Assembly: GCA_029259655.1 (NCBI GenBank)
Contig: JAJDET010000109.1
Coordinates: forward strand, 1 to 64,000
Length of the DNA: 64,000 nucleotides
Direction: 5' to 3'
DNA from: Planctomycetota bacterium
GTDB taxonomy: Bacteria > Planctomycetota > UBA1135 > GCA-002686595
Both the position numbers and the translations under genes were made by a program. Under the pieces are notes generated by a model. The model was not told the origin of the DNA, did no database searches, and worked only from the letters and a program-made list of their open reading frames with translations. This document shows positions 1-64,000 of this stretch, in pieces; within the stretch, counting starts at the first letter, position 1; each line of letters starts with the position of its first letter.

Positions 1-253
1 CTTCGACCCGTCCGAGGTGGAACCCGTGCGCTGGGCCGAGTCGGTGCGCGTTCCGACACTCGTGATGCACGGAGGGCTCGACGCACGCATCCGCGTGGAC
101 GAGGCGCGCGCGGTCGTGGACGCCGTGGAGGGCGATGTGCAGTTCCACGTGTTCGCCGACGCGCGCCACGCGCCGATCCTGCCCCAGGCGCGCGCCGAGT
201 GGATCGAGGTCATGAAGGCGTTCCTCGCCACGCGGGAGCCCGTCGGAGACTGA
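1..253 (+). CDS. alpha/beta hydrolase, C-terminal fragment
   Basis: Only the last ~83 codons are inside the window; the frame is open to the left edge. The fragment shows the end of an alpha/beta-hydrolase fold: a strand followed by the acid loop 'VMHGGLDARI' (catalytic Asp), and about 40 residues later 'FADARHAPI' with the likely catalytic His. This spacing is typical of prolyl-oligopeptidase-like or acyl-peptide hydrolases. The nucleophile and substrate-binding part lie upstream, so the exact activity cannot be given. Confidence 0.7.
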   Translation, partial: FDPSEVEPVRWAESVRVPTLVMHGGLDARIRVDEARAVVDAVEGDVQFHVFADARHAPILPQARAEWIEVMKAFLATREPVGD

Positions 254-344
254 CGCGATCCGCGTCCCGACCTAGAATGCTCCTCTCGAGACTCGTCTCG
301 GGAACGCTCGCTCGCATCCACGACAATCCAGAGGGAGAGAATCG

Positions 345-1190
345 ATGAAGCACATCCGTGCATCCGTCGGAGTTGCGCTCGTGATCGCCTCCGCAGTCCA
401 GGCCCAGGACCCGTCCGCGTCGAACGACACCCGGATACTCAACCTCACGGGCGAGGGTCTCGAGTACCACAGGAAGAGCTACATCCTGCTCGGCTCCTGG
501 GATCGATCGCTTCGGGATCGCCCATCACCCGTCATGGGCGGCAAGAACGAAGAGGTCGAGATCAAGTTCCAGCTCAGTGTCCGATACCCGTTCGCCCAGT
601 GGAACAACGAGCAGGACCACGTGTTCTTCGCCTATACGGCTACGTCTTTCTGGCAGGTGTACGACACGAACGACTCGTCACCCTTCCGCACGACGGATCA
701 CGAGCCGGAGCTGTTCTGGGAGCGAGAATGCACCGCTGAGCTCTCGACACGCGTGGGCGTGGTGCACGAGTCCAACGGCGAGAGCGGAATCGAGAACCGG
801 AGCTGGAACCGGCTCTACGTCGAAGGGCTCTACACGGGGTCGGAGGGAGAGCCGGACGGCGAAGGAGCCTGGGGCCTGTTGCTGAAGGCCTGGCACGTCT
901 TCGGAGAGGCGACCGAGAACGACGACATCAAGGACTTCATGGGCCCGTTCGAGCTCTGGGGCGAGTACTCACTCGGGACTGAAGAGGAACCTCGTCGCTT
1001 CTCGGCGATGCTGCGCAACAACCTCTGGCTCGACGACGACAACCGCGGAGCCTTCGAGCTCAACTACACGCACGGCTACGGCGAACACGTGCGCATCCTC
1101 TTCCAGTACTTCAACGGATACGGAGAGAGCTTGCTCGACTACGACGAGAACGCGAACCGCTTCGGGATCGGCCTCGAGTTCAGCTCCTGA
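345..1190 (+). CDS. pldA: outer-membrane phospholipase A (OMPLA)
   Basis: Predicted outer-membrane beta-barrel that hydrolyses acyl esters of phospholipids in the outer leaflet, usually as a Ca2+-dependent dimer. The 281-aa protein starts with a signal peptide (residues 1-20, ending AVQA). The OMPLA catalytic block 'HESNG...RSWNRLY' gives His141, Ser143 and Asn155, the same spacing as in the E. coli enzyme. Alternating hydrophobic strands continue to the final 'IGLEFSS', the usual barrel ending in an aromatic or hydrophobic strand. A GAGGGAGA ribosome site lies 8 nt before the ATG. The 3' end overlaps the convergent sigma-factor gene by 11 bp. Its presence is good evidence for a diderm host. 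Confidence 0.93.
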
Positions 1191-2418
1191 GCCGCCGCTC
1201 GAGGAACGCTCGCTCCGCGGCGTTCTCGGCGAGCCCGATCGCTCGTCGGTACGCCGCGTGAGCCTCCTCCTCGCGCTCCAGCCGGCGCAAGAGGTCGGCG
1301 TGGAGAGCGTGCAGGTAGACGTATTCGTCGAGGTCACGCCCGGCGCGCAGGCGTTCGACGATCGCCAGCCCTGCTTCGGGGCCCTCCGCCATGGCGACCG
1401 CGACCGCGCGATTGAGCTCGACGACCGGCGACGGCGTGTGTTCGAGGAGCGCGTCGAAGAGGAGCACGATCTCGCCCCAGTTCGTGTCATCGGGTCCGTG
1501 CGCGCGCGCGTGCGTGGCCGCGATGGCGGCCTGGATTTGATAGGGACCGGGCGCTCCGCGTCGCAGGGCGCTCTCCAGCACGGCGAGCCCCTCGCCGATC
1601 GCGGCGCGGTCCCACAGGCCCCGGTCCTGTTCCTCGAGCACGACGAGCTCGCCCCGCTCCGAAAGCCGAGCGTCGCGTCGCGAGTCCTGGAGCAGCATCA
1701 ATGCCAGCAGCCCAGAGACCTCGGGTTCGTCGGGGAGGAGCTCCAGGAGAATCCTCCCCAGCCGGATCGCCTCGCGCGCGAGCTCGCGGCGCACGAGGGC
1801 GTCGCCGCGAGTGGCCCCGTACCCCTCGTTGAAGACCAGGTACACGACGGTCAGGACAGCAGGCAGACGTCCGGGCAGGAGCGCGGCGGGCGGAACGCGG
1901 AAGGGGATGCCGGCCTCGCGGATCTTGCGCTTCGCGCGCACGAGACGCTGGGCCATCGCGCGCTCGCTGACCAGGAAAGCCCGGCCGATCTCCGCTGCCG
2001 TCAGCCCGAGCAGCGCGTTCAGGGTCAGCGGAACCTGCACGTCGCGCGCGAGCGCGGGATGACAGCACGTGAACGCGAGGCGCAGGCGGTCGTCCTCGTG
2101 GGGAAAGTCATCGTCCGGGAACCCGACCATGTGATCCTCCTCGGTCCGCGCCTCGGACCCGAGCTCCTCGAGCTTCGCTTCTCCCGTCCGTTCGCGCCGG
2201 AGGCGATCGACGAGCCGGTTCCTGGCCGCCGTCGCGATCCACGCCGCGGGTTTGTCCGGGACGCCGTCGGCCCGCCAGCGCTCGAGCGCCGTCGCGAACG
2301 CGTCCTGAAGCGCTTCCTCCGCCAGCTCGAAGTCGCCCGACCGGCGGATCAGCGCGGCGAGGAGTCGACCGTAGTCCGAGCTGTGGACACGCTCGAGCAG
2401 ATTCCTCACCGCGACCAA
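1180..2418 (-). CDS. ECF sigma factor with C-terminal helical extension (ECF42 type)
   Basis: RNA polymerase sigma-70 family protein of 412 aa, about twice the usual ECF length. Residues ~10-75 hold sigma region 2 ('[16 protein letters not shown]...[14 protein letters not shown]'). Residues ~110-170 hold region 4 ('[36 protein letters not shown]'). The remaining ~230 residues form a helical, TPR-like domain, as in the ECF42 group. TTG at 2418 is chosen because an AGGA lies 8 nt upstream; a GTG nine bases further in is the alternative. It follows the DGPF-domain gene by 10 bp, the hallmark ECF42 partner. No anti-sigma factor is adjacent, which also fits that group. Confidence 0.9.
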
Positions 2419-2428
2419 GGCCGCAGTC

Positions 2429-2803
2429 CTACGCCGGGTGCGTGGACTCGTCGCAGTCCATCTCCCAGATGGGCCGGACCTCGACCGAACCGTACGCGGC
2501 GGTCGGGATCTTCGCCGCCCATGTGATGGCAGCGTCGAGGTCGGGAACGTCGATCAGGTAGAACCCGCCGATCTGTTCCTTGGTCTCCGCGAAGGGTCCG
2601 TCCGTGGTCACCGTGTCGCCCTTTCGGACGCGCACTGTGGTCGCCGACGAGATGGGCTGCAGCCGCTCCGAGGACTGCATCGCGCCGGACGTCGCGAGCT
2701 CCTCCGAGAACGTCCCGTAGCCCTCCATGAGCTCCCCCATCGCCTCCGGGGACATCTTCGCCTCGAGGGCTTCCTCGCCGTAGATCATGAGCAGGTACCG
2801 CAT
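2429..2803 (-). CDS. YCII/DGPF-domain protein
   Basis: A 124-aa single-domain YCII-related protein. It starts with the family's '[11 protein letters not shown]' strand and carries the signature Asp-Gly-Pro-Phe at residues ~68-71 followed by '[15 protein letters not shown]'. The ATG at 2803 has an AGGAG six bases upstream; a GTG directly before it is too close. It is the first gene of a two-gene operon with the long ECF sigma factor. DGPF proteins are the standard partners of ECF42 sigma factors and have been proposed to act in signalling or as targets; their chemistry is unknown. Confidence 0.9.
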
Positions 2804-2937
2804 CACTCGCTCCTCGCCTTTGGTCTCTGGACTGGTCGCGGCCGGACGCTCCGGCCTTCACCCTCCCCGACGAACGGGGAATCGCCGACTCGACACGCCT
2901 CCGGAGATTCTCGCAGGTCGAGGGCGCGACGGGACTC

Positions 2938-3468
2938 TCAGTCCAGGAGTCGCGGCCGGACCACCGTGACCAGCTCGGCCGAGCTCGCCGCGATGCGCCC
3001 CCAGGCCAGGTCCGTCCGGAGCACGGCCAGCGCTGCGGTCGGAAACGGCTTCTGACCCGGCTCCGGAGTGACAGGGGACCCCGACAGGAACTCCGTGAGC
3101 TCCCACATCCCCGGGTAGTGTCCGACGAGCAGCGCCGTCGAGGCGTTCGGGAGCTCGGAGACGATCGTGAGGAGATCCCGGACGCCGCCGCCGTAGATGC
3201 GTTCGTCCCAGACGATCTCGGCGTCCTCGCGGCCCGCCGCGTCCAGTACGAGTCGGGCGGTGTCGGCTGCGCGGCGCGCCGGAGAGCACACGACGCAGTC
3301 CGGCGAGTCGAGGTTCTCGCTGATCCAGCGCCCGAGCCGGGGGGCGTCGCGCTCCCCGCGCGGCGCGAGCGGGCGCTCGAAGTCGGACTGCCCCACCGCG
3401 GCCCAGGAGGACTTCGCGTGGCGCATCAGGAGCAGGGTCCGGCGCCCCTCGTCGCGGCTGGTCGTCAT
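2938..3468 (-). CDS. sixA: SixA-like histidine phosphatase
   Basis: Histidine-phosphatase superfamily protein of 176 aa. The N-terminal 'LLLMRHAKSSW' is the RHG/RHA motif with the phospho-accepting His. 'CSPARRAADTA' supplies the conserved Arg, and 'LLVGHYPGMWEL' the second catalytic His. Length and the MRHAKSSW sequence are SixA-like (phosphohistidine phosphatase, cytosolic). The ATG at 3468 is chosen over an upstream in-frame codon at 3513 because the homologous region begins 10 residues later. It is divergent from the polyphosphate kinase gene, with ~145 bp between starts, so the two may share a control region. The substrate in this organism is unknown. Confidence 0.88.
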   Translation of the reverse strand: MTTSRDEGRRTLLLMRHAKSSWAAVGQSDFERPLAPRGERDAPRLGRWISENLDSPDCVVCSPARRAADTARLVLDAAGREDAEIVWDERIYGGGVRDLLTIVSELPNASTALLVGHYPGMWELTEFLSGSPVTPEPGQKPFPTAALAVLRTDLAWGRIAASSAELVTVVRPRLLD

Positions 3469-3612
3469 GGGTCGAGAGCATGTCAAGACGAGGCGAATCG
3501 AGCGAGCGAGCACCCCTCCGAACCGCTCTACTCCTTAACAATCCGGGAGCTCTGGCCCCGGGAGCCCTCGTCGAGCGCGGTGGTAAACTGAGTCTGACGG
3601 CTGCGGCGGCGA

Positions 3613-5934
3613 ATGAACCCCGGACAGAAGAAGACAGGACGCGTCCGCCAGCTCGAGGCGGAGCTGGGCGAGGAACTGGGCTCGAAGGGAGTGGAGAGCC
3701 GCGTCCGGAGCGCGAGCGTCGAGAGCGCGATCCGCCCTCCCCCGTGGCCGACCGAGCCGGCGAGAACGCCGGCCGACCGCGGACCCGCCCCCGACGCCAC
3801 CACCGAGCCGGAGACGTCGCGGCCCGAGTACCACCTGAACCGCGAGCTCACCTGGTTGAACTTCAACTTTCGCGTCCTCCACGAGGCCGAGGACGCGCGC
3901 ACACCGTTGCTCGAGCGCCTGAAGTTCGTCTCGATCGTCAGCTCGAACCTGGACGAGTTCTTCATGAAGCGGATCGGCGGCCTGAAGCAGCAGGTCGGCG
4001 CCGGGCTGCACAACAGGACCGTGGACGGGCGCACGCCTGCGGAGCAGATCGCAGAGTGCTCCGCTCTCGTCCGCGTCCTGGAGCTGCGCAAGCGAGCTGT
4101 CTTCCTGGAGCTGGTGGACCGTCTGGCTGAGAGGGACATCGTGATCACGGCCTGGGATGACCTCGACGACGAGGACCGCGCCGCGCTCCGCGATCACTAT
4201 CTCGAAAACATCTATCCCCTCGTCACTCCGCAGGCCACGGATCCTGCGCACCCGTTCCCCTTCATCTCGAACCTCTCCCTCAACCTCCTGGTCACGCTGC
4301 GCTATCCGAAGGACCCTTCGCTGTCCCTCGCGCGTGTGAAGGTGCCGGTCGGCGCCGGAATCCCCCGCTTCGTGCGCATCGGGGACAAGGACCGGTTCAT
4401 CGCGATGGAGAGCATCATGTCGAACAATCTCGACCTGCTCTTCCCCGGCATGGAGATCGAGAGCTGCTCCGCGTTCCGCGTGACCCGCAACGCAAACACG
4501 GAGCGGGACGAGGAGCGAGCGGAAGACCTCCTCGTGCTGATCGAGAGCGAGCTGCGCGACCGCAAATTCGCGCCGGTAGTGAGGCTGGAGGTCGACGAGG
4601 ACATGGCTCCGTCGCACCGCGCAATGCTGGCCGCGGAGCTCGGGCTCGACGAGCAGGAGGACGTCTTCGACGTCAGGGGCCTTCACGACCTGGGAGACCT
4701 CACGGAGCTCGCTGCGAGCTCCGATCCGGATCTGCACGATCCGGCCCACCACCCGATCGACCATCCCGAGCTGACCAGCGATCGCAACGTCTTTCACGTC
4801 ATCCGCGAGGTCGGTTCGATCCTGCTGCACCACCCCTATGTGTCGTTCAGGACCTCCGTCGAGCGGCTCCTGCGCGAGGCCAGCCGGGACCCGAAGGTGC
4901 GCGCGATCAAGATGTCGCTGTACCGGACCTCGGCGGACACCAAGGCGATCAAGTACCTCATCGATGCCGCGCTGAACGGCAAGCAGGTCGCGGTCATGGT
5001 CGAGCTCAAGGCTCGCTTCGACGAGGAGGCCAACATCCGCTGGGCGAGCCGGATGGAAGAGGCTGGGATCCACGTCACGTACGGTGTGATCGGCCTCAAG
5101 ACGCACTGCAAGGTGATCCTCGTCGTGCGGCAGGATCACGACGGGCTCCGGCGATACGCGCACGTGGGTACGGGGAACTACCACGCGGGAACTGCGCGCC
5201 GGTACTCGGACCTGGGCCTCCTCACGTGCGACCCGGAGATCGGCAAGGACCTGACCGAGCTCCTGAACTACCTGACCACCGGCTACAAGCCGCGGCGCAA
5301 GTACCACAAGCTCCTCCCCGCACCGAAGATCTGCAAGGCCGCCCTGCTCGAGCGGATCTCGCGCGAGATCGACGTGCACACGGCGGAATCGCCGGGCCGC
5401 ATCCAGTTCAAGATGAACGCGCTCGAGGACCCCGACATCGTGCGAGCGCTGTACGACGCGTCACGAGCGGGGGTCCAGGTCGACCTGCTCATCCGCGACA
5501 CCTGCCGGCTGCGACCGGGGATCCCGCACCTGTCCGAGACGATCCGCGTCGTGAGCCTCGTGGGCCGGTTCCTCGAGCACGCGCGCGTCTACTACTTCCA
5601 GAACGGCGGAAACGAGGAGTACTACATCGGGTCCGCGGACGCGATGCAGCGCAACCTCAACAGCCGCGTCGAGGTCCTCGCCCCGGTGGAGGGGGGAACC
5701 CAGCGGGAGGAGTTGCGCTTCCTTCTCGACGCACAACTCGCCGACGTGCGAAGTGCCTGGGAGATGCAATCCGACGGAAGCTACGTGCAGCGGACGCCCG
5801 CGAGCGAGGAGGTCGCCAAGAGCTCGCAGGAGCTCGTCATGGAATGGCACGAGGCGCGCCTGAAGAGCGCGACTCGCCTGCGCAATCGCAAGCTGCGCGG
5901 TCCCGACCGGCGGAACATGCGCAGCTCCGACTAG
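3613..5934 (+). CDS. ppk1: polyphosphate kinase 1
   Basis: Reversible transfer of the ATP gamma-phosphate to polyphosphate. The 773-aa protein has a ~70-residue low-complexity N-terminal extension and then the full PPK1 core: 'NRELTWLNFNFRVLHEA' (N domain), 'ERLKFVSIVSSNLDEFFMKRIGGLK' (head), and two PLD-like C-terminal domains. His498 in 'GLKTHCKVILVV' is the expected autophosphorylated residue. His656 in 'FLEHARVYYF' is the second conserved His, and 'GTGNYH' follows the first. Translation from ATG 3613 is plausible although the ribosome site is weak. A start nearer residue 70 would also give a complete enzyme. Confidence 0.97.
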   Translation: MNPGQKKTGRVRQLEAELGEELGSKGVESRVRSASVESAIRPPPWPTEPARTPADRGPAPDATTEPETSRPEYHLNRELTWLNFNFRVLHEAEDARTPLLERLKFVSIVSSNLDEFFMKRIGGLKQQVGAGLHNRTVDGRTPAEQIAECSALVRVLELRKRAVFLELVDRLAERDIVITAWDDLDDEDRAALRDHYLENIYPLVTPQATDPAHPFPFISNLSLNLLVTLRYPKDPSLSLARVKVPVGAGIPRFVRIGDKDRFIAMESIMSNNLDLLFPGMEIESCSAFRVTRNANTERDEERAEDLLVLIESELRDRKFAPVVRLEVDEDMAPSHRAMLAAELGLDEQEDVFDVRGLHDLGDLTELAASSDPDLHDPAHHPIDHPELTSDRNVFHVIREVGSILLHHPYVSFRTSVERLLREASRDPKVRAIKMSLYRTSADTKAIKYLIDAALNGKQVAVMVELKARFDEEANIRWASRMEEAGIHVTYGVIGLKTHCKVILVVRQDHDGLRRYAHVGTGNYHAGTARRYSDLGLLTCDPEIGKDLTELLNYLTTGYKPRRKYHKLLPAPKICKAALLERISREIDVHTAESPGRIQFKMNALEDPDIVRALYDASRAGVQVDLLIRDTCRLRPGIPHLSETIRVVSLVGRFLEHARVYYFQNGGNEEYYIGSADAMQRNLNSRVEVLAPVEGGTQREELRFLLDAQLADVRSAWEMQSDGSYVQRTPASEEVAKSSQELVMEWHEARLKSATRLRNRKLRGPDRRNMRSSD

Positions 5935-5942
5935 CCAGAGCG

Positions 5943-7271
5943 TCAGACGGCTTCGGACACGCTCGAGAACTCGAAGCCCGACACGCGCAACGCGGGGACG
6001 ACGGAGCTCGTCCCCCTCGATCCGCGCCCCGCGACGCGCACGGCGCGCGACATGGCTTCGACGTTCTTCAGAACGCGGACGGGGCTGTCGTTCCAGCGGA
6101 AGTTGTTCACCGGATAGGCGATCTCGCCGTTCTCGATCCAGAAGACGCCGTCGCGTGTGAGGCCGGTGTAGGAGAGCGAGCGGGGATCCACGCTCCGGAT
6201 GTACCACAGCGAGGTGACGAGAAGGCCTCGCTCGGTGGACCGGACGAGACTCTCGAGCGAACCGGCCCCACCCTTCATGAGGACGTTGGAGCTCCCGGCG
6301 ACCGGCTCGACTCCCGCCGTGCGCGCCCAGTAGCGCGACGTCGCGAGTGCTCCGACGGTACCGTCCACGATCCACCCGACGCGGCGTCGGGGTAGCCCAT
6401 CGGACGCCCACGGGCGCACGGGAGCGAGCGAGCTCGCGGGATCGGACGCGATGGTCACGGTTCTCGGGAAGAGCTCCTCCCCGAGGCGGGTACCGTCGGA
6501 CGTCCCGAAGTAGCTGCGCCCCTCGTCGGCGCCCCTGCGGTCCATCGCACCGAGCAGGAGTCCCACCATGCTCGCCACACAGGCGGGTTCGAGGATCGCG
6601 GGGTATTCGCCCGGCGGGAGCTCGCGCGGCTTCGCGGACCGGCGGCCCTTGTCGATCGCAATCCCCGACCGGCCGACGTAGTCGAGCTCGGAAACGTCGT
6701 TCGATGCGTCGTTCGCCCAGCCCGACCCGGTTCCGTCGGTGGTCCGGACGGTCTCCGTGAACGCGGCCGTCGTCGAGCGGTGATAGCCGAAGAGTCCGGT
6801 AGAGCTCCCGAGGCACTCCACCCGCGCGTCGGAGCGACTGAACCCGGCCGCAACGAGACCTGCCTCGCGCGCGTCGCGGATGGCGAGCTCGGAGCCCGCA
6901 GCGATGTGCTCCGGGGCGTTCCTCGCCGTGGTGTTCGACCAGGCCTCGACTCGTTGGTAGTCCTGCGGCCCGAGACCCTCGACGAACTCCGGATCGGGAG
7001 GAGCGAGCCCGGCGATCTCCTCGGAGCGGCGCACCGCCCGCCGGAGACTCCCGTCGTCCAGCTGGTTGACCGAGGCAGTTCCGGACCTAGTTCCCACGAC
7101 GCTCGTCACCGAGACCGTATGCGAGCGGACGTTCCCGCTCGTAGACGGTGTGTTGCGCGCGAACCTCAGGTGCGTCGTCCGCTCGTCCCTCAGGGAGACG
7201 CGCACCTCGTCCGCACTGGAGAGCTCGACGATCCGGTCGACCACCGCACGACATTCCGCTCGTGTGAGCAT
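5943..7271 (-). CDS. tldE: TldE/PmbA-family protein (TldD partner)
   Basis: A 442-aa member of the TldD/PmbA family lacking the zinc motif, matching the non-catalytic TldE half of the TldD-TldE metalloprotease. Family features include the N-terminal 'VRVSLRDERTTHLRFARN' strand, the central 'PGEYPAILEPACVASMVGLLLGAM' and the C-terminal 'SLSYTGLTRDGVFWIENGEIAYPVNNFRWNDS'. ATG 7271 is preferred over GTG 7277 because GAGGGGG sits 5 nt upstream and overlaps the tldD stop. It is therefore the second gene of a coupled pair. Unlike its partner it has no visible signal peptide. The heterodimer trims unfolded or modified peptides in E. coli; the target here is unknown. Confidence 0.93.
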   Translation of the reverse strand: MLTRAECRAVVDRIVELSSADEVRVSLRDERTTHLRFARNTPSTSGNVRSHTVSVTSVVGTRSGTASVNQLDDGSLRRAVRRSEEIAGLAPPDPEFVEGLGPQDYQRVEAWSNTTARNAPEHIAAGSELAIRDAREAGLVAAGFSRSDARVECLGSSTGLFGYHRSTTAAFTETVRTTDGTGSGWANDASNDVSELDYVGRSGIAIDKGRRSAKPRELPPGEYPAILEPACVASMVGLLLGAMDRRGADEGRSYFGTSDGTRLGEELFPRTVTIASDPASSLAPVRPWASDGLPRRRVGWIVDGTVGALATSRYWARTAGVEPVAGSSNVLMKGGAGSLESLVRSTERGLLVTSLWYIRSVDPRSLSYTGLTRDGVFWIENGEIAYPVNNFRWNDSPVRVLKNVEAMSRAVRVAGRGSRGTSSVVPALRVSGFEFSSVSEAV

Positions 7272-7281
7272 CGCCACCCCC

Positions 7282-8862
7282 TCAGACCTCGCGACCCGTA
7301 TTGAGAACGTTGATCTTCCTGAAGCGAGCCGGAGAACAGCCGTGGCTCACGCCGTTCGACTGGCCCGGCTCACCCTTTCCGTCGTAGAACGACCCCCCGA
7401 CCCAGTACTCGGTCTCGTCACAGATCCTGTCGCACGCATTCCAGAAGTCGGGCGTGCGCGCCTGGTAGGCGACGTCCTTCAGCATTCCGACGACGCGACC
7501 GTTCTGGACGCGATAGTAGGTCTGTCCGCCGAACTGGAAGTTGTACCGCTGGTGGTCGATGCTGTAGCTCCCTCGACCGAAGATGAGGATCGCCTCCTCT
7601 GTGTCGGAGACCAGGTCCGCGAAAGAGAGTCTCTGCTTCCCCGGTTCCAGGTTGATGTTCGGCATGCGCTGGAACGGGACGTCGCGCCAGCTCTGGGCGT
7701 ACGAGCAACCGTACGAAGCCGGCCGCCCGAGGAGCGGAGCCTGATCGCGTGTGATCTGGTAGTCGACGAACATTCCGTCGCGCACGAGATCCCACTCGGT
7801 CGTCGGGACGCCGTCGTCGTCCCAGGCGCAGGTCGCCAGTGCCCCCTTGTGCGTCTTCTCGGCCCCGAAGCTGACGATGTCGCTCGCCAGGCGGAACGAC
7901 CCGAGCTTGTCCGGCGTCAAGAAGCTCGTACCGGCGTAGTTCGCTTCCATCCCGAGCGCTCGGTCGTACTCGGTCGGGTGGCCGATCGACTCGTGGATCG
8001 TCAGCCACAGGTGCGACGGGTGCAGGATCAAGTCGTACTGGCCGGGTTCCACCGACGGCGCCCGGTGCTTCTCGAGCACGTCCTCGGCGGCACGCTCGAC
8101 GTCGTCCAGCCAGGGGTAGTCTTCGACGTACTCGTAGCCCGTTCCCTGGGGGCTGGCGAAGGAGTTGCGGGTCTCGAAGCTCCCGCGCTCGCGATCGACG
8201 GAAGTGACCTGGAAGGAGGGGTTGCAGCGGTGGAGCGTCTGCTCGACGCAAGTCCCCTCGGTCGTGGCGAGCAGCTTGTGCTCACGCACGAAGTCCATGG
8301 AGGAGCTGCAGAACGAGATCCCCTCGTGCGCGAGAGCGGCCGTGTTGATGCCGATCATCGTCTCGACCTTCTCGGCCAAGGAGACCTCGAACGGATCGGA
8401 GCGGATGGGCGTGCTCCAGACGCCGACGACCGCGTCGACGGGAGCGAGCTCGACCGGCTCTCGCTGGAGGCGGGCGTTCGCGCGCGCGATCGAGACAGCT
8501 CGACGGGCGACACGCGCGATCTCGTCGCGTTCTACGGTCGGGCTGGCCGCGAAACCCCACGTCCCGTCGACCAGCACGCGAACGCCGAAGCCGCGGTCCT
8601 CGGAGTCATTGATCGAGCTCACGCGCTCTTCGCGGGCGAAGATGCGTTGCCTCCGGTAGTCGGCGATGCGGCAGTCCGCATAGCTCGCTCCGGCGCTGCG
8701 TGCCTCGTCGATCGCCACGGCGGCCAGGTCGGCGAGAGTGAAGTCCGGCTCGTTCCCGATGATGCCCCAGCTCGGCCTTCGGAGAGCCGTCGAGCAGCCG
8801 CCGAGCGCGAAGATCGAGGAGGCCGCCGTCGCCTGCAGGAAGTCACGTCGTCTCATCGTCAT
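7282..8862 (-). CDS. tldD: TldD metalloprotease with Tat/lipoprotein signal
   Basis: Catalytic subunit of the TldD/TldE zinc protease, 526 aa. The zinc motif HEXXXH is seen as 'HESIGH' at residues ~290-295, preceded by '[12 protein letters not shown]'. Further family blocks are '[13 protein letters not shown]', '[12 protein letters not shown]' and '[19 protein letters not shown]'. Unusually, the protein begins '[12 protein letters not shown]...LGGC', a twin-arginine signal ending in a lipobox (Cys ~23). It should therefore be exported folded and lipid-anchored. tldE follows directly. It is divergent from the TraB-like gene with a ~50-bp gap that must hold both promoters. Confidence 0.94.
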
Positions 8863-8912
8863 TCTCGAAAGGGTGCCGGCGGACGATCGTAGCGAGTTAG
8901 CCTGTCGACGTG

Positions 8913-10151
8913 ATGAAGCGCCCCTTTACAGCACTTGCCCTGGCTCTCTGCGTTGGGGGAGCGTCGGCGGAAGGGGCGGATCCTCCGCGGTACCTCCGCC
9001 TGGTCGAGGAGGGAGACGTCATCGGGCTGGAGCTCGCCATTCGGCGCTTCGCCCCGACCCATGGGAGTGGCCCCCATGTCTTCCTCGCCGCGGCGATTCA
9101 CATCGCCGAGCCGGCCTACTACGCGGCCCTCCAGGAGAGACTCGACGCGCTCCCGCTGGTCCTGTTCGAGAGCGTGAAGCCGCCGGGAACGGGAGACCCG
9201 CGACACGACGTGATCGAGCTCACCGACGCGCATCGGGTCGCGATCACGCGCGGGCGGATTCGCTTCATGGCCAGCGCGATGTATCGCTATCGCGCTCGAA
9301 AAGGGAACTGGCCGGGCGACCTCGCCGAGCTCGAGGCCGGACTCTCGAGGGACGTCGCGACGCTCGCCCGGAACGCGCGGCTGGACGGCTGGGGTCGTCC
9401 GCTCCGGCTCGCGGCCGCGCCGTCCAGGACGAAGCGCCCCTTCGACGTGCAGAGCCTCGGCGCGGACGGGCGGATCGGAGGAAAGGGGCCCGACTCGGAC
9501 CTGTGCTTCGCGGACCAGGACGAGCTGGAAGCGGTCGAGCGCGGGGAGGGCGGCGGGATCCAGCAGGACCTGGCCGAGGCCCTCGGGCTGGTCTTCCAGC
9601 TCGAAGCGATGGACCACTCGGGTGAGAACTGGAAGAACAGCGACCTGTCCATGGACCAGGTCGAGTCGAGGCTCCTCGGCTCGGGCGTCGAAGCGGACGA
9701 GCTCTTCGCATCGCTGCGCGGGAGCTCCTTCCTGGCCAAGGCCGCCGGCTTCACGCTGAAGCTCCTGACGCGGTTCTCCTACGGGTCGGCCGCGCTGAAG
9801 ATCTTCGGCCTGGAGATCCTGGGCCGGGCCGACGAGATCCTCGAGAGCTCACCGATCGCGACGGACGAGCTGTTCGCCGTCCTGATCGAGGACCGGAACC
9901 GCGTCGTCCTGGAGGATCTCCGGAAGGTCGTGGACGACGACGGACACCGGACGGTCGGTGTGATCTACGGCGCCGCCCACATGCGCGACCTCGAACGGGC
10001 GCTGGTGGAGGAGCTCGGCTACGAACCCGTGAGCGAGGAGTGGTTGCGAGCCGTCACCGTCGACACGACCGAGCTCGGAATCGACCCCGACGACGTGCGC
10101 TGGATGCGGCGCACGGTGCGCACCGCGCTCGACCGGCAGCTCGGGCGATAG
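8913..10151 (+). CDS. TraB/TIKI-like protein with pseudopilin-like insert
   Basis: Exported 412-aa protein with a signal peptide (residues 1-20, 'CVGGASA'). The TraB/TIKI signs are an N-terminal '[12 protein letters not shown]' (His near 63), 'LPLVLFES' (Glu), '[15 protein letters not shown]' and a C-terminal '[16 protein letters not shown]' with the second His. TIKI proteins are metal-dependent proteases. Between the first and later motifs, residues ~116-200 look like the globular domain of type II secretion major pseudopilin GspG: '[19 protein letters not shown]', 'LDGWGRPL', '[21 protein letters not shown]'. I know of no standard family with this insertion. ATG 8913 is used; GTG 8910 directly precedes it. 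Confidence 0.72.
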
Positions 10152-10245
10152 TTCCGGGACAATCCCTCCTCGGGATTCCCGGATCGAAGCAGGCGTTCGC
10201 TACTCGGGAGTGTCTGTTCTCCTCCGCGGCGATATCCTCCGCCCC

Positions 10246-11064
10246 ATGTCACCCGCTGACCGCAACCCGCAAGCCGAACAGATGGCGGACGAGTCCATGG
10301 TCCGCAATCTCGCGGCCCAGGCCCGCGCGATCTGGCCCCAGGAGCGCGAGCTGATCCTCCGCTACGGGCTCGAGGATCCCCGGATCCTCGACGTCGCGTG
10401 CGGGACGGGCGAGATCACGGCGCGGCTTGCGGAGCTCTTCCCCACCTCGACGCTGGTCGGGATCGATCTACACGAGGAGCACCTGGTCGCAGCGCGCGGG
10501 CGCTCCGCGAGCTCGGGCGATCGCGTCGTCTACCGTCGCGGCGACGCCTTTGCGTTGGACGAAGAGGACGCGAGCTTCGATCTCGTCGTCTGCCGCCACT
10601 TCCTCCAGGCTGTACCCGAGGCCGAGCTGGTGCTCGCCGAGCTCGTGCGCGTGACCCGACCCGGCGGTCGCGTCCACGTCGTCGCGGAGGACTACGCGAT
10701 GATGCACTTCGACACGCCCGACGTGGACACCGACGACTTCTGGCGCAGGGGCCCGATCACCTTTGCCGGCAAGACCGGGAGCGATCTCCTCTCGGGGCGG
10801 AAGATCTTCGGCCACCTCTGCCGCCTGGGGCTGGTCGAGGTGTCGGTCGACTACGTCGTGATCGACACGCTGCGGGTGCCCCGCGAGGACTTCGCGGAGA
10901 TCTGGGCCGCCTGGCGGGACGGGTATTCCGACGCCATCGGGGATCACACGGACCTGTCCGCGGACGAGGCCCGAGCGGCGTTCGACGCGATGATCGAGGC
11001 CATCCGGCGTCCGGACGGCTACGGCGTCTGGCAGCTCCCCGTGATTAGCGGGAAGCTGCCGTAA
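10246..11064 (+). CDS. class I SAM-dependent methyltransferase
   Basis: A 272-aa Methyltransf_11/25-type enzyme. Motif I 'ILDVACGTGEITARLAELFP' binds SAM. Motif II is 'LVGIDLHEEHL', and 'DLVVCRHFLQAVPEAELVLAELVRVTRPGGRVHVV' is the usual post-motif region. The C-terminal half after residue 150 is probably substrate-specific and not recognised. ATG 10246 is chosen because an upstream GTG (10210) adds residues without homology. The ribosome site is weak. The gene converges with the SPFH pair across a short AT-rich palindrome. The methyl acceptor is unknown. Confidence 0.85.
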   Translation: MSPADRNPQAEQMADESMVRNLAAQARAIWPQERELILRYGLEDPRILDVACGTGEITARLAELFPTSTLVGIDLHEEHLVAARGRSASSGDRVVYRRGDAFALDEEDASFDLVVCRHFLQAVPEAELVLAELVRVTRPGGRVHVVAEDYAMMHFDTPDVDTDDFWRRGPITFAGKTGSDLLSGRKIFGHLCRLGLVEVSVDYVVIDTLRVPREDFAEIWAAWRDGYSDAIGDHTDLSADEARAAFDAMIEAIRRPDGYGVWQLPVISGKLP

Positions 11065-11082
11065 TATACGGATCAGTATATT
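11063..11082. terminator. AT-rich palindrome between convergent genes
   Basis: AATATAC and GTATATT form a perfect 7-bp inverted repeat around a 6-nt loop, overlapping the methyltransferase stop codon. It is the only obvious AT-rich spot nearby and lies between convergent genes, so a weak bidirectional terminator or protein site is possible. The stem lacks the G+C content of a classical terminator. Confidence 0.3.
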
Positions 11083-11089
11083 TCCGGGG

Positions 11090-12151
11090 TCACTCCCGGC
11101 CCACCAGCAGCCGGACCATCTCCCCCAGGTCCAGGATGGTCGGGACCGCGGGGTCGTTGGAGTTCAGCGTGACGTCCCCGATCTGGAGGTTCTCGGCCGC
11201 CTGAGTGGCGAGCAGAATGTGGCCTCCGACCGTGTCGAGCGCCTTGTTGCGGAGCTCGTCGCGCAGGGCCTCGGCCTTGGCGAGTGCCAGGCCTCCCTCC
11301 GCGAGGAAGGTCACGTAGTCGGCCTCCGCGTTCGAGCGCGTCGTGCGGTCGTAGACCTCGGCTTCGCCCAGGATCGTCGCGATCGCGATCTCGTTGTCGG
11401 AGCGCACGTCCTGCAGGAGCTTGTCCCACCCGGCACGCTTCTCCTTCTCCATGGCCTCGGTCTCCTTGCTGATGACCCCGGTCACCTGCTCCTGCTTCTC
11501 GACGCGCTCGCTGGCCGACGCCAGGAGCGCCTTCTGGTTCGTGAGCTGCTTCTGCTGGAGCTTCACCTCGTACTGCTCCGGGAAACGGACGGCGCGGATC
11601 AAGAGGTCGAGGGGCTCGACGTGGAAGGGAGCCATGGCGGCCGTTAGCACGGGGAGCGTCGCCTCCGAGCGCGCGAAGCGCGTCTTGGTGCTCGTGAAGT
11701 CCTCCGAGCGAAGCTGTGCCAGCTCCTCGCGCAAGACACTCTCCACGGTGGACGTGACGCGGTCGCGATACTGATCGCGGTAGCCGTCCACGATGATCAG
11801 GTGTCCCTCTCCCTCCTTGATGCGATAGGTCACCGTGACGTCCACGTTCGCCAGGTTGTTGTCCTTCGTCCGGATCTCGAGGTTGGGCCGCTCTTGTGTC
11901 GTCGCCCGTGTGATGTTCGACGAGAACGTCAGGAAGTGCGTCCGCTTGTCCAGGAAGATCCAGCGGTGATACCCCGTGACCCCCAGACGAAAGCCCGTGT
12001 CGTAGTCCTTCTTGACGACACCCCCACCCCACTGAGCGATCTTCACGCCGATCGTGGCGGGGGGAATGCGCTCGAACAGGAACGCGATGGCGAGCACGGC
12101 GACGAGGCCCGTCACCACCAGAATGACGACAGTCTTGGATGCGCCCCTCAT
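11090..12151 (-). CDS. SPFH/band-7 protein, HflC-like
   Basis: A 353-aa protein with one N-terminal membrane segment (residues ~8-26), an SPFH domain ('PATIGVKIAQ...', 'NNLANVDVTVTYRIKEGEGH', 'RDRVTSTVESVLREELAQLRSEDF') and a long charged coiled coil ('KLQQKQLTNQKALLASASERVEKQEQ...'). It overlaps the upstream SPFH gene by ATGA, implying coupled translation and a heteromeric complex like HflK-HflC. Such complexes form large membrane cages or microdomains, often around FtsH. No protease or NfeD gene is adjacent, so a specific partner cannot be named. Confidence 0.85.
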   Translation of the reverse strand: MRGASKTVVILVVTGLVAVLAIAFLFERIPPATIGVKIAQWGGGVVKKDYDTGFRLGVTGYHRWIFLDKRTHFLTFSSNITRATTQERPNLEIRTKDNNLANVDVTVTYRIKEGEGHLIIVDGYRDQYRDRVTSTVESVLREELAQLRSEDFTSTKTRFARSEATLPVLTAAMAPFHVEPLDLLIRAVRFPEQYEVKLQQKQLTNQKALLASASERVEKQEQVTGVISKETEAMEKEKRAGWDKLLQDVRSDNEIAIATILGEAEVYDRTTRSNAEADYVTFLAEGGLALAKAEALRDELRNKALDTVGGHILLATQAAENLQIGDVTLNSNDPAVPTILDLGEMVRLLVGRE

Positions 12152-13359
12152 TGGTCGTTTCCTCGCGTAAGGGCGGCCTCGTCGACACGCGTCGACACTC
12201 GGCTCGCCGTCCTCTCGTCCACGTGTTCTAGCCGGCGCGGTGCAGCGTCTCGGCTGTAGGGCAGCAGCGTGAACCGGATGGTCTGCAGCTTGCGGATGAG
12301 CGCTTCGCGCACGATCACTTCTCCGCGTTCCTCCAGGGCCTCGGCCTTGGCGACGAGACCCTCGGCCTCTTTGGTGAACTTCTCTGTGAGGCCACGAGCT
12401 TCGGCGATCATCTGCGCCCGCTGGGCCTCGCCGCCGGCACGCCGCTCGATGGCGTAGGCGTCGGCGGACTTCTTCTGGCGAATGGCCTCGCGCTCCGAGT
12501 CGATGCGATTGCGCTCCAGGTCACCTTGCAGGCTTCGCATCTCGATCTCCTTCTCCTTCTCGACGGCCGCGAGTTGCCGGTCGCGTTCGCGCAGGAGCTG
12601 GTCTTCCATCGCGACGAGACGCTCGACGTCCTGGTCAGCGACCTTGCGGTCCTCGATCGCCTGCTCGTAGACGTCGTCGAAGCGCGGCTTGGGCGTCACG
12701 ATCTGGATGATCTCGATCCCGTGCGGTCGCAGGAGGTCGTTCAGGCGCTGCTTGCTGTCCGTGGTCGCCACGCCGTACGTGGTCGGGTTCGCAACCTCCT
12801 CGGACGAGTAGCGACCGAACTCCTCGCGCAGGATCGACCGCGCATAGGCCCGGATCCAGATCCCCTTGAAGAGGTCGCCCGGTCCCGAGTCGTTCAGCAC
12901 CTCGCCCGCGTCGCCGGGAACGAGCCGGTACTGGATCTCGAGCGTGTCGAAACGGAAGTTCGATCCGTCACTGGCCCGCACGCTCAGCAGCGGGACGTGG
13001 TTGTTGGATAGGATCTTCGTCCCCTCCATAAGGAACTTCTGCGGGCTCTTGTCGAACAGGAATACCTCTTGCAGGAAGGGCAGGTAGAGCTTGAACCCGG
13101 GCGTCGTGGTGACCTCCATCCCTTCCGAGCCCCCCGAGATGTAGCTCACCGTCACCGCGACCTGGTCGTCGGCGACGGAGACGATCCCGAGCTTGCCCGA
13201 GACAGCCATCAGGAGTCCTGCGAGCAGCACGGTGACGGCAACGGCACCGGCCGCCACGACAAGCGCGGGGAGCTTCCCACCCTTGCCGCTCCCGGCGGTC
13301 TTTCTCTTCTTGGGCGGCCAGCCCTCGGGCGAGACCGGGTCCACGTCGATTGTCTTCAT
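12148..13359 (-). CDS. SPFH/band-7 protein, HflK-like
   Basis: A 403-aa protein whose ATG at 13359 is preceded by a good GGAGAGG site; longer starts read into non-homologous sequence. A short basic cytoplasmic N-terminus ('PPKKRKTAGSGKGGK') precedes a membrane segment at ~33-55. A band-7/prohibitin domain follows ('VADDQVAVTVSY...', 'RFDTLEIQYRLV', 'GIWIRAYARSILREEFGRYSSEEV', 'LLRPHGIEIIQIVTPKPRFDDVYEQAIEDRKVADQD'). A long coiled coil ends the protein. The paired HflC-like gene follows with an ATGA overlap, the HflK-HflC gene order. Confidence 0.85.
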   Translation of the reverse strand: MKTIDVDPVSPEGWPPKKRKTAGSGKGGKLPALVVAAGAVAVTVLLAGLLMAVSGKLGIVSVADDQVAVTVSYISGGSEGMEVTTTPGFKLYLPFLQEVFLFDKSPQKFLMEGTKILSNNHVPLLSVRASDGSNFRFDTLEIQYRLVPGDAGEVLNDSGPGDLFKGIWIRAYARSILREEFGRYSSEEVANPTTYGVATTDSKQRLNDLLRPHGIEIIQIVTPKPRFDDVYEQAIEDRKVADQDVERLVAMEDQLLRERDRQLAAVEKEKEIEMRSLQGDLERNRIDSEREAIRQKKSADAYAIERRAGGEAQRAQMIAEARGLTEKFTKEAEGLVAKAEALEERGEVIVREALIRKLQTIRFTLLPYSRDAAPRRLEHVDERTASRVSTRVDEAALTRGNDQ

Positions 13360-13505
13360 GATCCTCTCCTGGTGATCGGGGCGCCGCGCCCGGATTGGAC
13401 GAGAAGGGAGCGGCAGGGCCGCCATGCTACGCGGCTCGCCCTCCTACCCGACCGTGGAGGAGCCATTCAGGCCGTATTGGCCCGCAATCGTGGCGGAAGC
13501 CGGCG

Positions 13506-14501
13506 TCAGTCGACTTCCCAGGTGTCGCTGGAGTAGATGAGGTCCGCGAGCTTCCCGCGGCCCTTCTTCTCCGTGGCTTCATCGACCTGGCGACGAACGT
13601 CGTGCTCGAAGACCGGGGCCTCGACCTGGCGTAGGAGCCCGATCGCGTTCGGCATGTCCGGATCCTGGTCGAGCTGGGCGAGCAGGAAGGCCTTCGCGGG
13701 CGACTCGAGGTGAGGATCCCAGACGTCGGCGTCCTCGGCGGACACGCGCTCGACATGGAACTCGCGCAGCCGGAGCCCCTTGTCCATCTCCGTCCCGTAG
13801 ACCATCGGCTGGCCTGCCTGGAGGTTGATCGTCCGCTCCTTGCGCACCTTCTTGTCGTAGATCTCGTCGAACGCGCCGTCGTTGAAGATGACACAGTTCT
13901 GGTAGACCTCGACGAACGCGCAGCCCTTGTGAGCGGCGGCCTGTCTGATCGTCTGGTTCATGTGCTTGACGTCGTTGTCGGGCGTGCGAGCCACGAAGGT
14001 GGCTCCGGCGCCGAGCGCCACCGACAACGGGTTGAACGGCCGGTCCACCGAGCCGAAGGGCGTCGACTTCGAGCGGTGCCCGATCGGTGACGTCGGCGAG
14101 TACTGGCCCTTGGTCAGCCCGTAGATCTCGTTGTTGAAGAGCAGGATCTTCACGTCCACGTTGCGCCGCAGCACGTGGATCATGTGGTTCCCGCCGATCG
14201 AGAGCCCGTCGCCGTCACCGGTCGCGAGCCAGACCGAGAGCTCCGGGTTCGCCGTCCGGATGCCCGTCGCGAAGGCCGGCGCGCGTCCGTGGATCGTGTG
14301 GAACCCGTAGGAGTCGACGTAGTACGGGAAGCGACTGCTGCAGCCGATGCCCGAGACCCACACGAAGTTCTCCTTCTTGATGCCGAGCTCCGCGAGCGCG
14401 GCATAGGCGGCGTTCAGGATGGCGTAGTCGCCGCACCCGGGGCACCAGCGGACCTCCTGGTCGGATTTGAGGTCCTTCTTCGTCAGTTTGGACTGAATCA
14501 T
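13506..14501 (-). CDS. korB: 2-oxoacid:ferredoxin oxidoreductase, beta subunit
   Basis: TPP-binding subunit of a 2-oxoglutarate (or related 2-oxoacid):ferredoxin oxidoreductase, 331 aa. 'WCPGCGDYAIL' at 19-29 is the family N-terminus. The TPP motif runs from 'GDGDGLSIGGNH' (95-106) to 'LLFNNEIYGLTKGQ' (121-133). It lies one base after the alpha subunit stop. The enzyme oxidatively decarboxylates a 2-oxoacid to the acyl-CoA and reduces ferredoxin. No delta/ferredoxin subunit is encoded next to it, so a separate ferredoxin must be the acceptor. 2-Oxoglutarate is the most likely substrate by overall resemblance to KorAB. Confidence 0.93.
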   Translation of the reverse strand: MIQSKLTKKDLKSDQEVRWCPGCGDYAILNAAYAALAELGIKKENFVWVSGIGCSSRFPYYVDSYGFHTIHGRAPAFATGIRTANPELSVWLATGDGDGLSIGGNHMIHVLRRNVDVKILLFNNEIYGLTKGQYSPTSPIGHRSKSTPFGSVDRPFNPLSVALGAGATFVARTPDNDVKHMNQTIRQAAAHKGCAFVEVYQNCVIFNDGAFDEIYDKKVRKERTINLQAGQPMVYGTEMDKGLRLREFHVERVSAEDADVWDPHLESPAKAFLLAQLDQDPDMPNAIGLLRQVEAPVFEHDVRRQVDEATEKKGRGKLADLIYSSDTWEVD

Positions 14502-14502
14502 C

Positions 14503-16356
<1,854 letters not shown>

Positions 16357-16564
16357 GACGGAGGATCCGACCGTTGGGCGGGCAGGAGCCCGTTTTTCGG
16401 TGGTTTCGAGGGTGCGTAGACCCCCTGAGAGCCCGCCTGGACGGGCGAAAATCGCGAGCGATTCTGCCACGGAGGTCGGTGCTTCGCACCTCCGCGGTAC
16501 TACTTCCATCTATCTTATCGGCTCCGCTTCCGACACCCCCAACCCAGCAGCCCAGACATCCTCG

Positions 16565-17752
16565 ATGCCCGACGCCCTGTTCGCCTGCGCGCTCACCACG
16601 GAATCCGAGAGCGATCGAGCCGAGAGCCAGGTGCGTGAGGAGCTGGCCGAGCAGCTGGGCGGTCGAGAGCCCGATCTCCTGGCCGTCTTCGCCACCCACC
16701 ATCACGGACCCGCGCTGGAGGGGTTGGGGCAACGCCTCCAGGAGGGGCTCGCGGCCGGAACCGTCATCGGCTGCACGGGAGAGAGCATCATCGGACGCGA
16801 TCGCGAGGTCGAGGGAAGCGCCGGGCTGTCCGCCTGGGCCGCCGTTCTCCCCGGGACCGACGTGCGCAGCTTCGAGGTTTCCGCGATCCAGGGCCCGGAG
16901 AACAAGCCGATCCTGTCGGGGGAACCCACGATCCGCGACGCCTCGCGGGCCTCGGTGGTGCTGCTCGCCGATCCCTACACGTTCCCGGCGGACGCCTTCC
17001 TGACCCAGATGAACGACACCTGGCCGGGGGTGCCCGTCGTCGGTGGGATGGCCAGCGGGGGAATGGGGCCGGGCCAGAACTTCCTCATCACGAACGGCGG
17101 GCTCCTCGAGGGGGGCGCGCTGGGGGTGGTCCTCGAAGGGGACATCGAGGTTCGGTCGGTCGTGAGCCAGGGCTGCCGCCCCGTCGGGGAGCCCTGGGTC
17201 GTCACGTCCTGCGAAAAGAACCTCGTGAAGAAGCTCGGCGGCCAGCCCGCGCTGGAGGCCTTGAAGGACACGCTGCTCGGGCTCCCCCCCACCGAACAGG
17301 AGCTCCTGCGCCGCCAGCCCTTCGTCGGTCTGGCCATCGACGCCACCAAGAGCAACTTCACGCGGGGCGACTTCCTCGTCCGCGGCATCCTGGGACAGGG
17401 GCCGTCGAATTCCCTCTACGTCGCCGACCTCGTGCGCCGCGGACAGACCGTCCAGTTCCTCGTCCGTGACGCGACCTCGGCGGGCGAGGACCTGCGCCAG
17501 CTGATGGTGACCCAGGGAGGGGGAGCCCTGACCGGCCAGGCCAGCTCCGCGGGCGCGCTGCTCTTCAGCTGCAACGGGCGCGGATCCCACATGTTCGACG
17601 AGCCCGACCACGACGTGACTCGTGTGCGTGAGGGGCTCGCGGTCGAGCTCCCCGTGGCGGGATTCTTCGCCGCGGGCGAGATCGGTCCGGTCGGCGGCCG
17701 GAACTTCCTGCACGGGTTCACGGCCTCGGTCGCTGTTTTCCGGCCACGCTGA
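16565..17752 (+). CDS. FIST N/C-domain protein
   Basis: A 395-aa protein with FIST_N ('DLLAVFATHHHGPALEGLGQRL', 'AGTVIGCTGESIIG') followed by FIST_C ('GQASSAGALLFSCNGRG', ending 'FFAAGEIGPVGGRNFLHGFTASVAVF'). FIST domains are predicted small-ligand sensors, often of amino acids, and occur fused to signalling domains. Here the protein is free-standing, so it may sense a ligand and act through an unknown partner. ATG 16565 begins the family homology; the frame remains open upstream but is antisense to korA. It is divergent from korA with ~208 bp between starts, and a rhodanese gene follows. Confidence 0.88.
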   Translation: MPDALFACALTTESESDRAESQVREELAEQLGGREPDLLAVFATHHHGPALEGLGQRLQEGLAAGTVIGCTGESIIGRDREVEGSAGLSAWAAVLPGTDVRSFEVSAIQGPENKPILSGEPTIRDASRASVVLLADPYTFPADAFLTQMNDTWPGVPVVGGMASGGMGPGQNFLITNGGLLEGGALGVVLEGDIEVRSVVSQGCRPVGEPWVVTSCEKNLVKKLGGQPALEALKDTLLGLPPTEQELLRRQPFVGLAIDATKSNFTRGDFLVRGILGQGPSNSLYVADLVRRGQTVQFLVRDATSAGEDLRQLMVTQGGGALTGQASSAGALLFSCNGRGSHMFDEPDHDVTRVREGLAVELPVAGFFAAGEIGPVGGRNFLHGFTASVAVFRPR

Positions 17753-17816
17753 GCGCCGGTGGAGAATCGAAGCGTAACGGGCCCCAAACGGTAAGGCGGG
17801 CAGTAGGCTCCCGGTC

Positions 17817-18359
17817 ATGGCCCTCGCCGCGCTGATCCTCTCGGTTCTGGCACTGATTCTGGCGCTGCGTGCGAGCTCGATCGCCGGGCGGCACGCACAG
17901 GCCGTGGAGGACGTGGAGTCGGACGCGCGTCGTCGCATCGACAACTCTCGCGAGGAGCTCGACGGCGAGCTCGGGACACTTCGCGAGATGGTCGCGATGA
18001 TGGCCGATGGGCAGCCGCTCTCGGGCGAGATGGTTCGCGAAGGAAGGCTGTGGCGCGACGTCCTGCCGACCGAGGCGGCCGAGCTCGTAACCCGCGGTGG
18101 CGTGCGAATCGTGGACGTGCGTTCGCCCCAGGAGACGGCAGGTGGCGTCATCCCGGGAGCGATGCTCGTCCCGATCGACGAGCTCGAGGATCGGGCGCGC
18201 GAGATCCCCCGCGACGGTAAGCCGACGGTCGTCTACTGTGCGGGGGGAGGTCGTTCCGCTGCAGCCTGCGAGTATCTCTCGCGCGAAGGCTGGCTCGGCC
18301 TCATGAACCTGCAGGGTGGAATCTCATCGTGGACGGGCCCGACAGCTGCGCCGTCCTGA
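17817..18359 (+). CDS. membrane-anchored rhodanese-domain protein
   Basis: A 180-aa protein: N-terminal membrane segment (residues 2-20), coiled-coil linker (~25-65), then a rhodanese domain (~85-175). 'GVRIVDVRSPQETAGGVIPGAMLVPIDEL' is the rhodanese core and 'VVYCAGGGRSAAAC' is the active-site loop with the catalytic Cys followed by the CxxGxRS pattern. It probably carries sulfur or binds an anion near the inner membrane. The IMPase/CysQ-type gene starts 26 bp downstream on the same strand, so a functional tie to sulfur metabolism is possible but unproven. Confidence 0.87.
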   Translation: MALAALILSVLALILALRASSIAGRHAQAVEDVESDARRRIDNSREELDGELGTLREMVAMMADGQPLSGEMVREGRLWRDVLPTEAAELVTRGGVRIVDVRSPQETAGGVIPGAMLVPIDELEDRAREIPRDGKPTVVYCAGGGRSAAACEYLSREGWLGLMNLQGGISSWTGPTAAPS

Positions 18360-18385
18360 GCCCCTACTTCGAGGAACCTGGGGAC

Positions 18386-19213
18386 ATGCCGGAACTCATG
18401 ACTGCCGAGGAGATCGAGCGCGAGCTCGCGTTCGCGATTCACGTCGCCGACCTGGCCGGCGAGCGGGTGATGCGCCTGCGCGACACCGGCCGGTGGGAAG
18501 GGAAGATGATGGCCGACATCGGCGATCAGGCCGCCGACGGATTCCTCCAGGGATACCTCCGCGGCCGCTACCCGGAGGACGGGATCCTCTCCGAGGAAAC
18601 GGGCGACTCCGCAAAGCGTCTCTCGAAACAACGCACCTGGATCGTCGATCCGCTGGACGGAACCAAGGAATACAGCCAGGGGCGCGACGACTGGGCGGTT
18701 CACGTCGCGCTCACGATCGACGGTCGTTGCGCACTCGGAGCGGTGGCGCTCCCGGCCCAGCACATGACCCTCTGGGGTGTAACGGTGCCGGGCCACGAGC
18801 GCTGGGGACTCGAGGGGGAATCCGGTGATCCGGTGCGCGGAGAGTCGAAACCGCCCGAGGGTCTGCGGGTCGTCATGAGCCGCAGCCACACACCTCCCTG
18901 GATGGAGCGCTTCTGCGAAGTGATCGGCTCGACCGAGAACGTCCGTTGCGGCAGCGTCGGCAACAAGGTCACACGACTCCTGCTCGGACACGCAGACGTC
19001 TACGTGCACAAGGTCGGACTCAAGGAGTGGGACACGTGCGCTCCCGAAGTCGTCGCGCGATCGCTCGGCTGGAGCGTCTGCAAGCTGCGGGGCGAGGAGC
19101 ACCGCTACAACCGACGCGACTACAAGAACAACGAGCTCGTCGTGTGCCGGCCCGCGATGCGCGATCGCGTTCTCGCTGCACTCGGTGAGTGCGGAGCTCT
19201 CGCGGACGATTGA
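18386..19213 (+). CDS. inositol-monophosphatase family enzyme, probable PAP phosphatase (CysQ type)
   Basis: Lithium-sensitive Mg2+-phosphatase superfamily, 275 aa. 'ILSEETGD' (Glu70/71) and 'WIVDPLDGTKEYSQGRDDWAVHVAL' (DPLDGT 88-93) bind metal. 'VGLKEWDTCAPEVV' near 212 is the C-terminal signature with the third Asp. The KEY/F after DPLDGT resembles the 3'(2'),5'-bisphosphate nucleotidase (CysQ) branch, which removes PAP made during sulfate activation. sat and cysC at 39-42 kb make that role plausible. ATG 18386 is chosen over an earlier in-frame start that overlaps the rhodanese gene. An inositol or other sugar phosphatase activity is the alternative. Confidence 0.82.
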   Translation: MPELMTAEEIERELAFAIHVADLAGERVMRLRDTGRWEGKMMADIGDQAADGFLQGYLRGRYPEDGILSEETGDSAKRLSKQRTWIVDPLDGTKEYSQGRDDWAVHVALTIDGRCALGAVALPAQHMTLWGVTVPGHERWGLEGESGDPVRGESKPPEGLRVVMSRSHTPPWMERFCEVIGSTENVRCGSVGNKVTRLLLGHADVYVHKVGLKEWDTCAPEVVARSLGWSVCKLRGEEHRYNRRDYKNNELVVCRPAMRDRVLAALGECGALADD

Positions 19214-19278
19214 GGGGGTCGGAGAGCGGGACGCGTTGACAGAATCGCGGCCTGCCCATAGGGTCGGGCGCCCCTCCG

Positions 19279-21315
19279 ATGCTCAGATCCACCCTCACCT
19301 CCATTCTGGGCGTCTGCATCGCGACCCTCGCGTCCGCGCAGAGCCCGACACCGGTCGATCCGGACCTCATCGGTCCGCCCCTGCTGGTCCCCCATGGCGT
19401 CGTCTCGCAGCGTCTCGCGGGACGCCCCCTGGCCGGCTATCCGCACTTCGAGCACACGCGCGCGTTCCACGAGACTACGTCCGTGTGGTTCGCAGTCGAC
19501 CTGACGAGCGCGACCACGCTCACCGAGGGCGCCTACACGGTGTACGTGACCGAGCACCGGACACCGGCCGAGTGGGGCGCAGACCCGGTGCTGGTCGACA
19601 CACGGGGTGCGCCCCAGGTCGTGGTGCTCTCCGCAGCGACGATCGCCGACAACGTCGTCGAGCTCGACACCGGCACGCTCTCGGGTGACGCAGGCACCGT
19701 GTTCGGTCGGGGCTACGACGTCGTCATCGACGTCGACGGCGACGGGAGTTTGGCGGGAGGAGACGTCGTCGACGGCTTCGGGAGCGAGGCCGGGTTCTAC
19801 GTCATGAGCGATCCGCTGGAGAACGGTCCGCTCGCGGTGACAGAGGCTCTCTACATTCTCCCCGGCCCCAACCCGGCGTTCCGGGGCGAGAACACGTTCT
19901 ATCCGACGGACATCGCGACCATGGGCGAGCTGCCGCTCGTCGTCGTGAGTCACGGGAACGGCCACGACTTCGAGTGGTACGACCACATCGGCGTGCACCT
20001 GGCGTCCTGGGGTTTCGTGGTGATGAGCCACGAGAACAACACGGGTCCGGGCATCGAGACCGCCTCGACGACGACCCTGCAGCACACCGACCAGTTCCTG
20101 GCGAATCTCGCCACGATCGAGGGCGGGATCCTCGCGGGACACATCGACGTTCGACGGATCATCTGGATGGGTCACAGCCGTGGCGGCGAGGGGATCGTTC
20201 GAGCCTACGATCGCCTGGTGGACGGCGACTTCGTCCCCGTCAACTACACGGTGCAGGACATCATCGGTCTCTCGAGCATCGCGCCCACGACCTTCCTCGA
20301 CGCGGACGAGGCGAGCCCCCACGGAGTCGACTACAGCCTCTGGACCGGAGCATCGGACTCGGATGTCAACGGGTGCCCGAGCTCACCCGTGACACGGACG
20401 TTCCTCCTCCACGAACGCGCGACCGGCGATCGCTTCGCGATCTACTATCACGGCGCGGGGCACGGAGTCTTCCACAACGGGAACGCCTCCAACTTCGCCA
20501 CCGGCCCGTGTCAGATCTCGAGAACACTGACTCACGAGCTGATGCGGGGGTATCTCCTGCCGCTCGTGAAGCACTGGGCGGAGGGCAACGTCGCGGCGAC
20601 CGACTTCCTCTGGCGCCAGCACGAGGCCTTCCAGCCGCCCAACCAGACGCAGGACGCCTGCATCGCCGTCAGCATGACCTACCAGCGACGCGGCGTCGCG
20701 AACTTCGTGCTGGACGACTTCGAGACCAACCCGGCGACCACCATCAGCAGCTCGGGCGGCGGCGTCTCCTTCTCGGTGACGGAATTGACGGAAGGAACCT
20801 TCCAGGACCCGGACAACAACTTCACGCACCTGCCCGTCGAGGCGATGAACGGGATGACGCACGCGTCCTCGGACACGCCCGAGTCCGGGGTGGTCTTCGT
20901 CTGGCGCGCGCCGCGCTTCATCGAGTGGGAGGTCGTCCGCGGAAAACGAGACCTCACGCGGTGGCGCTGGTTGTCGCTGCGGGCCGCTCAGGTCACGCGG
21001 TCCACCGAGACGGACGCGTTCGATGGTGACTCGGTCTTCACCGTGAGCCTGCGCGACGTCCTCGGGAACACGAGCTCGATCGACATCGGCCTCTACGGTG
21101 GCGGCGTGGAGGAGCCCTATCAACGGACCTCGTGCGGCCAGGGCGCAGGCTGGGCCAACTTCTTCGAGACGATCCGGATCCCCGTCGACTCGTTCGCGAC
21201 GGACGGAGCGCTCGACCTGACCCGCATCGAAGCCGTTCGCCTGGATTTCGGCCCCTCGTTCGGGGACGACCTCGGGCGGCTCGCGTTGGACGACGTGGAG
21301 TTCGTCAATGGGTGA
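19279..21315 (+). CDS. secreted alpha/beta-hydrolase-like protein
   Basis: Exported 678-aa protein with a signal peptide ending 'TLASAQ' (residue ~21). An N-terminal beta-rich region (~30-200) is followed by an alpha/beta-hydrolase core: 'LPLVVVSHGNGHDFEWYDHIG', nucleophile elbow 'WMGHSRGGEGIVRAY' (Ser ~300), and 'YHGAGHGVFHNG' as a possible catalytic-His region. The C-terminal ~200 residues are beta-sandwich-like ('VLDDFETNPATTI...', ending 'RLALDDVEFVNG'), like carbohydrate-binding or jelly-roll modules. Chlorophyllase/PAF-hydrolase-type esterases have a similar core. The substrate is unknown. The next gene starts inside its last codons (8-bp overlap). Confidence 0.75.
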   Translation: MLRSTLTSILGVCIATLASAQSPTPVDPDLIGPPLLVPHGVVSQRLAGRPLAGYPHFEHTRAFHETTSVWFAVDLTSATTLTEGAYTVYVTEHRTPAEWGADPVLVDTRGAPQVVVLSAATIADNVVELDTGTLSGDAGTVFGRGYDVVIDVDGDGSLAGGDVVDGFGSEAGFYVMSDPLENGPLAVTEALYILPGPNPAFRGENTFYPTDIATMGELPLVVVSHGNGHDFEWYDHIGVHLASWGFVVMSHENNTGPGIETASTTTLQHTDQFLANLATIEGGILAGHIDVRRIIWMGHSRGGEGIVRAYDRLVDGDFVPVNYTVQDIIGLSSIAPTTFLDADEASPHGVDYSLWTGASDSDVNGCPSSPVTRTFLLHERATGDRFAIYYHGAGHGVFHNGNASNFATGPCQISRTLTHELMRGYLLPLVKHWAEGNVAATDFLWRQHEAFQPPNQTQDACIAVSMTYQRRGVANFVLDDFETNPATTISSSGGGVSFSVTELTEGTFQDPDNNFTHLPVEAMNGMTHASSDTPESGVVFVWRAPRFIEWEVVRGKRDLTRWRWLSLRAAQVTRSTETDAFDGDSVFTVSLRDVLGNTSSIDIGLYGGGVEEPYQRTSCGQGAGWANFFETIRIPVDSFATDGALDLTRIEAVRLDFGPSFGDDLGRLALDDVEFVNG

Positions 21316-21958
21316 TTCGCAACGAAGGAGGCGCTCCCTGATCGCGGTCGCGGTGGCCGTTCTCGCAACGGCGGCTCTGGCCGCGGGCGGCGTCTTCACG
21401 CGTGGACAGGACAGACAACCGGTGAAGACGCGTGACGACGGCGGAGTCCACGCCATCCTCTGCGCGATCCGTTTCGATCTCACCACGCCGTACACCTACG
21501 ACTGGAGCGCGGAGCGAGCGCTCGTGTCCGAGGGCTGGCTGGTGGTCCTCGACGTGGAGAGAGAGCTCGTCCGCCCCCGCCAGACGGCGGAGCCCGTGCT
21601 CCAGATGGGCACGGAGACCCTCGAGCGCGTCAACCGCGGAGAGCTCTCGGGCCACCTCGTCGCGATCGTCCCGAAACCGATCGACCTCGAATCCTCACCG
21701 GCGTTCTTCGGTACGCCCGATCTGCCCGAGCGGGTGGACGGACTCTCTCGTGGGCGGGAGCTCACGAGCGCTCGCGCGCGCGGCATCGCGCCGTTCACGC
21801 CCGAAGCCGTCGCGCTGGCGATCGACTGCGGTGGTGGACCGGTCGAGCTCGCGGATCAGGGCCAGCTCCTGGAGCTCGCCGCACAGTGGATCCTCGAGTA
21901 CGCGCCAGACGAGGACCGCCGCGCGTTCCGGCTGCTCGGGATCCCGACGTCGCGCTAG
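21308..21958 (+). CDS. membrane-anchored hypothetical protein
   Basis: A 216-aa protein I do not recognise. It has an arginine-rich start ('MGDSQRRRRS') and one hydrophobic segment (~11-28), then ~185 residues predicted periplasmic, with strands such as 'GWLVVLDVERELVRPRQ' and 'HLVAIVPKPIDLE'. The start overlaps the end of the secreted hydrolase gene by 8 bp, indicating translational coupling and a possible shared role. Its TAG stop is formed by the outer end of the inverted-repeat element that follows, so the C-terminus may have been set by that element. Confidence 0.7.
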   Translation: MGDSQRRRRSLIAVAVAVLATAALAAGGVFTRGQDRQPVKTRDDGGVHAILCAIRFDLTTPYTYDWSAERALVSEGWLVVLDVERELVRPRQTAEPVLQMGTETLERVNRGELSGHLVAIVPKPIDLESSPAFFGTPDLPERVDGLSRGRELTSARARGIAPFTPEAVALAIDCGGGPVELADQGQLLELAAQWILEYAPDEDRRAFRLLGIPTSR

Positions 21959-22156
21959 CGCGGACTATTCATGACCACGCGGACCGAACACCACGAACGG
22001 CCGGCTTCGCCGGCCTTTCGGCCCCTGCCGGCACCTTACACGCCCCGGCGTCCTCGACGACCCGTCGAGGTCGCCTGCGGGGCCGGCACGCGCAAAGTAC
22101 CGGCAGGAACCGAATCGAGGCGTTCTGCCTCGCGGCTCATGAATAGTCCGCGCTAG
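21955..22156. repeat. 202-bp element with perfect 20-bp terminal inverted repeats
   Basis: The arms 21955-21974 (CTAGCGCGGACTATTCATGA) and 22137-22156 are exact reverse complements. Inside are three further stem-loops: GGCCGGC-ttc-GCCGGCC (21999-22015, followed by TTTCGG), CCTCGACG-acc-CGTCGAGG (22052-22070) and CGAGGC-gttct-GCCTCG (22117-22133). The two flanking convergent genes both stop at the TAG of the outermost CTAG of each arm, a symmetrical arrangement. It may be a MITE-like non-autonomous element or a bidirectional terminator. No target-site duplication is evident. Confidence 0.8.
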
Positions 22157-22725
22157 GAAGCCTCGACGCCCGCCAGCTCGATGAGGCGGTCGAGGACCCT
22201 GCGCAACTCGCGGCTGAGACGGGGGTCGATGCGCTTCTCGAGCGCCTCGACCTTGCGCGTGGCGATCTCTAGCGTCCCCTTGCGGCCGCCGCGGAAGTGG
22301 CTCCACACGCCGTCGGGGTCCGTGGTCTCCTCCAGCTCGACGCGCAGGCTCTCGAGATTGTGGAGCTGGTCGACGGCCTTGATCGTGACAGCCTCGGCCG
22401 ACATGCGGGCGATGTGCGCGATGCCCGTCTCCTTGCGCTCGCGCCAGGACTTCGTCTTGTCCTCGGTCAGCTCGTCGACGATGCGGGCCACGTGCTCCCC
22501 GAACTCGCGCTCGACGCGCTCGAGGTCCCAGCTCTCGCAGTCCTCGATCGTGTCGTGCAGGAGCGCCGCCACGATCGACGATTCCTCCATGCCCCGGCGC
22601 GCGAGGATGAGCGCCATGTGGACGGGATGGACCGCGTACGGGGCTCCGCCGTCTCCCTTGCGAACTTGACCCTCGTGCGCAGTGACGGCGGCCGTGATCG
22701 CTCGCTCGATGGCCCGGAAGTACAC
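22153..22725 (-). CDS. HD-domain small alarmone hydrolase-like protein (MESH1/SpoT-type)
   Basis: A 190-aa metal-dependent phosphohydrolase consisting of one HD domain of the RelA/SpoT hydrolase type. Metal ligands are seen as His33 ('YAVHPVHMALIL'), His57-Asp58 with Glu61-Asp62 ('ALLHDTIEDC') and a later Asp in 'IKAVDQLHNLESLR'. Free-standing proteins of this kind hydrolyse (p)ppGpp or related nucleotides (and NADPH in animals). It is the last gene of the phosphodiesterase/RHH/EMC3-like operon, 4 bp after its neighbour. There is no synthetase domain. The stop codon lies in the inverted-repeat element. Confidence 0.82.
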   Translation of the reverse strand: MYFRAIERAITAAVTAHEGQVRKGDGGAPYAVHPVHMALILARRGMEESSIVAALLHDTIEDCESWDLERVEREFGEHVARIVDELTEDKTKSWRERKETGIAHIARMSAEAVTIKAVDQLHNLESLRVELEETTDPDGVWSHFRGGRKGTLEIATRKVEALEKRIDPRLSRELRRVLDRLIELAGVEAS

Positions 22726-22729
22726 GGTC

Positions 22730-23578
22730 TCAGATCGTGACGCCGAGCGGCTTCAACGCCGCCGCACCGATGATGATCGAGTAGACGGCCACGCCGACCA
22801 TCAGCCCGAGGGGACCGTCCGGCATCCACCAGTACGAGCGCATCGGATAGCCGCCGGCGATCGAGATCTTCTCGAGCGAGGTCTCCGCGGCGATCGTCGG
22901 TTCTGCGGGCCAGAGCCACGCGTTCCAGAAGTCCCCCACGCGGTCCGGCTGCATCCGGCGGGGTGCGTCTTCGGGGTCTCCGATGGCGACGGGCTTCACG
23001 ACGTCGATCTCCCCGCCCGTGAAGCCGAACCTGAACTCCCACACTCCCGCGGGCGCGTCGTGGACCGTGATGAAGGCCCGACCCTCGCCGGGCGTGCGGA
23101 CCACGGTGTGGTTCTCTGCCGTGAGCCAGTCCGGACCCTCGACCACGAGATCCTCGGCTCGCCGGGTGCCGCCCTCTTCGAGCTCCACGACCAGCGTGAA
23201 GTCCTCGCCCTCGGGCAGCGGCTCGAAGCCGTAGCGCACGGCGAACTGCGAGATGAGCAACACGAAGGGCGGCAGGAGCGGGAGGATCGGCAGGAAGTTG
23301 AGCCCGAGGTACTGGAAGTTCCGGAGCAGAATCTTCCCGACGGCCGCGCCCACAACGGTGAGGTCGTCCTGGTAGATCCGGATCTCGATCATGTGACCCT
23401 TGATCTTGTCCTTGGTGTCCGCGATGCGCTTCTGGGAGCTGATGTACTTGAACAGCACCAGGCCCAGGACGCCGGCGACGCCGCTCACGATCACGATCGC
23501 GATCTCGAGTCCGAGGGGCTCGAGGACGACCATCATGAGGTCGAAGAGCTTCGTGGAGATGGAGTTGACCAGGTTCAT
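22730..23578 (-). CDS. EMC3/TMCO1-Oxa1-superfamily-like membrane protein
   Basis: A 282-aa membrane protein. TM1 is at ~24-45, then a charged cytosolic helical hairpin 'SSQKRIADTKDKIKGHMIEIRIYQDD' (48-72), then hydrophobic segments at ~88-113 ('LGLNFLPILPLLPPFVLLISQF'), a beta-rich outside domain (~120-235) and a final TM ('LMVGVAVYSIIIGAA'). The TM1, KDKIKxHMxEIR hairpin and TM2 pattern resembles DUF106/EMC3 proteins of the Oxa1/YidC superfamily, which insert membrane proteins; the extracytoplasmic beta domain is extra. ATG 23578 is chosen because sequence upstream is not protein-like. Assignment is by pattern only. Confidence 0.6.
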   Translation of the reverse strand: MNLVNSISTKLFDLMMVVLEPLGLEIAIVIVSGVAGVLGLVLFKYISSQKRIADTKDKIKGHMIEIRIYQDDLTVVGAAVGKILLRNFQYLGLNFLPILPLLPPFVLLISQFAVRYGFEPLPEGEDFTLVVELEEGGTRRAEDLVVEGPDWLTAENHTVVRTPGEGRAFITVHDAPAGVWEFRFGFTGGEIDVVKPVAIGDPEDAPRRMQPDRVGDFWNAWLWPAEPTIAAETSLEKISIAGGYPMRSYWWMPDGPLGLMVGVAVYSIIIGAAALKPLGVTI

Positions 23579-23612
23579 GACGAGGGGGGGGGTCTCTTGT
23601 CGCCCTTGTGCG

Positions 23613-23810
23613 CTAGCTGATGTAGCCGAGCCCGCGCAGCTTCTCGGTGATGTCCTCGTCGGAGCCCGTGTCCTCGAAGTTCGCGAGCTCCTTCTCGATG
23701 ATGTGCGTGATGAATTCCTCGTGCGAGGCATAGCCCGCGACCTCGGCGATCTGCTTCACGCGGTCGATGAGGTCGGGGTCGAGCTTGATCTTGTTTCCGC
23801 CGCCGAACAT
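23613..23810 (-). CDS. 65-aa ribbon-helix-helix-like protein with LGYI tail
   Basis: Small acidic protein with an RHH/CopG-like layout: strand 'KIKLDPDLIDRVKQIAEVAGY', then helix 'SHEEFITHIIEKEL'. An acidic linker and the C-terminal tail 'KLRGLGYIS' follow. It is clearly paralogous to the 72-aa protein at 41803-42021, which ends 'KLKNLGYL'. It lies between the phosphodiesterase genes and the EMC3-like gene in one minus-strand operon. The RHH fold suggests DNA binding and autoregulation, but the shared tail could instead be a protein-interaction or sorting signal. ATG at 23810 is preceded by AAGGAG. Confidence 0.75.
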   Translation of the reverse strand: MFGGGNKIKLDPDLIDRVKQIAEVAGYASHEEFITHIIEKELANFEDTGSDEDITEKLRGLGYIS

Positions 23811-23838
23811 GGCTGCTTCTCCTTGTGTTACGTGGGTA

Positions 23839-25980
23839 TCAGTCGGCCAGCACGGGGTGCCCGTTCATTCCGGGTCCGGGCTCCACGTCGTACCGATGGA
23901 GGATCTCGACGGTCAGGTCTTCGAGCGCGTGCGAGCCTTGCCGCACGGGGCGGTTCGAGATCAGGATCCCGCCCACCACGTCCGGCGCCATCAGGTGGCT
24001 GCCGTTGAACGTGCCGCCGAGGTTGTCCTTGAGAATCTGGTTCGGGACGCGACCCTCGGAAGAGGCGTCGGAGTTCCCGTATGCGTAGTTGTAGCCGACG
24101 AGGATGTCGGGCGCCTCGGGGACGCGTGAGCCCTCGTAGATCTCCGTCGCGAGGTCGGCGCGCAGGACGACCTGCTCGCCGTTCTTCGGGTCGACAACCG
24201 CCTCCAGCTCGCGCTTGAGCTCGGCCAGCAGCGCATCGGCTTCGGCGCCGGGCTTCACGATTCCGGACTCGTCGACGTCCTCCGTCGCCGGGTCGTCCAG
24301 CTCGCGTCCCGCGAGGTTCAGGTACAGGCCGTTGAAGCCCATCCCGTAGGCCCGTGTCTTCGTCCAGTCGACGACCATCGGAAGGTAGGTCTTGCGGAAG
24401 TCCGCGTGGTCGCGCGGGAGCTCTCGCTCGGCGTTCTCCTTCAAGACCAGGTACCCCTTCTCGAGGAGCCAGGTGTTCAGGCTGAACTCGCGGCGGTAGG
24501 GCGCGAACCCGTGATCGCTCATCACGATGTAGGTCGGGTCGTCGCCGAGCCGCTCTCGCAGCTCACCGAGCACAGGGTCGATCTTCAGGATCACGTCGAA
24601 GGTCGTGTCCTTCCACGTGCTGCCGCGACGACCGGTCCACTCCTCGCTCGAGCGCGCCGCGATCTCGGGGTCGTGGTGAGGGTGCTCCGGGTCTCCGTGG
24701 CGCCACATCATGTGGCTCGTCAGGTCGACCGTGGAGAAGTAGAAGAACAAGAGACCGCCGTCTCCGCTCGCCTCGTAGCGATCGAGGGCGTAGTCGAGCA
24801 TCGCGAGGCGCTCCTGGTAGACGAGCTCGACCTGCTGCGCGAACTCCTCGACCGTGAGGAGATCGCGCTTGAGGCTGTTCACGTCCTCCGCCATGCCCTG
24901 CGTGTAGTAGCGCCCGATCCGGTGCGCGAGGTCGACGCTCGCATCGTCGGGAGCGGAGACGGGCATCGCGGGGCCGAGCGGATCGATGTTGACCGGCGAC
25001 GCGTACAGCACGAACGGGTCGAGCGAACGCAGGTAGAAGCGGACCATCCCGGGAAGGTCCATCGCGCCGAAGTCGAGCGGGACCGTCATGTCGAAGACGA
25101 CGGCGATCCAGTCGCTCCACTCGCCCACCTCGAGGGCCACCGATTCCGTCCCCGTGTCGACGGCGACGGCGTTCGCGTCCCGATCGATGTAGATCTTCAG
25201 CGGACAACGCGTGAGCGGGTCTCCCTCGCGGAACGCGTTCGGGGGCCCGGTCAGGAAGGTGTCGATGCGACCACCGAACTCCTTCACGACGCGCAGCTTC
25301 GAATACGTGGAGGTCGCGCTCGCGAGCGCGTCGTCCGTGTACATGGTGCTCTCCCCGTAGGCCGAGTCGAGCGCCGGCGTCATCATCCCGGGGAACGAGA
25401 CGCCGTGCGATCCCTCGACGGGGAAGTTGATCGGCATGCGCCAGAGGTCGGCGGGCACACCCTCGCGCTCCAGCAGCTTCCAGAACGGGGTGCCCGTCCG
25501 GTTGCTGGGCGCTTCCCCGCCGGTCGGGAACTTCAGGTCGCCCCACAGATGGATCTCGCCCCCGTGCACCTCCTCGACGGTCGATGCCGCGGGCAGGCGT
25601 GTCTCGCGGTTGCGGTGGATGAAGTCGAAGATGCCGTGCCCACCGGGATCGAGCCCGGTGATGAAGTTCGACCAGGCGACCGGGCTCTGGGGCGGCGTCG
25701 ACGTCCCGAGCTCGTGGATGCCGCTCTTGTTCGCGATCCACTGGAAGTTGCGTGTGCGGTCGGGGAAGCGCTCGATCGTCTCCTTGAGGAGGTCCGGGTC
25801 GAGCCCGTCGATGCCGAGCACCACGACGCGCTCATACTTCGGTGTCGGCAACTCGTCGCGCGCGCGCAGCGCGGCACCGGCGTGGGGGTCGGCGACGGTC
25901 CGCGGACTCCAGACGACCGCCATCGGCATCCCGATGAGGAGTACGAGCGCGGGGTAGACGGTCCAGCGGGGGAGCTTCAC
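23839..25980 (-). CDS. type I phosphodiesterase (alkaline phosphatase superfamily), membrane-anchored
   Basis: A 713-aa protein with an N-terminal membrane segment (~7-24) and a large phosphodiesterase/nucleotide-pyrophosphatase-like domain. Metal sites: 'VVVLGIDGLDPDLL' (Asp58), 'YFSTVDLTSHMMWRHGD' (D..H) and 'YIVMSDHGFAPYRREF' (Asp-His). The nucleophile should lie in 'STPPQSPVAWSNFITG'. The domain sits outside the membrane. GTG 25980 overlaps the stop of the preceding paralogous gene (GTGA), so the two are translated together and probably act together. The substrate (phosphodiester, phosphonate or sulfate) cannot be told from sequence. Confidence 0.85.
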   Translation of the reverse strand: MKLPRWTVYPALVLLIGMPMAVVWSPRTVADPHAGAALRARDELPTPKYERVVVLGIDGLDPDLLKETIERFPDRTRNFQWIANKSGIHELGTSTPPQSPVAWSNFITGLDPGGHGIFDFIHRNRETRLPAASTVEEVHGGEIHLWGDLKFPTGGEAPSNRTGTPFWKLLEREGVPADLWRMPINFPVEGSHGVSFPGMMTPALDSAYGESTMYTDDALASATSTYSKLRVVKEFGGRIDTFLTGPPNAFREGDPLTRCPLKIYIDRDANAVAVDTGTESVALEVGEWSDWIAVVFDMTVPLDFGAMDLPGMVRFYLRSLDPFVLYASPVNIDPLGPAMPVSAPDDASVDLAHRIGRYYTQGMAEDVNSLKRDLLTVEEFAQQVELVYQERLAMLDYALDRYEASGDGGLLFFYFSTVDLTSHMMWRHGDPEHPHHDPEIAARSSEEWTGRRGSTWKDTTFDVILKIDPVLGELRERLGDDPTYIVMSDHGFAPYRREFSLNTWLLEKGYLVLKENAERELPRDHADFRKTYLPMVVDWTKTRAYGMGFNGLYLNLAGRELDDPATEDVDESGIVKPGAEADALLAELKRELEAVVDPKNGEQVVLRADLATEIYEGSRVPEAPDILVGYNYAYGNSDASSEGRVPNQILKDNLGGTFNGSHLMAPDVVGGILISNRPVRQGSHALEDLTVEILHRYDVEPGPGMNGHPVLAD

Positions 25981-28106
25981 GAGGCCACGGCCGCCGCTTC
26001 GCGAGGTTGCGACGTCTCCTTCACCTTGCGGTCACCGAACAGGGGCGCACCCTGCATGTACTTCGGGATCGGAACCCCGAACAGGTCGAGCGCCGTGGGC
26101 GCGATGTCCATGATGTTCGGCTCCTCGGTGTTGACCTCGCGGTTGCACCAGAACACGCCGGGCACGAGCCGTGGATCGACGCAGTGGTCGCCGGACCACG
26201 ACTTCGTGTTGTCCGTGAAGATCTCCTCGGAGACGGCGCCGGTCGCGCAGTCCCACGAGTGGCGGAAGCCCTTCTCGTAGCCGACGAGGATCTCGGGAGC
26301 CATGTCCGCGTAGGGCCCGTCGTGGAGCTTCTTCGTGAGGAAGGCCTCCTTGACGACGCTCTTCCCGTTCTTCGGATCCGTGAGGGCCTCGAGCTTCTCC
26401 TTGATCTCGGCCGAGAGCGCTTCGAGCTCCGCGCCCTCCTCGACGATCCCCTGTGCCTCGCGCCCCTTGCGGTTGATGAAGATGCCCGTCAGGCCGAGCG
26501 TGAAGGCGCGCGTCTTCGACCAGTCCACGTTCTGGAACCAGTCGCCGGACGTGTTGCCCTCCTTCAGCACGAGGTAGCCCTCGTCGCGCAGCCAGGAGTT
26601 CAGGTTGGCGCCGCGCGTGAAGTTGCAGAACCCGTGGTCCGAGATGACCATCAGGATCGTGTCCTTCTCCTCGCCGATCTTCGCCCGGATCTCGGCCAGG
26701 AAGTCGTCCATCCGCTTGTAGACGTCGCGGATCGTGTTCTTGTACTTCTCGACGTCCTTGCCCTCGTTCGCCGGATGGTCCGGGTCGAGGTAGCGGTAGA
26801 ACATGTGCGAGACGCGGTCGGTCGTGTCGAAGACGACCGTCACGAAGCCCTTCTTCGTCTTCTCGATGACGTCCCAGAGCTGCTTCTTGCGCTCCTCGAA
26901 GATCAGCCAGGCCTGCTTGAGGAAGGCCTCCTCGTCGACGACGCGCTCGTTGAGCGCCCAGGTGTCCTCGGCCAGCCCGAGCGTGGCGTAGGGCCCCTGC
27001 AGCTTCGCGAGGTAGATCGAGTAGACGAACGGGTGCGAGATCGGAATCGCCGGGCTGCCCGGGTCGATGTTGATCGGCGTGCAGTAGATCTCCACGTTCT
27101 CCTCGTCCCAGGTCTGCACGTAGAGCCGCGCAATGCCCTGGACTCCGTCGAAGGGGATGACCATCCACGGCGTGTACTCGCGATAGCCGACCGTGTGCTC
27201 GTCCGAGCCGACCACGAAGGTGACCCGTCTGGTCTCGTCGTCGAACTCGGCGGTGAAGGGGCACTTCATCGGGTGCTTGTCCTTCCCGGCCGGCCCGGTG
27301 AGCTTCGACTCGACGAGGTCCCCCTTGCGGCGGATCTGGTATTGCTGCCCGCCGATGTGCGTCCCGGCAGGACGCGACTTCGTGGAGTAGAACGAGAACG
27401 AGCCCTGCGTGCCCTGGATGTCCGGCACGCACATACCCGAGAGCAGCGTTCCGTTCTTGAACTTCTGCGGCGGGAAGGTGATCGGTACGCGCACGATCGA
27501 GGACCAGACGTTGCTCTGACCGAGGAGCTTCCAGAAAGGCTGGCTCTTCTGGTGCGACTTGTAGGACGCCTTCTGCCCCATCGGGACCTTCGCGAAGCCG
27601 AGGTTGAGCGTCTTCGGCAACGTCTGGATATCCGCCGACGAGAGCGTCGGCATGTAGGTGCAGGGGTCGCGCGTCAGGAAGTCGTAGATGTTGTGCCGCG
27701 AGGCGTCGACGCCGGTCGCGTAGCTCGACCACGCGACGGGCGAGATCGAGGGATAGGCGGTCTTGAGCTCGCGGAAACAGCCCTGCTTCGCGAGCGCCGC
27801 GAAGTTGGGCATGAGGCCCTCGTCGCCGAACCGCTTCGCGAGGCCCGGGTCGAAACCGTCGAGCCCGACGACGATGCAGCGCTTGACCTTCGGCTTGTTC
27901 GGGTTGCGGTGCGTCGCGAGGCGCACCACGGCCTTCAGGGGCCAGAGCAGCACGATCCCGATCGCCAGGAAGAAGGTCCCGATCAGGACGAGCATGCTGC
28001 CCGCCGCGGCGAAGCCGACGCCCGGCCCGATGTATGCCAGGGCGGGGCTCGAGGTGACGACGGCGGCCGCTCCGGTGAGGAGGACCAGACGAACGGTGCG
28101 CTTCAT
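25977..28106 (-). CDS. type I phosphodiesterase (alkaline phosphatase superfamily) with YIGPG membrane module
   Basis: A 709-aa paralogue of the next gene. It starts with a signal-like segment ('LVLLTGAAAVVTSSPALA'), then 'YIGPGVGFAAAGSMLVLIGTFFLAIG', a second membrane segment. The catalytic domain follows: 'IVVGLDGFDPGLAKRF' (Asp83), 'AYPSISPVAWSSYATG' (nucleophile region), 'FDTTDRVSHMFYRY', 'LMVISDHGFCNF' and a C-terminal 'SGDHCVDPRLVPGVFW'. It heads the operon phosphodiesterase-phosphodiesterase-RHH-EMC3-like-HD. ATG 28106 fits the signal segment; the frame extends upstream without protein-like sequence. Confidence 0.85.
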   Translation of the reverse strand: MKRTVRLVLLTGAAAVVTSSPALAYIGPGVGFAAAGSMLVLIGTFFLAIGIVLLWPLKAVVRLATHRNPNKPKVKRCIVVGLDGFDPGLAKRFGDEGLMPNFAALAKQGCFRELKTAYPSISPVAWSSYATGVDASRHNIYDFLTRDPCTYMPTLSSADIQTLPKTLNLGFAKVPMGQKASYKSHQKSQPFWKLLGQSNVWSSIVRVPITFPPQKFKNGTLLSGMCVPDIQGTQGSFSFYSTKSRPAGTHIGGQQYQIRRKGDLVESKLTGPAGKDKHPMKCPFTAEFDDETRRVTFVVGSDEHTVGYREYTPWMVIPFDGVQGIARLYVQTWDEENVEIYCTPINIDPGSPAIPISHPFVYSIYLAKLQGPYATLGLAEDTWALNERVVDEEAFLKQAWLIFEERKKQLWDVIEKTKKGFVTVVFDTTDRVSHMFYRYLDPDHPANEGKDVEKYKNTIRDVYKRMDDFLAEIRAKIGEEKDTILMVISDHGFCNFTRGANLNSWLRDEGYLVLKEGNTSGDWFQNVDWSKTRAFTLGLTGIFINRKGREAQGIVEEGAELEALSAEIKEKLEALTDPKNGKSVVKEAFLTKKLHDGPYADMAPEILVGYEKGFRHSWDCATGAVSEEIFTDNTKSWSGDHCVDPRLVPGVFWCNREVNTEEPNIMDIAPTALDLFGVPIPKYMQGAPLFGDRKVKETSQPREAAAVAS

Positions 28107-28430
28107 GCTCGGAATCGCGGGTGGGTCCCGCCGCTTCGACCCATTACTGGACAGGGAGGGTACCCGACCGGCGGAAATGGCCTGCCAGATGGGGAGAGGG
28201 AGAGGAGATAGCGGGCCTCGTGGACCAGGGGGATCCGCGCACCTCATCGACGAGGGCGGGGCTCGGTCTGGAGACCCTCCCGTACGGTCCACGAGGTACC
28301 GAGCGGGGAGTTTGCAGCCGGGGATTGTACGGCCTCCGAGGGCGAATGGTGGGCCCGGCCCGCCCCCTCCTGGAGGGTCCCCTGAGCCCCCCCACCGGTC
28401 CTGAGGCCTCGGTACCCTGCTCGGACGCCA
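28107..28430. other. intergenic region, no gene seen
   Basis: 324 bp between the start of the phosphodiesterase operon and the end of the TetR gene, both on the minus strand. It should contain the operon's promoter. I see no convincing coding frame, tRNA, strong hairpin or repeat, and no clear -35/-10 pair. Confidence 0.6.
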
Positions 28431-29057
28431 TCACGACGTCTCGCCGCCGATGACGCGGGACCAGGTGTCGACCCACGCCGCGGCGAACTCGTCCTCTCCC
28501 AGACCGGCCGGCGGAGCCCCGTAGACGGCCTCGTCCTCCACGTAGTGGACGAGGGAGCCGAGGGCGATCGCCGCGATCCCACGTGCCGCCGCATCCGGCC
28601 GGCCGTGATTGCGCAGGAGCTCGCCGAAGACGCCCTCGGCCTGGTCGTAGCCCCGCACGATCAACCGCTCGTGCACGCGGGCGAGGAGGTCCGGGAAGCG
28701 GTCGCCATCGCGCACCAGGATCCGCAAGAGCGGCTGCTGCGCGCGCAGGAACTTCAGGGCCCAGCGGACGACGAGGGTCAGCTCCGCGCGCAGGTCGCCG
28801 AGGGGCAGGAGCTCGGTCAACTCGGCGAAGCCGTCCAGGCCGGAGGCTTGCGTCTCCACAGCGACGTGGAGCACCTCGTCCTTGGACCGGAAGTGGCGGT
28901 AGAAGGCACCGGCGCGGGGGGTGAGCCCCGCCGCGGCCTCGATCTCGCCCACGGTGGTGGCACGGAAGCCCCGGCTCGAGAACAGCTCGAGGGCGCTCGA
29001 GAGGAGCCGGTCACGGGTGCCCCCGTCGCGGGGGCGGGCCTCGGAGCCTCCTGCCAC
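28431..29057 (-). CDS. TetR-family transcriptional regulator
   Basis: A 208-aa regulator with an N-terminal TetR helix-turn-helix ('RDRLLSSALELFSSRGFRATTVGEIEAAAGLTPRAGAFYRHFRSKDEVL', ~15-63) and a helical ligand domain. GTG 29057 is the start. It is divergent from the SRPBCC gene across 47 bp that carry an AGTAA-N8-TTACT inverted repeat, so autoregulation and control of that neighbour are expected. The ligand is unknown; a lipid or polyketide-like compound would fit the SRPBCC partner. Confidence 0.9.
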   Translation of the reverse strand: MAGGSEARPRDGGTRDRLLSSALELFSSRGFRATTVGEIEAAAGLTPRAGAFYRHFRSKDEVLHVAVETQASGLDGFAELTELLPLGDLRAELTLVVRWALKFLRAQQPLLRILVRDGDRFPDLLARVHERLIVRGYDQAEGVFGELLRNHGRPDAAARGIAAIALGSLVHYVEDEAVYGAPPAGLGEDEFAAAWVDTWSRVIGGETS

Positions 29058-29071
29058 GCGGGATATCGTAT

Positions 29072-29089
29072 AGTAATCGCCTGCTTACT
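29072..29089. promoter_or_regulatory. candidate TetR operator
   Basis: AGTAA-N8-TTACT, an 18-bp interrupted inverted repeat centred in the 47-bp divergent gap. It overlaps a TATAGT (-10-like, 29070-29075) for the plus-strand gene, whose GGAGG ribosome site follows at 29091. Position and symmetry fit a TetR-type operator; binding is inferred. Confidence 0.5.
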
Positions 29090-29104
29090 TGGAGGCACGA
29101 GCGC

Positions 29105-29533
29105 ATGCGAACCCTCATCGATCGCGAGTTCGAGGTGGCGGCGAGTCGGGACCGCTGCTGGGAGCACCTGTCGAGGATCGAGGCCTGGCCGAGCTGGGCG
29201 CGGCACATCCGGTCGATCGACGTGTCTCCTCCGGGCGCCCTGACGGACGGCACTCGAGGACTCATCCGGCTCCGGAACGGCGTTCGCTCGAGCTTCCGGA
29301 TGACGGAGCTCCGACCCGGCGAGCACTGGCTCTGGGAAGGTGCCTTCCTCTGGCTCCGCGTGCGCTACGACCACGCGTTCGAGCCGGTCTCACCGGAGCG
29401 CACGCGGATTCGCTTTCGCGTGGACGTGGACGGTCTCGGCGTCGGCTCCCTCGGGCGACTCTTCGCGAAGATCTACGGCGCGAACCTCGACCGCGCCATC
29501 CCGAACCTGATCGCGGAGCTCGAAGGTCAGTAG
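29105..29533 (+). CDS. SRPBCC/START-like lipid-binding domain protein
   Basis: A 142-aa single-domain protein of the SRPBCC (polyketide cyclase/START) superfamily. It opens 'IDREFEVAASRDRCWEHLSRIEAWPSWARHI', continues with beta strands and ends with the long helix 'LGRLFAKIYGANLDRAIPNLIAELE'. These proteins bind hydrophobic ligands in a cavity. GGAGG is 9 nt before ATG. It is divergent from the TetR gene and likely controlled by it. Its stop overlaps the end of the convergent gene by 7 bp. Confidence 0.85.
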   Translation: MRTLIDREFEVAASRDRCWEHLSRIEAWPSWARHIRSIDVSPPGALTDGTRGLIRLRNGVRSSFRMTELRPGEHWLWEGAFLWLRVRYDHAFEPVSPERTRIRFRVDVDGLGVGSLGRLFAKIYGANLDRAIPNLIAELEGQ

Positions 29534-30456
29534 CGGTCCGGGTCGAGCTCCTGCAGCACCTCGATCAGGGCGCGCGAGGCGTGCGAGAACTCGGCGACGA
29601 GCCGGGTGTCGTCGTTGCGGAAAGTCAGCGAGTCGACCAGCTCCAGGCCCGGAGTCCCGGGAGCCTGACAGCGCGCGAAGAGCTCGGCCAGAGCGACGCC
29701 GCCCTGCAGGACCTGGGCCACGTCTTCGGCGTCCTCTCCATCCCTCAGGTCGAGCGAGAGAGAGAGCTCCAGCACGCCTTCTTCTTCCGAGGCGTCGAAA
29801 CGCATGCCGCGCACCATGTCGTTCACGGTGCTGACCGGAACGAGGTCGTGCAGCCCGGCGAGGCCCTCGCTCGCCTCGGCGTAGAAGAAGGAACCGGGCG
29901 CGGGGCGAGCCGCGATGTGAGCTTCGTCGGCGTCGGCCAAGCTCTCGGAGTCCCCCGCGAACACGCTCACCGCGTCGAGCAACCGGGACCGGTCGTCGCA
30001 CAGCAGGAAGAAGTGCTCGTCGCCGCGCTTCGCATCGTAGGCGTAGACCTCGATTCGGTCGTCCTTCGTCCAGCCGCGCAGGCGCACGCCGTCGACCTCG
30101 AGGAACACGTGGTCCTCCTCCTCCTCGGCGCGATCGAGCGCACGCTGTGCGGCTTCCGCACGCAGTGCGAGTAGTGCCACCGCTTCTTCCGGGCGGTCCC
30201 CGAACGCGAAGACCGTAATGGAGAGGAGATCCTCGAGGGGGTCGAGACCGAGCTCGTCACGCATCTCGTCGAGCTCCAGGACGTCCTCGGCGCCGTGCTC
30301 GCGGGCGGCCTGGAAGAGCTCCGTCCGTAAGAAGTGCTCGACGTCGAGGTGGGCGATCCAGCGCGTGCTCGCGGGAACGAGGTCGCGGTCGAGGCCCCCC
30401 GAGAAAGCGGGCGCGGCGAACAGAACGAGGATCAGGGCCGGATAGGCGTGCTTCAC
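29527..30456 (-). CDS. secreted hypothetical protein
   Basis: A 309-aa protein not recognised. GTG 30456 follows a GGAGAAA site and starts a signal peptide ('KHAYPALILVLFAAPAFS'). The mature part opens 'LVPASTRWIAHLDVEHFLRTELF', has a strand-rich middle and a region 'PGSFFYAEASEGLAGLHDLVP'. The style (acidic, many short strands, 'AHLDVE') resembles the larger secreted unknown at 46209-47972, and both recall DUF3352-like periplasmic proteins, but I could not align them. Divergent from the ExbB/ExbD operon with a 243-bp gap. Confidence 0.7.
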   Translation of the reverse strand: MKHAYPALILVLFAAPAFSGGLDRDLVPASTRWIAHLDVEHFLRTELFQAAREHGAEDVLELDEMRDELGLDPLEDLLSITVFAFGDRPEEAVALLALRAEAAQRALDRAEEEEDHVFLEVDGVRLRGWTKDDRIEVYAYDAKRGDEHFFLLCDDRSRLLDAVSVFAGDSESLADADEAHIAARPAPGSFFYAEASEGLAGLHDLVPVSTVNDMVRGMRFDASEEEGVLELSLSLDLRDGEDAEDVAQVLQGGVALAELFARCQAPGTPGLELVDSLTFRNDDTRLVAEFSHASRALIEVLQELDPDRY

Positions 30457-30699
30457 GGGGGTTTTCTCCGTGCGGAAACGGGGTGTGCGAGGAGTCCTCG
30501 TACGAGGGCACTCGGCGTCATTTCCGGGATCGTCTTCGAGTTGCGCTGACTCCTCGAAGAGACAGCCCGATCGCGACCGTCGCCCCGAGGACACACGGGA
30601 ACACGCGACATTACGCGGGACCGAATGTCGGACCCGCGGCCCGCGCTTTGCAAGCCGAGTGCTCCCCCTGCCCGAGCCTCTCCCAACCGGAGCCCCGAC

Positions 30700-31743
30700 A
30701 TGGACCTACTCACTGCCGCCGCCGTCTGTCTCCTCCCGCAGCTCCCGCAGCTTCCCCAGGACACCCAGGATCGCGGCGACGTCCCGGTCACGATCAAGGA
30801 GCTCGACGTCGAGGACGCCATCCGCGAGTTTCAGGAGTTCCGCTCCCGATTGGTCGACTTCCAGGGAGAGATCGGCGAGGGGCAGCGTGTGGCGCGCGAG
30901 ACGAGCGAGATCCTGGAGGAGCTGCGCGCGGGGGCGAACCCTGAGAACGACTTCAACGAGGGGCCGATCCTCGAGGCCATCGAGAGCTACGTCGACGGAA
31001 TGCTCTCGAAACAGGTCGAGCTCGTCGACTTCCTCGAGTCGCAGCGCTACCGCATCAGCTACTACGCGAACAAGATGGCGTCCTCTATCCGGCCCGAGGA
31101 CATCGCCTTTCTGTTCGGGACCGAGGAGCAGAACGACGCTGCCATCGCGAACCACGTCCAGTCGCTGGACTCGGCACAGCGCCAGATCGCGAACTTCGTC
31201 GACGCGCTCCCGGATGAGGAGTTCGATCCCGAGAGGTTCCAGCCGCGCCGGGGGATGCCGGCACCGACGCGAAAGAGGCTCGACGCCCTCCTGCTCGCCT
31301 ACCAGCAGGAGCGCAACGGGCTCGACCTGGCGAAGAAGCGACTCCAGCTCGTGCGGACCGCGTCGCGCCACAGCGCGGGGCTCGCCACGGGAGATCTCGA
31401 TTTCTCGTCCGAGCTGCTGGTCGGACAGATGTTCGGAGCGCTCGACCGCGTTCGCCTTCAGATGAGCATCGACCTCGTCTACCTCGAGCAACTCCTCGGG
31501 GGCTATGCGCGGAGCTCGCGCACGCAGGAGATCCTCGACGCGTTCCAGGCGCTGATCGAGCTCCAGGGAGACCTCGAGGGACCCAGCCCTGAGCTCTCGA
31601 GCGTCATGGACTGGCTCCAGGACTCGAGCGCCCGGCGCATCGCGCTCTCCGCGGCCGGACTGGAACGCCCGGGACTGAAGGCGCCGCGCTACAGCGACCT
31701 CCTGCGCGAAGCCTACGAGGGCGCGCGTCGCATCGAGCAATAG
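30700..31743 (+). CDS. exported alpha-helical protein, first gene of the ExbB/ExbD operon
   Basis: A 347-aa protein of unknown function. A short hydrophobic start ('MDLLTAAAVCLLPQLPQLPQ') looks like a signal peptide. The rest is helical and charged with heptad-like stretches ('VEDAIREFQEFRSRLVDFQGEIGEGQRVARETSEILEEL', 'KRLDALLLAYQQERNGLDLAKKRLQLVRTA'), so an elongated periplasmic coiled coil is likely. It heads seven same-strand genes with short gaps. Similar coiled-coil proteins (DUF3450) open some TonB2-type operons, but I see no clear DUF3450 match. ATG 30700 is chosen because the upstream extension is not signal-like. Confidence 0.7.
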   Translation: MDLLTAAAVCLLPQLPQLPQDTQDRGDVPVTIKELDVEDAIREFQEFRSRLVDFQGEIGEGQRVARETSEILEELRAGANPENDFNEGPILEAIESYVDGMLSKQVELVDFLESQRYRISYYANKMASSIRPEDIAFLFGTEEQNDAAIANHVQSLDSAQRQIANFVDALPDEEFDPERFQPRRGMPAPTRKRLDALLLAYQQERNGLDLAKKRLQLVRTASRHSAGLATGDLDFSSELLVGQMFGALDRVRLQMSIDLVYLEQLLGGYARSSRTQEILDAFQALIELQGDLEGPSPELSSVMDWLQDSSARRIALSAAGLERPGLKAPRYSDLLREAYEGARRIEQ

Positions 31744-31770
31744 ACCCAACGGACAACGGAGAAAGAAACC

Positions 31771-32502
31771 ATGCTCACCATCCTCATGTTCGCGGCGGTT
31801 GCCCAGGCCGTCGACGGCGACCCTGCCGCTGAAGGCTCGAGCTCGTCGGTCAGCGCCGAAGCGCTGAGGCAGCGCATCCACGACATGCGCATGAACCTCC
31901 TGATCGGAGGAGATCGCGTACGTCAGGCCGAGGGAGAGGCCGTCGCGTTCTACCGCGGCAAGGTCGACGCCGTCGAGTCGCGGATCGACTCGGTCGCGAT
32001 CGACCTGACCGAGAAGCGGGCCTCGTACGATCTCGCGCTCGAGCGGACGCTCGGCGGTCCCGACCCGACGACTCGCACCGTCGCCATGAGCCGTGCCGCG
32101 TCGCTCCGGACGGAGATCGCCTCGCTGGAGGGAGAGACCGCGAAGCTCGACGCCCGGCGCTCCCACCTGCTCGAGCTGATCTCCGCGGTCGACGATCGCG
32201 ACGAGGAACGGGAGCGACTGGTCACGCAGATCGAGACCGGACCCGAGCTCGACCCGGGCTTCGCCTTCGCCGTGGGAACGGTGGGACTCGCCCCCGCCGC
32301 GCTACCGGTCGAGTCGACCTCGCCGCTCGACGACGACGAGCTCGTCCGCGATCTCCTCGAGCGCGATCCGGTCGGGGCTCGTCGCATCCTGTTCGAGACC
32401 GACCCGAGAGGGTACTGGGAGAGGTTTCCGCTACGCCCTCCGACGTCCGCGCTGCGCCGCGCCTTCGATTTTCCTCCGCCCGACCTCCCGGGTCGTCGCT
32501 AG
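31771..32502 (+). CDS. exported coiled-coil protein
   Basis: A 243-aa protein with a short signal peptide ('MLTILMFAAVAQA') and an alpha-helical body predicted as coiled coil ('EALRQRIHDMRMNLLIGGDRVRQAEGEAVAFYRGKVDAVESRIDSVAIDLTEKRASYDLAL', then 'RAASLRTEIASLEGETAKLDARRSHLLELI'). A flexible tail is rich in Pro and Asp. AACGGAGAAAG before ATG is a good ribosome site. It lies 27 bp after the first operon gene and 10 bp before the ExbB-like gene, so it probably works with the proton channel as a periplasmic partner. No family recognised. Confidence 0.7.
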   Translation: MLTILMFAAVAQAVDGDPAAEGSSSSVSAEALRQRIHDMRMNLLIGGDRVRQAEGEAVAFYRGKVDAVESRIDSVAIDLTEKRASYDLALERTLGGPDPTTRTVAMSRAASLRTEIASLEGETAKLDARRSHLLELISAVDDRDEERERLVTQIETGPELDPGFAFAVGTVGLAPAALPVESTSPLDDDELVRDLLERDPVGARRILFETDPRGYWERFPLRPPTSALRRAFDFPPPDLPGRR

Positions 32503-32512
32503 GAGGTAGCGG

Positions 32513-33004
32513 GTGTTCGCCGAGTACTTCCGCGCCGGAGGGCCGATCATGTACGCCGTGTTCGCGGCGTGGGTGGTCGTCCTCGCTGCGGTCCTCGACC
32601 GCGCGCTCTACGCCGTCGGAAGGATCCTGCGCCGTCCGCTCGGCAAGGTCGATCGACTGCTCGAGGGTCGGCGCTTCTACGACGCCCGCGTGATCTTCCT
32701 GCACGAGCGCGAGCTCGCGGGCCGCGGGCTCGCACGCATCGACGCAGTCAGCCAGATCGCGACGAGCATCGGTCTGTTCGGGACGGTGCTCGGGATCGCC
32801 CGGTCGTTCTTCGCGCGCGGAGTGGGAGCAGGAGTGGCAGCGCCCGAGGTCCTCGCCTCGGGACTCTCCACCGCGCTCTTCACGACGATCGCGGGGCTCG
32901 TCGTCTTCTTGCTCGGCCAGGCCTTCCTGATCGGCTACAGGGAGTGGCTCGCGTTCGACGAGCGCAACCTCTCCGAGCGCCTCGAGCTGGAGGACGTACG
33001 GTGA
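32513..33004 (+). CDS. ExbB/TolQ/MotA-type proton channel protein
   Basis: A 163-aa inner-membrane protein with three membrane segments: ~12-30 ('IMYAVFAAWVVVLAAVLDRAL'), ~78-98 ('VSQIATSIGLFGTVLGIARSFF') and ~118-140 ('STALFTTIAGLVVFLLGQAFLIGY'). 'IGLFGTVLGI' and 'ALFTTIAGLVV' are the conserved ExbB/TolQ channel helices. At 163 aa it is short, lacking most of the usual cytoplasmic loop. GTG 32513 has AGGAGGT 7 nt upstream. It overlaps the ExbD-like gene by GTGA. It should form the pentameric motor that uses proton flow to drive an envelope partner. Confidence 0.9.
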   Translation: MFAEYFRAGGPIMYAVFAAWVVVLAAVLDRALYAVGRILRRPLGKVDRLLEGRRFYDARVIFLHERELAGRGLARIDAVSQIATSIGLFGTVLGIARSFFARGVGAGVAAPEVLASGLSTALFTTIAGLVVFLLGQAFLIGYREWLAFDERNLSERLELEDVR

Positions 33005-33438
33005 AGTCCAGCGGACTCACACCGCTCCTGGACACGCTGTTCCTCTTGCTCTTCGCGCTCCTGGCCGTGTCGGAGGCGCGCAGCCAGACGCGCCTGGACG
33101 AGGTGCACGTGCGCCTGCCGGAGATAGAGCCGGGCGAGCCCGAGACGAGACCGAGTACGACCGCCGTCGCGATCGACGTCGACGCGGACTCGCGCGTGAT
33201 GGTCTCGGGAGCCGGCATCGCGACGCGGGAGGAGCTCGACCGCGCTCTGGCCGTGGCGCTCGGCGACGCGCTCCCCGAGGAGGTCTCGGTCGAGATCCGC
33301 GCGGACGCAGATGCCCGTCACGGTGTGACGGTGGAGCTCTTGCAGCATCTGCGCCTCGGCGGATTCGCGGACGTGCGCATGACGGCGCTGGGCGTGTCCG
33401 ATTCCGCCGGCGGGTTCGGGGGGAGGAGCCCGCGGTGA
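33001..33438 (+). CDS. ExbD/TolR-like protein
   Basis: A 145-aa protein with one N-terminal membrane helix ('LTPLLDTLFLLLFALLAVSEA'); Asp11 in 'PLLDTLF' matches the essential proton-carrying Asp of ExbD/TolR. The periplasmic part has the ExbD/TolR fold signs 'TTAVAIDVDADSRVMVSG', 'ATREELDRALAVAL' and 'VSVEIRADADARHGVTVELLQHLR'. GTG start overlaps the stop of the ExbB-like gene (GTGA), and its own stop overlaps the next GTG the same way. It is the motor's second subunit. Confidence 0.9.
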   Translation: MKSSGLTPLLDTLFLLLFALLAVSEARSQTRLDEVHVRLPEIEPGEPETRPSTTAVAIDVDADSRVMVSGAGIATREELDRALAVALGDALPEEVSVEIRADADARHGVTVELLQHLRLGGFADVRMTALGVSDSAGGFGGRSPR

Positions 33439-34334
33439 TCTCGCTCGTGCGTCAGGTCGCGCTGCTGGCCGCCGCAGCGGTGCTCTCCTGGTGGCTCTTC
33501 CTGTGGAGCCCCGAACCGCTCATCGCGCCGGCTCCGCACGACCGAACGGCGCCGCCCGCCGTGGTGACGCCGCGGCTCGAGCTCGCGCGACCCGCGACTC
33601 CGCCGGCCGCCGAAGAGATCGAAGCGGTCGTCGCGCCGGAGGCACCGCCTCCGCCCGAGGTCGGCGCGCCGGAGGGCTCGGAAGACGCGGCGCTCCCGGC
33701 CGTCGCGCACGCCGAGCCCGAGCCCGAGCCCGCCGCGGAGAACTCACGACCGAGCTCCGAGGAGCTGATGGAGGACGACGACCTCATCGCCGACGCGAAC
33801 AGGGAGTTCACGGGTGAGCTCCGACACGGCTTCGCGACGGTGCTGCTCGCGGCGCCCGAGGAGCAGCTCGACATCGCGCGCTTCTTCGGCGAGGAGCTCG
33901 TGCTCGTCCCGCGCGAGGCGCTCGATCCCGATGCCGACCGCCCCCACTACTTCCGCCTCTCAGCGGACGGCGCTCCACGGGTCGAGACCGTCGGCGACCG
34001 GCCGCCGCTCGAACGCTATCGCCAGTACCGCGACCTCTTCGACTACGAGTACGCGCGGTTGCCGGCCGCGCTGCGAGAGCTCCGCAGGAGCGTGCTCACG
34101 CGCAGCGAAATCTACGTCTTCGCCGCGCTGATCCCGGCTCGCGAATGGGCCGTCGTCGTCGGCCGCCGCCGCGAAGCGCTGGCCGCGAGCGGCCGCGAGG
34201 TCGACGACGTGCGCCGCTTCGTCCTGCGCTACGAACGTCGCGCCGACTCCGGATTCGACGTGCGCGTCGAGGAGATCGTCTTCAGCGACGGCACGCGTTT
34301 TCATCCGAACTCCGAACGGGCCGAGGAGGCCTGA
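33435..34334 (+). CDS. TonB-like transducer with unknown C-terminal domain
   Basis: A 299-aa protein with TonB architecture: an N-terminal membrane helix (~5-24, 'VALLAAAAVLSWWLFLW'), a Pro/Glu-rich periplasm-spanning linker (~28-105), then a ~190-residue domain. That domain ('GELRHGFATVLLAAPEEQLDIARFFGEELVLVPREAL...', 'YYFRL', 'SEIYVFAALIPAREWAVVVGRR') does not look like the TonB C-terminal fold; it is charged, and mixed alpha/beta. GTG start overlaps the ExbD-like stop (GTGA). It is the likely effector moved by the ExbB/ExbD motor. Confidence 0.72.
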   Translation: MISLVRQVALLAAAAVLSWWLFLWSPEPLIAPAPHDRTAPPAVVTPRLELARPATPPAAEEIEAVVAPEAPPPPEVGAPEGSEDAALPAVAHAEPEPEPAAENSRPSSEELMEDDDLIADANREFTGELRHGFATVLLAAPEEQLDIARFFGEELVLVPREALDPDADRPHYFRLSADGAPRVETVGDRPPLERYRQYRDLFDYEYARLPAALRELRRSVLTRSEIYVFAALIPAREWAVVVGRRREALAASGREVDDVRRFVLRYERRADSGFDVRVEEIVFSDGTRFHPNSERAEEA

Positions 34335-34338
34335 CGCC

Positions 34339-34905
34339 ATGAGAACCACGACTGTGACCGTCCTTGCCTGTCTCGCGCTCGCCGCCTGCCGCACCGTCTC
34401 CTCTCCGCCGGACGAGATCGGACATCAGATCCTCACGGCGCTCGGCGAGGACCGATCCGGCGATGCGGCGCGTGCTTTCGAGCGCGTCGAGGACGAGGCC
34501 GACTACCGCGAGCGCATCTACCCCGTGCTGTACGACGGTGCACGCCAGAGCTACGCCGCGGGCGAGCTCGACGACGCGCTCGAGGTCCTCCGCTTCACCT
34601 CCGCGCGCTACCCGGACGGGACGTCGGTGCGGGTGGCGCTCGCCTACAGCCTGTTCCTCGAATACGCCGAGTCGCCCGGCGCCGGGCTGCGGCGCGAGCT
34701 CGACGGGACGCTCGCCGAGCTCCGCGGCCGGGAGGTCGCGCTCCCGGCGTGGGTCGACCTGATCGACGCCCAGCTCGCGATCGACGAGGAACGCCCGGGC
34801 GAGGCACGCGAGAGCTTCGAGCGGTTCGTCGCCGCGTGGGACGGCCGGCCCGAGTCGATCCTGGGCTACGTGGAGGACGTCGGGCGCTACCTGGCGTCGC
34901 ACTGA
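34339..34905 (+). CDS. lipoprotein, TPR-like
   Basis: A 188-aa lipoprotein: 'TVLACLALAAC' is a clear lipobox (Cys17). The mature helical part has repeat-like segments ('DGARQSYAAGELDDALEVLRFTSARYPDG', 'IDEERPGEARESFERFVAAWDG') suggesting two to three degenerate TPR units. It begins 4 bp after the TonB-like gene. TPR lipoproteins also end some TonB2/TtpC operons. It may recruit envelope partners at the outer membrane. Confidence 0.75.
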   Translation: MRTTTVTVLACLALAACRTVSSPPDEIGHQILTALGEDRSGDAARAFERVEDEADYRERIYPVLYDGARQSYAAGELDDALEVLRFTSARYPDGTSVRVALAYSLFLEYAESPGAGLRRELDGTLAELRGREVALPAWVDLIDAQLAIDEERPGEARESFERFVAAWDGRPESILGYVEDVGRYLASH

Positions 34906-34916
34906 AGGAAAGAGCC

Positions 34917-35840
34917 ATGAAACGCACGATCCCCGTTCTGCTCGCTGCCCTGACCGTCGCCTGCGTCTCGGTCCGCCTGCCGACGACGACCTCGACGCCG
35001 TCCGGCGTGGATCCCTTCGTCGCGCGTTCGGTCGAGCGTCTCGTGGAGAGCGCCTCGCTGCGCGTCGACCTCTCGACCATGCGGCTGTGCGTCTTCGAGA
35101 TCGAGGCGGAGCTCGCACCTCCGGACGGCCGCACGGCGCGCGCGGACCTGCGCTGGACCGCGGCGCCGAGCACGGACGCGTTCGAGGACGAGGTCGAGGG
35201 TCAGCTCGTCGCCGCCCTCGCGGGTCGCGTGCACGTCTTCGACGCGGAGCTCGCGGGATCCCCCGACGTCTCCGATGCTCCTCGCGCCACGTCGCTGGCG
35301 GAGGTCGCCGCCGCCGGCGCGACGCACGCGCTCCTGGGAACGATCGAGCAGCGCGGAGAGGAGCTGCTCTTCACGGTGCGCGTCGTCGACACGCGCACGT
35401 CGCTGGTCGTGGCGGCGGACCGCACGCTCGTCGACCTGGACGAGCTCGGCGAATGGACGCGCGCCGTGCTCGCGGGCCGCACGCCGGTAGCGGACGTGGA
35501 CGCCGCGCACATCCCCCTGCCGAGTCCGATCGCGCCGCCGGAGACGACGCGCGGCCCCGAGCCCACCGCGCCGTCGCCCATCGCACAGGCTCCCGCTCCG
35601 CAGCCCACGGATCCCCCCTCCTCCACGCACAAGAACGTCGTCGCCAAGCGCAGCGAACCGGCGGTACTCCAACCGCCCGCCGCGTCGAGCCTCAAGCCCG
35701 TCCGGATGAACCGCGGTCCGATTCCCGGCCCGTACAAGAAGCGCCGATCCGCGGCCGAGTCGCCCAAGGCTCCGGAAGGCCCCGCGGCCCAGTGGCTCGC
35801 GCGACTGGGTCGCCGGATCGAGGCGCCGGACCGGGACTAG
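34917..35840 (+). CDS. lipoprotein with FlgO/CsgG-like domain and Pro-rich tail
   Basis: A 307-aa lipoprotein: 'IPVLLAALTVAC' lipobox (Cys16). Residues ~30-185 ('FEDEVEGQLVAALAGRVHVFDAEL', 'EVAAAGATHALLGTIEQRGEELLFTVRVVDTRTSLVVAADRTLVDLDEL') resemble the FlgO/CsgG-like fold of outer-membrane lipoproteins. The rest is a Pro/Ala/Ser-rich, basic, disordered tail ending 'WLARLGRRIEAPDRD'. AAGGAAAG precedes ATG. It is the last gene of the ExbB/ExbD operon and converges with an FG-GAP gene 19 bp away. Similarity to FlgO is by pattern and moderate. Confidence 0.68.
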   Translation: MKRTIPVLLAALTVACVSVRLPTTTSTPSGVDPFVARSVERLVESASLRVDLSTMRLCVFEIEAELAPPDGRTARADLRWTAAPSTDAFEDEVEGQLVAALAGRVHVFDAELAGSPDVSDAPRATSLAEVAAAGATHALLGTIEQRGEELLFTVRVVDTRTSLVVAADRTLVDLDELGEWTRAVLAGRTPVADVDAAHIPLPSPIAPPETTRGPEPTAPSPIAQAPAPQPTDPPSSTHKNVVAKRSEPAVLQPPAASSLKPVRMNRGPIPGPYKKRRSAAESPKAPEGPAAQWLARLGRRIEAPDRD

Positions 35841-35859
35841 CTCGGCGCGGGTCCGTGCT

Positions 35860-37716
35860 TCAATACCCCAGGGTGAGGTCCAGCGCGTTCAAGAGGACGA
35901 CGGTCTCGGGCGCGACCTCCAGCCGGATTCCCTGCGCGTAGAGCGTCGTCCCGGCGAGGCTCGGGTCGGAAGGCAGCGACACCCGATGCCTAGCAAGGGA
36001 GATGTTGAAGGTGAAGGGAGGGAAGATCAGGGGCTCCCCGCTCACCGGATGGATGAATCCGGACGTGGGCCCGCTCCCGAACTGGATGACCGTCGCGAAC
36101 GTCGCGGATCCGACCGATGGCGCAACCTGGATGGTGGCCCTCCAGTTCGATCCGAGCACCGGATCGGTCCTGCAGACGAAGTCGATCGGGTTGACGTCGG
36201 AGCCGTTGCGGACCGTGCAGGACGCGTAAGGAGGCAGATCGAACGCGTACGCGGCCCCGGCGGCCTGAGCGTTGTCATCGCTCTGGTTGCCGTCGACGCC
36301 CGTCGCGTTGCTGTCCTCGAGGTACGCGCCGACCACGACGACGTCCTCCGACACGGCGACGGACTCGCCGAAACGGTCGTTGGACCCCGTGTTGGAGGCT
36401 TTCAGGTAGGCCCGCTGGCTCCAGGTCGATCCCCCACGTCGAAACAGGTAGGCAGCCCCGGACCGCGCCAGGAGGTTGTTGAACGGGTCTCCGTCGACAC
36501 CGGTGGCGTCGCTGTCCTCGGAGGTCGCCCCGACAACGAGTGAGTCCTCGTGGATGGCCAAGGCGTCACCGAACAAGTCGCCCCCGCCGTTGTGGGAAGC
36601 CTTGAGATAGGCCTGCTGGCTCCAGCCGGAAGCGCCGCGCACGAAGAGGTAAACCGCTCCCGAATTCAACGAGCCGTTGCCTTCGCCGCCGTTCACTCCT
36701 GCCGCGCTGCTGTCCTCGCTCGAGGCGCCCACGGCGATCGTGTTTTCGGAAGCTGCGACTGCGATACCGAAGAAGTCCCCCGCCTCGGCGTTGGAAGCCT
36801 TGAGGTAGGCCTCCTGCGTCCAGGTCGTGCCGTTCCGCACGAACACGTACGCCGCTCCGGCATCGGCCGCTCCGTCGTCGAGCTGATCGCCGTTCACGCC
36901 GGTGGCGCCGCTGTCCTCGTGCCTCGCTCCGATGACGACGGTGTCGCCGGAGACGGCCACCGAGAGACCGAAGAAGTCGTTCACGTCAATGGTCGAGGCC
37001 TTGAGGTAGGCCTGCTGGCTCCACGTCGTTCCGGTCCGTACGAACACGTACGCCGCTCCAGCGTTCTGGACGCTGTTGTCGGTGGGATCGCCGTTCACGC
37101 CCGTTTCGCCACCGTCCTCCCACGCAGCGCCGACCACGATGGTGTCGCCCGAGATCGCCACGGACCCTCCGAAGTTGTCACTGGCGTCCACGGCGGGAGC
37201 CTTGAGGTAAGCCTGCTGGCTCCACGTCGTTCCGGTCCGCAGGAACACGTATGCCGCGCCCGCGTTGCCGGTGCCGTCGTCGGCCTGATTTCCGTTCACG
37301 CCGGTGGCACCGCTGTCCTCCAGCGAAGCTCCGACCACGATCGTGTCCCCGGAGATTGCGACAGACTCTCCGAAGCGGTCGAACGTGCCCGTGTTGGATG
37401 CCTTGAGGTAGGCCTCCTGGCTCCAGCTCCCTCCGTTCCGAACGAACACGTAGGCCGCGCCGGCGATGCCGGAGCTGTTGTCGGTCTCGTCGCCGTTCAC
37501 CCCCGTGGCGTTGCTGTCCTCGTCCTCCGCTCCGATGACGACGGTGTCGCCGGAGGCTCCCACGGCGACACCGAGCTGGTCGCCCGCGTCCGTGTTGGAT
37601 GCCTTGAGGTACGCCCGTTGCACGACCGTGTCCGAACTGGCCGATCCGACCGGGTGCAGGACGACGAGCACGAGCGCAGTGCAGAGAGCGCCATTCGACT
37701 TCGAGGATCGCAGCAT
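35860..37716 (-). CDS. secreted FG-GAP repeat protein (seven repeats) with shared C-terminal domain
   Basis: A 618-aa exported protein (signal peptide ~1-27). Seven ~60-67-residue FG-GAP/integrin-alpha-like repeats each begin 'AYLKAS', contain 'FGxSVAxSGDTIVVGA' and an Asp/Asn-rich loop 'DSxATGVNGD', and end 'GAAYVFVRxGxxWSQ'. They should form a Ca2+-binding beta-propeller. The final ~120 residues ('CTVRNGSDVNPIDFVCRTDP...LNALDLTLGY') are almost the same as the end of the neighbouring paralogue. AGGAG precedes ATG 37716. Likely cell-surface or secreted and involved in binding; partner unknown. Confidence 0.87.
   Translation of the reverse strand: MLRSSKSNGALCTALVLVVLHPVGSASSDTVVQRAYLKASNTDAGDQLGVAVGASGDTVVIGAEDEDSNATGVNGDETDNSSGIAGAAYVFVRNGGSWSQEAYLKASNTGTFDRFGESVAISGDTIVVGASLEDSGATGVNGNQADDGTGNAGAAYVFLRTGTTWSQQAYLKAPAVDASDNFGGSVAISGDTIVVGAAWEDGGETGVNGDPTDNSVQNAGAAYVFVRTGTTWSQQAYLKASTIDVNDFFGLSVAVSGDTVVIGARHEDSGATGVNGDQLDDGAADAGAAYVFVRNGTTWTQEAYLKASNAEAGDFFGIAVAASENTIAVGASSEDSSAAGVNGGEGNGSLNSGAVYLFVRGASGWSQQAYLKASHNGGGDLFGDALAIHEDSLVVGATSEDSDATGVDGDPFNNLLARSGAAYLFRRGGSTWSQRAYLKASNTGSNDRFGESVAVSEDVVVVGAYLEDSNATGVDGNQSDDNAQAAGAAYAFDLPPYASCTVRNGSDVNPIDFVCRTDPVLGSNWRATIQVAPSVGSATFATVIQFGSGPTSGFIHPVSGEPLIFPPFTFNISLARHRVSLPSDPSLAGTTLYAQGIRLEVAPETVVLLNALDLTLGY
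35863..36225 (-). repeat. duplicated 3' segment, copy 1 of 2
   Basis: This segment encodes the last ~119 residues of the seven-repeat FG-GAP protein and is closely similar at DNA and protein level to 37890-38252 in the neighbouring gene; by eye about 105 of 119 residues are identical. It marks a tandem duplication or domain exchange. Confidence 0.8.
36245..37650 (-). repeat. tandem FG-GAP coding repeats
   Basis: Seven consecutive ~185-200-bp units with recurring words such as GAGGCCTTGAGGTAGGCC(T) and GCTGTCCTC. They encode the propeller blades and explain the strong DNA self-similarity here. They are coding repeats, not a CRISPR or satellite array. Confidence 0.85.
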
Positions 37717-37886
37717 ATTGACTCGCTCCTTTTTGCGCAGGTTTGGACCCAGTGTACACCCTTCCGAGAATCCGGGATTCGCGTGGGGACACCCACCCCA
37801 ACCGTCGCTGACGCATGGAACTGTTCCGCGGAATCCGGAGAAATGTGCCCGCGAGTCAGAATCCAGGCCGCGAAGGGCGGGAGGAA

Positions 37887-38792
37887 TCAGAACCCGAGTG
37901 TGAGATCCACCGCGTTCAGCAGGACGACGGTCTCGGGCGCTACCTCCAGCCGGATTCCCAGCGCGTAGAGCGTCGTGCCGGCGAGGCTCGGATCGGATGG
38001 CAGCGACACCCGGTGCCTGGCGAGGGAGATGTCGCTGGTGAACGGGGGGAAGATCAGTGGCTCTCCGCTCACCGGATGGACGAACCCGGAAGTGGGCCCA
38101 CTCCCGAAGAGGATGACCGTCGCGGACGTCGCGGCTCCGACCGAGGGCGTCACCTGGATGGTGGCCCGCCAGTCCGAGCCCAGGATCGGATCGGTCCTGC
38201 AGACAAAGTCGATCGGGTTGATGTCGGAGCCGTTGCGGATCGTGCAGGAGGCGAGCCGGAGTGGAGCCAGGTCGAAGGCGTACGCCGCGCCGGCGAACGG
38301 GTGGCTGTTGTCGGCCTGGTTCCCGTTCACACCGTTTGCGTTGCTCTCCTCGCTGGGGGCTCCGACCGCGATCACTCCGGCCGAGACCGCCACCGAAGTG
38401 CCGAAGTCGTCGCCGGGATCGGTGTTCGAGGCCTTGACGTAGACCTCCTGGCTCCAGCCGGCACCGGTTCGCACGAACACGTACGCCGCTCCGGTGCTCT
38501 TCTCGCCGGGGGAGCCGACCACGACCGTGTCGCCGCTCGCTGCGACCCACCGACCGAAGGAGTCCCCGATATCGGCGTCGTCAGGCTTCAAGTAGGCCTG
38601 CTGCGCGACCGCGTCGGTCGCCAGCGCGGAGTGCGCGGCGTCCCGCGCCTTCCGGATGCCGGACCAATCGTCGGCTGCGAGGCCGGGCGGAACGGAGGAG
38701 TCCTGCGCGTTCGCCGTGCCGACAGTCGGCAAGAGCAGGATCGCGAACCCGAGCGAGAAGACACGCCTCGACACGACGATCGTCGAAACCAT
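37887..38792 (-). CDS. secreted FG-GAP repeat protein, short paralogue
   Basis: A 301-aa exported protein (signal peptide ~1-29, 'PTVGTANA'). Only about two FG-GAP repeats are present ('QQAYLKPDDADIGDSFGRWVAASGDTVVVGSP', 'EVYVKASNTDPGDDFGTSVAVSAGVIAVGAP'), too few to close a propeller alone. The same ~120-residue C-terminal domain as its neighbour follows. It could be a shrunken copy that lost blades by recombination, or it may oligomerise. It ends 170 bp before the larger paralogue starts on the same strand. Confidence 0.82.
   Translation of the reverse strand: MVSTIVVSRRVFSLGFAILLLPTVGTANAQDSSVPPGLAADDWSGIRKARDAAHSALATDAVAQQAYLKPDDADIGDSFGRWVAASGDTVVVGSPGEKSTGAAYVFVRTGAGWSQEVYVKASNTDPGDDFGTSVAVSAGVIAVGAPSEESNANGVNGNQADNSHPFAGAAYAFDLAPLRLASCTIRNGSDINPIDFVCRTDPILGSDWRATIQVTPSVGAATSATVILFGSGPTSGFVHPVSGEPLIFPPFTSDISLARHRVSLPSDPSLAGTTLYALGIRLEVAPETVVLLNAVDLTLGF
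37890..38252 (-). repeat. duplicated 3' segment, copy 2 of 2
   Basis: Counterpart of the 35863-36225 segment; see that entry. Divergence is mostly conservative (Val/Ile, Asp/Asn, Leu/Gln), suggesting selection on the encoded domain after duplication. Confidence 0.8.
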
Positions 38793-38860
38793 TGCGGTAC
38801 CCCCTGGTCCCTACCCTTGCCGACTCGACGCGGTTGGGACCGACCCGAGCGAGGGAACGA

Positions 38861-38897
38861 AACGAGCCCCGGAGAGGCGTGCTCTCCGGGGCTCGTT
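38861..38897 (-). terminator. intrinsic terminator after cysC
   Basis: A perfect 16-bp stem (AACGAGCCCCGGAGAG / CTCTCCGGGGCTCGTT) closes a 5-nt loop 23 bp after the cysC stop. On the minus strand it is followed by TTTCGTT. It is the strongest terminator-like hairpin in the window and should end the sat-cysC transcript. Confidence 0.85.
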
Positions 38898-38920
38898 TGC
38901 TCGTTGGTGAGGTGCGGGCT

Positions 38921-39478
38921 CTACGCCTTCTGCACCTGGCGGGCCGGGATGAGGCCCTTCTCGTGGAGGTAGTCGAGGACCTTCTGGGCCGACTCCTCGA
39001 TCGACTGGTCGCCGGTGTGGACCGTGACCTCGGCCTTCTCGGGAGCCTCGTAGGGATCGCTGATGCCCGTGAACTGCTTGATGATGCCGGCGCGGGCCTT
39101 CTTGTAGAGGCCCTTGGTGTCGCGCGCCTCGACGACCTCGAGCGGCGCCTCGACGTAGACCTCGACGAAGTGCGCCTTGCAGTTCCCGCGCATCTCGTCG
39201 CGGATCGCAGCGTAGGGGCTGATCGCGGCGGTGATCGCGATCACGCCGTTGCGCGACAGCATGTTGGCCACGTAGCCGATGCGGCGGATGTTGGTGTCCC
39301 GGTCTTCCTTCGAGAAGCCGAGGCCTTTCGAGAGGTTCTCGCGAACCTCGTCGCCGTCGAGGCACTCGACGAGGCAACCCATCTCGGTGAACATCGGGAT
39401 GAGGTACTGCGCAAGCGTGCTCTTGCCCGCGCCCGAGAGCCCCGTGAACCAGAGCGTGAAACCCTTGTGATCAGACAT
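38921..39478 (-). CDS. cysC: adenylylsulfate (APS) kinase
   Basis: Phosphorylates APS to PAPS using ATP. The 185-aa protein has the Walker A motif 'GLSGAGKST' at 13-21, 'CLDGDEVRENLSKGLGFSKEDRDTNIRRIGYVANMLSRNGVIAITAAISPY' (substrate loop) and 'FVEVYVEAPLEVVEARDTKGLYKKARAG', all diagnostic. ATG 39478 follows a GGAACGAAGGA site. It is the last gene of an operon with sat and a sulfatase-like gene, and a strong terminator follows. PAPS can feed reduction or sulfotransferases; no PAPS reductase is seen here. Confidence 0.96.
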   Translation of the reverse strand: MSDHKGFTLWFTGLSGAGKSTLAQYLIPMFTEMGCLVECLDGDEVRENLSKGLGFSKEDRDTNIRRIGYVANMLSRNGVIAITAAISPYAAIRDEMRGNCKAHFVEVYVEAPLEVVEARDTKGLYKKARAGIIKQFTGISDPYEAPEKAEVTVHTGDQSIEESAQKVLDYLHEKGLIPARQVQKA

Positions 39479-39519
39479 TCCTTCGTTCCTTCTTGAGTTC
39501 GTGTGATTTCGCGCTCTGA

Positions 39520-40476
39520 CTAGCGGAGCTTGCCCTCGAGGTACGGAACCTCGAAGCACTTCTCGTGCATGATCGGGCCGTGGCCGAAGTAGCCGGCCTC
39601 GCCGAAGAGCTCGCCGTGATCGGCGGTGACGATGATGTAGGTGTTCTCCGGAACCATGTCGTACAGCTTCGGGAACACTTCCTTGTCGAGATAGCGAACA
39701 GTGTCGATCTGCCGTTCGCGCAACTGGTCCAGCTTCTCCTGGTCGAAGAACTGAAAGTCCTCTTCAAAGGTCGGCGCGTCCGCGTCGACCTGCTGGTTGA
39801 GCTTCTTGAAGACGCCGTTGACCCCGCTGATCCGCGGCCACATCGAGGAGTCCTCGTTGGGCTTGGCGTAGGGGTAGTGCGTCTCGCCCACGTTCACCAT
39901 GTAGAACGACGGGCGATCGGAGCTGAACTTCATGGTCGGCAGGATGGCCGCCATGTCGTTGTGGCTGTCCATCAGCTCGAAGCTGTCGAACATGCGGTTG
40001 ATGCCGGTCTTCGGATTGAGAACCGGTAGCGACACACGCGCGTTGGTGTCGTAGCCGAGCTTGTTCCGCAAGAAGTCCGGCAACCACAGGCCGGGCACCA
40101 TCGCGCCGAAGTCCACGGACTTCTCCTTCGAGCCCAGGCGCATGTTGTAGTTGAAGAAGTCCTCCTTGTAGTACTCCGACGCATACACGTTCTCGGGCGA
40201 CGTGTGCGGAAGGAGTCCCGTCAGGAGGTTGTAGTGCGACGGCGCGGTCCAGGACGCGTACGTGAAGCGCTTCTCGACCTTGCCCCCCGACAGCTTCGTG
40301 ATGTTCTTCGGCTCGGCCGCCATGAACGAGTCGTAGCGGCACGAGTCGAGGATCACGATGATGAAGTGGTTGTCCGCCTGCGGCTGGGGATGCGGAGGCA
40401 TACCCGGCCTGAAGACGGGCCGCACGGGCGGTCGCGCCGGCGCTTTCTTCTTCTTGAAGGCGTCGAGGAGGCCCAT
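39520..40476 (-). CDS. sulfatase-like hydrolase (alkaline phosphatase superfamily)
   Basis: A 318-aa protein of the sulfatase/alkaline phosphatase superfamily with no signal peptide. A basic, Pro-rich start (~1-36) precedes 'FIIVILDSCRYDSF' (metal Asp44). 'SWTAPSHYNLLTGLLPH' follows, the nucleophile region, and 'YIIVTADHGELFGEAG' holds the C-terminal metal residues. The usual formylglycine motif C/S-x-P-x-R is absent: Thr77-Ala-Pro-Ser80-His is in its place. True sulfatase maturation is therefore unlikely, and it may be a phosphodiesterase or transferase. It sits 2 bp after sat and 41 bp before cysC, implying a role around APS/PAPS or sulfated products. Confidence 0.8.
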   Translation of the reverse strand: MGLLDAFKKKKAPARPPVRPVFRPGMPPHPQPQADNHFIIVILDSCRYDSFMAAEPKNITKLSGGKVEKRFTYASWTAPSHYNLLTGLLPHTSPENVYASEYYKEDFFNYNMRLGSKEKSVDFGAMVPGLWLPDFLRNKLGYDTNARVSLPVLNPKTGINRMFDSFELMDSHNDMAAILPTMKFSSDRPSFYMVNVGETHYPYAKPNEDSSMWPRISGVNGVFKKLNQQVDADAPTFEEDFQFFDQEKLDQLRERQIDTVRYLDKEVFPKLYDMVPENTYIIVTADHGELFGEAGYFGHGPIMHEKCFEVPYLEGKLR

Positions 40477-40478
40477 GG

Positions 40479-41735
40479 CTAGCCGTTCTGCTTGGAGTAG
40501 TACTCGGCCAGGATCTCGGCCGTCGACGGACGCATCACGCGCTCGTCGGGCAGCTCACCGGCGCCGAGGATCTCGCGCATCTTCGTTCCGGAGATGTTGA
40601 CCGCGGTCTTGTCCTTGTTCTCCTTCACGAGGCCCACGCGGCCAAGCTCCTCGAAGAACGCGGCGAAGCCGACGTTCACGGTCTTGATCGCGAGCTTGCC
40701 CTCGAGCTTCTCGAAGATCTCCTGCGCGTCGAAGTCGCCCCAGATCGCCGTCTTGTCGTCGAACGGCGCGTCGGCGTGCTTGCGGCCGATGATGAAGTGG
40801 GTGAAGCCCAGGTTCTGGCGGTAGACGGCGTGCATGATCGCCTCGCGCGGACCGCCGTAGTACATGCGCATGTCGAGGCCGACGAGCGCGACGGCAGCGT
40901 CGAAGTCCTGGTTCTTGGACTTCCAGAGCTCTTCGTCCTTGTCGCCCTGGCCCAGGAAGTGCTCGTCGACGAGCCGCTCGTAGGTCTTCATGCGGATGTC
41001 GGCGGGGACGTCGTCGCCCTTGAGCTGACCGACGAGCGGGTTCAGGATGACGCCCGTCTTGCGGCCGGTCTCGCGCAGGATGATCTCGGCGCCAAAGACG
41101 AGGGCGTACTCGTGGGCGCGGTGCAGCGGGTTTCGCGTCTGGAACCCTATCGACTGCTCCCAGCCCTTCTCCTCGATCAGCTTGCGCGTGTCGACCGGCG
41201 ACATCACGCGAGCCGCGAAGGGGCGCTGGTCGTCGAACGGCGCGAGGTGGATCTCGCCGCCGACGATCTTGCCGCGGGTGTCCTCGGTCCACAGGCGCGC
41301 GCCGGGGTGATCGGTGCGCTCGGTGCCGTAGCAAGCCTTGACGAAGGCCGTCTTGTCCCAGTCGAACGTCGAACGGACCTTGATCGTTCCGAAGACCTTC
41401 CCGTCGCGCGTCAGCGCGAGCGAGTCACCGATCTTGCACGTCTCGGCCTCGGCGTCGGTGATGGGAAGGATCGTGGGAATGCCCCACGCCCACCACTCAC
41501 CGTTTCGCTCGATCGCCGCCTTGTGCAGCACGTTGCTGTAGTCCGCCTCGGTCATCGGACCGTTGAGCGGGCTGAGCGTGCCGTCCGCGATGCGGTAGAG
41601 CGTGGTCTGATCGATCTCGGTGACCTCGATCGCCGCGAGCTTCGACCAATCGGGGTCGACCTTGTCGACGATGCGGTTGACGGGCCGATCGAGGCCGCCG
41701 TGGACGGGAGCGAGGTTGCTGGTGGACACGGGCAT
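40479..41735 (-). CDS. sat: sulfate adenylyltransferase (ATP sulfurylase)
   Basis: Makes APS and pyrophosphate from ATP and sulfate. The 418-aa single-chain enzyme carries 'GFQTRNPLHRAHE' (197-209, the QxRN and HxxH nucleotide motif) and 'FIIGRKHADAP' (a conserved 'GRxHA' motif). It ends with 'SGTKMREILGAGELPDERVMRP', all typical of the Sat family rather than CysDN. An RHH-like gene precedes it by 67 bp, and the sulfatase-like and cysC genes follow closely. With cysC it forms a complete PAPS-producing pair. Confidence 0.97.
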   Translation of the reverse strand: MPVSTSNLAPVHGGLDRPVNRIVDKVDPDWSKLAAIEVTEIDQTTLYRIADGTLSPLNGPMTEADYSNVLHKAAIERNGEWWAWGIPTILPITDAEAETCKIGDSLALTRDGKVFGTIKVRSTFDWDKTAFVKACYGTERTDHPGARLWTEDTRGKIVGGEIHLAPFDDQRPFAARVMSPVDTRKLIEEKGWEQSIGFQTRNPLHRAHEYALVFGAEIILRETGRKTGVILNPLVGQLKGDDVPADIRMKTYERLVDEHFLGQGDKDEELWKSKNQDFDAAVALVGLDMRMYYGGPREAIMHAVYRQNLGFTHFIIGRKHADAPFDDKTAIWGDFDAQEIFEKLEGKLAIKTVNVGFAAFFEELGRVGLVKENKDKTAVNISGTKMREILGAGELPDERVMRPSTAEILAEYYSKQNG

Positions 41736-41802
41736 AATGGATGGGTGGTCGGGTAGGGGTCAGCGCGAGCGGGTGGGTGGAAGCGGTGCTCGAGGACGGG
41801 CG

Positions 41803-42021
41803 CTACAGGTAGCCCAGGTTCTTGAGCTTGCGTTTGACGTCGTCGAGCTCGTCCTGGTCGAACTCCCGGATCTCTCCGTTCTCCTCCGCATCCCCCATCA
41901 GGTCCCGCAGGACGTAGACGATGAAGTCGGTCGGCGAGTTGAAGCCCGATCCCTCCACGACCTGCTGGACCTTGCGGTACAGCGGGCGGGGGATCTTGAC
42001 GGTGACCTTGCTCTCGCGCAC
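41803..42021 (-). CDS. 72-aa ribbon-helix-helix-like protein with LGYL tail
   Basis: Paralogue of the 65-aa protein at 23613-23810. 'KVTVKIPRPLYRKVQQVVEGSGFNSPTDFIVYVLRDLM' gives the strand-helix-helix pattern of RHH proteins. An acidic linker and the C-terminal 'DVKRKLKNLGYL' follow. It is the first gene of the sat operon, so it may regulate sulfate activation. As with its paralogue, the conserved tail suggests a second role in protein contact. It is divergent from the TPR lipoprotein gene across a hairpin-rich gap. Confidence 0.75.
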   Translation of the reverse strand: MRESKVTVKIPRPLYRKVQQVVEGSGFNSPTDFIVYVLRDLMGDAEENGEIREFDQDELDDVKRKLKNLGYL

Positions 42022-42068
42022 GGGTTGGACGGGTGGTGGAGTCCTATGGCAGCGGCCCCGTGAGTCCA

Positions 42069-42187
42069 GGCTCCGATCGGAGCCTTCGAGACCGGCGGAG
42101 CCGCGACGACACTCCGATGGTACTCCAATCGGAGTGTCATGGGAGCCTCCTTGAGGGTTTCGGGGCCCTCCCTGCCGAGGAGGCTCC
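42069..42187. repeat. three consecutive stem-loops in a divergent intergenic region
   Basis: GGCTCCGATCGGAGCC (42069-42084) is a perfect 16-bp palindrome. ACACTCCGAT-N9-ATCGGAGTGT (42109-42137) and GGAGCCTCCT-N26-AGGAGGCTCC (42142-42187) are perfect 10-bp stems. The first two share the CTCCGATCGGAG theme. They lie between the divergent starts of the RHH-like gene (42021) and a lipoprotein gene (42284), so they could be operators for the RHH protein or leader structures. Confidence 0.7.
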
Positions 42188-42283
42188 TAAGAGAGCCCAT
42201 TGCAAGGTCTTAGGTTCAGCGGGGGGCCCGAGGCTCGCGCGCCCGTCCTCGGCACGTAGCCGACGCGACCCCGGAGGCACCCC

Positions 42284-42781
42284 ATGAGGCTCTCGATCCC
42301 GATCCTGCTCGCTCTGCTGCCCGCTCTCGCCTGCGACTCCGCCGATGTCACGACTCGCCTCGACGCGGGTTACGCGGCCTTGAATTCGGCGGATGGGGAG
42401 TCGGCGCTCGAGCACTTCGAGGCCGCCTACGAAGCCATGGAGAACGCTCCGGAGGGCCAGCTGCACTTGCGAGCGCTCCTGGGACTCGTCGAGGCGACCG
42501 CCCTGGCCCGGCCGGAGAGCGTCGAGGGCACCTGGCTGACCCTCCACCACCACCACCCCGAGCTCCTGGAGCCGCGCGACTACATCCACCTCGCCTCCAG
42601 CCTCCTGGAGACCGAGGCCAGCCGTCACGCGGCGACCGTGATGGACCTGGGAGTGAAGCGCTTCCCCGACGACCCGGAGCTCGCGGAGCTCGAGGCCCGC
42701 CTGGCGAGAATCGTCGCCCGCGGGGACGACCCCGAGCTGGCGGGCGACCTGGACAAGCTGGGCTACCTGGGAGGCGATTGA
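42284..42781 (+). CDS. TPR-like lipoprotein with LGYLGGD tail
   Basis: A 165-aa lipoprotein with lipobox 'LLPALAC' (Cys17). The mature helical part has degenerate TPR features ('LDAGYAALNSADGESALEHFEAAYEAM', 'AATVMDLGVKRFPDDPELAELEARL'). It ends 'DLDKLGYLGGD', the same tail theme as the next gene and the two RHH-like proteins. The following gene is a paralogue 80 bp downstream. Likely outer-membrane associated. GGAGG precedes ATG. Function unknown. Confidence 0.75.
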   Translation: MRLSIPILLALLPALACDSADVTTRLDAGYAALNSADGESALEHFEAAYEAMENAPEGQLHLRALLGLVEATALARPESVEGTWLTLHHHHPELLEPRDYIHLASSLLETEASRHAATVMDLGVKRFPDDPELAELEARLARIVARGDDPELAGDLDKLGYLGGD

Positions 42782-42861
42782 CCGCCCGACGCGGCGCCCG
42801 CGGTTCGGGTATCCTTGCGATCCTTCTCGATCGCACCCGCAGTGCTTCGGAGACAAGAGAC

Positions 42862-43362
42862 ATGCGCACAAGGAGTCACTTCGCCCTCGCCCTGGCCCTC
42901 ACTCTCGCAGCGTGCGGCGGGGGAGGATCGGATCCCGCCGCCGCCAACGAGGAGGGCTACGCCGCCCTCGGCTCCGGCAAGTACGCGAACGCGGCGAGCC
43001 ACTTCCAGACGGCTCTCGACGCGATCGGGAGCGACACGTCGAACGCCCAGTACCTGCGGGCTTCCATGGGTCTGATCGAGACGAACGTCCACGTCGATCC
43101 CGAGCGGGCCAAGGACGACTTCCTCGCACTCGCCAGCGCCAGCCCGCAGGTGAATGCGAAGGACTACAGCCGCATCGGCGGCATGCTGGCGGGCGCCAAG
43201 CAGTTCCAGCCCGCGATCGCCGTGGTCGACGCAGGCATCAAGGCCTACCCCGAGACACCTGCGCTCGAGAAGATGATCGAGCAGATCTCGGCCGACGCGG
43301 AGAAGTCCGGCGACGCCGAGGCGATCAACGCGCTCAAGGGACTCGGCTACCTCGGCGACTGA
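42862..43362 (+). CDS. TPR-like lipoprotein with LGYLGD tail
   Basis: A 166-aa lipoprotein: 'LALALTLAAC' lipobox (Cys18) followed by a Gly/Ser stretch. TPR-like segments 'NEEGYAALGSGKYANAASHFQTALDAI' and 'FQPAIAVVDAGIKAYPETPALEKMI' match its upstream paralogue in layout. The end 'AINALKGLGYLGD' repeats the tail motif. ATG 42862 is chosen because it starts the signal peptide; an upstream in-frame codon is not signal-like. Probably a tandem duplicate working with the preceding lipoprotein. Confidence 0.75.
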   Translation: MRTRSHFALALALTLAACGGGGSDPAAANEEGYAALGSGKYANAASHFQTALDAIGSDTSNAQYLRASMGLIETNVHVDPERAKDDFLALASASPQVNAKDYSRIGGMLAGAKQFQPAIAVVDAGIKAYPETPALEKMIEQISADAEKSGDAEAINALKGLGYLGD

Positions 43363-43396
43363 TTCGAGCTCTGCTCGAGTCGGAACGAGCTGAGGA

Positions 43397-44662
43397 TCAA
43401 CGCCCCGCGGGCGTGAACGCGGGTACCCGGGCGGCGGAGCAGAGCTCCTCGTCACCGAGGGCGCCCGTGAGCAGGAGCGTGGAGAGCCTCCGCTCGGGGA
43501 CACCGCGCCAGACCTCCTCTCCGCCGACCTCGACGGTGACCTCTTTCTCCAGGTCGAAACGCCCGGGGTGCAAGAGGATCCAGAGCCCCTCGAGCGGCCA
43601 CTCGGATTCGACGCGCACGCGGTTCCGCTCCACGACCTCGGCAACGACGACCGCGCCGGCCTCCGGGCGCTCCCAGAAGAGCCAGTAGAACTGGCGTTTC
43701 CAGGCGAGCTTCGGCTGCCACACGATCTTCTCCGGGTGGGCGTCTCGCTCGAAATCGGCGAGCGCGGCGAGCCAGTCCTTGCCCCCGCCCGGCGGATAGG
43801 AGTGGCCGTGTCCGTCCACCTCGATGTACTCGAAGTCCTCGTACCCTCCCCACTGCGCGCGAGCCTCCTCGACCTTCTTCACGGCGGCGCGGTTCGCGTC
43901 CGGGGGCACCTGGGGATCGTCCGCGCTCTGGAAGACGCGCATCGGGACGTTGCGCAGATTGGGGACGACACCGGCCTCGATGTCCCACACGACACCGTGT
44001 TCGTTCGTGTAGGGAGTCGGCGCGCCCGCGGCAGGGCCGAGCGCCGCGACACGATCGGCGTGGTGGGCGCCGAGCGTCCAGGAACCGAACCCACCCATCG
44101 AGTGGCCCGCGAAGTACACGCGGTTCGGGTCCACTCCGTAGGTGCGGCGCGCGCAATCGACGAGGTCCATCACCCACTCCTCGGTGCCCGACGTCGTCCA
44201 GCCGTGCTCGGTCTTCTCGAGGACCTCGGGGAAGATCGCGACCCACTTGCGCTTCTTCGCTGCGCTCGAGAGGAAGCCCGCGGCCTCGCCGCAGTCTCCG
44301 GAGCCGACCCCGCCGCCGTGCATGCCGATCAGCAGGCCCTTCGGCTTCTTCGTGACCCCGCCGATGATGTAGAGCCCGCGCTTCTCCTTCTCCCAGAAGT
44401 GCTCGCGCCCCGTTTTCTTCGGGAGCCGACGGCCATTCCCCCACGCGTCGAAGACGCGCTCCCGCCAGCGCTTCGCCTCCTTCTCCGTGAGCGGCTCCGG
44501 CGCGAGCCGGTCGACTTCCTCGAGGATCCGCGCCCGTTCGTCCAGGCCCGTGTGGTCGTCGAGCTCGAGGTAGCGTTCGATCCGCGCCTCGATCTCCTTC
44601 ACGACCTTCTTGTCGAGGTCGAACGCGGGGACGGCGAGGACGAGGGCGAGGACGAGGCTCAT
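43397..44662 (-). CDS. secreted esterase, PHB-depolymerase/feruloyl-esterase-like
   Basis: A 421-aa alpha/beta-hydrolase with a short signal-like start ('MSLVLALVLAVPAF'). 'GLLIGMHGGGVGSGDCGEA' is the oxyanion strand and 'VYFAGHSMGGFGSWTLGAHHADR' the nucleophile elbow (Ser188). 'VFQSADDPQVPP' supplies the Asp and 'IEVDGHGHSYP' the His. The C-terminal ~100 residues form a beta domain ('VRVESEWPLEGLWILLHPGRFDLEKEVTVEVGGEEVWRG') seen in some secreted esterases. Converges with the lipoprotein pair. The ester substrate is unknown. Confidence 0.82.
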   Translation of the reverse strand: MSLVLALVLAVPAFDLDKKVVKEIEARIERYLELDDHTGLDERARILEEVDRLAPEPLTEKEAKRWRERVFDAWGNGRRLPKKTGREHFWEKEKRGLYIIGGVTKKPKGLLIGMHGGGVGSGDCGEAAGFLSSAAKKRKWVAIFPEVLEKTEHGWTTSGTEEWVMDLVDCARRTYGVDPNRVYFAGHSMGGFGSWTLGAHHADRVAALGPAAGAPTPYTNEHGVVWDIEAGVVPNLRNVPMRVFQSADDPQVPPDANRAAVKKVEEARAQWGGYEDFEYIEVDGHGHSYPPGGGKDWLAALADFERDAHPEKIVWQPKLAWKRQFYWLFWERPEAGAVVVAEVVERNRVRVESEWPLEGLWILLHPGRFDLEKEVTVEVGGEEVWRGVPERRLSTLLLTGALGDEELCSAARVPAFTPAGR

Positions 44663-44743
44663 GCGGGGCTCCTCCGGACGAGGGGCCCCGATTGTAGAGC
44701 CGAACGCGGGGGGGCGGTCGGAGTCGTCCGCCCCCGCCTGAGA

Positions 44744-45568
44744 TCACATCGAGAGGTAGTCGCCCTCGGGCAGGTCCAGGGCGTGCTTCTCGAGGTGCTT
44801 GGTGATGTGCTCGAACGCGTCGTCCACCGAGTCGGTCGAGAAGAAGAGGTCGGTGTCCTCGGCGCTGATCGTCCCCCACTCCTTCATCGGTCCGAAGTCG
44901 AGGATCGCGTCCCAGTAGCTCTTCCCGAAGAGCACGACCGAGATCTTCTTCTTGATCTTGAGCGTCTGGACGAGTGTCACGACCTCGAGGAACTCGTCCA
45001 GGGTGCCGAAGCCGCCGGGCATCACGATGAACGCCTTGGCGAGGTACATGAACCAGAACTTCCGCATGAAGAAGTAATGGAACATGAACGACAGGCGGCG
45101 CGTGATGTACGGGTTGTCGTTCTGCTCGAAGGGGAGCGAGATGTTGAGGCCGATGTTCTCGCCCTTCGCCTCCGACGCGCCGCGGTTCGCCGCCTCCATG
45201 ATCCCCGGACCGCCGCCCGAGCAGATGACGAACCGCCTCTCGGTGCCCTCCAGTGCCTTCGACCAGAGCGTCAGGCGCCGCGAGAGCTCCCGCGTGGCCT
45301 CGTAGTACTTCGAGAGCTCGAGGGCCTTCTTCGCCTTCTCGACGCCCTCGCCGCTCTTCTCCGCCTCGGCCAGCTTCTGCTCGGCCACGTCCTTCGGGAG
45401 GACCCGCGCCGAACCGAACACGACGATCGTGTCGCGCACCTCGAGCTCCTCGAAGCGACTCTCCGGCTCGACGTACTCGGAGAGGATCCGCAGGGCCCGC
45501 GCGTGGCGGCTGTTGAGGAATCCGGGGTTGTTGTAGGCCTTGATCGGACGGAAGCGGCTCTGGCTCAT
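44744..45568 (-). CDS. LOG-family protein (TIGR00730-like)
   Basis: A 274-aa Rossmann-like LOG protein. 'VVFGSARV' is the first nucleotide loop, 'ICSGGGPGIMEAANRGA' (116-131) the phosphate loop, and 'VMPGGFGTLDEFLEVVT' (182-198) the hallmark PGGxGTxxE motif. Plant and bacterial LOG enzymes release cytokinin-type bases from nucleoside 5'-monophosphates; many were mislabelled lysine decarboxylases. The extra ~45 N-terminal residues place it in the longer LOG group. Divergent from a tiny HMA-type gene. Confidence 0.88.
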   Translation of the reverse strand: MSQSRFRPIKAYNNPGFLNSRHARALRILSEYVEPESRFEELEVRDTIVVFGSARVLPKDVAEQKLAEAEKSGEGVEKAKKALELSKYYEATRELSRRLTLWSKALEGTERRFVICSGGGPGIMEAANRGASEAKGENIGLNISLPFEQNDNPYITRRLSFMFHYFFMRKFWFMYLAKAFIVMPGGFGTLDEFLEVVTLVQTLKIKKKISVVLFGKSYWDAILDFGPMKEWGTISAEDTDLFFSTDSVDDAFEHITKHLEKHALDLPEGDYLSM

Positions 45569-45625
45569 TCCCCCTTGGTAATCGGGGGAGAGCGGCTATA
45601 CCAGCCCAATCCGGAGCTCGTCGCC

Positions 45626-45802
45626 GTGAACGAAACCGCCGAACACATTCGGATCCCCGTCGCGGGGACGACATGCCGGGGTTGCGCGAGCCCGATCGAG
45701 CGCGCACTCGGGCGCGTGGAGGCGGTTCGGACCGCGCGTGTCCACTTCGGATCTCGCGTCGCGACGCGAGAGCTCGACGGAGCGGGGATCCGGGAGGGTT
45801 AG
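45626..45802 (+). CDS. short heavy-metal-associated (HMA) domain protein
   Basis: A 58-aa product from GTG 45626, with GGAG 10 nt upstream. 'IRIPVAGTTCRGCASPIERALGRVEAVRTARVHFGSRVATREL' matches the HMA fold, with 'TTCRGC' as the CxxC metal site, the usual middle and the third strand. It stops ~8 residues short of a full HMA domain. It could be a small metallochaperone or the remains of a P-type ATPase N-terminus. It overlaps the end of the convergent zinc-ribbon-like gene by 4 bp. The start is uncertain. Confidence 0.55.
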   Translation: MNETAEHIRIPVAGTTCRGCASPIERALGRVEAVRTARVHFGSRVATRELDGAGIREG

Positions 45803-46095
45803 CCCTCCTCGTCGTCCTCGCGCGTCTTCTCCTGCGCCTTTCGGAAGAGATCGTCGAGGTCCTTCGGGCGCGACTTCTCCTTCGAGAGCGCCTGGTCGAA
45901 CTTGTCGGTTGCGCTCTTCTCGCGTCCCGAGACGCGCCCGAGCGCGTCGTCCCAGCGCTCTTCCTTGAGCACGGGCTTGCCGGTCTCGTCGAGCTCACCC
46001 TCAGGCGCCCAGCGCAGAACCTTCCGGGTGCGCACGTCGATCGATAGGTGGCTCCTGCAGCACGGGCAGGCGACGTCGATCTGCTTCGTCTCCAT
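45799..46095 (-). CDS. small CxxC protein with charged tail
   Basis: A 98-aa protein. The N-terminus 'IDVACPCCRSHLSIDVRTRKVLRW' has one C-x-C-C cluster, like half of a zinc ribbon; no second Cys pair is seen. The rest is acidic and basic helix ('SGREKSATDKFDQALSKEKSRPKDLDDLFRKAQEKTREDDEEG'), likely disordered or coiled. ATG 46095 is preferred over an upstream in-frame codon at 46146. Similar 'CPCC' proteins are common small hypotheticals; function unknown. Confidence 0.65.
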   Translation of the reverse strand: METKQIDVACPCCRSHLSIDVRTRKVLRWAPEGELDETGKPVLKEERWDDALGRVSGREKSATDKFDQALSKEKSRPKDLDDLFRKAQEKTREDDEEG

Positions 46096-46208
46096 GAGAG
46101 CATCGTAAGACGGGCGCGAGCCGAGATCCGCGAGATCCGGGTTCACGCCGAGGCCGTTCGAGCGTCTCCTGGGTCCAGAACGCGGCGGTTCCCGCCGAGG
46201 AGACCCTC

Positions 46209-47972
46209 ATGTTGAAGATCCTTCTCCCGCTCGCCGGCCTCGCTCTGCTCGCCCGCGCTCCGTCGCCGTGGCGGGTGGTCGAGCCGCTCGCTCCAGACCG
46301 CGCCGTCGAGACCCTCTTCCCGGAATCGACGCTGCTCTACGTGGAAGGCGCCGGCCTCTCCGTACTCCTCGGCGAAGGAGCGGCTCACCCCGCGGTCGCC
46401 CGCGTCCTGAGCTCGCCGATCGGCGCGGCGCTCGGCGGAGAAGCGGCTCTCGAGGCGGCCCTGGAGCCGGTGGATCGAGCGCTCGGCGGCGACGCGCTCG
46501 CCACGCTCGCGTCGCTGTCGTCGCGGGGCGTCGCTCTCGGCGCGACACCGCGCGGGAAGAAGCCGGCCTTCGCGCTCGCGATGCTCGGCGACGACCCGGC
46601 GCGAACGGGGGCGATCCTTCAGGCGGCGCTCGATCTCGCCGCGGAGAAAGCGGGCTTCCCGAGGGCCTTCGAGAAGCCGAGCGAACACACGCTCGGCGCT
46701 CAGGTCTGGTACGTCGGCGACGAGCTCGTCGTCGCCCGGCGCGACGCGCTGATCGTCGCCGGGAACGAGGGAGGCTACGTGCGCGACGTGCTCGCGCTCG
46801 CGGCGAACGCGGACGGCGCGGGTCTGGCCGGGACGAGCGGGTTCCGGGACGCGCACGACGCGCGGCCGAGACGCGCGCTGCTGTGGGCGTGGGCGGACGT
46901 CGAGGGACTCCGCGCCCTGCCCTTCGGGAACGGGAAGAAGCTCGCGGCGCTCGCCGAGGTTCCGGCGAAGCCCGAGGTCCAGCTCCTGCTGGGCACGGGC
47001 GTCGCGGCCTTCCCGACGGCGCGTACGGTCACGGCCTCGCTCGAGCTCGACGCGGATCGCTTCGCGTTCTCGCTGCGCGGCGACGGAACCGACGAGATGC
47101 GGCTCCTGCGCGAGCGGGCAGGCCAGGAGGGAGCACCGCTCCCCGCTCCGACCACCGACGACGTCGCGACGGCGGTCTTGCACCGCGACCTCGCGGCCGT
47201 CTTCGAACACCGCGCGAAGCTGTTCCCGGCCGACGTGCTCCCCCGGCTCGCCAAGCCCATGTCCGAGCTGGCCGTCCTGTTCGGCGGCCGCGACCTGTCG
47301 GAGGACATCCTCCCGCACGTCGGACCGTGGATCACGCTCGTCGCTCGCGACGTCGCGTTCGACGAGGGCGCCGTGCCCGAGATCCGACTGCCGGCGCTCG
47401 CGGGGATGTTCCGGCTCGAGGGCGAGGAGGTCGGGCCGCGCCTGACCGCCGCGTTCCAGTCGCTCGTCGCGATCAGCAACATCGAGCGCGCACAGCAAGC
47501 GAAAGAGCCGTTGCTCCTCTCGCTCGTGCACGAGGGCCCCGTCTCGGTCACGCGCGCGGCCTTCCTGGCCCCGCGCCAGGGCGAGGGCGTGGACATGGCC
47601 TACAACCTCGAGCCCGCCTGCGCCCAGGTCGGCGACGTGTTCGTTCTGGGCACGCACGAGGCGCTGGTGCGGGGGCTCGTGCGCCAGCTCCTGGACGGCG
47701 ACGTGCGCCGGTCCCCCGGCGGAGCGGAGCGAGTTGTCCTCGACGCCGCCGCGATCGCGCGCGGGATCGCGGACAACCGCGAGGCGCTCGTGATGGGAAC
47801 GGTCCTCGAGGAGGGCAAGACCTACGAGGAGGCCGAGGGCGACATCGACGGACTGCACGCGCTGGTCGAGCTCTTCTCCCGCGGCCGGATCGAGCTCGAG
47901 CAGGTCGAGGACGAGATCGCGTTCTCGGTCGAGCTCTCGTTCGACGACCACGACCGGGAGCGGATGCGGTGA
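46209..47972 (+). CDS. secreted hypothetical protein, coupled to DUF1800/DUF1501
   Basis: A 587-aa protein of unknown function with a signal peptide ('MLKILLPLAGLALLARA'). It opens 'LFPESTLLYVEGAGLSVLLGE' and contains strand-rich stretches such as 'TLGAQVWYVGDELVVARRDALIVAGNEGGYVRDVLAL'. These recall DUF3352-type periplasmic proteins, but I cannot confirm this. AGGAGA precedes ATG. Its stop overlaps the GTG of the DUF1800 gene, so it is translated with that pair and probably shares its export or surface function. Confidence 0.72.
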   Translation: MLKILLPLAGLALLARAPSPWRVVEPLAPDRAVETLFPESTLLYVEGAGLSVLLGEGAAHPAVARVLSSPIGAALGGEAALEAALEPVDRALGGDALATLASLSSRGVALGATPRGKKPAFALAMLGDDPARTGAILQAALDLAAEKAGFPRAFEKPSEHTLGAQVWYVGDELVVARRDALIVAGNEGGYVRDVLALAANADGAGLAGTSGFRDAHDARPRRALLWAWADVEGLRALPFGNGKKLAALAEVPAKPEVQLLLGTGVAAFPTARTVTASLELDADRFAFSLRGDGTDEMRLLRERAGQEGAPLPAPTTDDVATAVLHRDLAAVFEHRAKLFPADVLPRLAKPMSELAVLFGGRDLSEDILPHVGPWITLVARDVAFDEGAVPEIRLPALAGMFRLEGEEVGPRLTAAFQSLVAISNIERAQQAKEPLLLSLVHEGPVSVTRAAFLAPRQGEGVDMAYNLEPACAQVGDVFVLGTHEALVRGLVRQLLDGDVRRSPGGAERVVLDAAAIARGIADNREALVMGTVLEEGKTYEEAEGDIDGLHALVELFSRGRIELEQVEDEIAFSVELSFDDHDRERMR

Positions 47973-49291
47973 GGCGAGGCGTCTTCGAGAGCTGGCGCCC
48001 GAAAGGGGGCGACTGGGATCGCGCGGCCGCGACGCACCTCTTCCGGCGCGCGGGGTTTGGCCCCCGTCCGGGCGAAGTCGAGCGGGCGCTCGCCGACGGC
48101 TTTGAGACGACCCTGGAGCGCGTCCTCGCGAACACGGCTCACGACCGCCGCCTGCGGCGCGGCGCCCACGCGCTGCTCGCAGCGGGGGACGTGGAGACGC
48201 TCCAAGGCTGGTGGGTCTCGCTCCTCGTCGACGACGGCGCGCAGCTGACCGAGCGGATGTGCCTCCTGTGGCACGACCATTTCGCGACGTCCGATGCCAA
48301 GGTCGACGACGTGCGGCTGATGCACCGCCAGAACGAGATCTTTCGCGAGCTGGGGCTCGGCGACTTCCGCGCCATGCTCCACGCGCTCGCGAAGGACCCG
48401 GCGATGCTCGTCTGGCTCGACGGCAACGCGAACAAGACGGGCAGCCCGAACGAGAACTTCGCGCGGGAGATCATGGAGCTCTTCTGCCTCGGCATCGGGA
48501 ACTACACCGAGCGGGACGTGCAGGAGGCCGCGCGCGCGTTCACGGGCTGGGGAACCGCGGGGCGCTCGTTCGAGTACCACGCCGAGAATCACGACGCCGG
48601 GGGCAAGGAGATCTTCGGGCGGCGCGGGAACTTCGGCGGCGAGGACGTCGTCGAGCTCGTCCTGGCCCACGAGGCCTGCCCGCGGCACGTCGCGCAAAAG
48701 CTCCTCGAGGAGCTCGTCCACCCGGAGCCGACAGGCGAGGAGGTCCAGTCCCTCGCCCGGTTCCTCGTCTCCAGCGACTGGGAGATCGGGCGCGCCGTCG
48801 AGCACGTCCTGCGCTCGGCCCTCTTCTTCTCCCCGCGCGCCCGCCGCTCGCGCATCGCGGGTCCGGTCGAGATCTCGGTCTCGACGGTGCGGGCGCTCGG
48901 TGCGCGGGTCGCGCCGGTGCGCGTCGCGCGGACGGCCGAGGAGGGCGGCCAGTCGCTCTTCCGCCCTCCGTCCGTGAAGGGCTGGGACGGCGGACCGTCC
49001 TGGATCCAGGCGAGCTCGTGGATCGCGCGGCACAACGCGCTCGCGGCTCTGGCGGGCGCGCACGGCGGGGGTTCGGACGAGGCCGAGGTCGACCTGCGTG
49101 CGGCGTTCGGCGGACCGGAGTCCGTGGGCGAGGTGCCCGGGGCCGTCACCGAGCACCTGCTCCCGGACGGGGTCGACGGCGGCTACTTCGACGTGCTCGA
49201 GCGCACGGCGCGCGCGGCGGGCGGCATGGACGAGGCGCTGTCGCTCGTCACCGCGCTCGTCCTCACGTCACCCGAGTACCACTTGATCTGA
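47969..49291 (+). CDS. DUF1800 family protein
   Basis: A 440-aa DUF1800 protein: 'RAAATHLFRRAGFGPRPGEVERAL' at the start, 'RMCLLWHDHFATSDAKVDDVRLMHRQNEIFRELGLGDFRAMLHALAKDPAMLVWLDGNANKTGSPNENFAREIMELFCLGIGNYTERDVQEAARAFTGW' as the diagnostic core, and 'FRPPSVKGWDGGPSWI' near the end. GTG 47969 overlaps the previous stop (GTGA). No signal peptide is visible. DUF1800 genes almost always precede DUF1501 genes, as here. The function is unknown; export or surface roles have been proposed. Confidence 0.93.
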   Translation: MRRGVFESWRPKGGDWDRAAATHLFRRAGFGPRPGEVERALADGFETTLERVLANTAHDRRLRRGAHALLAAGDVETLQGWWVSLLVDDGAQLTERMCLLWHDHFATSDAKVDDVRLMHRQNEIFRELGLGDFRAMLHALAKDPAMLVWLDGNANKTGSPNENFAREIMELFCLGIGNYTERDVQEAARAFTGWGTAGRSFEYHAENHDAGGKEIFGRRGNFGGEDVVELVLAHEACPRHVAQKLLEELVHPEPTGEEVQSLARFLVSSDWEIGRAVEHVLRSALFFSPRARRSRIAGPVEISVSTVRALGARVAPVRVARTAEEGGQSLFRPPSVKGWDGGPSWIQASSWIARHNALAALAGAHGGGSDEAEVDLRAAFGGPESVGEVPGAVTEHLLPDGVDGGYFDVLERTARAAGGMDEALSLVTALVLTSPEYHLI

Positions 49292-49299
49292 GGCACGCC

Positions 49300-50487
49300 A
49301 TGGCGAACACCCGACGCGAATTCCTGGTGAACGGCCTGTGCGTGACCGCGGCGGTCCCGTTCCTGTCGAGCTTCGCGCTTCCGCGCGCAGGAGGCGGTGA
49401 GCGCGTGCTCGTCGTCGTGCAGCTCACCGGCGGGAACGATGGCCTGAACACGCTCGTGCCGCACCGCCAGGACGACTACTTCCACCTGCGGCCGACACTG
49501 GCGCGACCGCGCGGCGGACTGCACGCGCTCGACGACGACCACGGGCTCGCGCCGTCCATGAAGGGCCTGGCCGAGCTCTTCGCCGAGGGGAAGCTCGCCT
49601 GCGTGCACGGCGTGGGCTCTCCGGTGCCGGATCGCTCGCACTTCCGCTCGATGGAGATCTGGCACACGGCGGACCCCGACGGGCCCGCCGGCGACGTCGG
49701 CTGGCTCGGGCGTCTCGGTGATCAAATCGCCGAGCGGGATCCGACCGTGCTCTCCGCCGTGCATGTCGGAGACGAGGATCTGCCGCTCGCGATGTGGGGG
49801 CGCAGTTTCCGTTCCCCCACGGTGCGCGACCCGCAGGGCTTCCGGTTGCGCGAGGTCGACGCCGCGTTCGAGCGCGGGCGCGACGAGCTCGTGGGCCGCC
49901 GGAGGAGCGACGGTGGCGAGGGCGTGCTCGGTTTCCTGCGCGGTGCGGCGCGCGACGCCTACGGGGCGGCGCGCAAGATGGAGGAACTGGCGGCGAGGAG
50001 CTCGCCCGTCGAGTACCCGGGCACGGGGCTCGCACGGAAGCTCGAGCTCGTGGCCCGGCTCGTGTCCGGCGGCTTCGGCACGCGCGTCTTCCAGGTCTCG
50101 CTCGGCGGCTTCGACACCCACTCGCGGCAGGCGGCGGTGCACGACGCCCTGCTGGGCGAGGTCTCGGGAGCGCTGACCGCGTTCCAGCGCGACCTCGAGC
50201 ACCAGGGCGTCGACGATCGCGTCGCGACGCTCGTCTTCAGCGAGTTCGGCCGCCGCGCGCAGGAAAACGCGTCGCGCGGAACGGACCACGGGGCGGGCGC
50301 GCCGGCGTTCGTGATCGGCGCGGGAGTGCGCGGCGGGCTGCACGGGGAGCTGCCGCGGCTCGACCGGCTCGTGGATGGGGACGTCCCGGGTACGACGGAC
50401 TTCCGGAGTATCTACACGGCGCTGGAGCGCGACTGGATGGGGCTCGCGCCCTCGACCGGCGTGGGAGCACTCGAGCTCTTCGTCTGA
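49300..50487 (+). CDS. DUF1501 family protein with Tat signal
   Basis: A 395-aa DUF1501 protein, part of the alkaline phosphatase/sulfatase-like fold group. 'NTRREFLVNGLCVTAAVPFLSSFALP' is a twin-arginine signal. 'VVVQLTGGNDGLNTLVPHRQDDYFHLRP', 'PDRSHFRSMEIWHTADPDG', 'VSLGGFDTHSRQ' and 'LVFSEFGRRAQENASRGTDHGAGAPAFVIG' are the family blocks. Eight bp follow the DUF1800 stop. DUF1501-DUF1800 pairs are abundant in Planctomycetota. Likely exported folded; function unknown. Confidence 0.93.
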   Translation: MANTRREFLVNGLCVTAAVPFLSSFALPRAGGGERVLVVVQLTGGNDGLNTLVPHRQDDYFHLRPTLARPRGGLHALDDDHGLAPSMKGLAELFAEGKLACVHGVGSPVPDRSHFRSMEIWHTADPDGPAGDVGWLGRLGDQIAERDPTVLSAVHVGDEDLPLAMWGRSFRSPTVRDPQGFRLREVDAAFERGRDELVGRRRSDGGEGVLGFLRGAARDAYGAARKMEELAARSSPVEYPGTGLARKLELVARLVSGGFGTRVFQVSLGGFDTHSRQAAVHDALLGEVSGALTAFQRDLEHQGVDDRVATLVFSEFGRRAQENASRGTDHGAGAPAFVIGAGVRGGLHGELPRLDRLVDGDVPGTTDFRSIYTALERDWMGLAPSTGVGALELFV

Positions 50488-50505
50488 AGGCCCCTCTCCG
50501 GCGTC

Positions 50506-50628
50506 AACTACGGCGTCAGTCACTTTACACCACCCATCCCCGAGAAATCGCATTCGCTCGCAACGATATTGCGCGGGGATGGGTGGAGTAAAGTGACTGA
50601 CGCCGTAGTTGCGGACGCCGTAGTTGCG
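50506..50628. repeat. long inverted repeat with tandem 15-bp direct repeat (REP/MITE-like)
   Basis: Arms 50506-50541 and 50575-50610 are 36 bp each and complementary except for one position; the loop is 33 nt. The right arm end is repeated in tandem: GACGCCGTAGTTGCG at 50599-50613 and 50614-50628. It lies between the DUF1501 stop and the M64 peptidase start. The structure suggests a REP/BIME- or MITE-like mobile unit. No transposase is nearby and I saw no second copy in the window. It could also end DUF1501 transcription. Confidence 0.85.
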
Positions 50629-50657
50629 AAGTCGCAGTAGAATCCCCGCCCTCCACC

Positions 50658-52088
50658 ATGATGAGGACGACCATGCTGATCCTGGCTCCGATCTTCGCCG
50701 CCTGCGTGACGACCGCGGGCGCGGCGACCTCCGACTTCGACGCGCTCTTCACCGGGCGCACCCTGCGCTACGACTACAACCACGCCGGGACCGCGACCGA
50801 GGAGCACATCGCTCCGGACCGCTTCCGCCTGGAGGGAGAGTGGCCGGGAAGCCGCACGCAGCTCGTCGACGAGACGAACATGGGGAAGTACATGTTCCTC
50901 GTGGTCGACCCGGGGACCAACCGCACCATCTACTCGCGCGGGTTCGCGAGCATCTACGGCGAGTGGGAGACGACCGGCGAGGCGAAGGAGTCCTGGCGGG
51001 TGCTCCACGAGTCCCAGCGGTTCCCGGAGCCGCGCATGCCCGTACAGGTCGTCCTCAAGAAGCGCGCACCGGACGGGACGTTCCGCGAGCTCCACTCGAC
51101 GACCGTCGATCCCGCGAGCCGTTTCGTCGACCGCTCGGCCGTGGCGCCTGCGGGCGACGTGTTCACCGTCCACGAAGGTGCGCATCCGTCGCGAGCCGTC
51201 GACCTCCTCCTCGTCGGCGAGGGCTACACGGCGGAGCAAGGGGACAAGTTCCGGGCCGACGTCCAGCGGCTCGTCGACGAGTTCTTCCGCTGGGAGCCCT
51301 ACCGCTCACGGAAGTCGGCGTTCAACGTCCGCGCGCTGCACGTGCCGTCGGCCGAGGCCGGGATCAGCAACCCGCGCCAGGGCGTCTGGCGCGACAGCCC
51401 GCTGGGGCTCTCCTTCAACGCGTTCGACAGCGACCGCTACGTCCTGACCTATGCCAACGCCGCGCTGCGCGAAGCGGCGGCGCTGGCGCCGTACGATGCG
51501 CTCGTGCTCGTGTTCAACGACCGCAAGTACGGCGGCGGCGGCATCTTCAACCTGTGGTGCACGACGGCGGCCGACTCGAGCCAGGCGGACTACCTCTTCG
51601 TGCACGAGTTCGGGCACTCGTTCGCCGGGCTCGCCGACGAGTACTACACGTCGCAGGTCTCCTACGAGGACTTCAACCCGCCCGGCTACGAGCCCTGGGA
51701 GCCGAACGTCACGGCGCTGCTCGACCCCGAGAACATCAAGTGGAAGGACCTGGTCGAGGCGGGGACGAAGCTCCCCACGCCCTGGGACCAGGCGGCCTAC
51801 GACGAGGCCTCCTACGCCTACCAGGCCAAGCGGCAGAAGCTCCGCGCCGAGGGCGCCTCGGAGGAGGTCATGGAGGCGCTCTTCGACGAGGTGAAGTCGA
51901 TCACGAAGCCCATGCTCGAGGGCCAGGACCACTTCGGGCGCGTCGGCGCCTTCGAAGGGGCCGGATACCAGGCCAAGGGGCTCTTCCGGCCGGAAGTCGA
52001 TTGCATCATGTTCACACGCAACCCCACGGTCTATTGCAAGGTGTGCACGCGGGCGATCGAGCGGGTCATCGACCTCTACGCCAGGTAG
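50658..52088 (+). CDS. exported zinc metallopeptidase, M64-like
   Basis: A 476-aa exported protein (signal peptide ~1-23). An N-terminal ~150-residue beta domain ('LFTGRTLRYDYNHAGTATEEHIAPDRF') is the usual M64 N-terminal region. The catalytic domain carries 'VDLLLVGEGYTAEQGDKFRADV' and 'YLFVHEFGHSFAGLADEYY'. The zinc site HExxHxxxxxxD is His316, His320 and Asp327, with Glu317 catalytic. M64 peptidases (IgA protease of Clostridium ramosum type) share this motif and the GEGYT block. A conserved Cys-rich end ('DCIMFTRNPTVYCKVCTRAIERV') closes the domain. The natural substrate is unknown. Confidence 0.9.
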   Translation: MMRTTMLILAPIFAACVTTAGAATSDFDALFTGRTLRYDYNHAGTATEEHIAPDRFRLEGEWPGSRTQLVDETNMGKYMFLVVDPGTNRTIYSRGFASIYGEWETTGEAKESWRVLHESQRFPEPRMPVQVVLKKRAPDGTFRELHSTTVDPASRFVDRSAVAPAGDVFTVHEGAHPSRAVDLLLVGEGYTAEQGDKFRADVQRLVDEFFRWEPYRSRKSAFNVRALHVPSAEAGISNPRQGVWRDSPLGLSFNAFDSDRYVLTYANAALREAAALAPYDALVLVFNDRKYGGGGIFNLWCTTAADSSQADYLFVHEFGHSFAGLADEYYTSQVSYEDFNPPGYEPWEPNVTALLDPENIKWKDLVEAGTKLPTPWDQAAYDEASYAYQAKRQKLRAEGASEEVMEALFDEVKSITKPMLEGQDHFGRVGAFEGAGYQAKGLFRPEVDCIMFTRNPTVYCKVCTRAIERVIDLYAR

Positions 52089-52131
52089 AGGGGGCTTCAG
52101 TACCGGGCGGGAGGCGGCCGAGGTAGACGGT

Positions 52132-52854
52132 GTGAAGATCCTTCTGCTCCAGGCGCGGTCGGCCGACGACCCCGCGAAGCTCCAGGAGCTGCGCTCCTTC
52201 GCCCTGAAGATGGACCTCGAGGAGGAGCAGGTCGTCCCGCACGACTTGCTCGGCGGGCCGCCGACGCTCGCCGAGGTTCGCGCCCACGACGCGATGATGA
52301 TCGGGGGCAGCGGGGACTACTACGTCTCCAAGGGCAACCTGCCCCACGCCGATGCTTTCTCGGACCTCCTGCGCGAGGTGGTCGAGATCGGCCACCCGAC
52401 CTTCGCGTCGTGCTTCGGCTTCCAGTGCATCGTCCAGGCCCTGGGCGGCGAGATCGTCCACGACCCCGCCAACACGGAGGTGGGCACGTACGAGCTGAAG
52501 CTGACCGTGGACGGTCAAAGCGATCCGTTGCTCGGCGACCTGCCCTGCACTTTCCTGGCCCAGATGGGCCGCAAGGACCGCGCGTCGCGTCTCCCGGACG
52601 GCGTGCTGCACCTCGCGTCGAGCGAGCGCGCGCCCTTCCAGGCGCTCCGGATCCCCGGCCGTCCGATCTGGGCCTCGCAGTTCCACCCCGAGCTGGACCG
52701 GTCGGAGAACAAGCTGCGCTACGCGCAGTACCTGGACGGATACTCCACGCACCTCTCGCAGGAGGAGCAGGAGAAGGCGCTCAACGGCTTCACGGAGAGC
52801 AGCCCGCAGGTCCTCTCGCTCCTGTCGCGCTTCCTCGAGCTGATCTCCGAGTAG
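52132..52854 (+). CDS. class I glutamine amidotransferase-like protein
   Basis: A 240-aa protein with a class I GATase fold: 'MMIGGSGDYYV' (oxyanion region), 'FASCFGFQCIVQALGGEIV' with nucleophile Cys94 and 'WASQFHPELDR' with His185 and Glu187, completing the triad. Free-standing members of this type act on GMP-synthase-like or gamma-glutamyl substrates. GTG 52132 has GAGGTAG upstream. It converges with the membrane protein at 52855 with no gap. No synthase partner is adjacent. Confidence 0.88.
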   Translation: MKILLLQARSADDPAKLQELRSFALKMDLEEEQVVPHDLLGGPPTLAEVRAHDAMMIGGSGDYYVSKGNLPHADAFSDLLREVVEIGHPTFASCFGFQCIVQALGGEIVHDPANTEVGTYELKLTVDGQSDPLLGDLPCTFLAQMGRKDRASRLPDGVLHLASSERAPFQALRIPGRPIWASQFHPELDRSENKLRYAQYLDGYSTHLSQEEQEKALNGFTESSPQVLSLLSRFLELISE

Positions 52855-53544
52855 CTACTGTCCGGTCAGGACCTGCCACACGGCGTCCGTCACGTGGACG
52901 TAGGCGTTGCCCCAGGCGTCGTGACGCAGGAAGCGGACGCGCATGCGCGGCGCCCCGATGAACGGGCGCAGGACCCAGGCGAGCTGGATCGCGACGAACA
53001 CGTAGAGAACGAGCCAGCCCCGCAGGCACACGCGGTGCTTCGGGTTCTTCGCGATCAGCGGCCGGTAGTGGCGCGCGAGCGTGACCTGCCCCGCGATGCT
53101 CGCGAGGGCGAACATCACGCCGTTGGTCACTGTCGCGAAGGGGTAGAAGCTCGACGACACGTACCCCAGCGCCGTCAGGGGCGCGAGGGCGGCGAGCACC
53201 ACCGCGACCGTGCCCTGGGAGCTCAGCACACCGCGGAAGGCCGCGGCAAAGTCGTCGCGCAGCCCGAGCACGGTGTTGACCATGAAGTAGTTCGGGAGGC
53301 AGATCAGAGTCGAGACGACGAGCAGGAGCGGCACCTTCAGACCGGAGTAGAAGGCCTGGCGCGGGCGCCCCGCGAAGTAACCCATGACGCAGCCGTAGGC
53401 GAAGCCCGTGACTATCAGGACGAGCCCGATCCGCACCCAGGGCACTCGGCCGCCACCGACGGCGTGCACTCCGGTCCCGCGCAGGAGCGAGTCGACCTCG
53501 CCCAGGAGGCGAGAGGCTCGAAGACGCGCCGCGATCGCGGACAT
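52855..53544 (-). CDS. polytopic membrane protein, paralogue of the upstream gene
   Basis: A 229-aa inner-membrane protein with about five to six hydrophobic segments ('IGLVLIVTGFAYGCVMGYF', 'FYSGLKVPLLLVVSTLICLPNYFMVNTVLGL', 'TVAVVLAALAPLTALGYV', 'GWLVLYVFVAIQLAWVLRPFIGAP'). It shares 'GCxMG', 'S/GLKVPLL', 'ATVTAF'-like and 'W-LRPFIGAP' blocks with the gene directly upstream, so the two are tandem paralogues, 6 bp apart. The family's function is unknown to me; no catalytic motif is visible. Confidence 0.75.
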   Translation of the reverse strand: MSAIAARLRASRLLGEVDSLLRGTGVHAVGGGRVPWVRIGLVLIVTGFAYGCVMGYFAGRPRQAFYSGLKVPLLLVVSTLICLPNYFMVNTVLGLRDDFAAAFRGVLSSQGTVAVVLAALAPLTALGYVSSSFYPFATVTNGVMFALASIAGQVTLARHYRPLIAKNPKHRVCLRGWLVLYVFVAIQLAWVLRPFIGAPRMRVRFLRHDAWGNAYVHVTDAVWQVLTGQ

Positions 53545-53550
53545 GGTCGG

Positions 53551-54342
53551 CTACTGGAACAGCTTGCCCAGCGCCTCGAAGGTGGCGGCGAAGAAGTTCG
53601 ACTCGCGCTGCTGGCGGAACCAGGTGAAGGGCAGGCTCGGCGCACCGACGAACGGCCGCAGGATCCAGCCCATCTGCGCGCCGACGATGCCGTAGATCAC
53701 GAGCCACACGCTGAAGACGCGTTGCGACACCGGCCGCGGCACGCGTCTCTTGACCATCAACGGGATCCCGTCCGCCTCCTCCGTCTCGCGCGGCAGAACT
53801 CCCTGAGCGGAGGCCTCCTCGCCGAACAAGCGCGTGAGCGCTTGACGCAGGAACCCCAGCCCGACGAGCCCTGCAACGCCGAAGAAGGCGACGTTGAGCA
53901 CGACCATGAACGGGTAGCTGTCCGTGCAGAGCGTGAAGAACGCGGTGACCGTGCCGAAGCTCGCGAGCAGCGCCAGGTTCACCGCGACGGCGGCGAGCAG
54001 GAGCCGCAGCGAATCTCCGACGAGCAACCGCGATCGCGCCAGCGCCGAGGACACGTAGAGCGAGGGGAACGTCACCAGCAACGTCAGCAGGAAGAGCAGC
54101 GGCACCTTCACGCTGCTAGCGAAGACCTGGATGACGCCCTCGCCGCCCCGCATCGTCCACGAATAGATCCCCATGGCGCATCCGTAGAGCGCGCCGAGAA
54201 CCAGGCTCGCGATGACGAGCGTCCGAACCGGGACCTCGATCTTCCCGATCTTGAGCTGGTCCTCCTGCGTGAACCCGCCGCGCAGGAGCTGGTCCACGTC
54301 ACGTGCGAAGCGCCGGAAGGACGACTGGGGCTCGGAGGTCAT
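53551..54342 (-). CDS. polytopic membrane protein, first of tandem pair
   Basis: A 263-aa inner-membrane protein. A charged N-terminal cytosolic segment (~1-38, 'SSFRRFARDVDQLLRGGFTQEDQL') precedes about six membrane segments ('LVIASLVLGALYGCAMGIYSWTM', 'SSVKVPLLFLLTLLVTFPSLYVSSAL', 'LRLLLAAVAVNLALLASFGTVTAFFTL'). It ends 'GWILRPFVGAPSLPFTWFR'. Matches its downstream neighbour in the SxKVPLL and LRPFxGAP blocks. The pair may form a heteromeric membrane complex. Function unknown. Confidence 0.75.
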   Translation of the reverse strand: MTSEPQSSFRRFARDVDQLLRGGFTQEDQLKIGKIEVPVRTLVIASLVLGALYGCAMGIYSWTMRGGEGVIQVFASSVKVPLLFLLTLLVTFPSLYVSSALARSRLLVGDSLRLLLAAVAVNLALLASFGTVTAFFTLCTDSYPFMVVLNVAFFGVAGLVGLGFLRQALTRLFGEEASAQGVLPRETEEADGIPLMVKRRVPRPVSQRVFSVWLVIYGIVGAQMGWILRPFVGAPSLPFTWFRQQRESNFFAATFEALGKLFQ

Positions 54343-54472
54343 TGGGGCTCTCCTCCTCGGAGAAACGAGACTACTCGCCGCCGCTCGACGCGTTGGAGCC
54401 TTCGTCGGGTTTCCCTCCCCGGAGCCCGGAGCAGGAACGCATCCACGCTTGCGGATTCGTGATGACCCGGGC

Positions 54473-55354
54473 TCAGAGCCCCCGCAACCACTCGGGGACG
54501 AAGGACGCGTTCTCGGGGTGCTGGAGGACCTCGTCCAGCGACGCCACGAGCTTGTCCCGATCCCGCGGAAGGTTGCCGGCGAGCGTCAGGTAGTTGCTGG
54601 CGTGGTTCGAGCGGAAGATCGAACCCGAGAGCTCGGTCGTCGCCAGGAACGCGCGCAGCTCGGCGGCGAGCTCGATCGGAGTGAGGTGGTCGACCTCACC
54701 GCGCGCGTCCTGCTCGTGGAGCGGCGTTCCCTCGACCGGTGTCATGACCAGCGTGCTGACGAAGCGCGGCGCGATCGCATTGACCACGCGCGCCGATTCC
54801 CGGGCGTGCTCGAGCGAGAGCTCGCGGCCGCCGGCGCCGAGCAGGATCATCGTCGACAGCTTCACGCCCGCCTCGTGGGCCTTGTTCGCGACGCGCACCA
54901 TCTCCGCCGCGTCGACGCCCTTCACGAGGTCCTCGAGCACACCGTCGTGCCCGCTCTCGATTCCCAGGTAGTAGAGGGTGAGGCCCTTCTCGCGAAGCTC
55001 CGCCATCTCCTCGACGCTGCGGACCTGGAGCGATTGCGGCGACGCGTAGCACGAGACGCGCCGGAGGTTCGGGAAGGCCTCGTTCAGGGCGTCGAGGATC
55101 TTCACGAGGAAGCTCTTCTTGGCGACGAGCGCGTCCCCGTCTGCGAGGAAGACCTTCTGGACCGAAGGCCCGGCCTCGTCACGTGCCCAGGCGATCTCGC
55201 GCTCGAGCTCCTCGAACGGCCTCACGCGGAAGCGCTTGTCGCGGTACATGCCGCAGAACGTGCACTCGTTGTAGCTGCACCCGATCGTCGCCTGCAGGAT
55301 CAGGCTCTGCGCCTCCGACGGCGGTCGGTAGAGTTGCCCCTCGTAGTGGATCAC
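54473..55354 (-). CDS. radical SAM protein
   Basis: A 293-aa radical SAM enzyme. 'IGCSYNECTFCGMYRDKRFRVRP' supplies Cys26, Cys31 and Cys34 for the 4Fe-4S cluster, with the longer first spacing seen in the 'GCSxNxCTFCGMY' group. The TIM-barrel follows ('VFLADGDALVAKKSFLVKILDAL', 'YLGIESGHDGVLEDLVKGVD', 'VKLSTMILLGAGG'). This group is distantly like HemN/Elp3-type proteins; the reaction is not known. It is divergent from the YheT-like hydrolase with only 14 bp between starts, so one or both promoters lie inside the other gene. Confidence 0.88.
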   Translation of the reverse strand: MIHYEGQLYRPPSEAQSLILQATIGCSYNECTFCGMYRDKRFRVRPFEELEREIAWARDEAGPSVQKVFLADGDALVAKKSFLVKILDALNEAFPNLRRVSCYASPQSLQVRSVEEMAELREKGLTLYYLGIESGHDGVLEDLVKGVDAAEMVRVANKAHEAGVKLSTMILLGAGGRELSLEHARESARVVNAIAPRFVSTLVMTPVEGTPLHEQDARGEVDHLTPIELAAELRAFLATTELSGSIFRSNHASNYLTLAGNLPRDRDKLVASLDEVLQHPENASFVPEWLRGL

Positions 55355-55368
55355 GCGCCCATTCTATC

Positions 55369-56415
55369 GTGACGTTCCCGAACGGCTTCGCCCCCCCGCC
55401 CTTCGTTCCTCACCCGTTCCTGCGGCATTCCCACGCGCAGACGATCGCCGGAGGTCTCGGGCGACCGAAGCCGGGCGCGGTGGCTCGTACGGAAGAGCTC
55501 ACGAAGTTCCGGATCGACGACGAGGTCTCGCTCTCGGCGCTCTGCAACTGGCAGCCGGAGCGCAAGACGAGGACGACGGTCCTCTCGATTCACGGGCTCA
55601 CCGGCGACGCGCGCAGTTCCTACATGTACGGCGTGGCGGAGAAAACGCTGGCCGTGGGCATGAGCTCGGTCCGGCTCAACCTGCGCGGGTGCGGCGATTC
55701 GGAGGAGGCGAGCCCGACGATCTACAACTCCGGCGTCTCGGACGACGTCCGGGCGGTGCTTCGGGAGCTCGGAGGCTCGGGGTTCGAGCGCGTCGTGATC
55801 GTGGGCTTCTCCATGGGCGGGAACATCGCGCTCAAGCTCGCGGGGGAGCTCGGCGCCGGTGCGGGGAACCTCCTGGGCCTGACAGCGATCTCGCCGCCGA
55901 TCGACCTGGCTCGCTGCAGCGATGCACTCGACGCCACGGCGATCAACCGCTTCTACCAGCGGACCTTCATGAGGGACCTGCGCCGGAAACTGCGTCACAA
56001 GCACGTCCACCATCCCGAGCGCTTCCCGATCGACGGGCTGGACGAGGTCCGGTCCCTGCGCGAGTTCGACGATCGCTTCACGGGCCCGCTCGGAGGGTAC
56101 GGGGACGCGGCGGGATACTACGAGCAGTGCAGCGCCGCGCGGTTCCTCTCCCGTGTCGCCGTCCCGGCGCTCATCGTCCAGGCCAGGGACGACAGCTTCA
56201 TTCCCTTCGAGCCGTTCGAGGACGAGGCCGTCTCGGCGAACGCCGGAATTCACCTGCTCGCGACCGACCGCGGGGGCCACAACGGGTTCGTGGCGACCCG
56301 TCCGGATCGATCCGGGGTCCCGAGCGGATGGCACGAGCGGGGCCGGTTCTGGGCCGAGAACCGGGCAGTGCAGTTCGCCCTCCATCTGGAGCGTGCGGAG
56401 GCGCGGGTGCTCTGA
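55369..56415 (+). CDS. YheT-like alpha/beta hydrolase
   Basis: A 348-aa hydrolase of the YheT/ABHD1-3 group. The N-terminal 'FAPPPFVPHPFLRHSHAQTIAGGL' is the family's entry motif. 'TVLSIHGLTGDARSSYM' is the oxyanion loop and 'VVIVGFSMGGNIALKLAGEL' the elbow with Ser148. 'LIVQARDDSFIPFEPFED' carries the Asp, and 'DRGGHNGFV' the His. GTG 55369 is the likely start. Physiological esters are unknown for bacterial members. Confidence 0.88.
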   Translation: MTFPNGFAPPPFVPHPFLRHSHAQTIAGGLGRPKPGAVARTEELTKFRIDDEVSLSALCNWQPERKTRTTVLSIHGLTGDARSSYMYGVAEKTLAVGMSSVRLNLRGCGDSEEASPTIYNSGVSDDVRAVLRELGGSGFERVVIVGFSMGGNIALKLAGELGAGAGNLLGLTAISPPIDLARCSDALDATAINRFYQRTFMRDLRRKLRHKHVHHPERFPIDGLDEVRSLREFDDRFTGPLGGYGDAAGYYEQCSAARFLSRVAVPALIVQARDDSFIPFEPFEDEAVSANAGIHLLATDRGGHNGFVATRPDRSGVPSGWHERGRFWAENRAVQFALHLERAEARVL

Positions 56416-56622
56416 CTCGAGGGCTGGAATCCGCGCCCGGAGATACGAAGAGAATCCAAGCGTCAGAGGCTGCCAGCGGAAACGGACCCGTTGTGGGCTT
56501 CCCCCCTCCCCTCTCCTCCTCCTGGGGTGTCGGGCCAAGCGCCCGGCTCAGGGAAGCACAGTTGGTAGACTCTGACGCTTCTCCCCACCAAAACGCCGAA
56601 CTCGACTCACGCCCCAGGAACG

Positions 56623-56928
56623 ATGCCCACGTCCGAAGAAGTCATCACCGAGCTCAAGCAGATCTTCGACCCCGAGATCCCCGTCAACATCGTGGACCTC
56701 GGCCTGATCTACGACGTCGAGATCGAAGGCACGAACTGCAACATCCGCATGACGCTGACGTCCCAGGCCTGCCCCGCAGCCCAGAGCCTCCCCGACGAGG
56801 TGAAGCGGCGCGCCAATGGAATGGACGGCATCGCGGACTCGAAAGTGGAAGTCGTCTGGGAGCCGACCTGGAGCCCGCAGATGATCTCGGCCGAGGGCCG
56901 CGCGATCCTCGGAATCGAAGACGAGTAG
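56623..56928 (+). CDS. MIP18/DUF59 Fe-S assembly protein (SufT/PaaD-like)
   Basis: A 101-aa MIP18-family protein. 'LKQIFDPEIPVNIVDLGLIYDVEI' (11-34) is the DUF59 signature. 'TLTSQACPAAQSLPDEVKRRA' includes Cys50, the functional cysteine. 'VWEPTWSPQMISAEGRAILGI' closes the domain. SufT-type proteins help mature Fe-S proteins. ATG follows a weak 'CCAGGAACG' site. A 207-bp upstream gap probably holds its promoter. Gene converges with the TPR protein 7 bp away. Confidence 0.93.
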   Translation: MPTSEEVITELKQIFDPEIPVNIVDLGLIYDVEIEGTNCNIRMTLTSQACPAAQSLPDEVKRRANGMDGIADSKVEVVWEPTWSPQMISAEGRAILGIEDE

Positions 56929-56935
56929 CCGACCG

Positions 56936-57316
56936 CTACTGAATCACGTCCATGCTCCCGGCAGGACCCGGGGGCGCAGCGTTCGGATTCGTCTTGAGCT
57001 CCTGCTTCCAGGAGACCATGCGCGCCTTGGCGGACTCGGCCTCCGCCTCGTCGATCATCCCCTTGCGCTGGTAGAACATCGAGAGCGATGTGTGCGCGAA
57101 GGCGTCCTCGGGGTTGAGCTCGAGGATTCGCTTGCCCGTGGCGATCGCATCGTCGTACCGCTCCGCCCCCATGTAGGCCATGGCGAGCGCGTGGAGCGCG
57201 TCCTCCCAGTCGGGAGAGAGCTCGAGCGCCTTCTCGTACTCGACGATCGCCTCGGTGTGCTTCAGCTCACCGAAGAGCTTCAGTCCGTTCTTGTAGTGCT
57301 CGACGCGGTCGGCCAT
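56936..57316 (-). CDS. small TPR protein
   Basis: A 126-aa soluble protein with about three TPR units: 'EHYKNGLKLFGELKHTEAIVEYEKALELSPDW', 'EDALHALAMAYMGAERYDDAIATGKRILELNPED' and 'AFAHTSLSMFYQRKGMIDEAEAESAKARM'. The tail 'KTNPNAAPPGPAGSMDVIQ' is Pro/Gly-rich. It lies 23 bp after pckA on the same strand and may be cotranscribed with it. ATG 57316 starts the first repeat. Probably an adaptor; partner unknown. Confidence 0.88.
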   Translation of the reverse strand: MADRVEHYKNGLKLFGELKHTEAIVEYEKALELSPDWEDALHALAMAYMGAERYDDAIATGKRILELNPEDAFAHTSLSMFYQRKGMIDEAEAESAKARMVSWKQELKTNPNAAPPGPAGSMDVIQ

Positions 57317-57339
57317 CGGGTGTGCCTCCGCCGCCCAGA

Positions 57340-58998
57340 CTACATCACCGGCTCGATGCCGAGCTCCGAGAAGCCCTTGGTCTCGAAGTTCTCGCGAAAC
57401 ATCCCGCGCAGCTTCTCGGCCTGGGCGTCGTAGGCGGCCTTGTCCGTCCAGGTGTTCCGCGGGTTGAGGATCTCCGAGGGGACCCCTGGGCAGCTCTTCG
57501 GCATCTTCAGGTTGAAGACCGGGTGCGTCTCGTACTCGGTCTTGCCCTCGTCCAGCTCGCCGTCCAGGGCGGCGTCGAGCAGTGCCCGGGTGTGCTGGAT
57601 CGAGATGCGCTTGCCCGTGCCGTAGGCGCCACCGGACCAGCCGGTGTTCAGGAGGATGCAGCGGGCGTCGTTCTCGCCCATCTTCTCCGCCAGGCGTTGC
57701 GCGTAAACCGACGGCTTCTGCGACATGAACGGGGCGCCGAAGCAGGCGCTGAAAGCCGCCTGCGGCTCCGTGATGCCGACCTCGGTGCCGGCGAGCTTCG
57801 CAGTGAAGCCGCTGACGAAGTGATACATGACGTCCTTGCCCTCGAGCACCGACACGGGCGGCAGGACGCCGAAGGCGTCGGCGGTGAGCAGCACGATCGT
57901 CTCGGGATGCGGGCCCTTCGCGCCTGCGGCGACGTTCGGGTTGCAGTCGAGAGGATAGGAGAAGCGCGAGTTCTCGGTGATCGACCTGTCCGTGAGGTCG
58001 AGATCCTGCGGGTCCATCTCCTCCATCTTCTTGCCCGGAAGCGGGGGCACGTTCTCGATGATCGTGCCCGGCATGGAGAGCGCCGCTGCGATGACGGGTT
58101 CGGCTTCCTTGTCGAGGTCGATCAGCTTCGCGTAGCAGCCGTCCTCGAAGTTGGAGATGCCGCCCTTCGTCCAGGCGTGCTCGTCGTCGCCGATGAGCTC
58201 GCGGTTCGGATCCGCCGACAGGGTCGTCTTGCCCGTCCCGGAGAGGCCGAAGAGGATCGCGCCGTCGCCGCGCTTGCCGATGTTGGCCGAGCAGTGCATC
58301 GAGAGCTCGCCCATCTCCGGCAGGAGAAAGTTCATGACCGTGAACATGGTCTTCTTGACCACGCCGCAGTAGTCGGCGCGACCGACCACGAGGCCGATCT
58401 TGTTCTTGAGGTCCATGATCACGGCCCGCTCCGAGAGGGTCCCGTCGCGGTCGGGATCGCAACGGAAGCTCGGAACGTTGAGCATCGTCCAGCGCTTGCC
58501 CGCCTCGTCAGCCACCCCCTTCACGTCCTTCGGGAACATGTTGTGCGCGAACATGGCGTGGGTGGCGTATTCGCCGACGAAGCGATACGGCACGGCGTAG
58601 GCCGGGTCCGCCCCGCAGTAGACCTCCTTGACGTAGAGCGTCCCCGCCTTCGCGTTGAGGTGCTCGACGACTCGCTTCAGGAGCCCCTGGAACTTGTCCG
58701 GGTCGAACTTCTTGAAGTCCTTCTTCCACCAGACGGTGTCCTCGATCTCCGGCCACGCCACGGCGAACGTGTCCTGGACGGGCCGACCGGTGCAGGTGGG
58801 GTCGGTGTAGTAGACGAGAGGCCCGTTCTTGCCGAGCTTGGTCGGGTAGGCCTTCTGCTCGTCGTCGGGCCCCCCCTCGCGAACTCGACCGCGGTCGTTG
58901 GCGATCGCCTCGTCGAAGAGCTCGTTCTTGGAGAGGTTGATCTTGTAGGTCGCGTTCTCGAGGCCGAGCAGGCTCTTGAGCTCTTGGGCAGTGGTCAT
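57340..58998 (-). CDS. pckA: phosphoenolpyruvate carboxykinase (ATP)
   Basis: Converts oxaloacetate and ATP to PEP, CO2 and ADP (gluconeogenesis). The 552-aa ATP-type enzyme shows 'YRFVGEYATHAMFAHNMF' (Arg/His substrate region), 'GLSGTGKTTLSADPNRELIGDDEHAW' (kinase-1a P-loop 251-259 and kinase-2), 'ENSRFSYPL' and 'NTGWSGGAYGTGKRI'. ATG 58998 follows GGGAG. The TPR gene follows. ATP-type signature residues (RT-less P-loop with GTGKTT) separate it from the GTP-type enzyme. Confidence 0.97.
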   Translation of the reverse strand: MTTAQELKSLLGLENATYKINLSKNELFDEAIANDRGRVREGGPDDEQKAYPTKLGKNGPLVYYTDPTCTGRPVQDTFAVAWPEIEDTVWWKKDFKKFDPDKFQGLLKRVVEHLNAKAGTLYVKEVYCGADPAYAVPYRFVGEYATHAMFAHNMFPKDVKGVADEAGKRWTMLNVPSFRCDPDRDGTLSERAVIMDLKNKIGLVVGRADYCGVVKKTMFTVMNFLLPEMGELSMHCSANIGKRGDGAILFGLSGTGKTTLSADPNRELIGDDEHAWTKGGISNFEDGCYAKLIDLDKEAEPVIAAALSMPGTIIENVPPLPGKKMEEMDPQDLDLTDRSITENSRFSYPLDCNPNVAAGAKGPHPETIVLLTADAFGVLPPVSVLEGKDVMYHFVSGFTAKLAGTEVGITEPQAAFSACFGAPFMSQKPSVYAQRLAEKMGENDARCILLNTGWSGGAYGTGKRISIQHTRALLDAALDGELDEGKTEYETHPVFNLKMPKSCPGVPSEILNPRNTWTDKAAYDAQAEKLRGMFRENFETKGFSELGIEPVM

Positions 58999-59438
58999 GG
59001 CGACTCCCGGGGCGTCGGAATCGGGCGGCTCGTGCTCTCCACGCGGCGATCCGGAGAGCGGCAAGGGCGGGCCGCGAAAGGGGGGTTCAGGGGGGCCAAG
59101 GGGGGCGGCGACCCCGAAAAACGAAGGCGAAGAGGATACTTGGACCCCCCTGGAGCGACAAGAGCGGGCAGGCCTACACGGCCGTACGGGGGGGCAGCGG
59201 GCGCTCGCTGATCGTCACGCCCGTCGTTTCCCCGCGACCGGCCTCGTTCGGGAGAGGCCGAATGGACGCTCTCTCGACCGGAGACGCGCGGTCGGATCGG
59301 CCGCGGGACACGGACGCTTCAGAGCTCCTTGATCGTGCGGTCATGAACCGCGACTAGCCTTCGCCGCCAAGATGAACGTCTTTCGACGTTCCCCCCTTTA
59401 GCCCCCGCGAAACCTGTCCGTTAAGTGGGGTAGTAGAC
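58999..59438. other. intergenic region between divergent genes
   Basis: 440 bp with no convincing gene. It should contain promoters for pckA (minus) and the zinc-ribbon gene (plus). I see only small hairpins, for example AACGTC-tttc-GACGTT at 59375-59390, followed by a C/T-rich tract, and GCGGT-tcatg-ACCGC-like symmetry near 59340-59352. Confidence 0.6.
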
Positions 59439-59657
59439 ATGGAAAGGAATCCAGTGAGACAGAAGAACGAGTACGTCTGCCCCCGGTGTGACTACGGGTT
59501 GGTCCCCGTCCACGCCATCGAGGGCACTCAGCGCCGCATCATCGCGCTGTCCTGCCCGGAACCGTATTGCGACCACATGCAGCTGGTCACGCGCTCGGAG
59601 GCGCGCAAGATCGACGCGAAACGCCTGGGCTACGAGCCCAGCCGTCAGGCCAACTGA
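59439..59657 (+). CDS. small zinc-ribbon protein
   Basis: A 72-aa protein (67 aa if GTG 59454 is used, which has AAAGGAA at a better distance). 'YVCPRCDYGLVPVHAIE' and 'LSCPEPYCDHMQLV' give a CxxC...CxxxxC four-cysteine set, as in a zinc ribbon. It ends 'DAKRLGYEPSRQAN'. No other domain. Such proteins often contact nucleic acid or act as small adaptors; this one is not recognised. Confidence 0.72.
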   Translation: MERNPVRQKNEYVCPRCDYGLVPVHAIEGTQRRIIALSCPEPYCDHMQLVTRSEARKIDAKRLGYEPSRQAN

Positions 59658-59720
59658 CGCGGAGACCGAGGGCTCCCCACCCGCCCGCCCAGTGCGATCG
59701 GGATCGGGTCGAGCCTGCGG

Positions 59721-60692
59721 TCAGGCGGGCGCCCGCGAGAAGCGCTCGCGATACCACTCGACGGTCTCGATCAGACCGTCATGCCAGGCGACTTCGGCCC
59801 GGTAACCGAGCTCGCGTTCTGCCTTCTCCGGGGAGCCGACGCTGTGGAGGATGTCCCCCGTGCGCTCGCCCACGAAGGCGGGCCGGACCTCGGTCCCGAC
59901 CAGCTCCGCCATGCGCGCGTAGAGCTCGTTGATCGTGACCTGCAACCCGGTGCTCACGTTGAAGACCTCGCCCACGGGGACGTCCGCCTCGAGTGCCAGG
60001 AGGTTGGCTGCGACGACGTTCCGGATGTGCGTGAAGTCCCGGGTCTGCTCCCCGTCGCCGAAGATCGTCGGAGCCTCACCCGAGAGGAGCGCCCGCGCGA
60101 AGATGGCGATCACGCCGCTGTAGGGGCTGTCGTCCGCCTGGCGCGGCCCGAAGATGTTGAAGTACCGGAGCGAGACCGTGCGCATGCCGTGGGTGAGCCC
60201 GAAGACGCGCAACAGGTGCTCACCGGCGAGCTTTCCGGAGCCGTAGGGCGAGAGCGGCTCGGGCAGCATGTCCTCGGTCTTGGGGAGCGCCGGCGAGTCC
60301 CCGTAGGCGGCCGAAGAAGCGGCGAACACGAAGCGCTCGACCCCCTCCTGTTGTGCCGCGTGCAGGACGTGGACCGTGCCCTGGACGTTGATCTCGTAGC
60401 TCTTGGCCGGATCGGCGACGCTCTGGGGAACCGAGACCTGAGCCGCCTCGTGGAACACGCCGCGGACCCCGCGACAGGCGCGCTTCGCGGCCACCGGGTC
60501 GGTGACGCTCCCGCGCAGGAGCTCGACCGGGGCACCGCTCCCGTCCTCCCCGACCTCCAGGTGGGCCAGGTTCTCGACCCGACCGGTCGAGAGATCGTCC
60601 AGGACCCGCACCCGGTCGCCGCGTGCCGAGAGCGCGGTCGCGAGGTGGGATCCGATGAAGCCGGCTCCGCCGGTGATGAGATAGAGGGCCAA
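59721..60692 (-). CDS. NAD-dependent sugar epimerase/dehydratase (GalE-like)
   Basis: Extended short-chain dehydrogenase of ~323 aa. 'YLITGGAGFIGSHLATALSARG' binds NAD, and 'GVFHEAAQVSVPQSVADPAKSYEINVQGTVHVL' is the substrate region. The catalytic Ser/Tyr/Lys are seen in 'FAASSAAYGD' and 'PYGSGKLAGEHL' (YxxxK). 'RYFNIFGPRQADDSPYSGVI' and 'RDFTHIRNVV' match UDP-glucose or UDP-N-acetylglucosamine 4-epimerases. No in-frame ATG precedes the fold; a TTG at 60692 is the closest start. Likely supplies sugar nucleotides for surface glycans. Confidence 0.88.
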   Translation of the reverse strand: MALYLITGGAGFIGSHLATALSARGDRVRVLDDLSTGRVENLAHLEVGEDGSGAPVELLRGSVTDPVAAKRACRGVRGVFHEAAQVSVPQSVADPAKSYEINVQGTVHVLHAAQQEGVERFVFAASSAAYGDSPALPKTEDMLPEPLSPYGSGKLAGEHLLRVFGLTHGMRTVSLRYFNIFGPRQADDSPYSGVIAIFARALLSGEAPTIFGDGEQTRDFTHIRNVVAANLLALEADVPVGEVFNVSTGLQVTINELYARMAELVGTEVRPAFVGERTGDILHSVGSPEKAERELGYRAEVAWHDGLIETVEWYRERFSRAPA

Positions 60693-60834
60693 GGGTTGGA
60701 GCGCGGCGGGCGGCCGCGCGGCGAGCCATGCTAGGGGCGCAAGGTGCGCGGGCAAGGGGATGCCCGGCGGACGGGTTTCTTCCCGGGCGACGGGCAATCG
60801 GGCCCCAGCGCCGGACGGGAGGCCCTTGAACGAC

Positions 60835-60864
60835 CGAAGCCCCGGTGGCCAAGCCGGGGCTTCG
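60835..60864. repeat. perfect 11-bp stem-loop
   Basis: CGAAGCCCCGG and CCGGGGCTTCG flank an 8-nt loop. No T-run follows on either strand, so a terminator role is uncertain. Located in the mutS/epimerase divergent region. Confidence 0.6.
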
Positions 60865-60963
60865 AACAGCGATCCAACCTAGAGGAACCTTCAGGAACCT
60901 TGATCCTCAGGCCGCCCTACGGTCCCTCGGGGAGGATCGTTTGCGAGCAGAGGCGGAAAAGAA

Positions 60964-60995
60964 GTGCGGGCCCCGCGTCTCCGCGGGACCCGCAC
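60964..60995. repeat. GC-rich stem-loop upstream of mutS
   Basis: GTGCGGG / CCCGCAC (7 bp) encloses CCCGCG / CGCGGG (6 bp) with a single mismatch pair between them and a 4-nt loop. About 150 bp upstream of the mutS ATG. Could be a leader structure or factor-independent pause. Confidence 0.6.
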
Positions 60996-61065
60996 CGCCC
61001 CAACAGTTCGGGAGGAAGGATCTCCCAGGGAGCTCTGGGCTCCGGGGGGCCGAGCGGGCTCTCCG

Positions 61066-61101
61066 GGCGATCCGAACGGCGATCCGATCGGCGATCCGGG
61101 C
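61066..61101. repeat. three tandem 12-bp repeats (GGCGATCCGNNC)
   Basis: GGCGATCCGAAC, GGCGATCCGATC, GGCGATCCGGGC, immediately next to one another, 43 bp before the mutS start. Each holds GGCGATCCG exactly. Helical-turn-like spacing would suit a cooperative binding site; replication slippage is the simpler reading. Confidence 0.65.
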
Positions 61102-61143
61102 GTCCGCGGCAACCCGGGGGGGCAGCGCTACACTTGCGCCCCC

Positions 61144-63780
61144 ATGCCCCCCACGAGCTCGAAGAAAGGCCGCTCCACGCCGATGATGGAGCAGTACTGG
61201 AAGGCCAAGAAGGAGCAGCCCGGGGCCCTGCTCTTCTTCCGCATGGGCGACTTCTACGAGCTCTTTCACGACGACGCCGTCGAGGCGTCGCGGCGGCTCG
61301 GGATCGCCCTGACGACGCGCTCGAAGAGCGAGAACCCGATCCCGATGGCGGGCGTCCCCGTGAAGAGCGTCGAGGGCTACCTGATGAAGCTCGTCCGCCA
61401 GGGCGTGAAGGTGGCCATCTGCGAGCAGCTCACCGACCCGCGCAAGACGAAGGGCATCGTCGACCGCGGGATCGTGCGCGTCGTCACGCCCGGCACGATC
61501 ACCGAGGAGGACGCGCTCGACGCGCGGACGCACAACTTCCTGGCCGCCCTGTGGGTCGGGAAGGAGCGCGCGGGGCTCGCCTGGGTCGACCTCTCGACGG
61601 CGCGCTTCCGGGTCGCCGAGCTCGCGCCGGGCGCCGTGGCGGACGAGATCGCCCGCATCGAGCCCGCCGAGCTCCTCTGGCCGACCGGCATGGAACAGGC
61701 GCATCCCGAGCTCGCGGCACAGATCGCGCCGCGGCTGGGGCCGCGCATCTCGGAGCGCGACGACTGGCGCTTCGGGCACGACACGGCGCGCCGCGTGCTC
61801 CTGCGCCACTTCGGCGTCTCGACCCTCGAGGGCTTCGGCGTCGGCGACGACTCCGAGGTCGTTCCCGCCGCCGGCGTGCTGGTCGAGTACGTCGAGGAGA
61901 CCCAGCGCTCGGCCTGCGAGCACCTGCGTACGATGAAGCGGGTCGAATCGACCGAGCACCTGGTGCTCGACGGTGCGACGCGAGCCTGTCTCGAGCTGAC
62001 ACAGACACAGATCGGCGGGCGGCGTGAGGGTTCGTTGCTCGACGCGATCGACGGGACGCTGACGCCGATGGGCGGACGGCTCCTGAGGGAGTGGCTGCTC
62101 GCCCCGCTGCGCGACGTCTCGAAGATCCGGTATCGCCAGGGCGGCGTCGCCGAGCTCGTCGAGAACGTGTTCCTGCGCGACGAGCTGCGAGCGCTGCTGC
62201 GCGACGTGCTGGACCTCGAGCGGCTGGTCGCGAAGACGTCGACGGGTCGCGCGAACGCGCGCGACCTGGTGGCGATCGGATGCTCGCTCGCGTCGGCGCC
62301 CGTACTCCGCTCGAAGCTCGAGGGGGTCTACTCGAAGGCGCTAGCCGGCATCCTCGAGCGGCTCGACCCGCTCGAGGACGTCGCCGGCGCGATCGCGGGG
62401 ACGCTCGTCGACGAGCCTCCGATCGCGATCAAGGAAGGCAGCGTGATCCGCGCCTGCGTTTCGCCCGAGCTCGACGAGCTGCGTCAGATCGCGGGCGACG
62501 GCAAGTCCTGGATGGCGCGCTTCCAGGCCCAGGAGATCGAGCGCACCGGCCTCTCCGGGCTCAAGATCGGCTTCAACTCGGTCTTCGGCTACTACATCGA
62601 GGTGCCGCGCGGCCAGGCGGGAGGCGCTCCCGAGCACTACATCCGCAAGCAGACGATCAAGACGGCCGAGCGCTACATCACGCCCGAGCTCAAGGAGTAC
62701 GAGCAGAAGGTGCTCTCGGCGGAGGAGCGCTCGCGCGACATCGAGTACGACCTGTTCGTCGCGCTGCGCGAGGAGGTCGCGGAGAACGCGGGCCGCATCC
62801 TGGACACGGCGCAGGCGGTCGCGGAGCTCGACGTGCTCGCAGGCCTCGCCCAGACCGCCGCCGACCAGCGCTACGTCGCGCCCGAGATCGACGACTCGGG
62901 CGCGATCGAGATCGTCGAGGGCCGCCATCCCGTGATCGAGCAGTCGCCCTCCTGCGACACGTTCGTGCCGAACGACGCGACGCTCGACCACGAGGGGCGG
63001 AACCTGACGATCCTCACCGGCCCGAACATGGCCGGCAAGTCGACCTACATCCGTCAGGTCGCGCTGACCGTCTTGCTGGCGCAGACGGGCTCGTTCGTGC
63101 CCGCCGAGAGCGCAAAGATCGGCGTGTGCGACCGCATCTTCACGCGCGTCGGCGCCGGCGACGACATCAGCCGCGGCGCGTCGACCTTCATGGTCGAGAT
63201 GGTCGAGATCGCGAACATCCTGAACAACGCGACGGAGCGCTCGCTGGTCGTGCTGGACGAGGTCGGCCGCGGCACGAGCACCTTCGACGGCCTGGCGCTC
63301 GCGTGGGCCATCGCCGAGCACATCCGGCTGCGGATCGGCGCGCGCACGATCTTCGCGACGCACTACCACCAGCTCACGGAGCTCGCCGACCGTCTTCCGG
63401 GCGTCGCCAACCTGAACGTCGCCGTGCGCGAGTGGGGCGACGAGATCGTCTTCCTGCACAAGATCGTGGCGGGCGGCACCGACCGCTCCTACGGCATCCA
63501 CGTCGCGCGCCTCGCCGGCGTGCCGGGCGACCTGCTCGACCGCGCGAAGGACCTCCTGCACCGGATCGAGCGCGAGGCGGAGGGCCTGGCCCCCACCGTC
63601 GCGGGCGACGGCCACTCTTCCCGCAAAGAGCTCATCCCGCAGCCGCCCCCCACCCAGCAGCTCACGTTCTTCGGCGGCGGCCCGTCGAAGGTGGAGCAGG
63701 AGCTCGCCGAGCTCGACCTCGACGCGCTCTCCCCGATCGACGCGCTCCTCAAGCTGAAGGAGCTGAAGGGCCTGCTGTGA
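61144..63780 (+). CDS. mutS: DNA mismatch repair protein MutS
   Basis: Mismatch-recognition ATPase, 878 aa. '[17 protein letters not shown]' (30-46) holds the Phe-x-Glu mismatch-reading motif (Phe37, Glu39). The connector, core and clamp follow ('[20 protein letters not shown]', '[26 protein letters not shown]'). The ATPase has Walker A '[17 protein letters not shown]' (~625-641), '[14 protein letters not shown]', Walker B '[22 protein letters not shown]' and the '[12 protein letters not shown]' switch. ATG 61144 is used; the frame upstream runs into repeats. The end '[18 protein letters not shown]' is the usual MutS terminus. Confidence 0.98.
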
Positions 63781-63825
63781 ACAGCCGCGTCCGGGGACAG
63801 GCGTCCAGCGCAGTCTCGACGAGCC

Positions 63826-63999
63826 TCACGTCCGCTCGCGCTGCTGCGCCTTCCTGAGCTGGATCTCGCGCCAGGCCTGGACCGGGATCGACGCCCGCTT
63901 CTTGGAGCGCGGGGGCGGCATGCCCTCGAGGTACTCGGCGTACTTCGCCGCGACGACGCCCCAGTGGCACTCCTTCTCGACGAAGTCGCGGGCGTGGCG
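63826..63999 (-). CDS. C-terminal fragment, probable glycosyltransferase
   Basis: The last ~57 codons of a minus-strand gene that continues beyond the window. 'RHARDFVEKECHWGVVAAKYAEYLEG' resembles the final helix of GT-B (group 1) glycosyltransferases ('ARxFVExxxSWxxVAxxYxxxL'). A basic tail ('PRSKKRASIPVQAWREIQLRKAQQRERT') ends at TGA. Convergent with mutS, 45 bp apart. The assignment is tentative because the catalytic part is not visible. Confidence 0.5.
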   Translation of the reverse strand, partial: RHARDFVEKECHWGVVAAKYAEYLEGMPPPRSKKRASIPVQAWREIQLRKAQQRERT

Positions 64000-64000
64000 T

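Follow-up and report, generated by a model that had tools for sequence, protein, structure and literature searches.

A conserved membrane gene cassette near sulfate-activation genes in Planctomycetota and Myxococcota: a possible part in PAPS-dependent sulfation

What could bring together, in a single operon, two enzymes of the AlkP superfamily, a tiny ribbon-helix-helix-like protein, a membrane protein with some resemblance to Oxa1-type insertases and an HD hydrolase of the kind usually annotated as acting on alarmones? The question is raised by a 64,000-nucleotide stretch of DNA (hereafter the window, i.e. the whole stretch that was analysed) from a Planctomycetota bacterium, whose source is a 6.4-Mb MAG that is 91% complete. 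An earlier note had proposed here a five-gene operon on the minus strand that could link envelope modification to nucleotide signalling, and the operon itself holds up, all five frames being open and in place:

AlkP1, 25977..28106, minus strand: 709 aa, AlkP superfamily (PF01663)
AlkP2, 23839..25980, minus strand: 713 aa, AlkP superfamily (PF01663)
RHH-A, 23613..23810, minus strand: 65 aa, ribbon-helix-helix-like, C-terminal tail LRGLGYIS
MEM, 22730..23578, minus strand: 282 aa membrane protein, possibly Oxa1/EMC3-like
HD, 22153..22725, minus strand: 190 aa, SAH/MESH1-type HD hydrolase, candidate PAPS/PAP 3'-phosphatase

The genes are tightly packed, with a 4-bp overlap between AlkP1 and AlkP2 followed by gaps of 28 bp (AlkP2 to RHH-A), 34 bp (RHH-A to MEM) and 4 bp (MEM to HD).

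Gene order across two phyla

Across 128 distinct loci from Planctomycetota and Myxococcota, RHH-A is followed directly by MEM in 123/124 cases, an AlkP gene directly precedes RHH-A in 120/121 and AlkP1 is the next gene further upstream in 112/116 (these totals are sums over groups of loci). An order AlkP1-AlkP2-RHH-A-MEM that is found in more than 100 independent loci is far beyond chance. The earlier note had looked for co-occurrence of at least three of the five genes in distant taxa; four of them co-occur, in fixed order, and their conservation reaches well past close relatives into both phyla. The fifth gene behaves differently, since HD lies at most 1.5 kb downstream of the cassette in 47 of the 64 loci of the window's family but adjoins it at a single one of 53 loci outside that family. 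The conserved unit thus has four genes, not five, and HD is a lineage-specific addition to it. Literature searches on the cassette, on COG3379 and on a sulfatase LGY motif returned nothing relevant, and no paper describing the cassette was found.

As for the spread of this cassette, 73 of the 101 genomes searched yielded MEM and 71 yielded RHH-A, while an RHH-A profile run against 84,980 species genomes retrieved 295 relatives, the best 80 of which are mostly from Planctomycetota, with some from Myxococcota. Sampling of the two phyla gave RHH-A in 44/294 (one a weak match) and 30/237 genomes, respectively. In the scanned set, the window's close relatives belong to Planctomycetota, among them the cultured strains Pla86, Pla163 and Poly30; the first and the last we take to be Engelhardtia mirabilis and Saltatorellus ferox, both Planctomycetota in the taxonomy. 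An apparent Actinomycetota cassette (L159), confined to one 3.9-kb contig in 1 of 198 genomes, is probably a binning error and was set aside. A quick tree of AlkP1 joins 17 Myxococcota sequences to the Planctomycetota family f47 (SH-aLRT 100), apart from other Planctomycetota, and shows two more Myxococcota sequences on deep branches. The simplest reading of the f47-Myxococcota grouping suggests that the cassette was transferred between phyla, as would suit genes that function together.

Membrane components of the cassette

Both AlkP proteins match PF01663 far above the Pfam cut-off of 23 bits (AlkP1, 2.7e-30 and 106.6 bits; AlkP2, 5e-24 and 86 bits), and both retain a serine nucleophile and the ligand set for two metals, roles that we read from the motif pattern. 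The residues concerned (D83, S122, D430, H434, D490, H491 and H641 in AlkP1; D58, S99, D419, H423, D489, H490 and H662 in AlkP2) are at least 97% conserved among 97 homologues of each protein. The nucleophile sits in SPVAW in both proteins and not in the formylglycine sulfatase motif C/S-x-P-x-R, and the serine together with the two-metal ligand pattern speaks for phospho-transfer or hydrolysis and against formylglycine-sulfatase chemistry. This pattern is shared with PF01663 phosphodiesterases such as NPP and the GPI-PEtn transferases. AlkP1 is nevertheless very divergent from solved AlkP members, its best PDB match covering about 50 residues, and the pair differs from PF01663 enzymes in consisting of two paralogues that apparently lie on opposite faces of the membrane.

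This last point modifies the view that both are extracytoplasmic phosphodiesterase-type enzymes, of which the family assignment stands but the location of AlkP1 is probably wrong. Its N-terminus, with one or two predicted hydrophobic segments, is laid out as a signal/TM segment, a YIGPG motif, a second TM and a very basic stretch that leads into the catalytic domain. Across 93 homologues, the 20 residues after the last N-terminal TM hold on average 5.7 K/R and 0.2 D/E, which by the positive-inside rule makes a cytoplasmic catalytic domain probable. In AlkP2 there is only one N-terminal anchor, lipobox-like in locus L075, and the catalytic domain is therefore probably periplasmic.

The case of MEM is more delicate. 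AlphaFold (pLDDT 96.2, pTM 0.87) predicts helices at 24-46, 49-68, 73-116 and 255-273, onto which we placed the putative topology TM1, helical hairpin, TM2, Ig-like beta domain, TM3. A three-TM core with a hairpin between TM1 and TM2 is the arrangement of the Oxa1 superfamily, and the order TM1, hairpin, TM2, TM3 is shared with MJ0480 (DUF106), EMC3 and YidC, from which MEM differs by an Ig-like domain of about 120 residues between TM2 and TM3. The earlier description of MEM as EMC3/Oxa1-like keeps this core in its favour but gains nothing from Pfam or Foldseek: (i) MEM has no significant match in Pfam or NCBIfam, (ii) EMC3_TMCO1 (PF01956) is absent by Pfam from MEM and from the window's genome, (iii) full-length MEM gave no insertase among the listed Foldseek matches, its Ig domain bringing in a swamp of antibody folds, and (iv) the 122-residue helical core, a four-helix fragment and thus a weak query, gave nothing specific and no listed insertase either. 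A MEM profile searched against the PDB did bring up the archaeal YidC-like protein MJ0480, collinear but at non-significant E-values (0.19 and 0.89), and the match remained weak in pairwise hhalign (P 0.0014, probability 17%). Kinship of MEM to Oxa1/EMC3 is thus suggestive. Membership would make it plausible that MEM moves lipids, as lipid scrambling is an activity of Oxa1-family insertases (PMC10491306).

Sulfate-activation genes and the HD hydrolase

The surroundings of the cassette point towards sulfate. The window carries, besides the operon, the following genes:

CysQ-like, 18329..19213, plus strand: inositol-phosphatase family (PF00459, 3e-36), candidate PAP phosphatase
CysC, 38921..39478, minus strand: APS kinase, 185 aa (PF01583, 9.6e-61)
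SULF-B, 39520..40476, minus strand: sulfatase-fold protein, 318 aa (PF00884, 2.9e-9)
SAT, 40479..41735, minus strand: ATP sulfurylase, 418 aa (PF01747, 8.5e-57; PUA_2, 6e-26), RNPLHRAH motif
RHH-B, 41803..42021, minus strand: second RHH-like protein, 72 aa, tail LKNLGYL
LGY-tailed lipoprotein-like protein, 42284..42781, plus strand: 165 aa, divergent from RHH-B
Second LGY-tailed lipoprotein-like protein, 42862..43362, plus strand: 166 aa

The block formed by RHH-B, SAT, SULF-B and CysC, the last being the only APS kinase found in this 91% complete MAG, lies on the same strand as the cassette, 10.8 kb upstream of AlkP1, and in all eight f5 loci, as in many others, it stands directly upstream of AlkP1 on the same strand. 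In the window's family, CysC is within range of the cassette in about half of the loci (22/45), and 32 of 55 loci, the window included, have a CysQ-like gene no more than 6 kb downstream on the opposite strand. SULF-B, which has no evident signal peptide, lacks the C/S-x-P-x-R sulfatase motif and has TAPSH at the nucleophile, within a Thr-type WTAPSH motif that is highly conserved in 39 aligned sequences. Genome-wide, strong APS-kinase matches occur in 43/43 cassette-bearing genomes against about 143/251 without the cassette (Planctomycetota sample, Fisher p 5e-10), a test that ignores relatedness and is inflated by shared ancestry, for an enzyme that is common anyway. This co-occurrence is therefore supporting evidence only, and gene adjacency is the stronger argument.

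The Myxococcota loci are arranged differently. None of 18 has SAT or CysC near the cassette, and a Sulfotransfer_3-type gene directly follows MEM in 21 of 23 (the family name was checked on two loci, the rest being assigned by BLAST to these two). The same position is occupied by a sulfotransferase in 3 of 22 other Planctomycetota loci, well apart from Myxococcota on the AlkP1 tree. No such gene adjoins the cassette in the window or at any of the 64 loci of its family; the window's genome has eight Sulfotransfer_3 matches elsewhere, along with many sulfatase-fold proteins. PF01507, which covers PAPS/APS reductase as well as CysD, was not found in this MAG or in 28 of the 36 further family genomes, in a search that gave matches in 14/14 control genomes. 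This absence suggests that the PAPS made here is probably not meant for assimilation.

In an alignment of 12 diverse RHH-A sequences, 26 columns are invariant. The likeness of RHH-A to ribbon-helix-helix proteins is weak, at 15.9 bits against RHH_1 where the Pfam cut-off is 20.5; RHH-B has no Pfam match, and a search of the PDB gave weak matches, Arc and NikR among them. Genes like the one at 42284..42781 are divergent from RHH-B in Planctomycetota and lie beside AlkP1 in Myxococcota. The LxxLGY motif shows a strong C-terminal enrichment, in the window's genome mostly on sulfatase-fold proteins, many of them lipoprotein-like. This tail was considered as a signal of the system and rejected, as its phylum-wide abundance does not track the cassette: several cassette-bearing f5 genomes show no excess over control, whereas several cassette-free genomes show a large one.

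This setting also bears on HD, which had been taken for a ppGpp-hydrolase-type enzyme. The protein is an HD_4 member (3.4e-19, 69.6 bits in Pfam), its nearest solved relatives being Lmo0812 (3e-24), HD domain-containing protein 3 (3nr1, 1.7e-18) and MESH1 (5vxa, 1.6e-17). It holds the full SAH/MESH1 catalytic set (R22, H33, H57, D58, E61, D62, D119 and N123, as motif positions), the catalytic roles being assigned on the pattern of the family. HD thus resembles MESH1/SAH proteins in domain, catalytic residues and similar length, and differs in being bacterial and encoded in an operon with a membrane cassette. MESH1 itself is reported to be a CoA 3'-phosphatase (PMC13221220), and another paper cites it as a PAPS phosphatase with a regulatory role in sulfation (PMC12934728), a role that, as reported there, fits the PAPS-metabolism context of HD. 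The reported substrates of MESH1 are ppGpp and NADPH, and also PAPS and CoA (PMC13221220, PMC12934728). With HD sitting in a locus that would make and consume PAPS, a CysQ-like gene nearby and MESH1 a reported PAPS phosphatase, the context does not favour the alarmone reading, and PAPS or PAP would be the likeliest and most economical substrate by analogy. The link between envelope modification and a nucleotide may be kept only in altered form, with PAPS/PAP, the sulfate donor and its by-product, as the most likely nucleotide in place of ppGpp as signal.

A sulfation reading and its rivals

Taken together, the SAT/CysC context, the sulfotransferase that follows MEM in Myxococcota and the missing PAPS reductase matches lead us to favour, at slightly better than even odds, a reading in which the operon supplies the membrane half of a locus for PAPS-dependent sulfation and is not an alarmone circuit. 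In outline, (i) SAT and CysC would make PAPS in the cytoplasm, (ii) a sulfotransferase, encoded after MEM in Myxococcota and at three Planctomycetota loci and elsewhere in the window's genome, would sulfate a cell or envelope molecule, (iii) the two AlkP enzymes, AlkP1 at the cytoplasmic and AlkP2 at the periplasmic side of the membrane, would act on the product or a carrier, (iv) MEM would hold or pass the intermediate, (v) RHH-A and RHH-B could serve as small regulators and (vi) the MESH1-like HD and CysQ would dispose of PAPS/PAP. Some observations weigh against this reading: the window's family shows no sulfotransferase next to the cassette, SAT and CysC are away from it in Myxococcota, CysC is in range at only about half of the family loci, and the AlkP nucleophiles are of the phosphatase/PDE type. 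In a MAG that is 91% complete, a gene that was not found may also lie in the missing part. How the work is shared out among AlkP1, AlkP2 and MEM in this scheme is speculative. The scheme's most elaborate form, a transmembrane sulfation machine in which sulfate from PAPS is first loaded, in the cytoplasm, on a lipid or carrier, then moved across the membrane by an Oxa1-type Ig-domain protein and processed by an AlkP on each face, with a MESH1-type PAPS phosphatase tuning the flow, strikes us as improbable.

Bacterial PAPS-dependent sulfation loci have precedents in nodPQ/nodH (Nod factors) and raxPQ/raxST. Sulfated capsule clusters are another (PMC11641403). Such loci have an ATP sulfurylase and an APS kinase, as here, and a sulfotransferase, which they share with the Myxococcota loci; unlike in them, no acceptor-building genes were recognised at this locus. 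We know of no PAPS sulfation locus with a tandem AlkP pair, RHH-like mini-proteins or a MEM-type membrane protein.

Could the locus be devoted instead to the synthesis or modification of a phospholipid or lipid-linked glycan, with AlkP1 and AlkP2 as EptA/LtaS- or GPI-PEtn-type phosphotransferases, MEM as a scramblase and sulfation as a later decoration, which would make the PAPS link secondary? The serine nucleophile and two-metal sites of these PF01663 proteins suit such chemistry, many cassettes have no PAPS genes nearby and the lipid scrambling by Oxa1-family insertases offers MEM a task. However, no glycosyltransferase or lipid-synthesis gene recurs among the identified neighbours, which are a minority of all neighbours, and the kinship of MEM to Oxa1, suggestive as it is, has no Foldseek backing; we hold this reading to be unlikely. 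Still less probable is an operon for sulfate activation and sulfur assimilation in which AlkP1, AlkP2 and MEM help the cell to draw sulfate or phosphate from esters, the products going into the synthesis of cysteine. SAT and CysC are indeed its first steps, and AlkP-type enzymes can release phosphate or sulfate in a genome rich in sulfatase-fold proteins, but the absence of PF01507 here and in most of the family, against uniformly positive controls, deprives it of the reductase, and what adjoins the cassette in Myxococcota is a sulfotransferase.

Very unlikely, finally, is an alarmone-linked envelope system in which HD would hydrolyse (p)ppGpp and couple envelope phosphodiesterases to the stringent response. 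The SAH profile signature, the catalytic residues and the nearest solved relatives in the SAH/Rel family are what one would expect of it, but HD adjoins the cassette at one locus only outside the window's family, every recurrent neighbour identified relates to PAPS or sulfate, and MESH1 is reported to take PAPS, NADPH and CoA besides ppGpp.

If the sulfation reading is favoured, why does it matter? A specific function must lie behind a cassette whose order is kept across two phyla and that has apparently passed between them, and the cassette offers a concrete entry to the use of activated sulfate in Planctomycetota and Myxococcota. The reading predicts that the bacterial MESH1-like enzyme of the operon hydrolyses PAPS or PAP. 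Were this true, the reported PAPS-phosphatase role of animal MESH1 would extend to bacteria, and the default annotation of such proteins as alarmone hydrolases would be weakened.

The C-terminal LxxLGY tail

In the window's own genome, a C-terminal LxxLGY tail is common to the ribbon-helix-helix-like mini-proteins RHH-A and RHH-B, two lipoprotein-like proteins and some 30 sulfatase-fold proteins. Four genes in the window encode it:

23613-23810, minus strand, RHH-A
41803-42021, minus strand, RHH-B
42284-42781, plus strand, lipoprotein-like protein
42862-43362, plus strand, lipoprotein-like protein

The pattern is matched 108 times in this genome (versus 23 in a reversed control) and lies at most 25 residues from the C terminus in 42 of the 70 coding matches in own-genome loci (L263-L332), a count in which overlapping loci were entered more than once. 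The abundance of the tail does not track the presence of the cassette (AlkP1-AlkP2-RHH-A-MEM).

SULF-B and the inverted repeat beside HD

The following features belong to the two halves of the locus or adjoin them:

21958-22153, 17-bp perfect inverted repeat (GCGCGGACTATTCATGA) delimiting a 196-bp stretch
35860-38792, two FG-GAP repeat proteins (PF14312)
39520-40476, minus strand, SULF-B, sulfatase-fold protein with a Thr-type motif

SULF-B, which is strongly conserved in sequence and has no evident signal peptide, is a third AlkP-superfamily enzyme of the locus. The two FG-GAP repeat genes are located between the two halves in the window's genome. As for the 196-bp stretch, it starts at the stop codon of HD, the gene directly downstream of MEM, and looks like a small mobile-element remnant; the repeat has no further copy in the window, nor any beyond this locus among the 332 fetched loci.

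Cassettes in other genomes

Among 198 Actinomycetota genomes, a single MAG (L159) carries part of the cassette, on a contig of 3.9 kb; this is probably a binning error. Arylsulfotransferase-like (ASST) genes lie near some cassettes (L201, where the gene is PF14269, L202, L205, L206, L112 and L119), and these neighbours might represent a further sulfate-transfer link.
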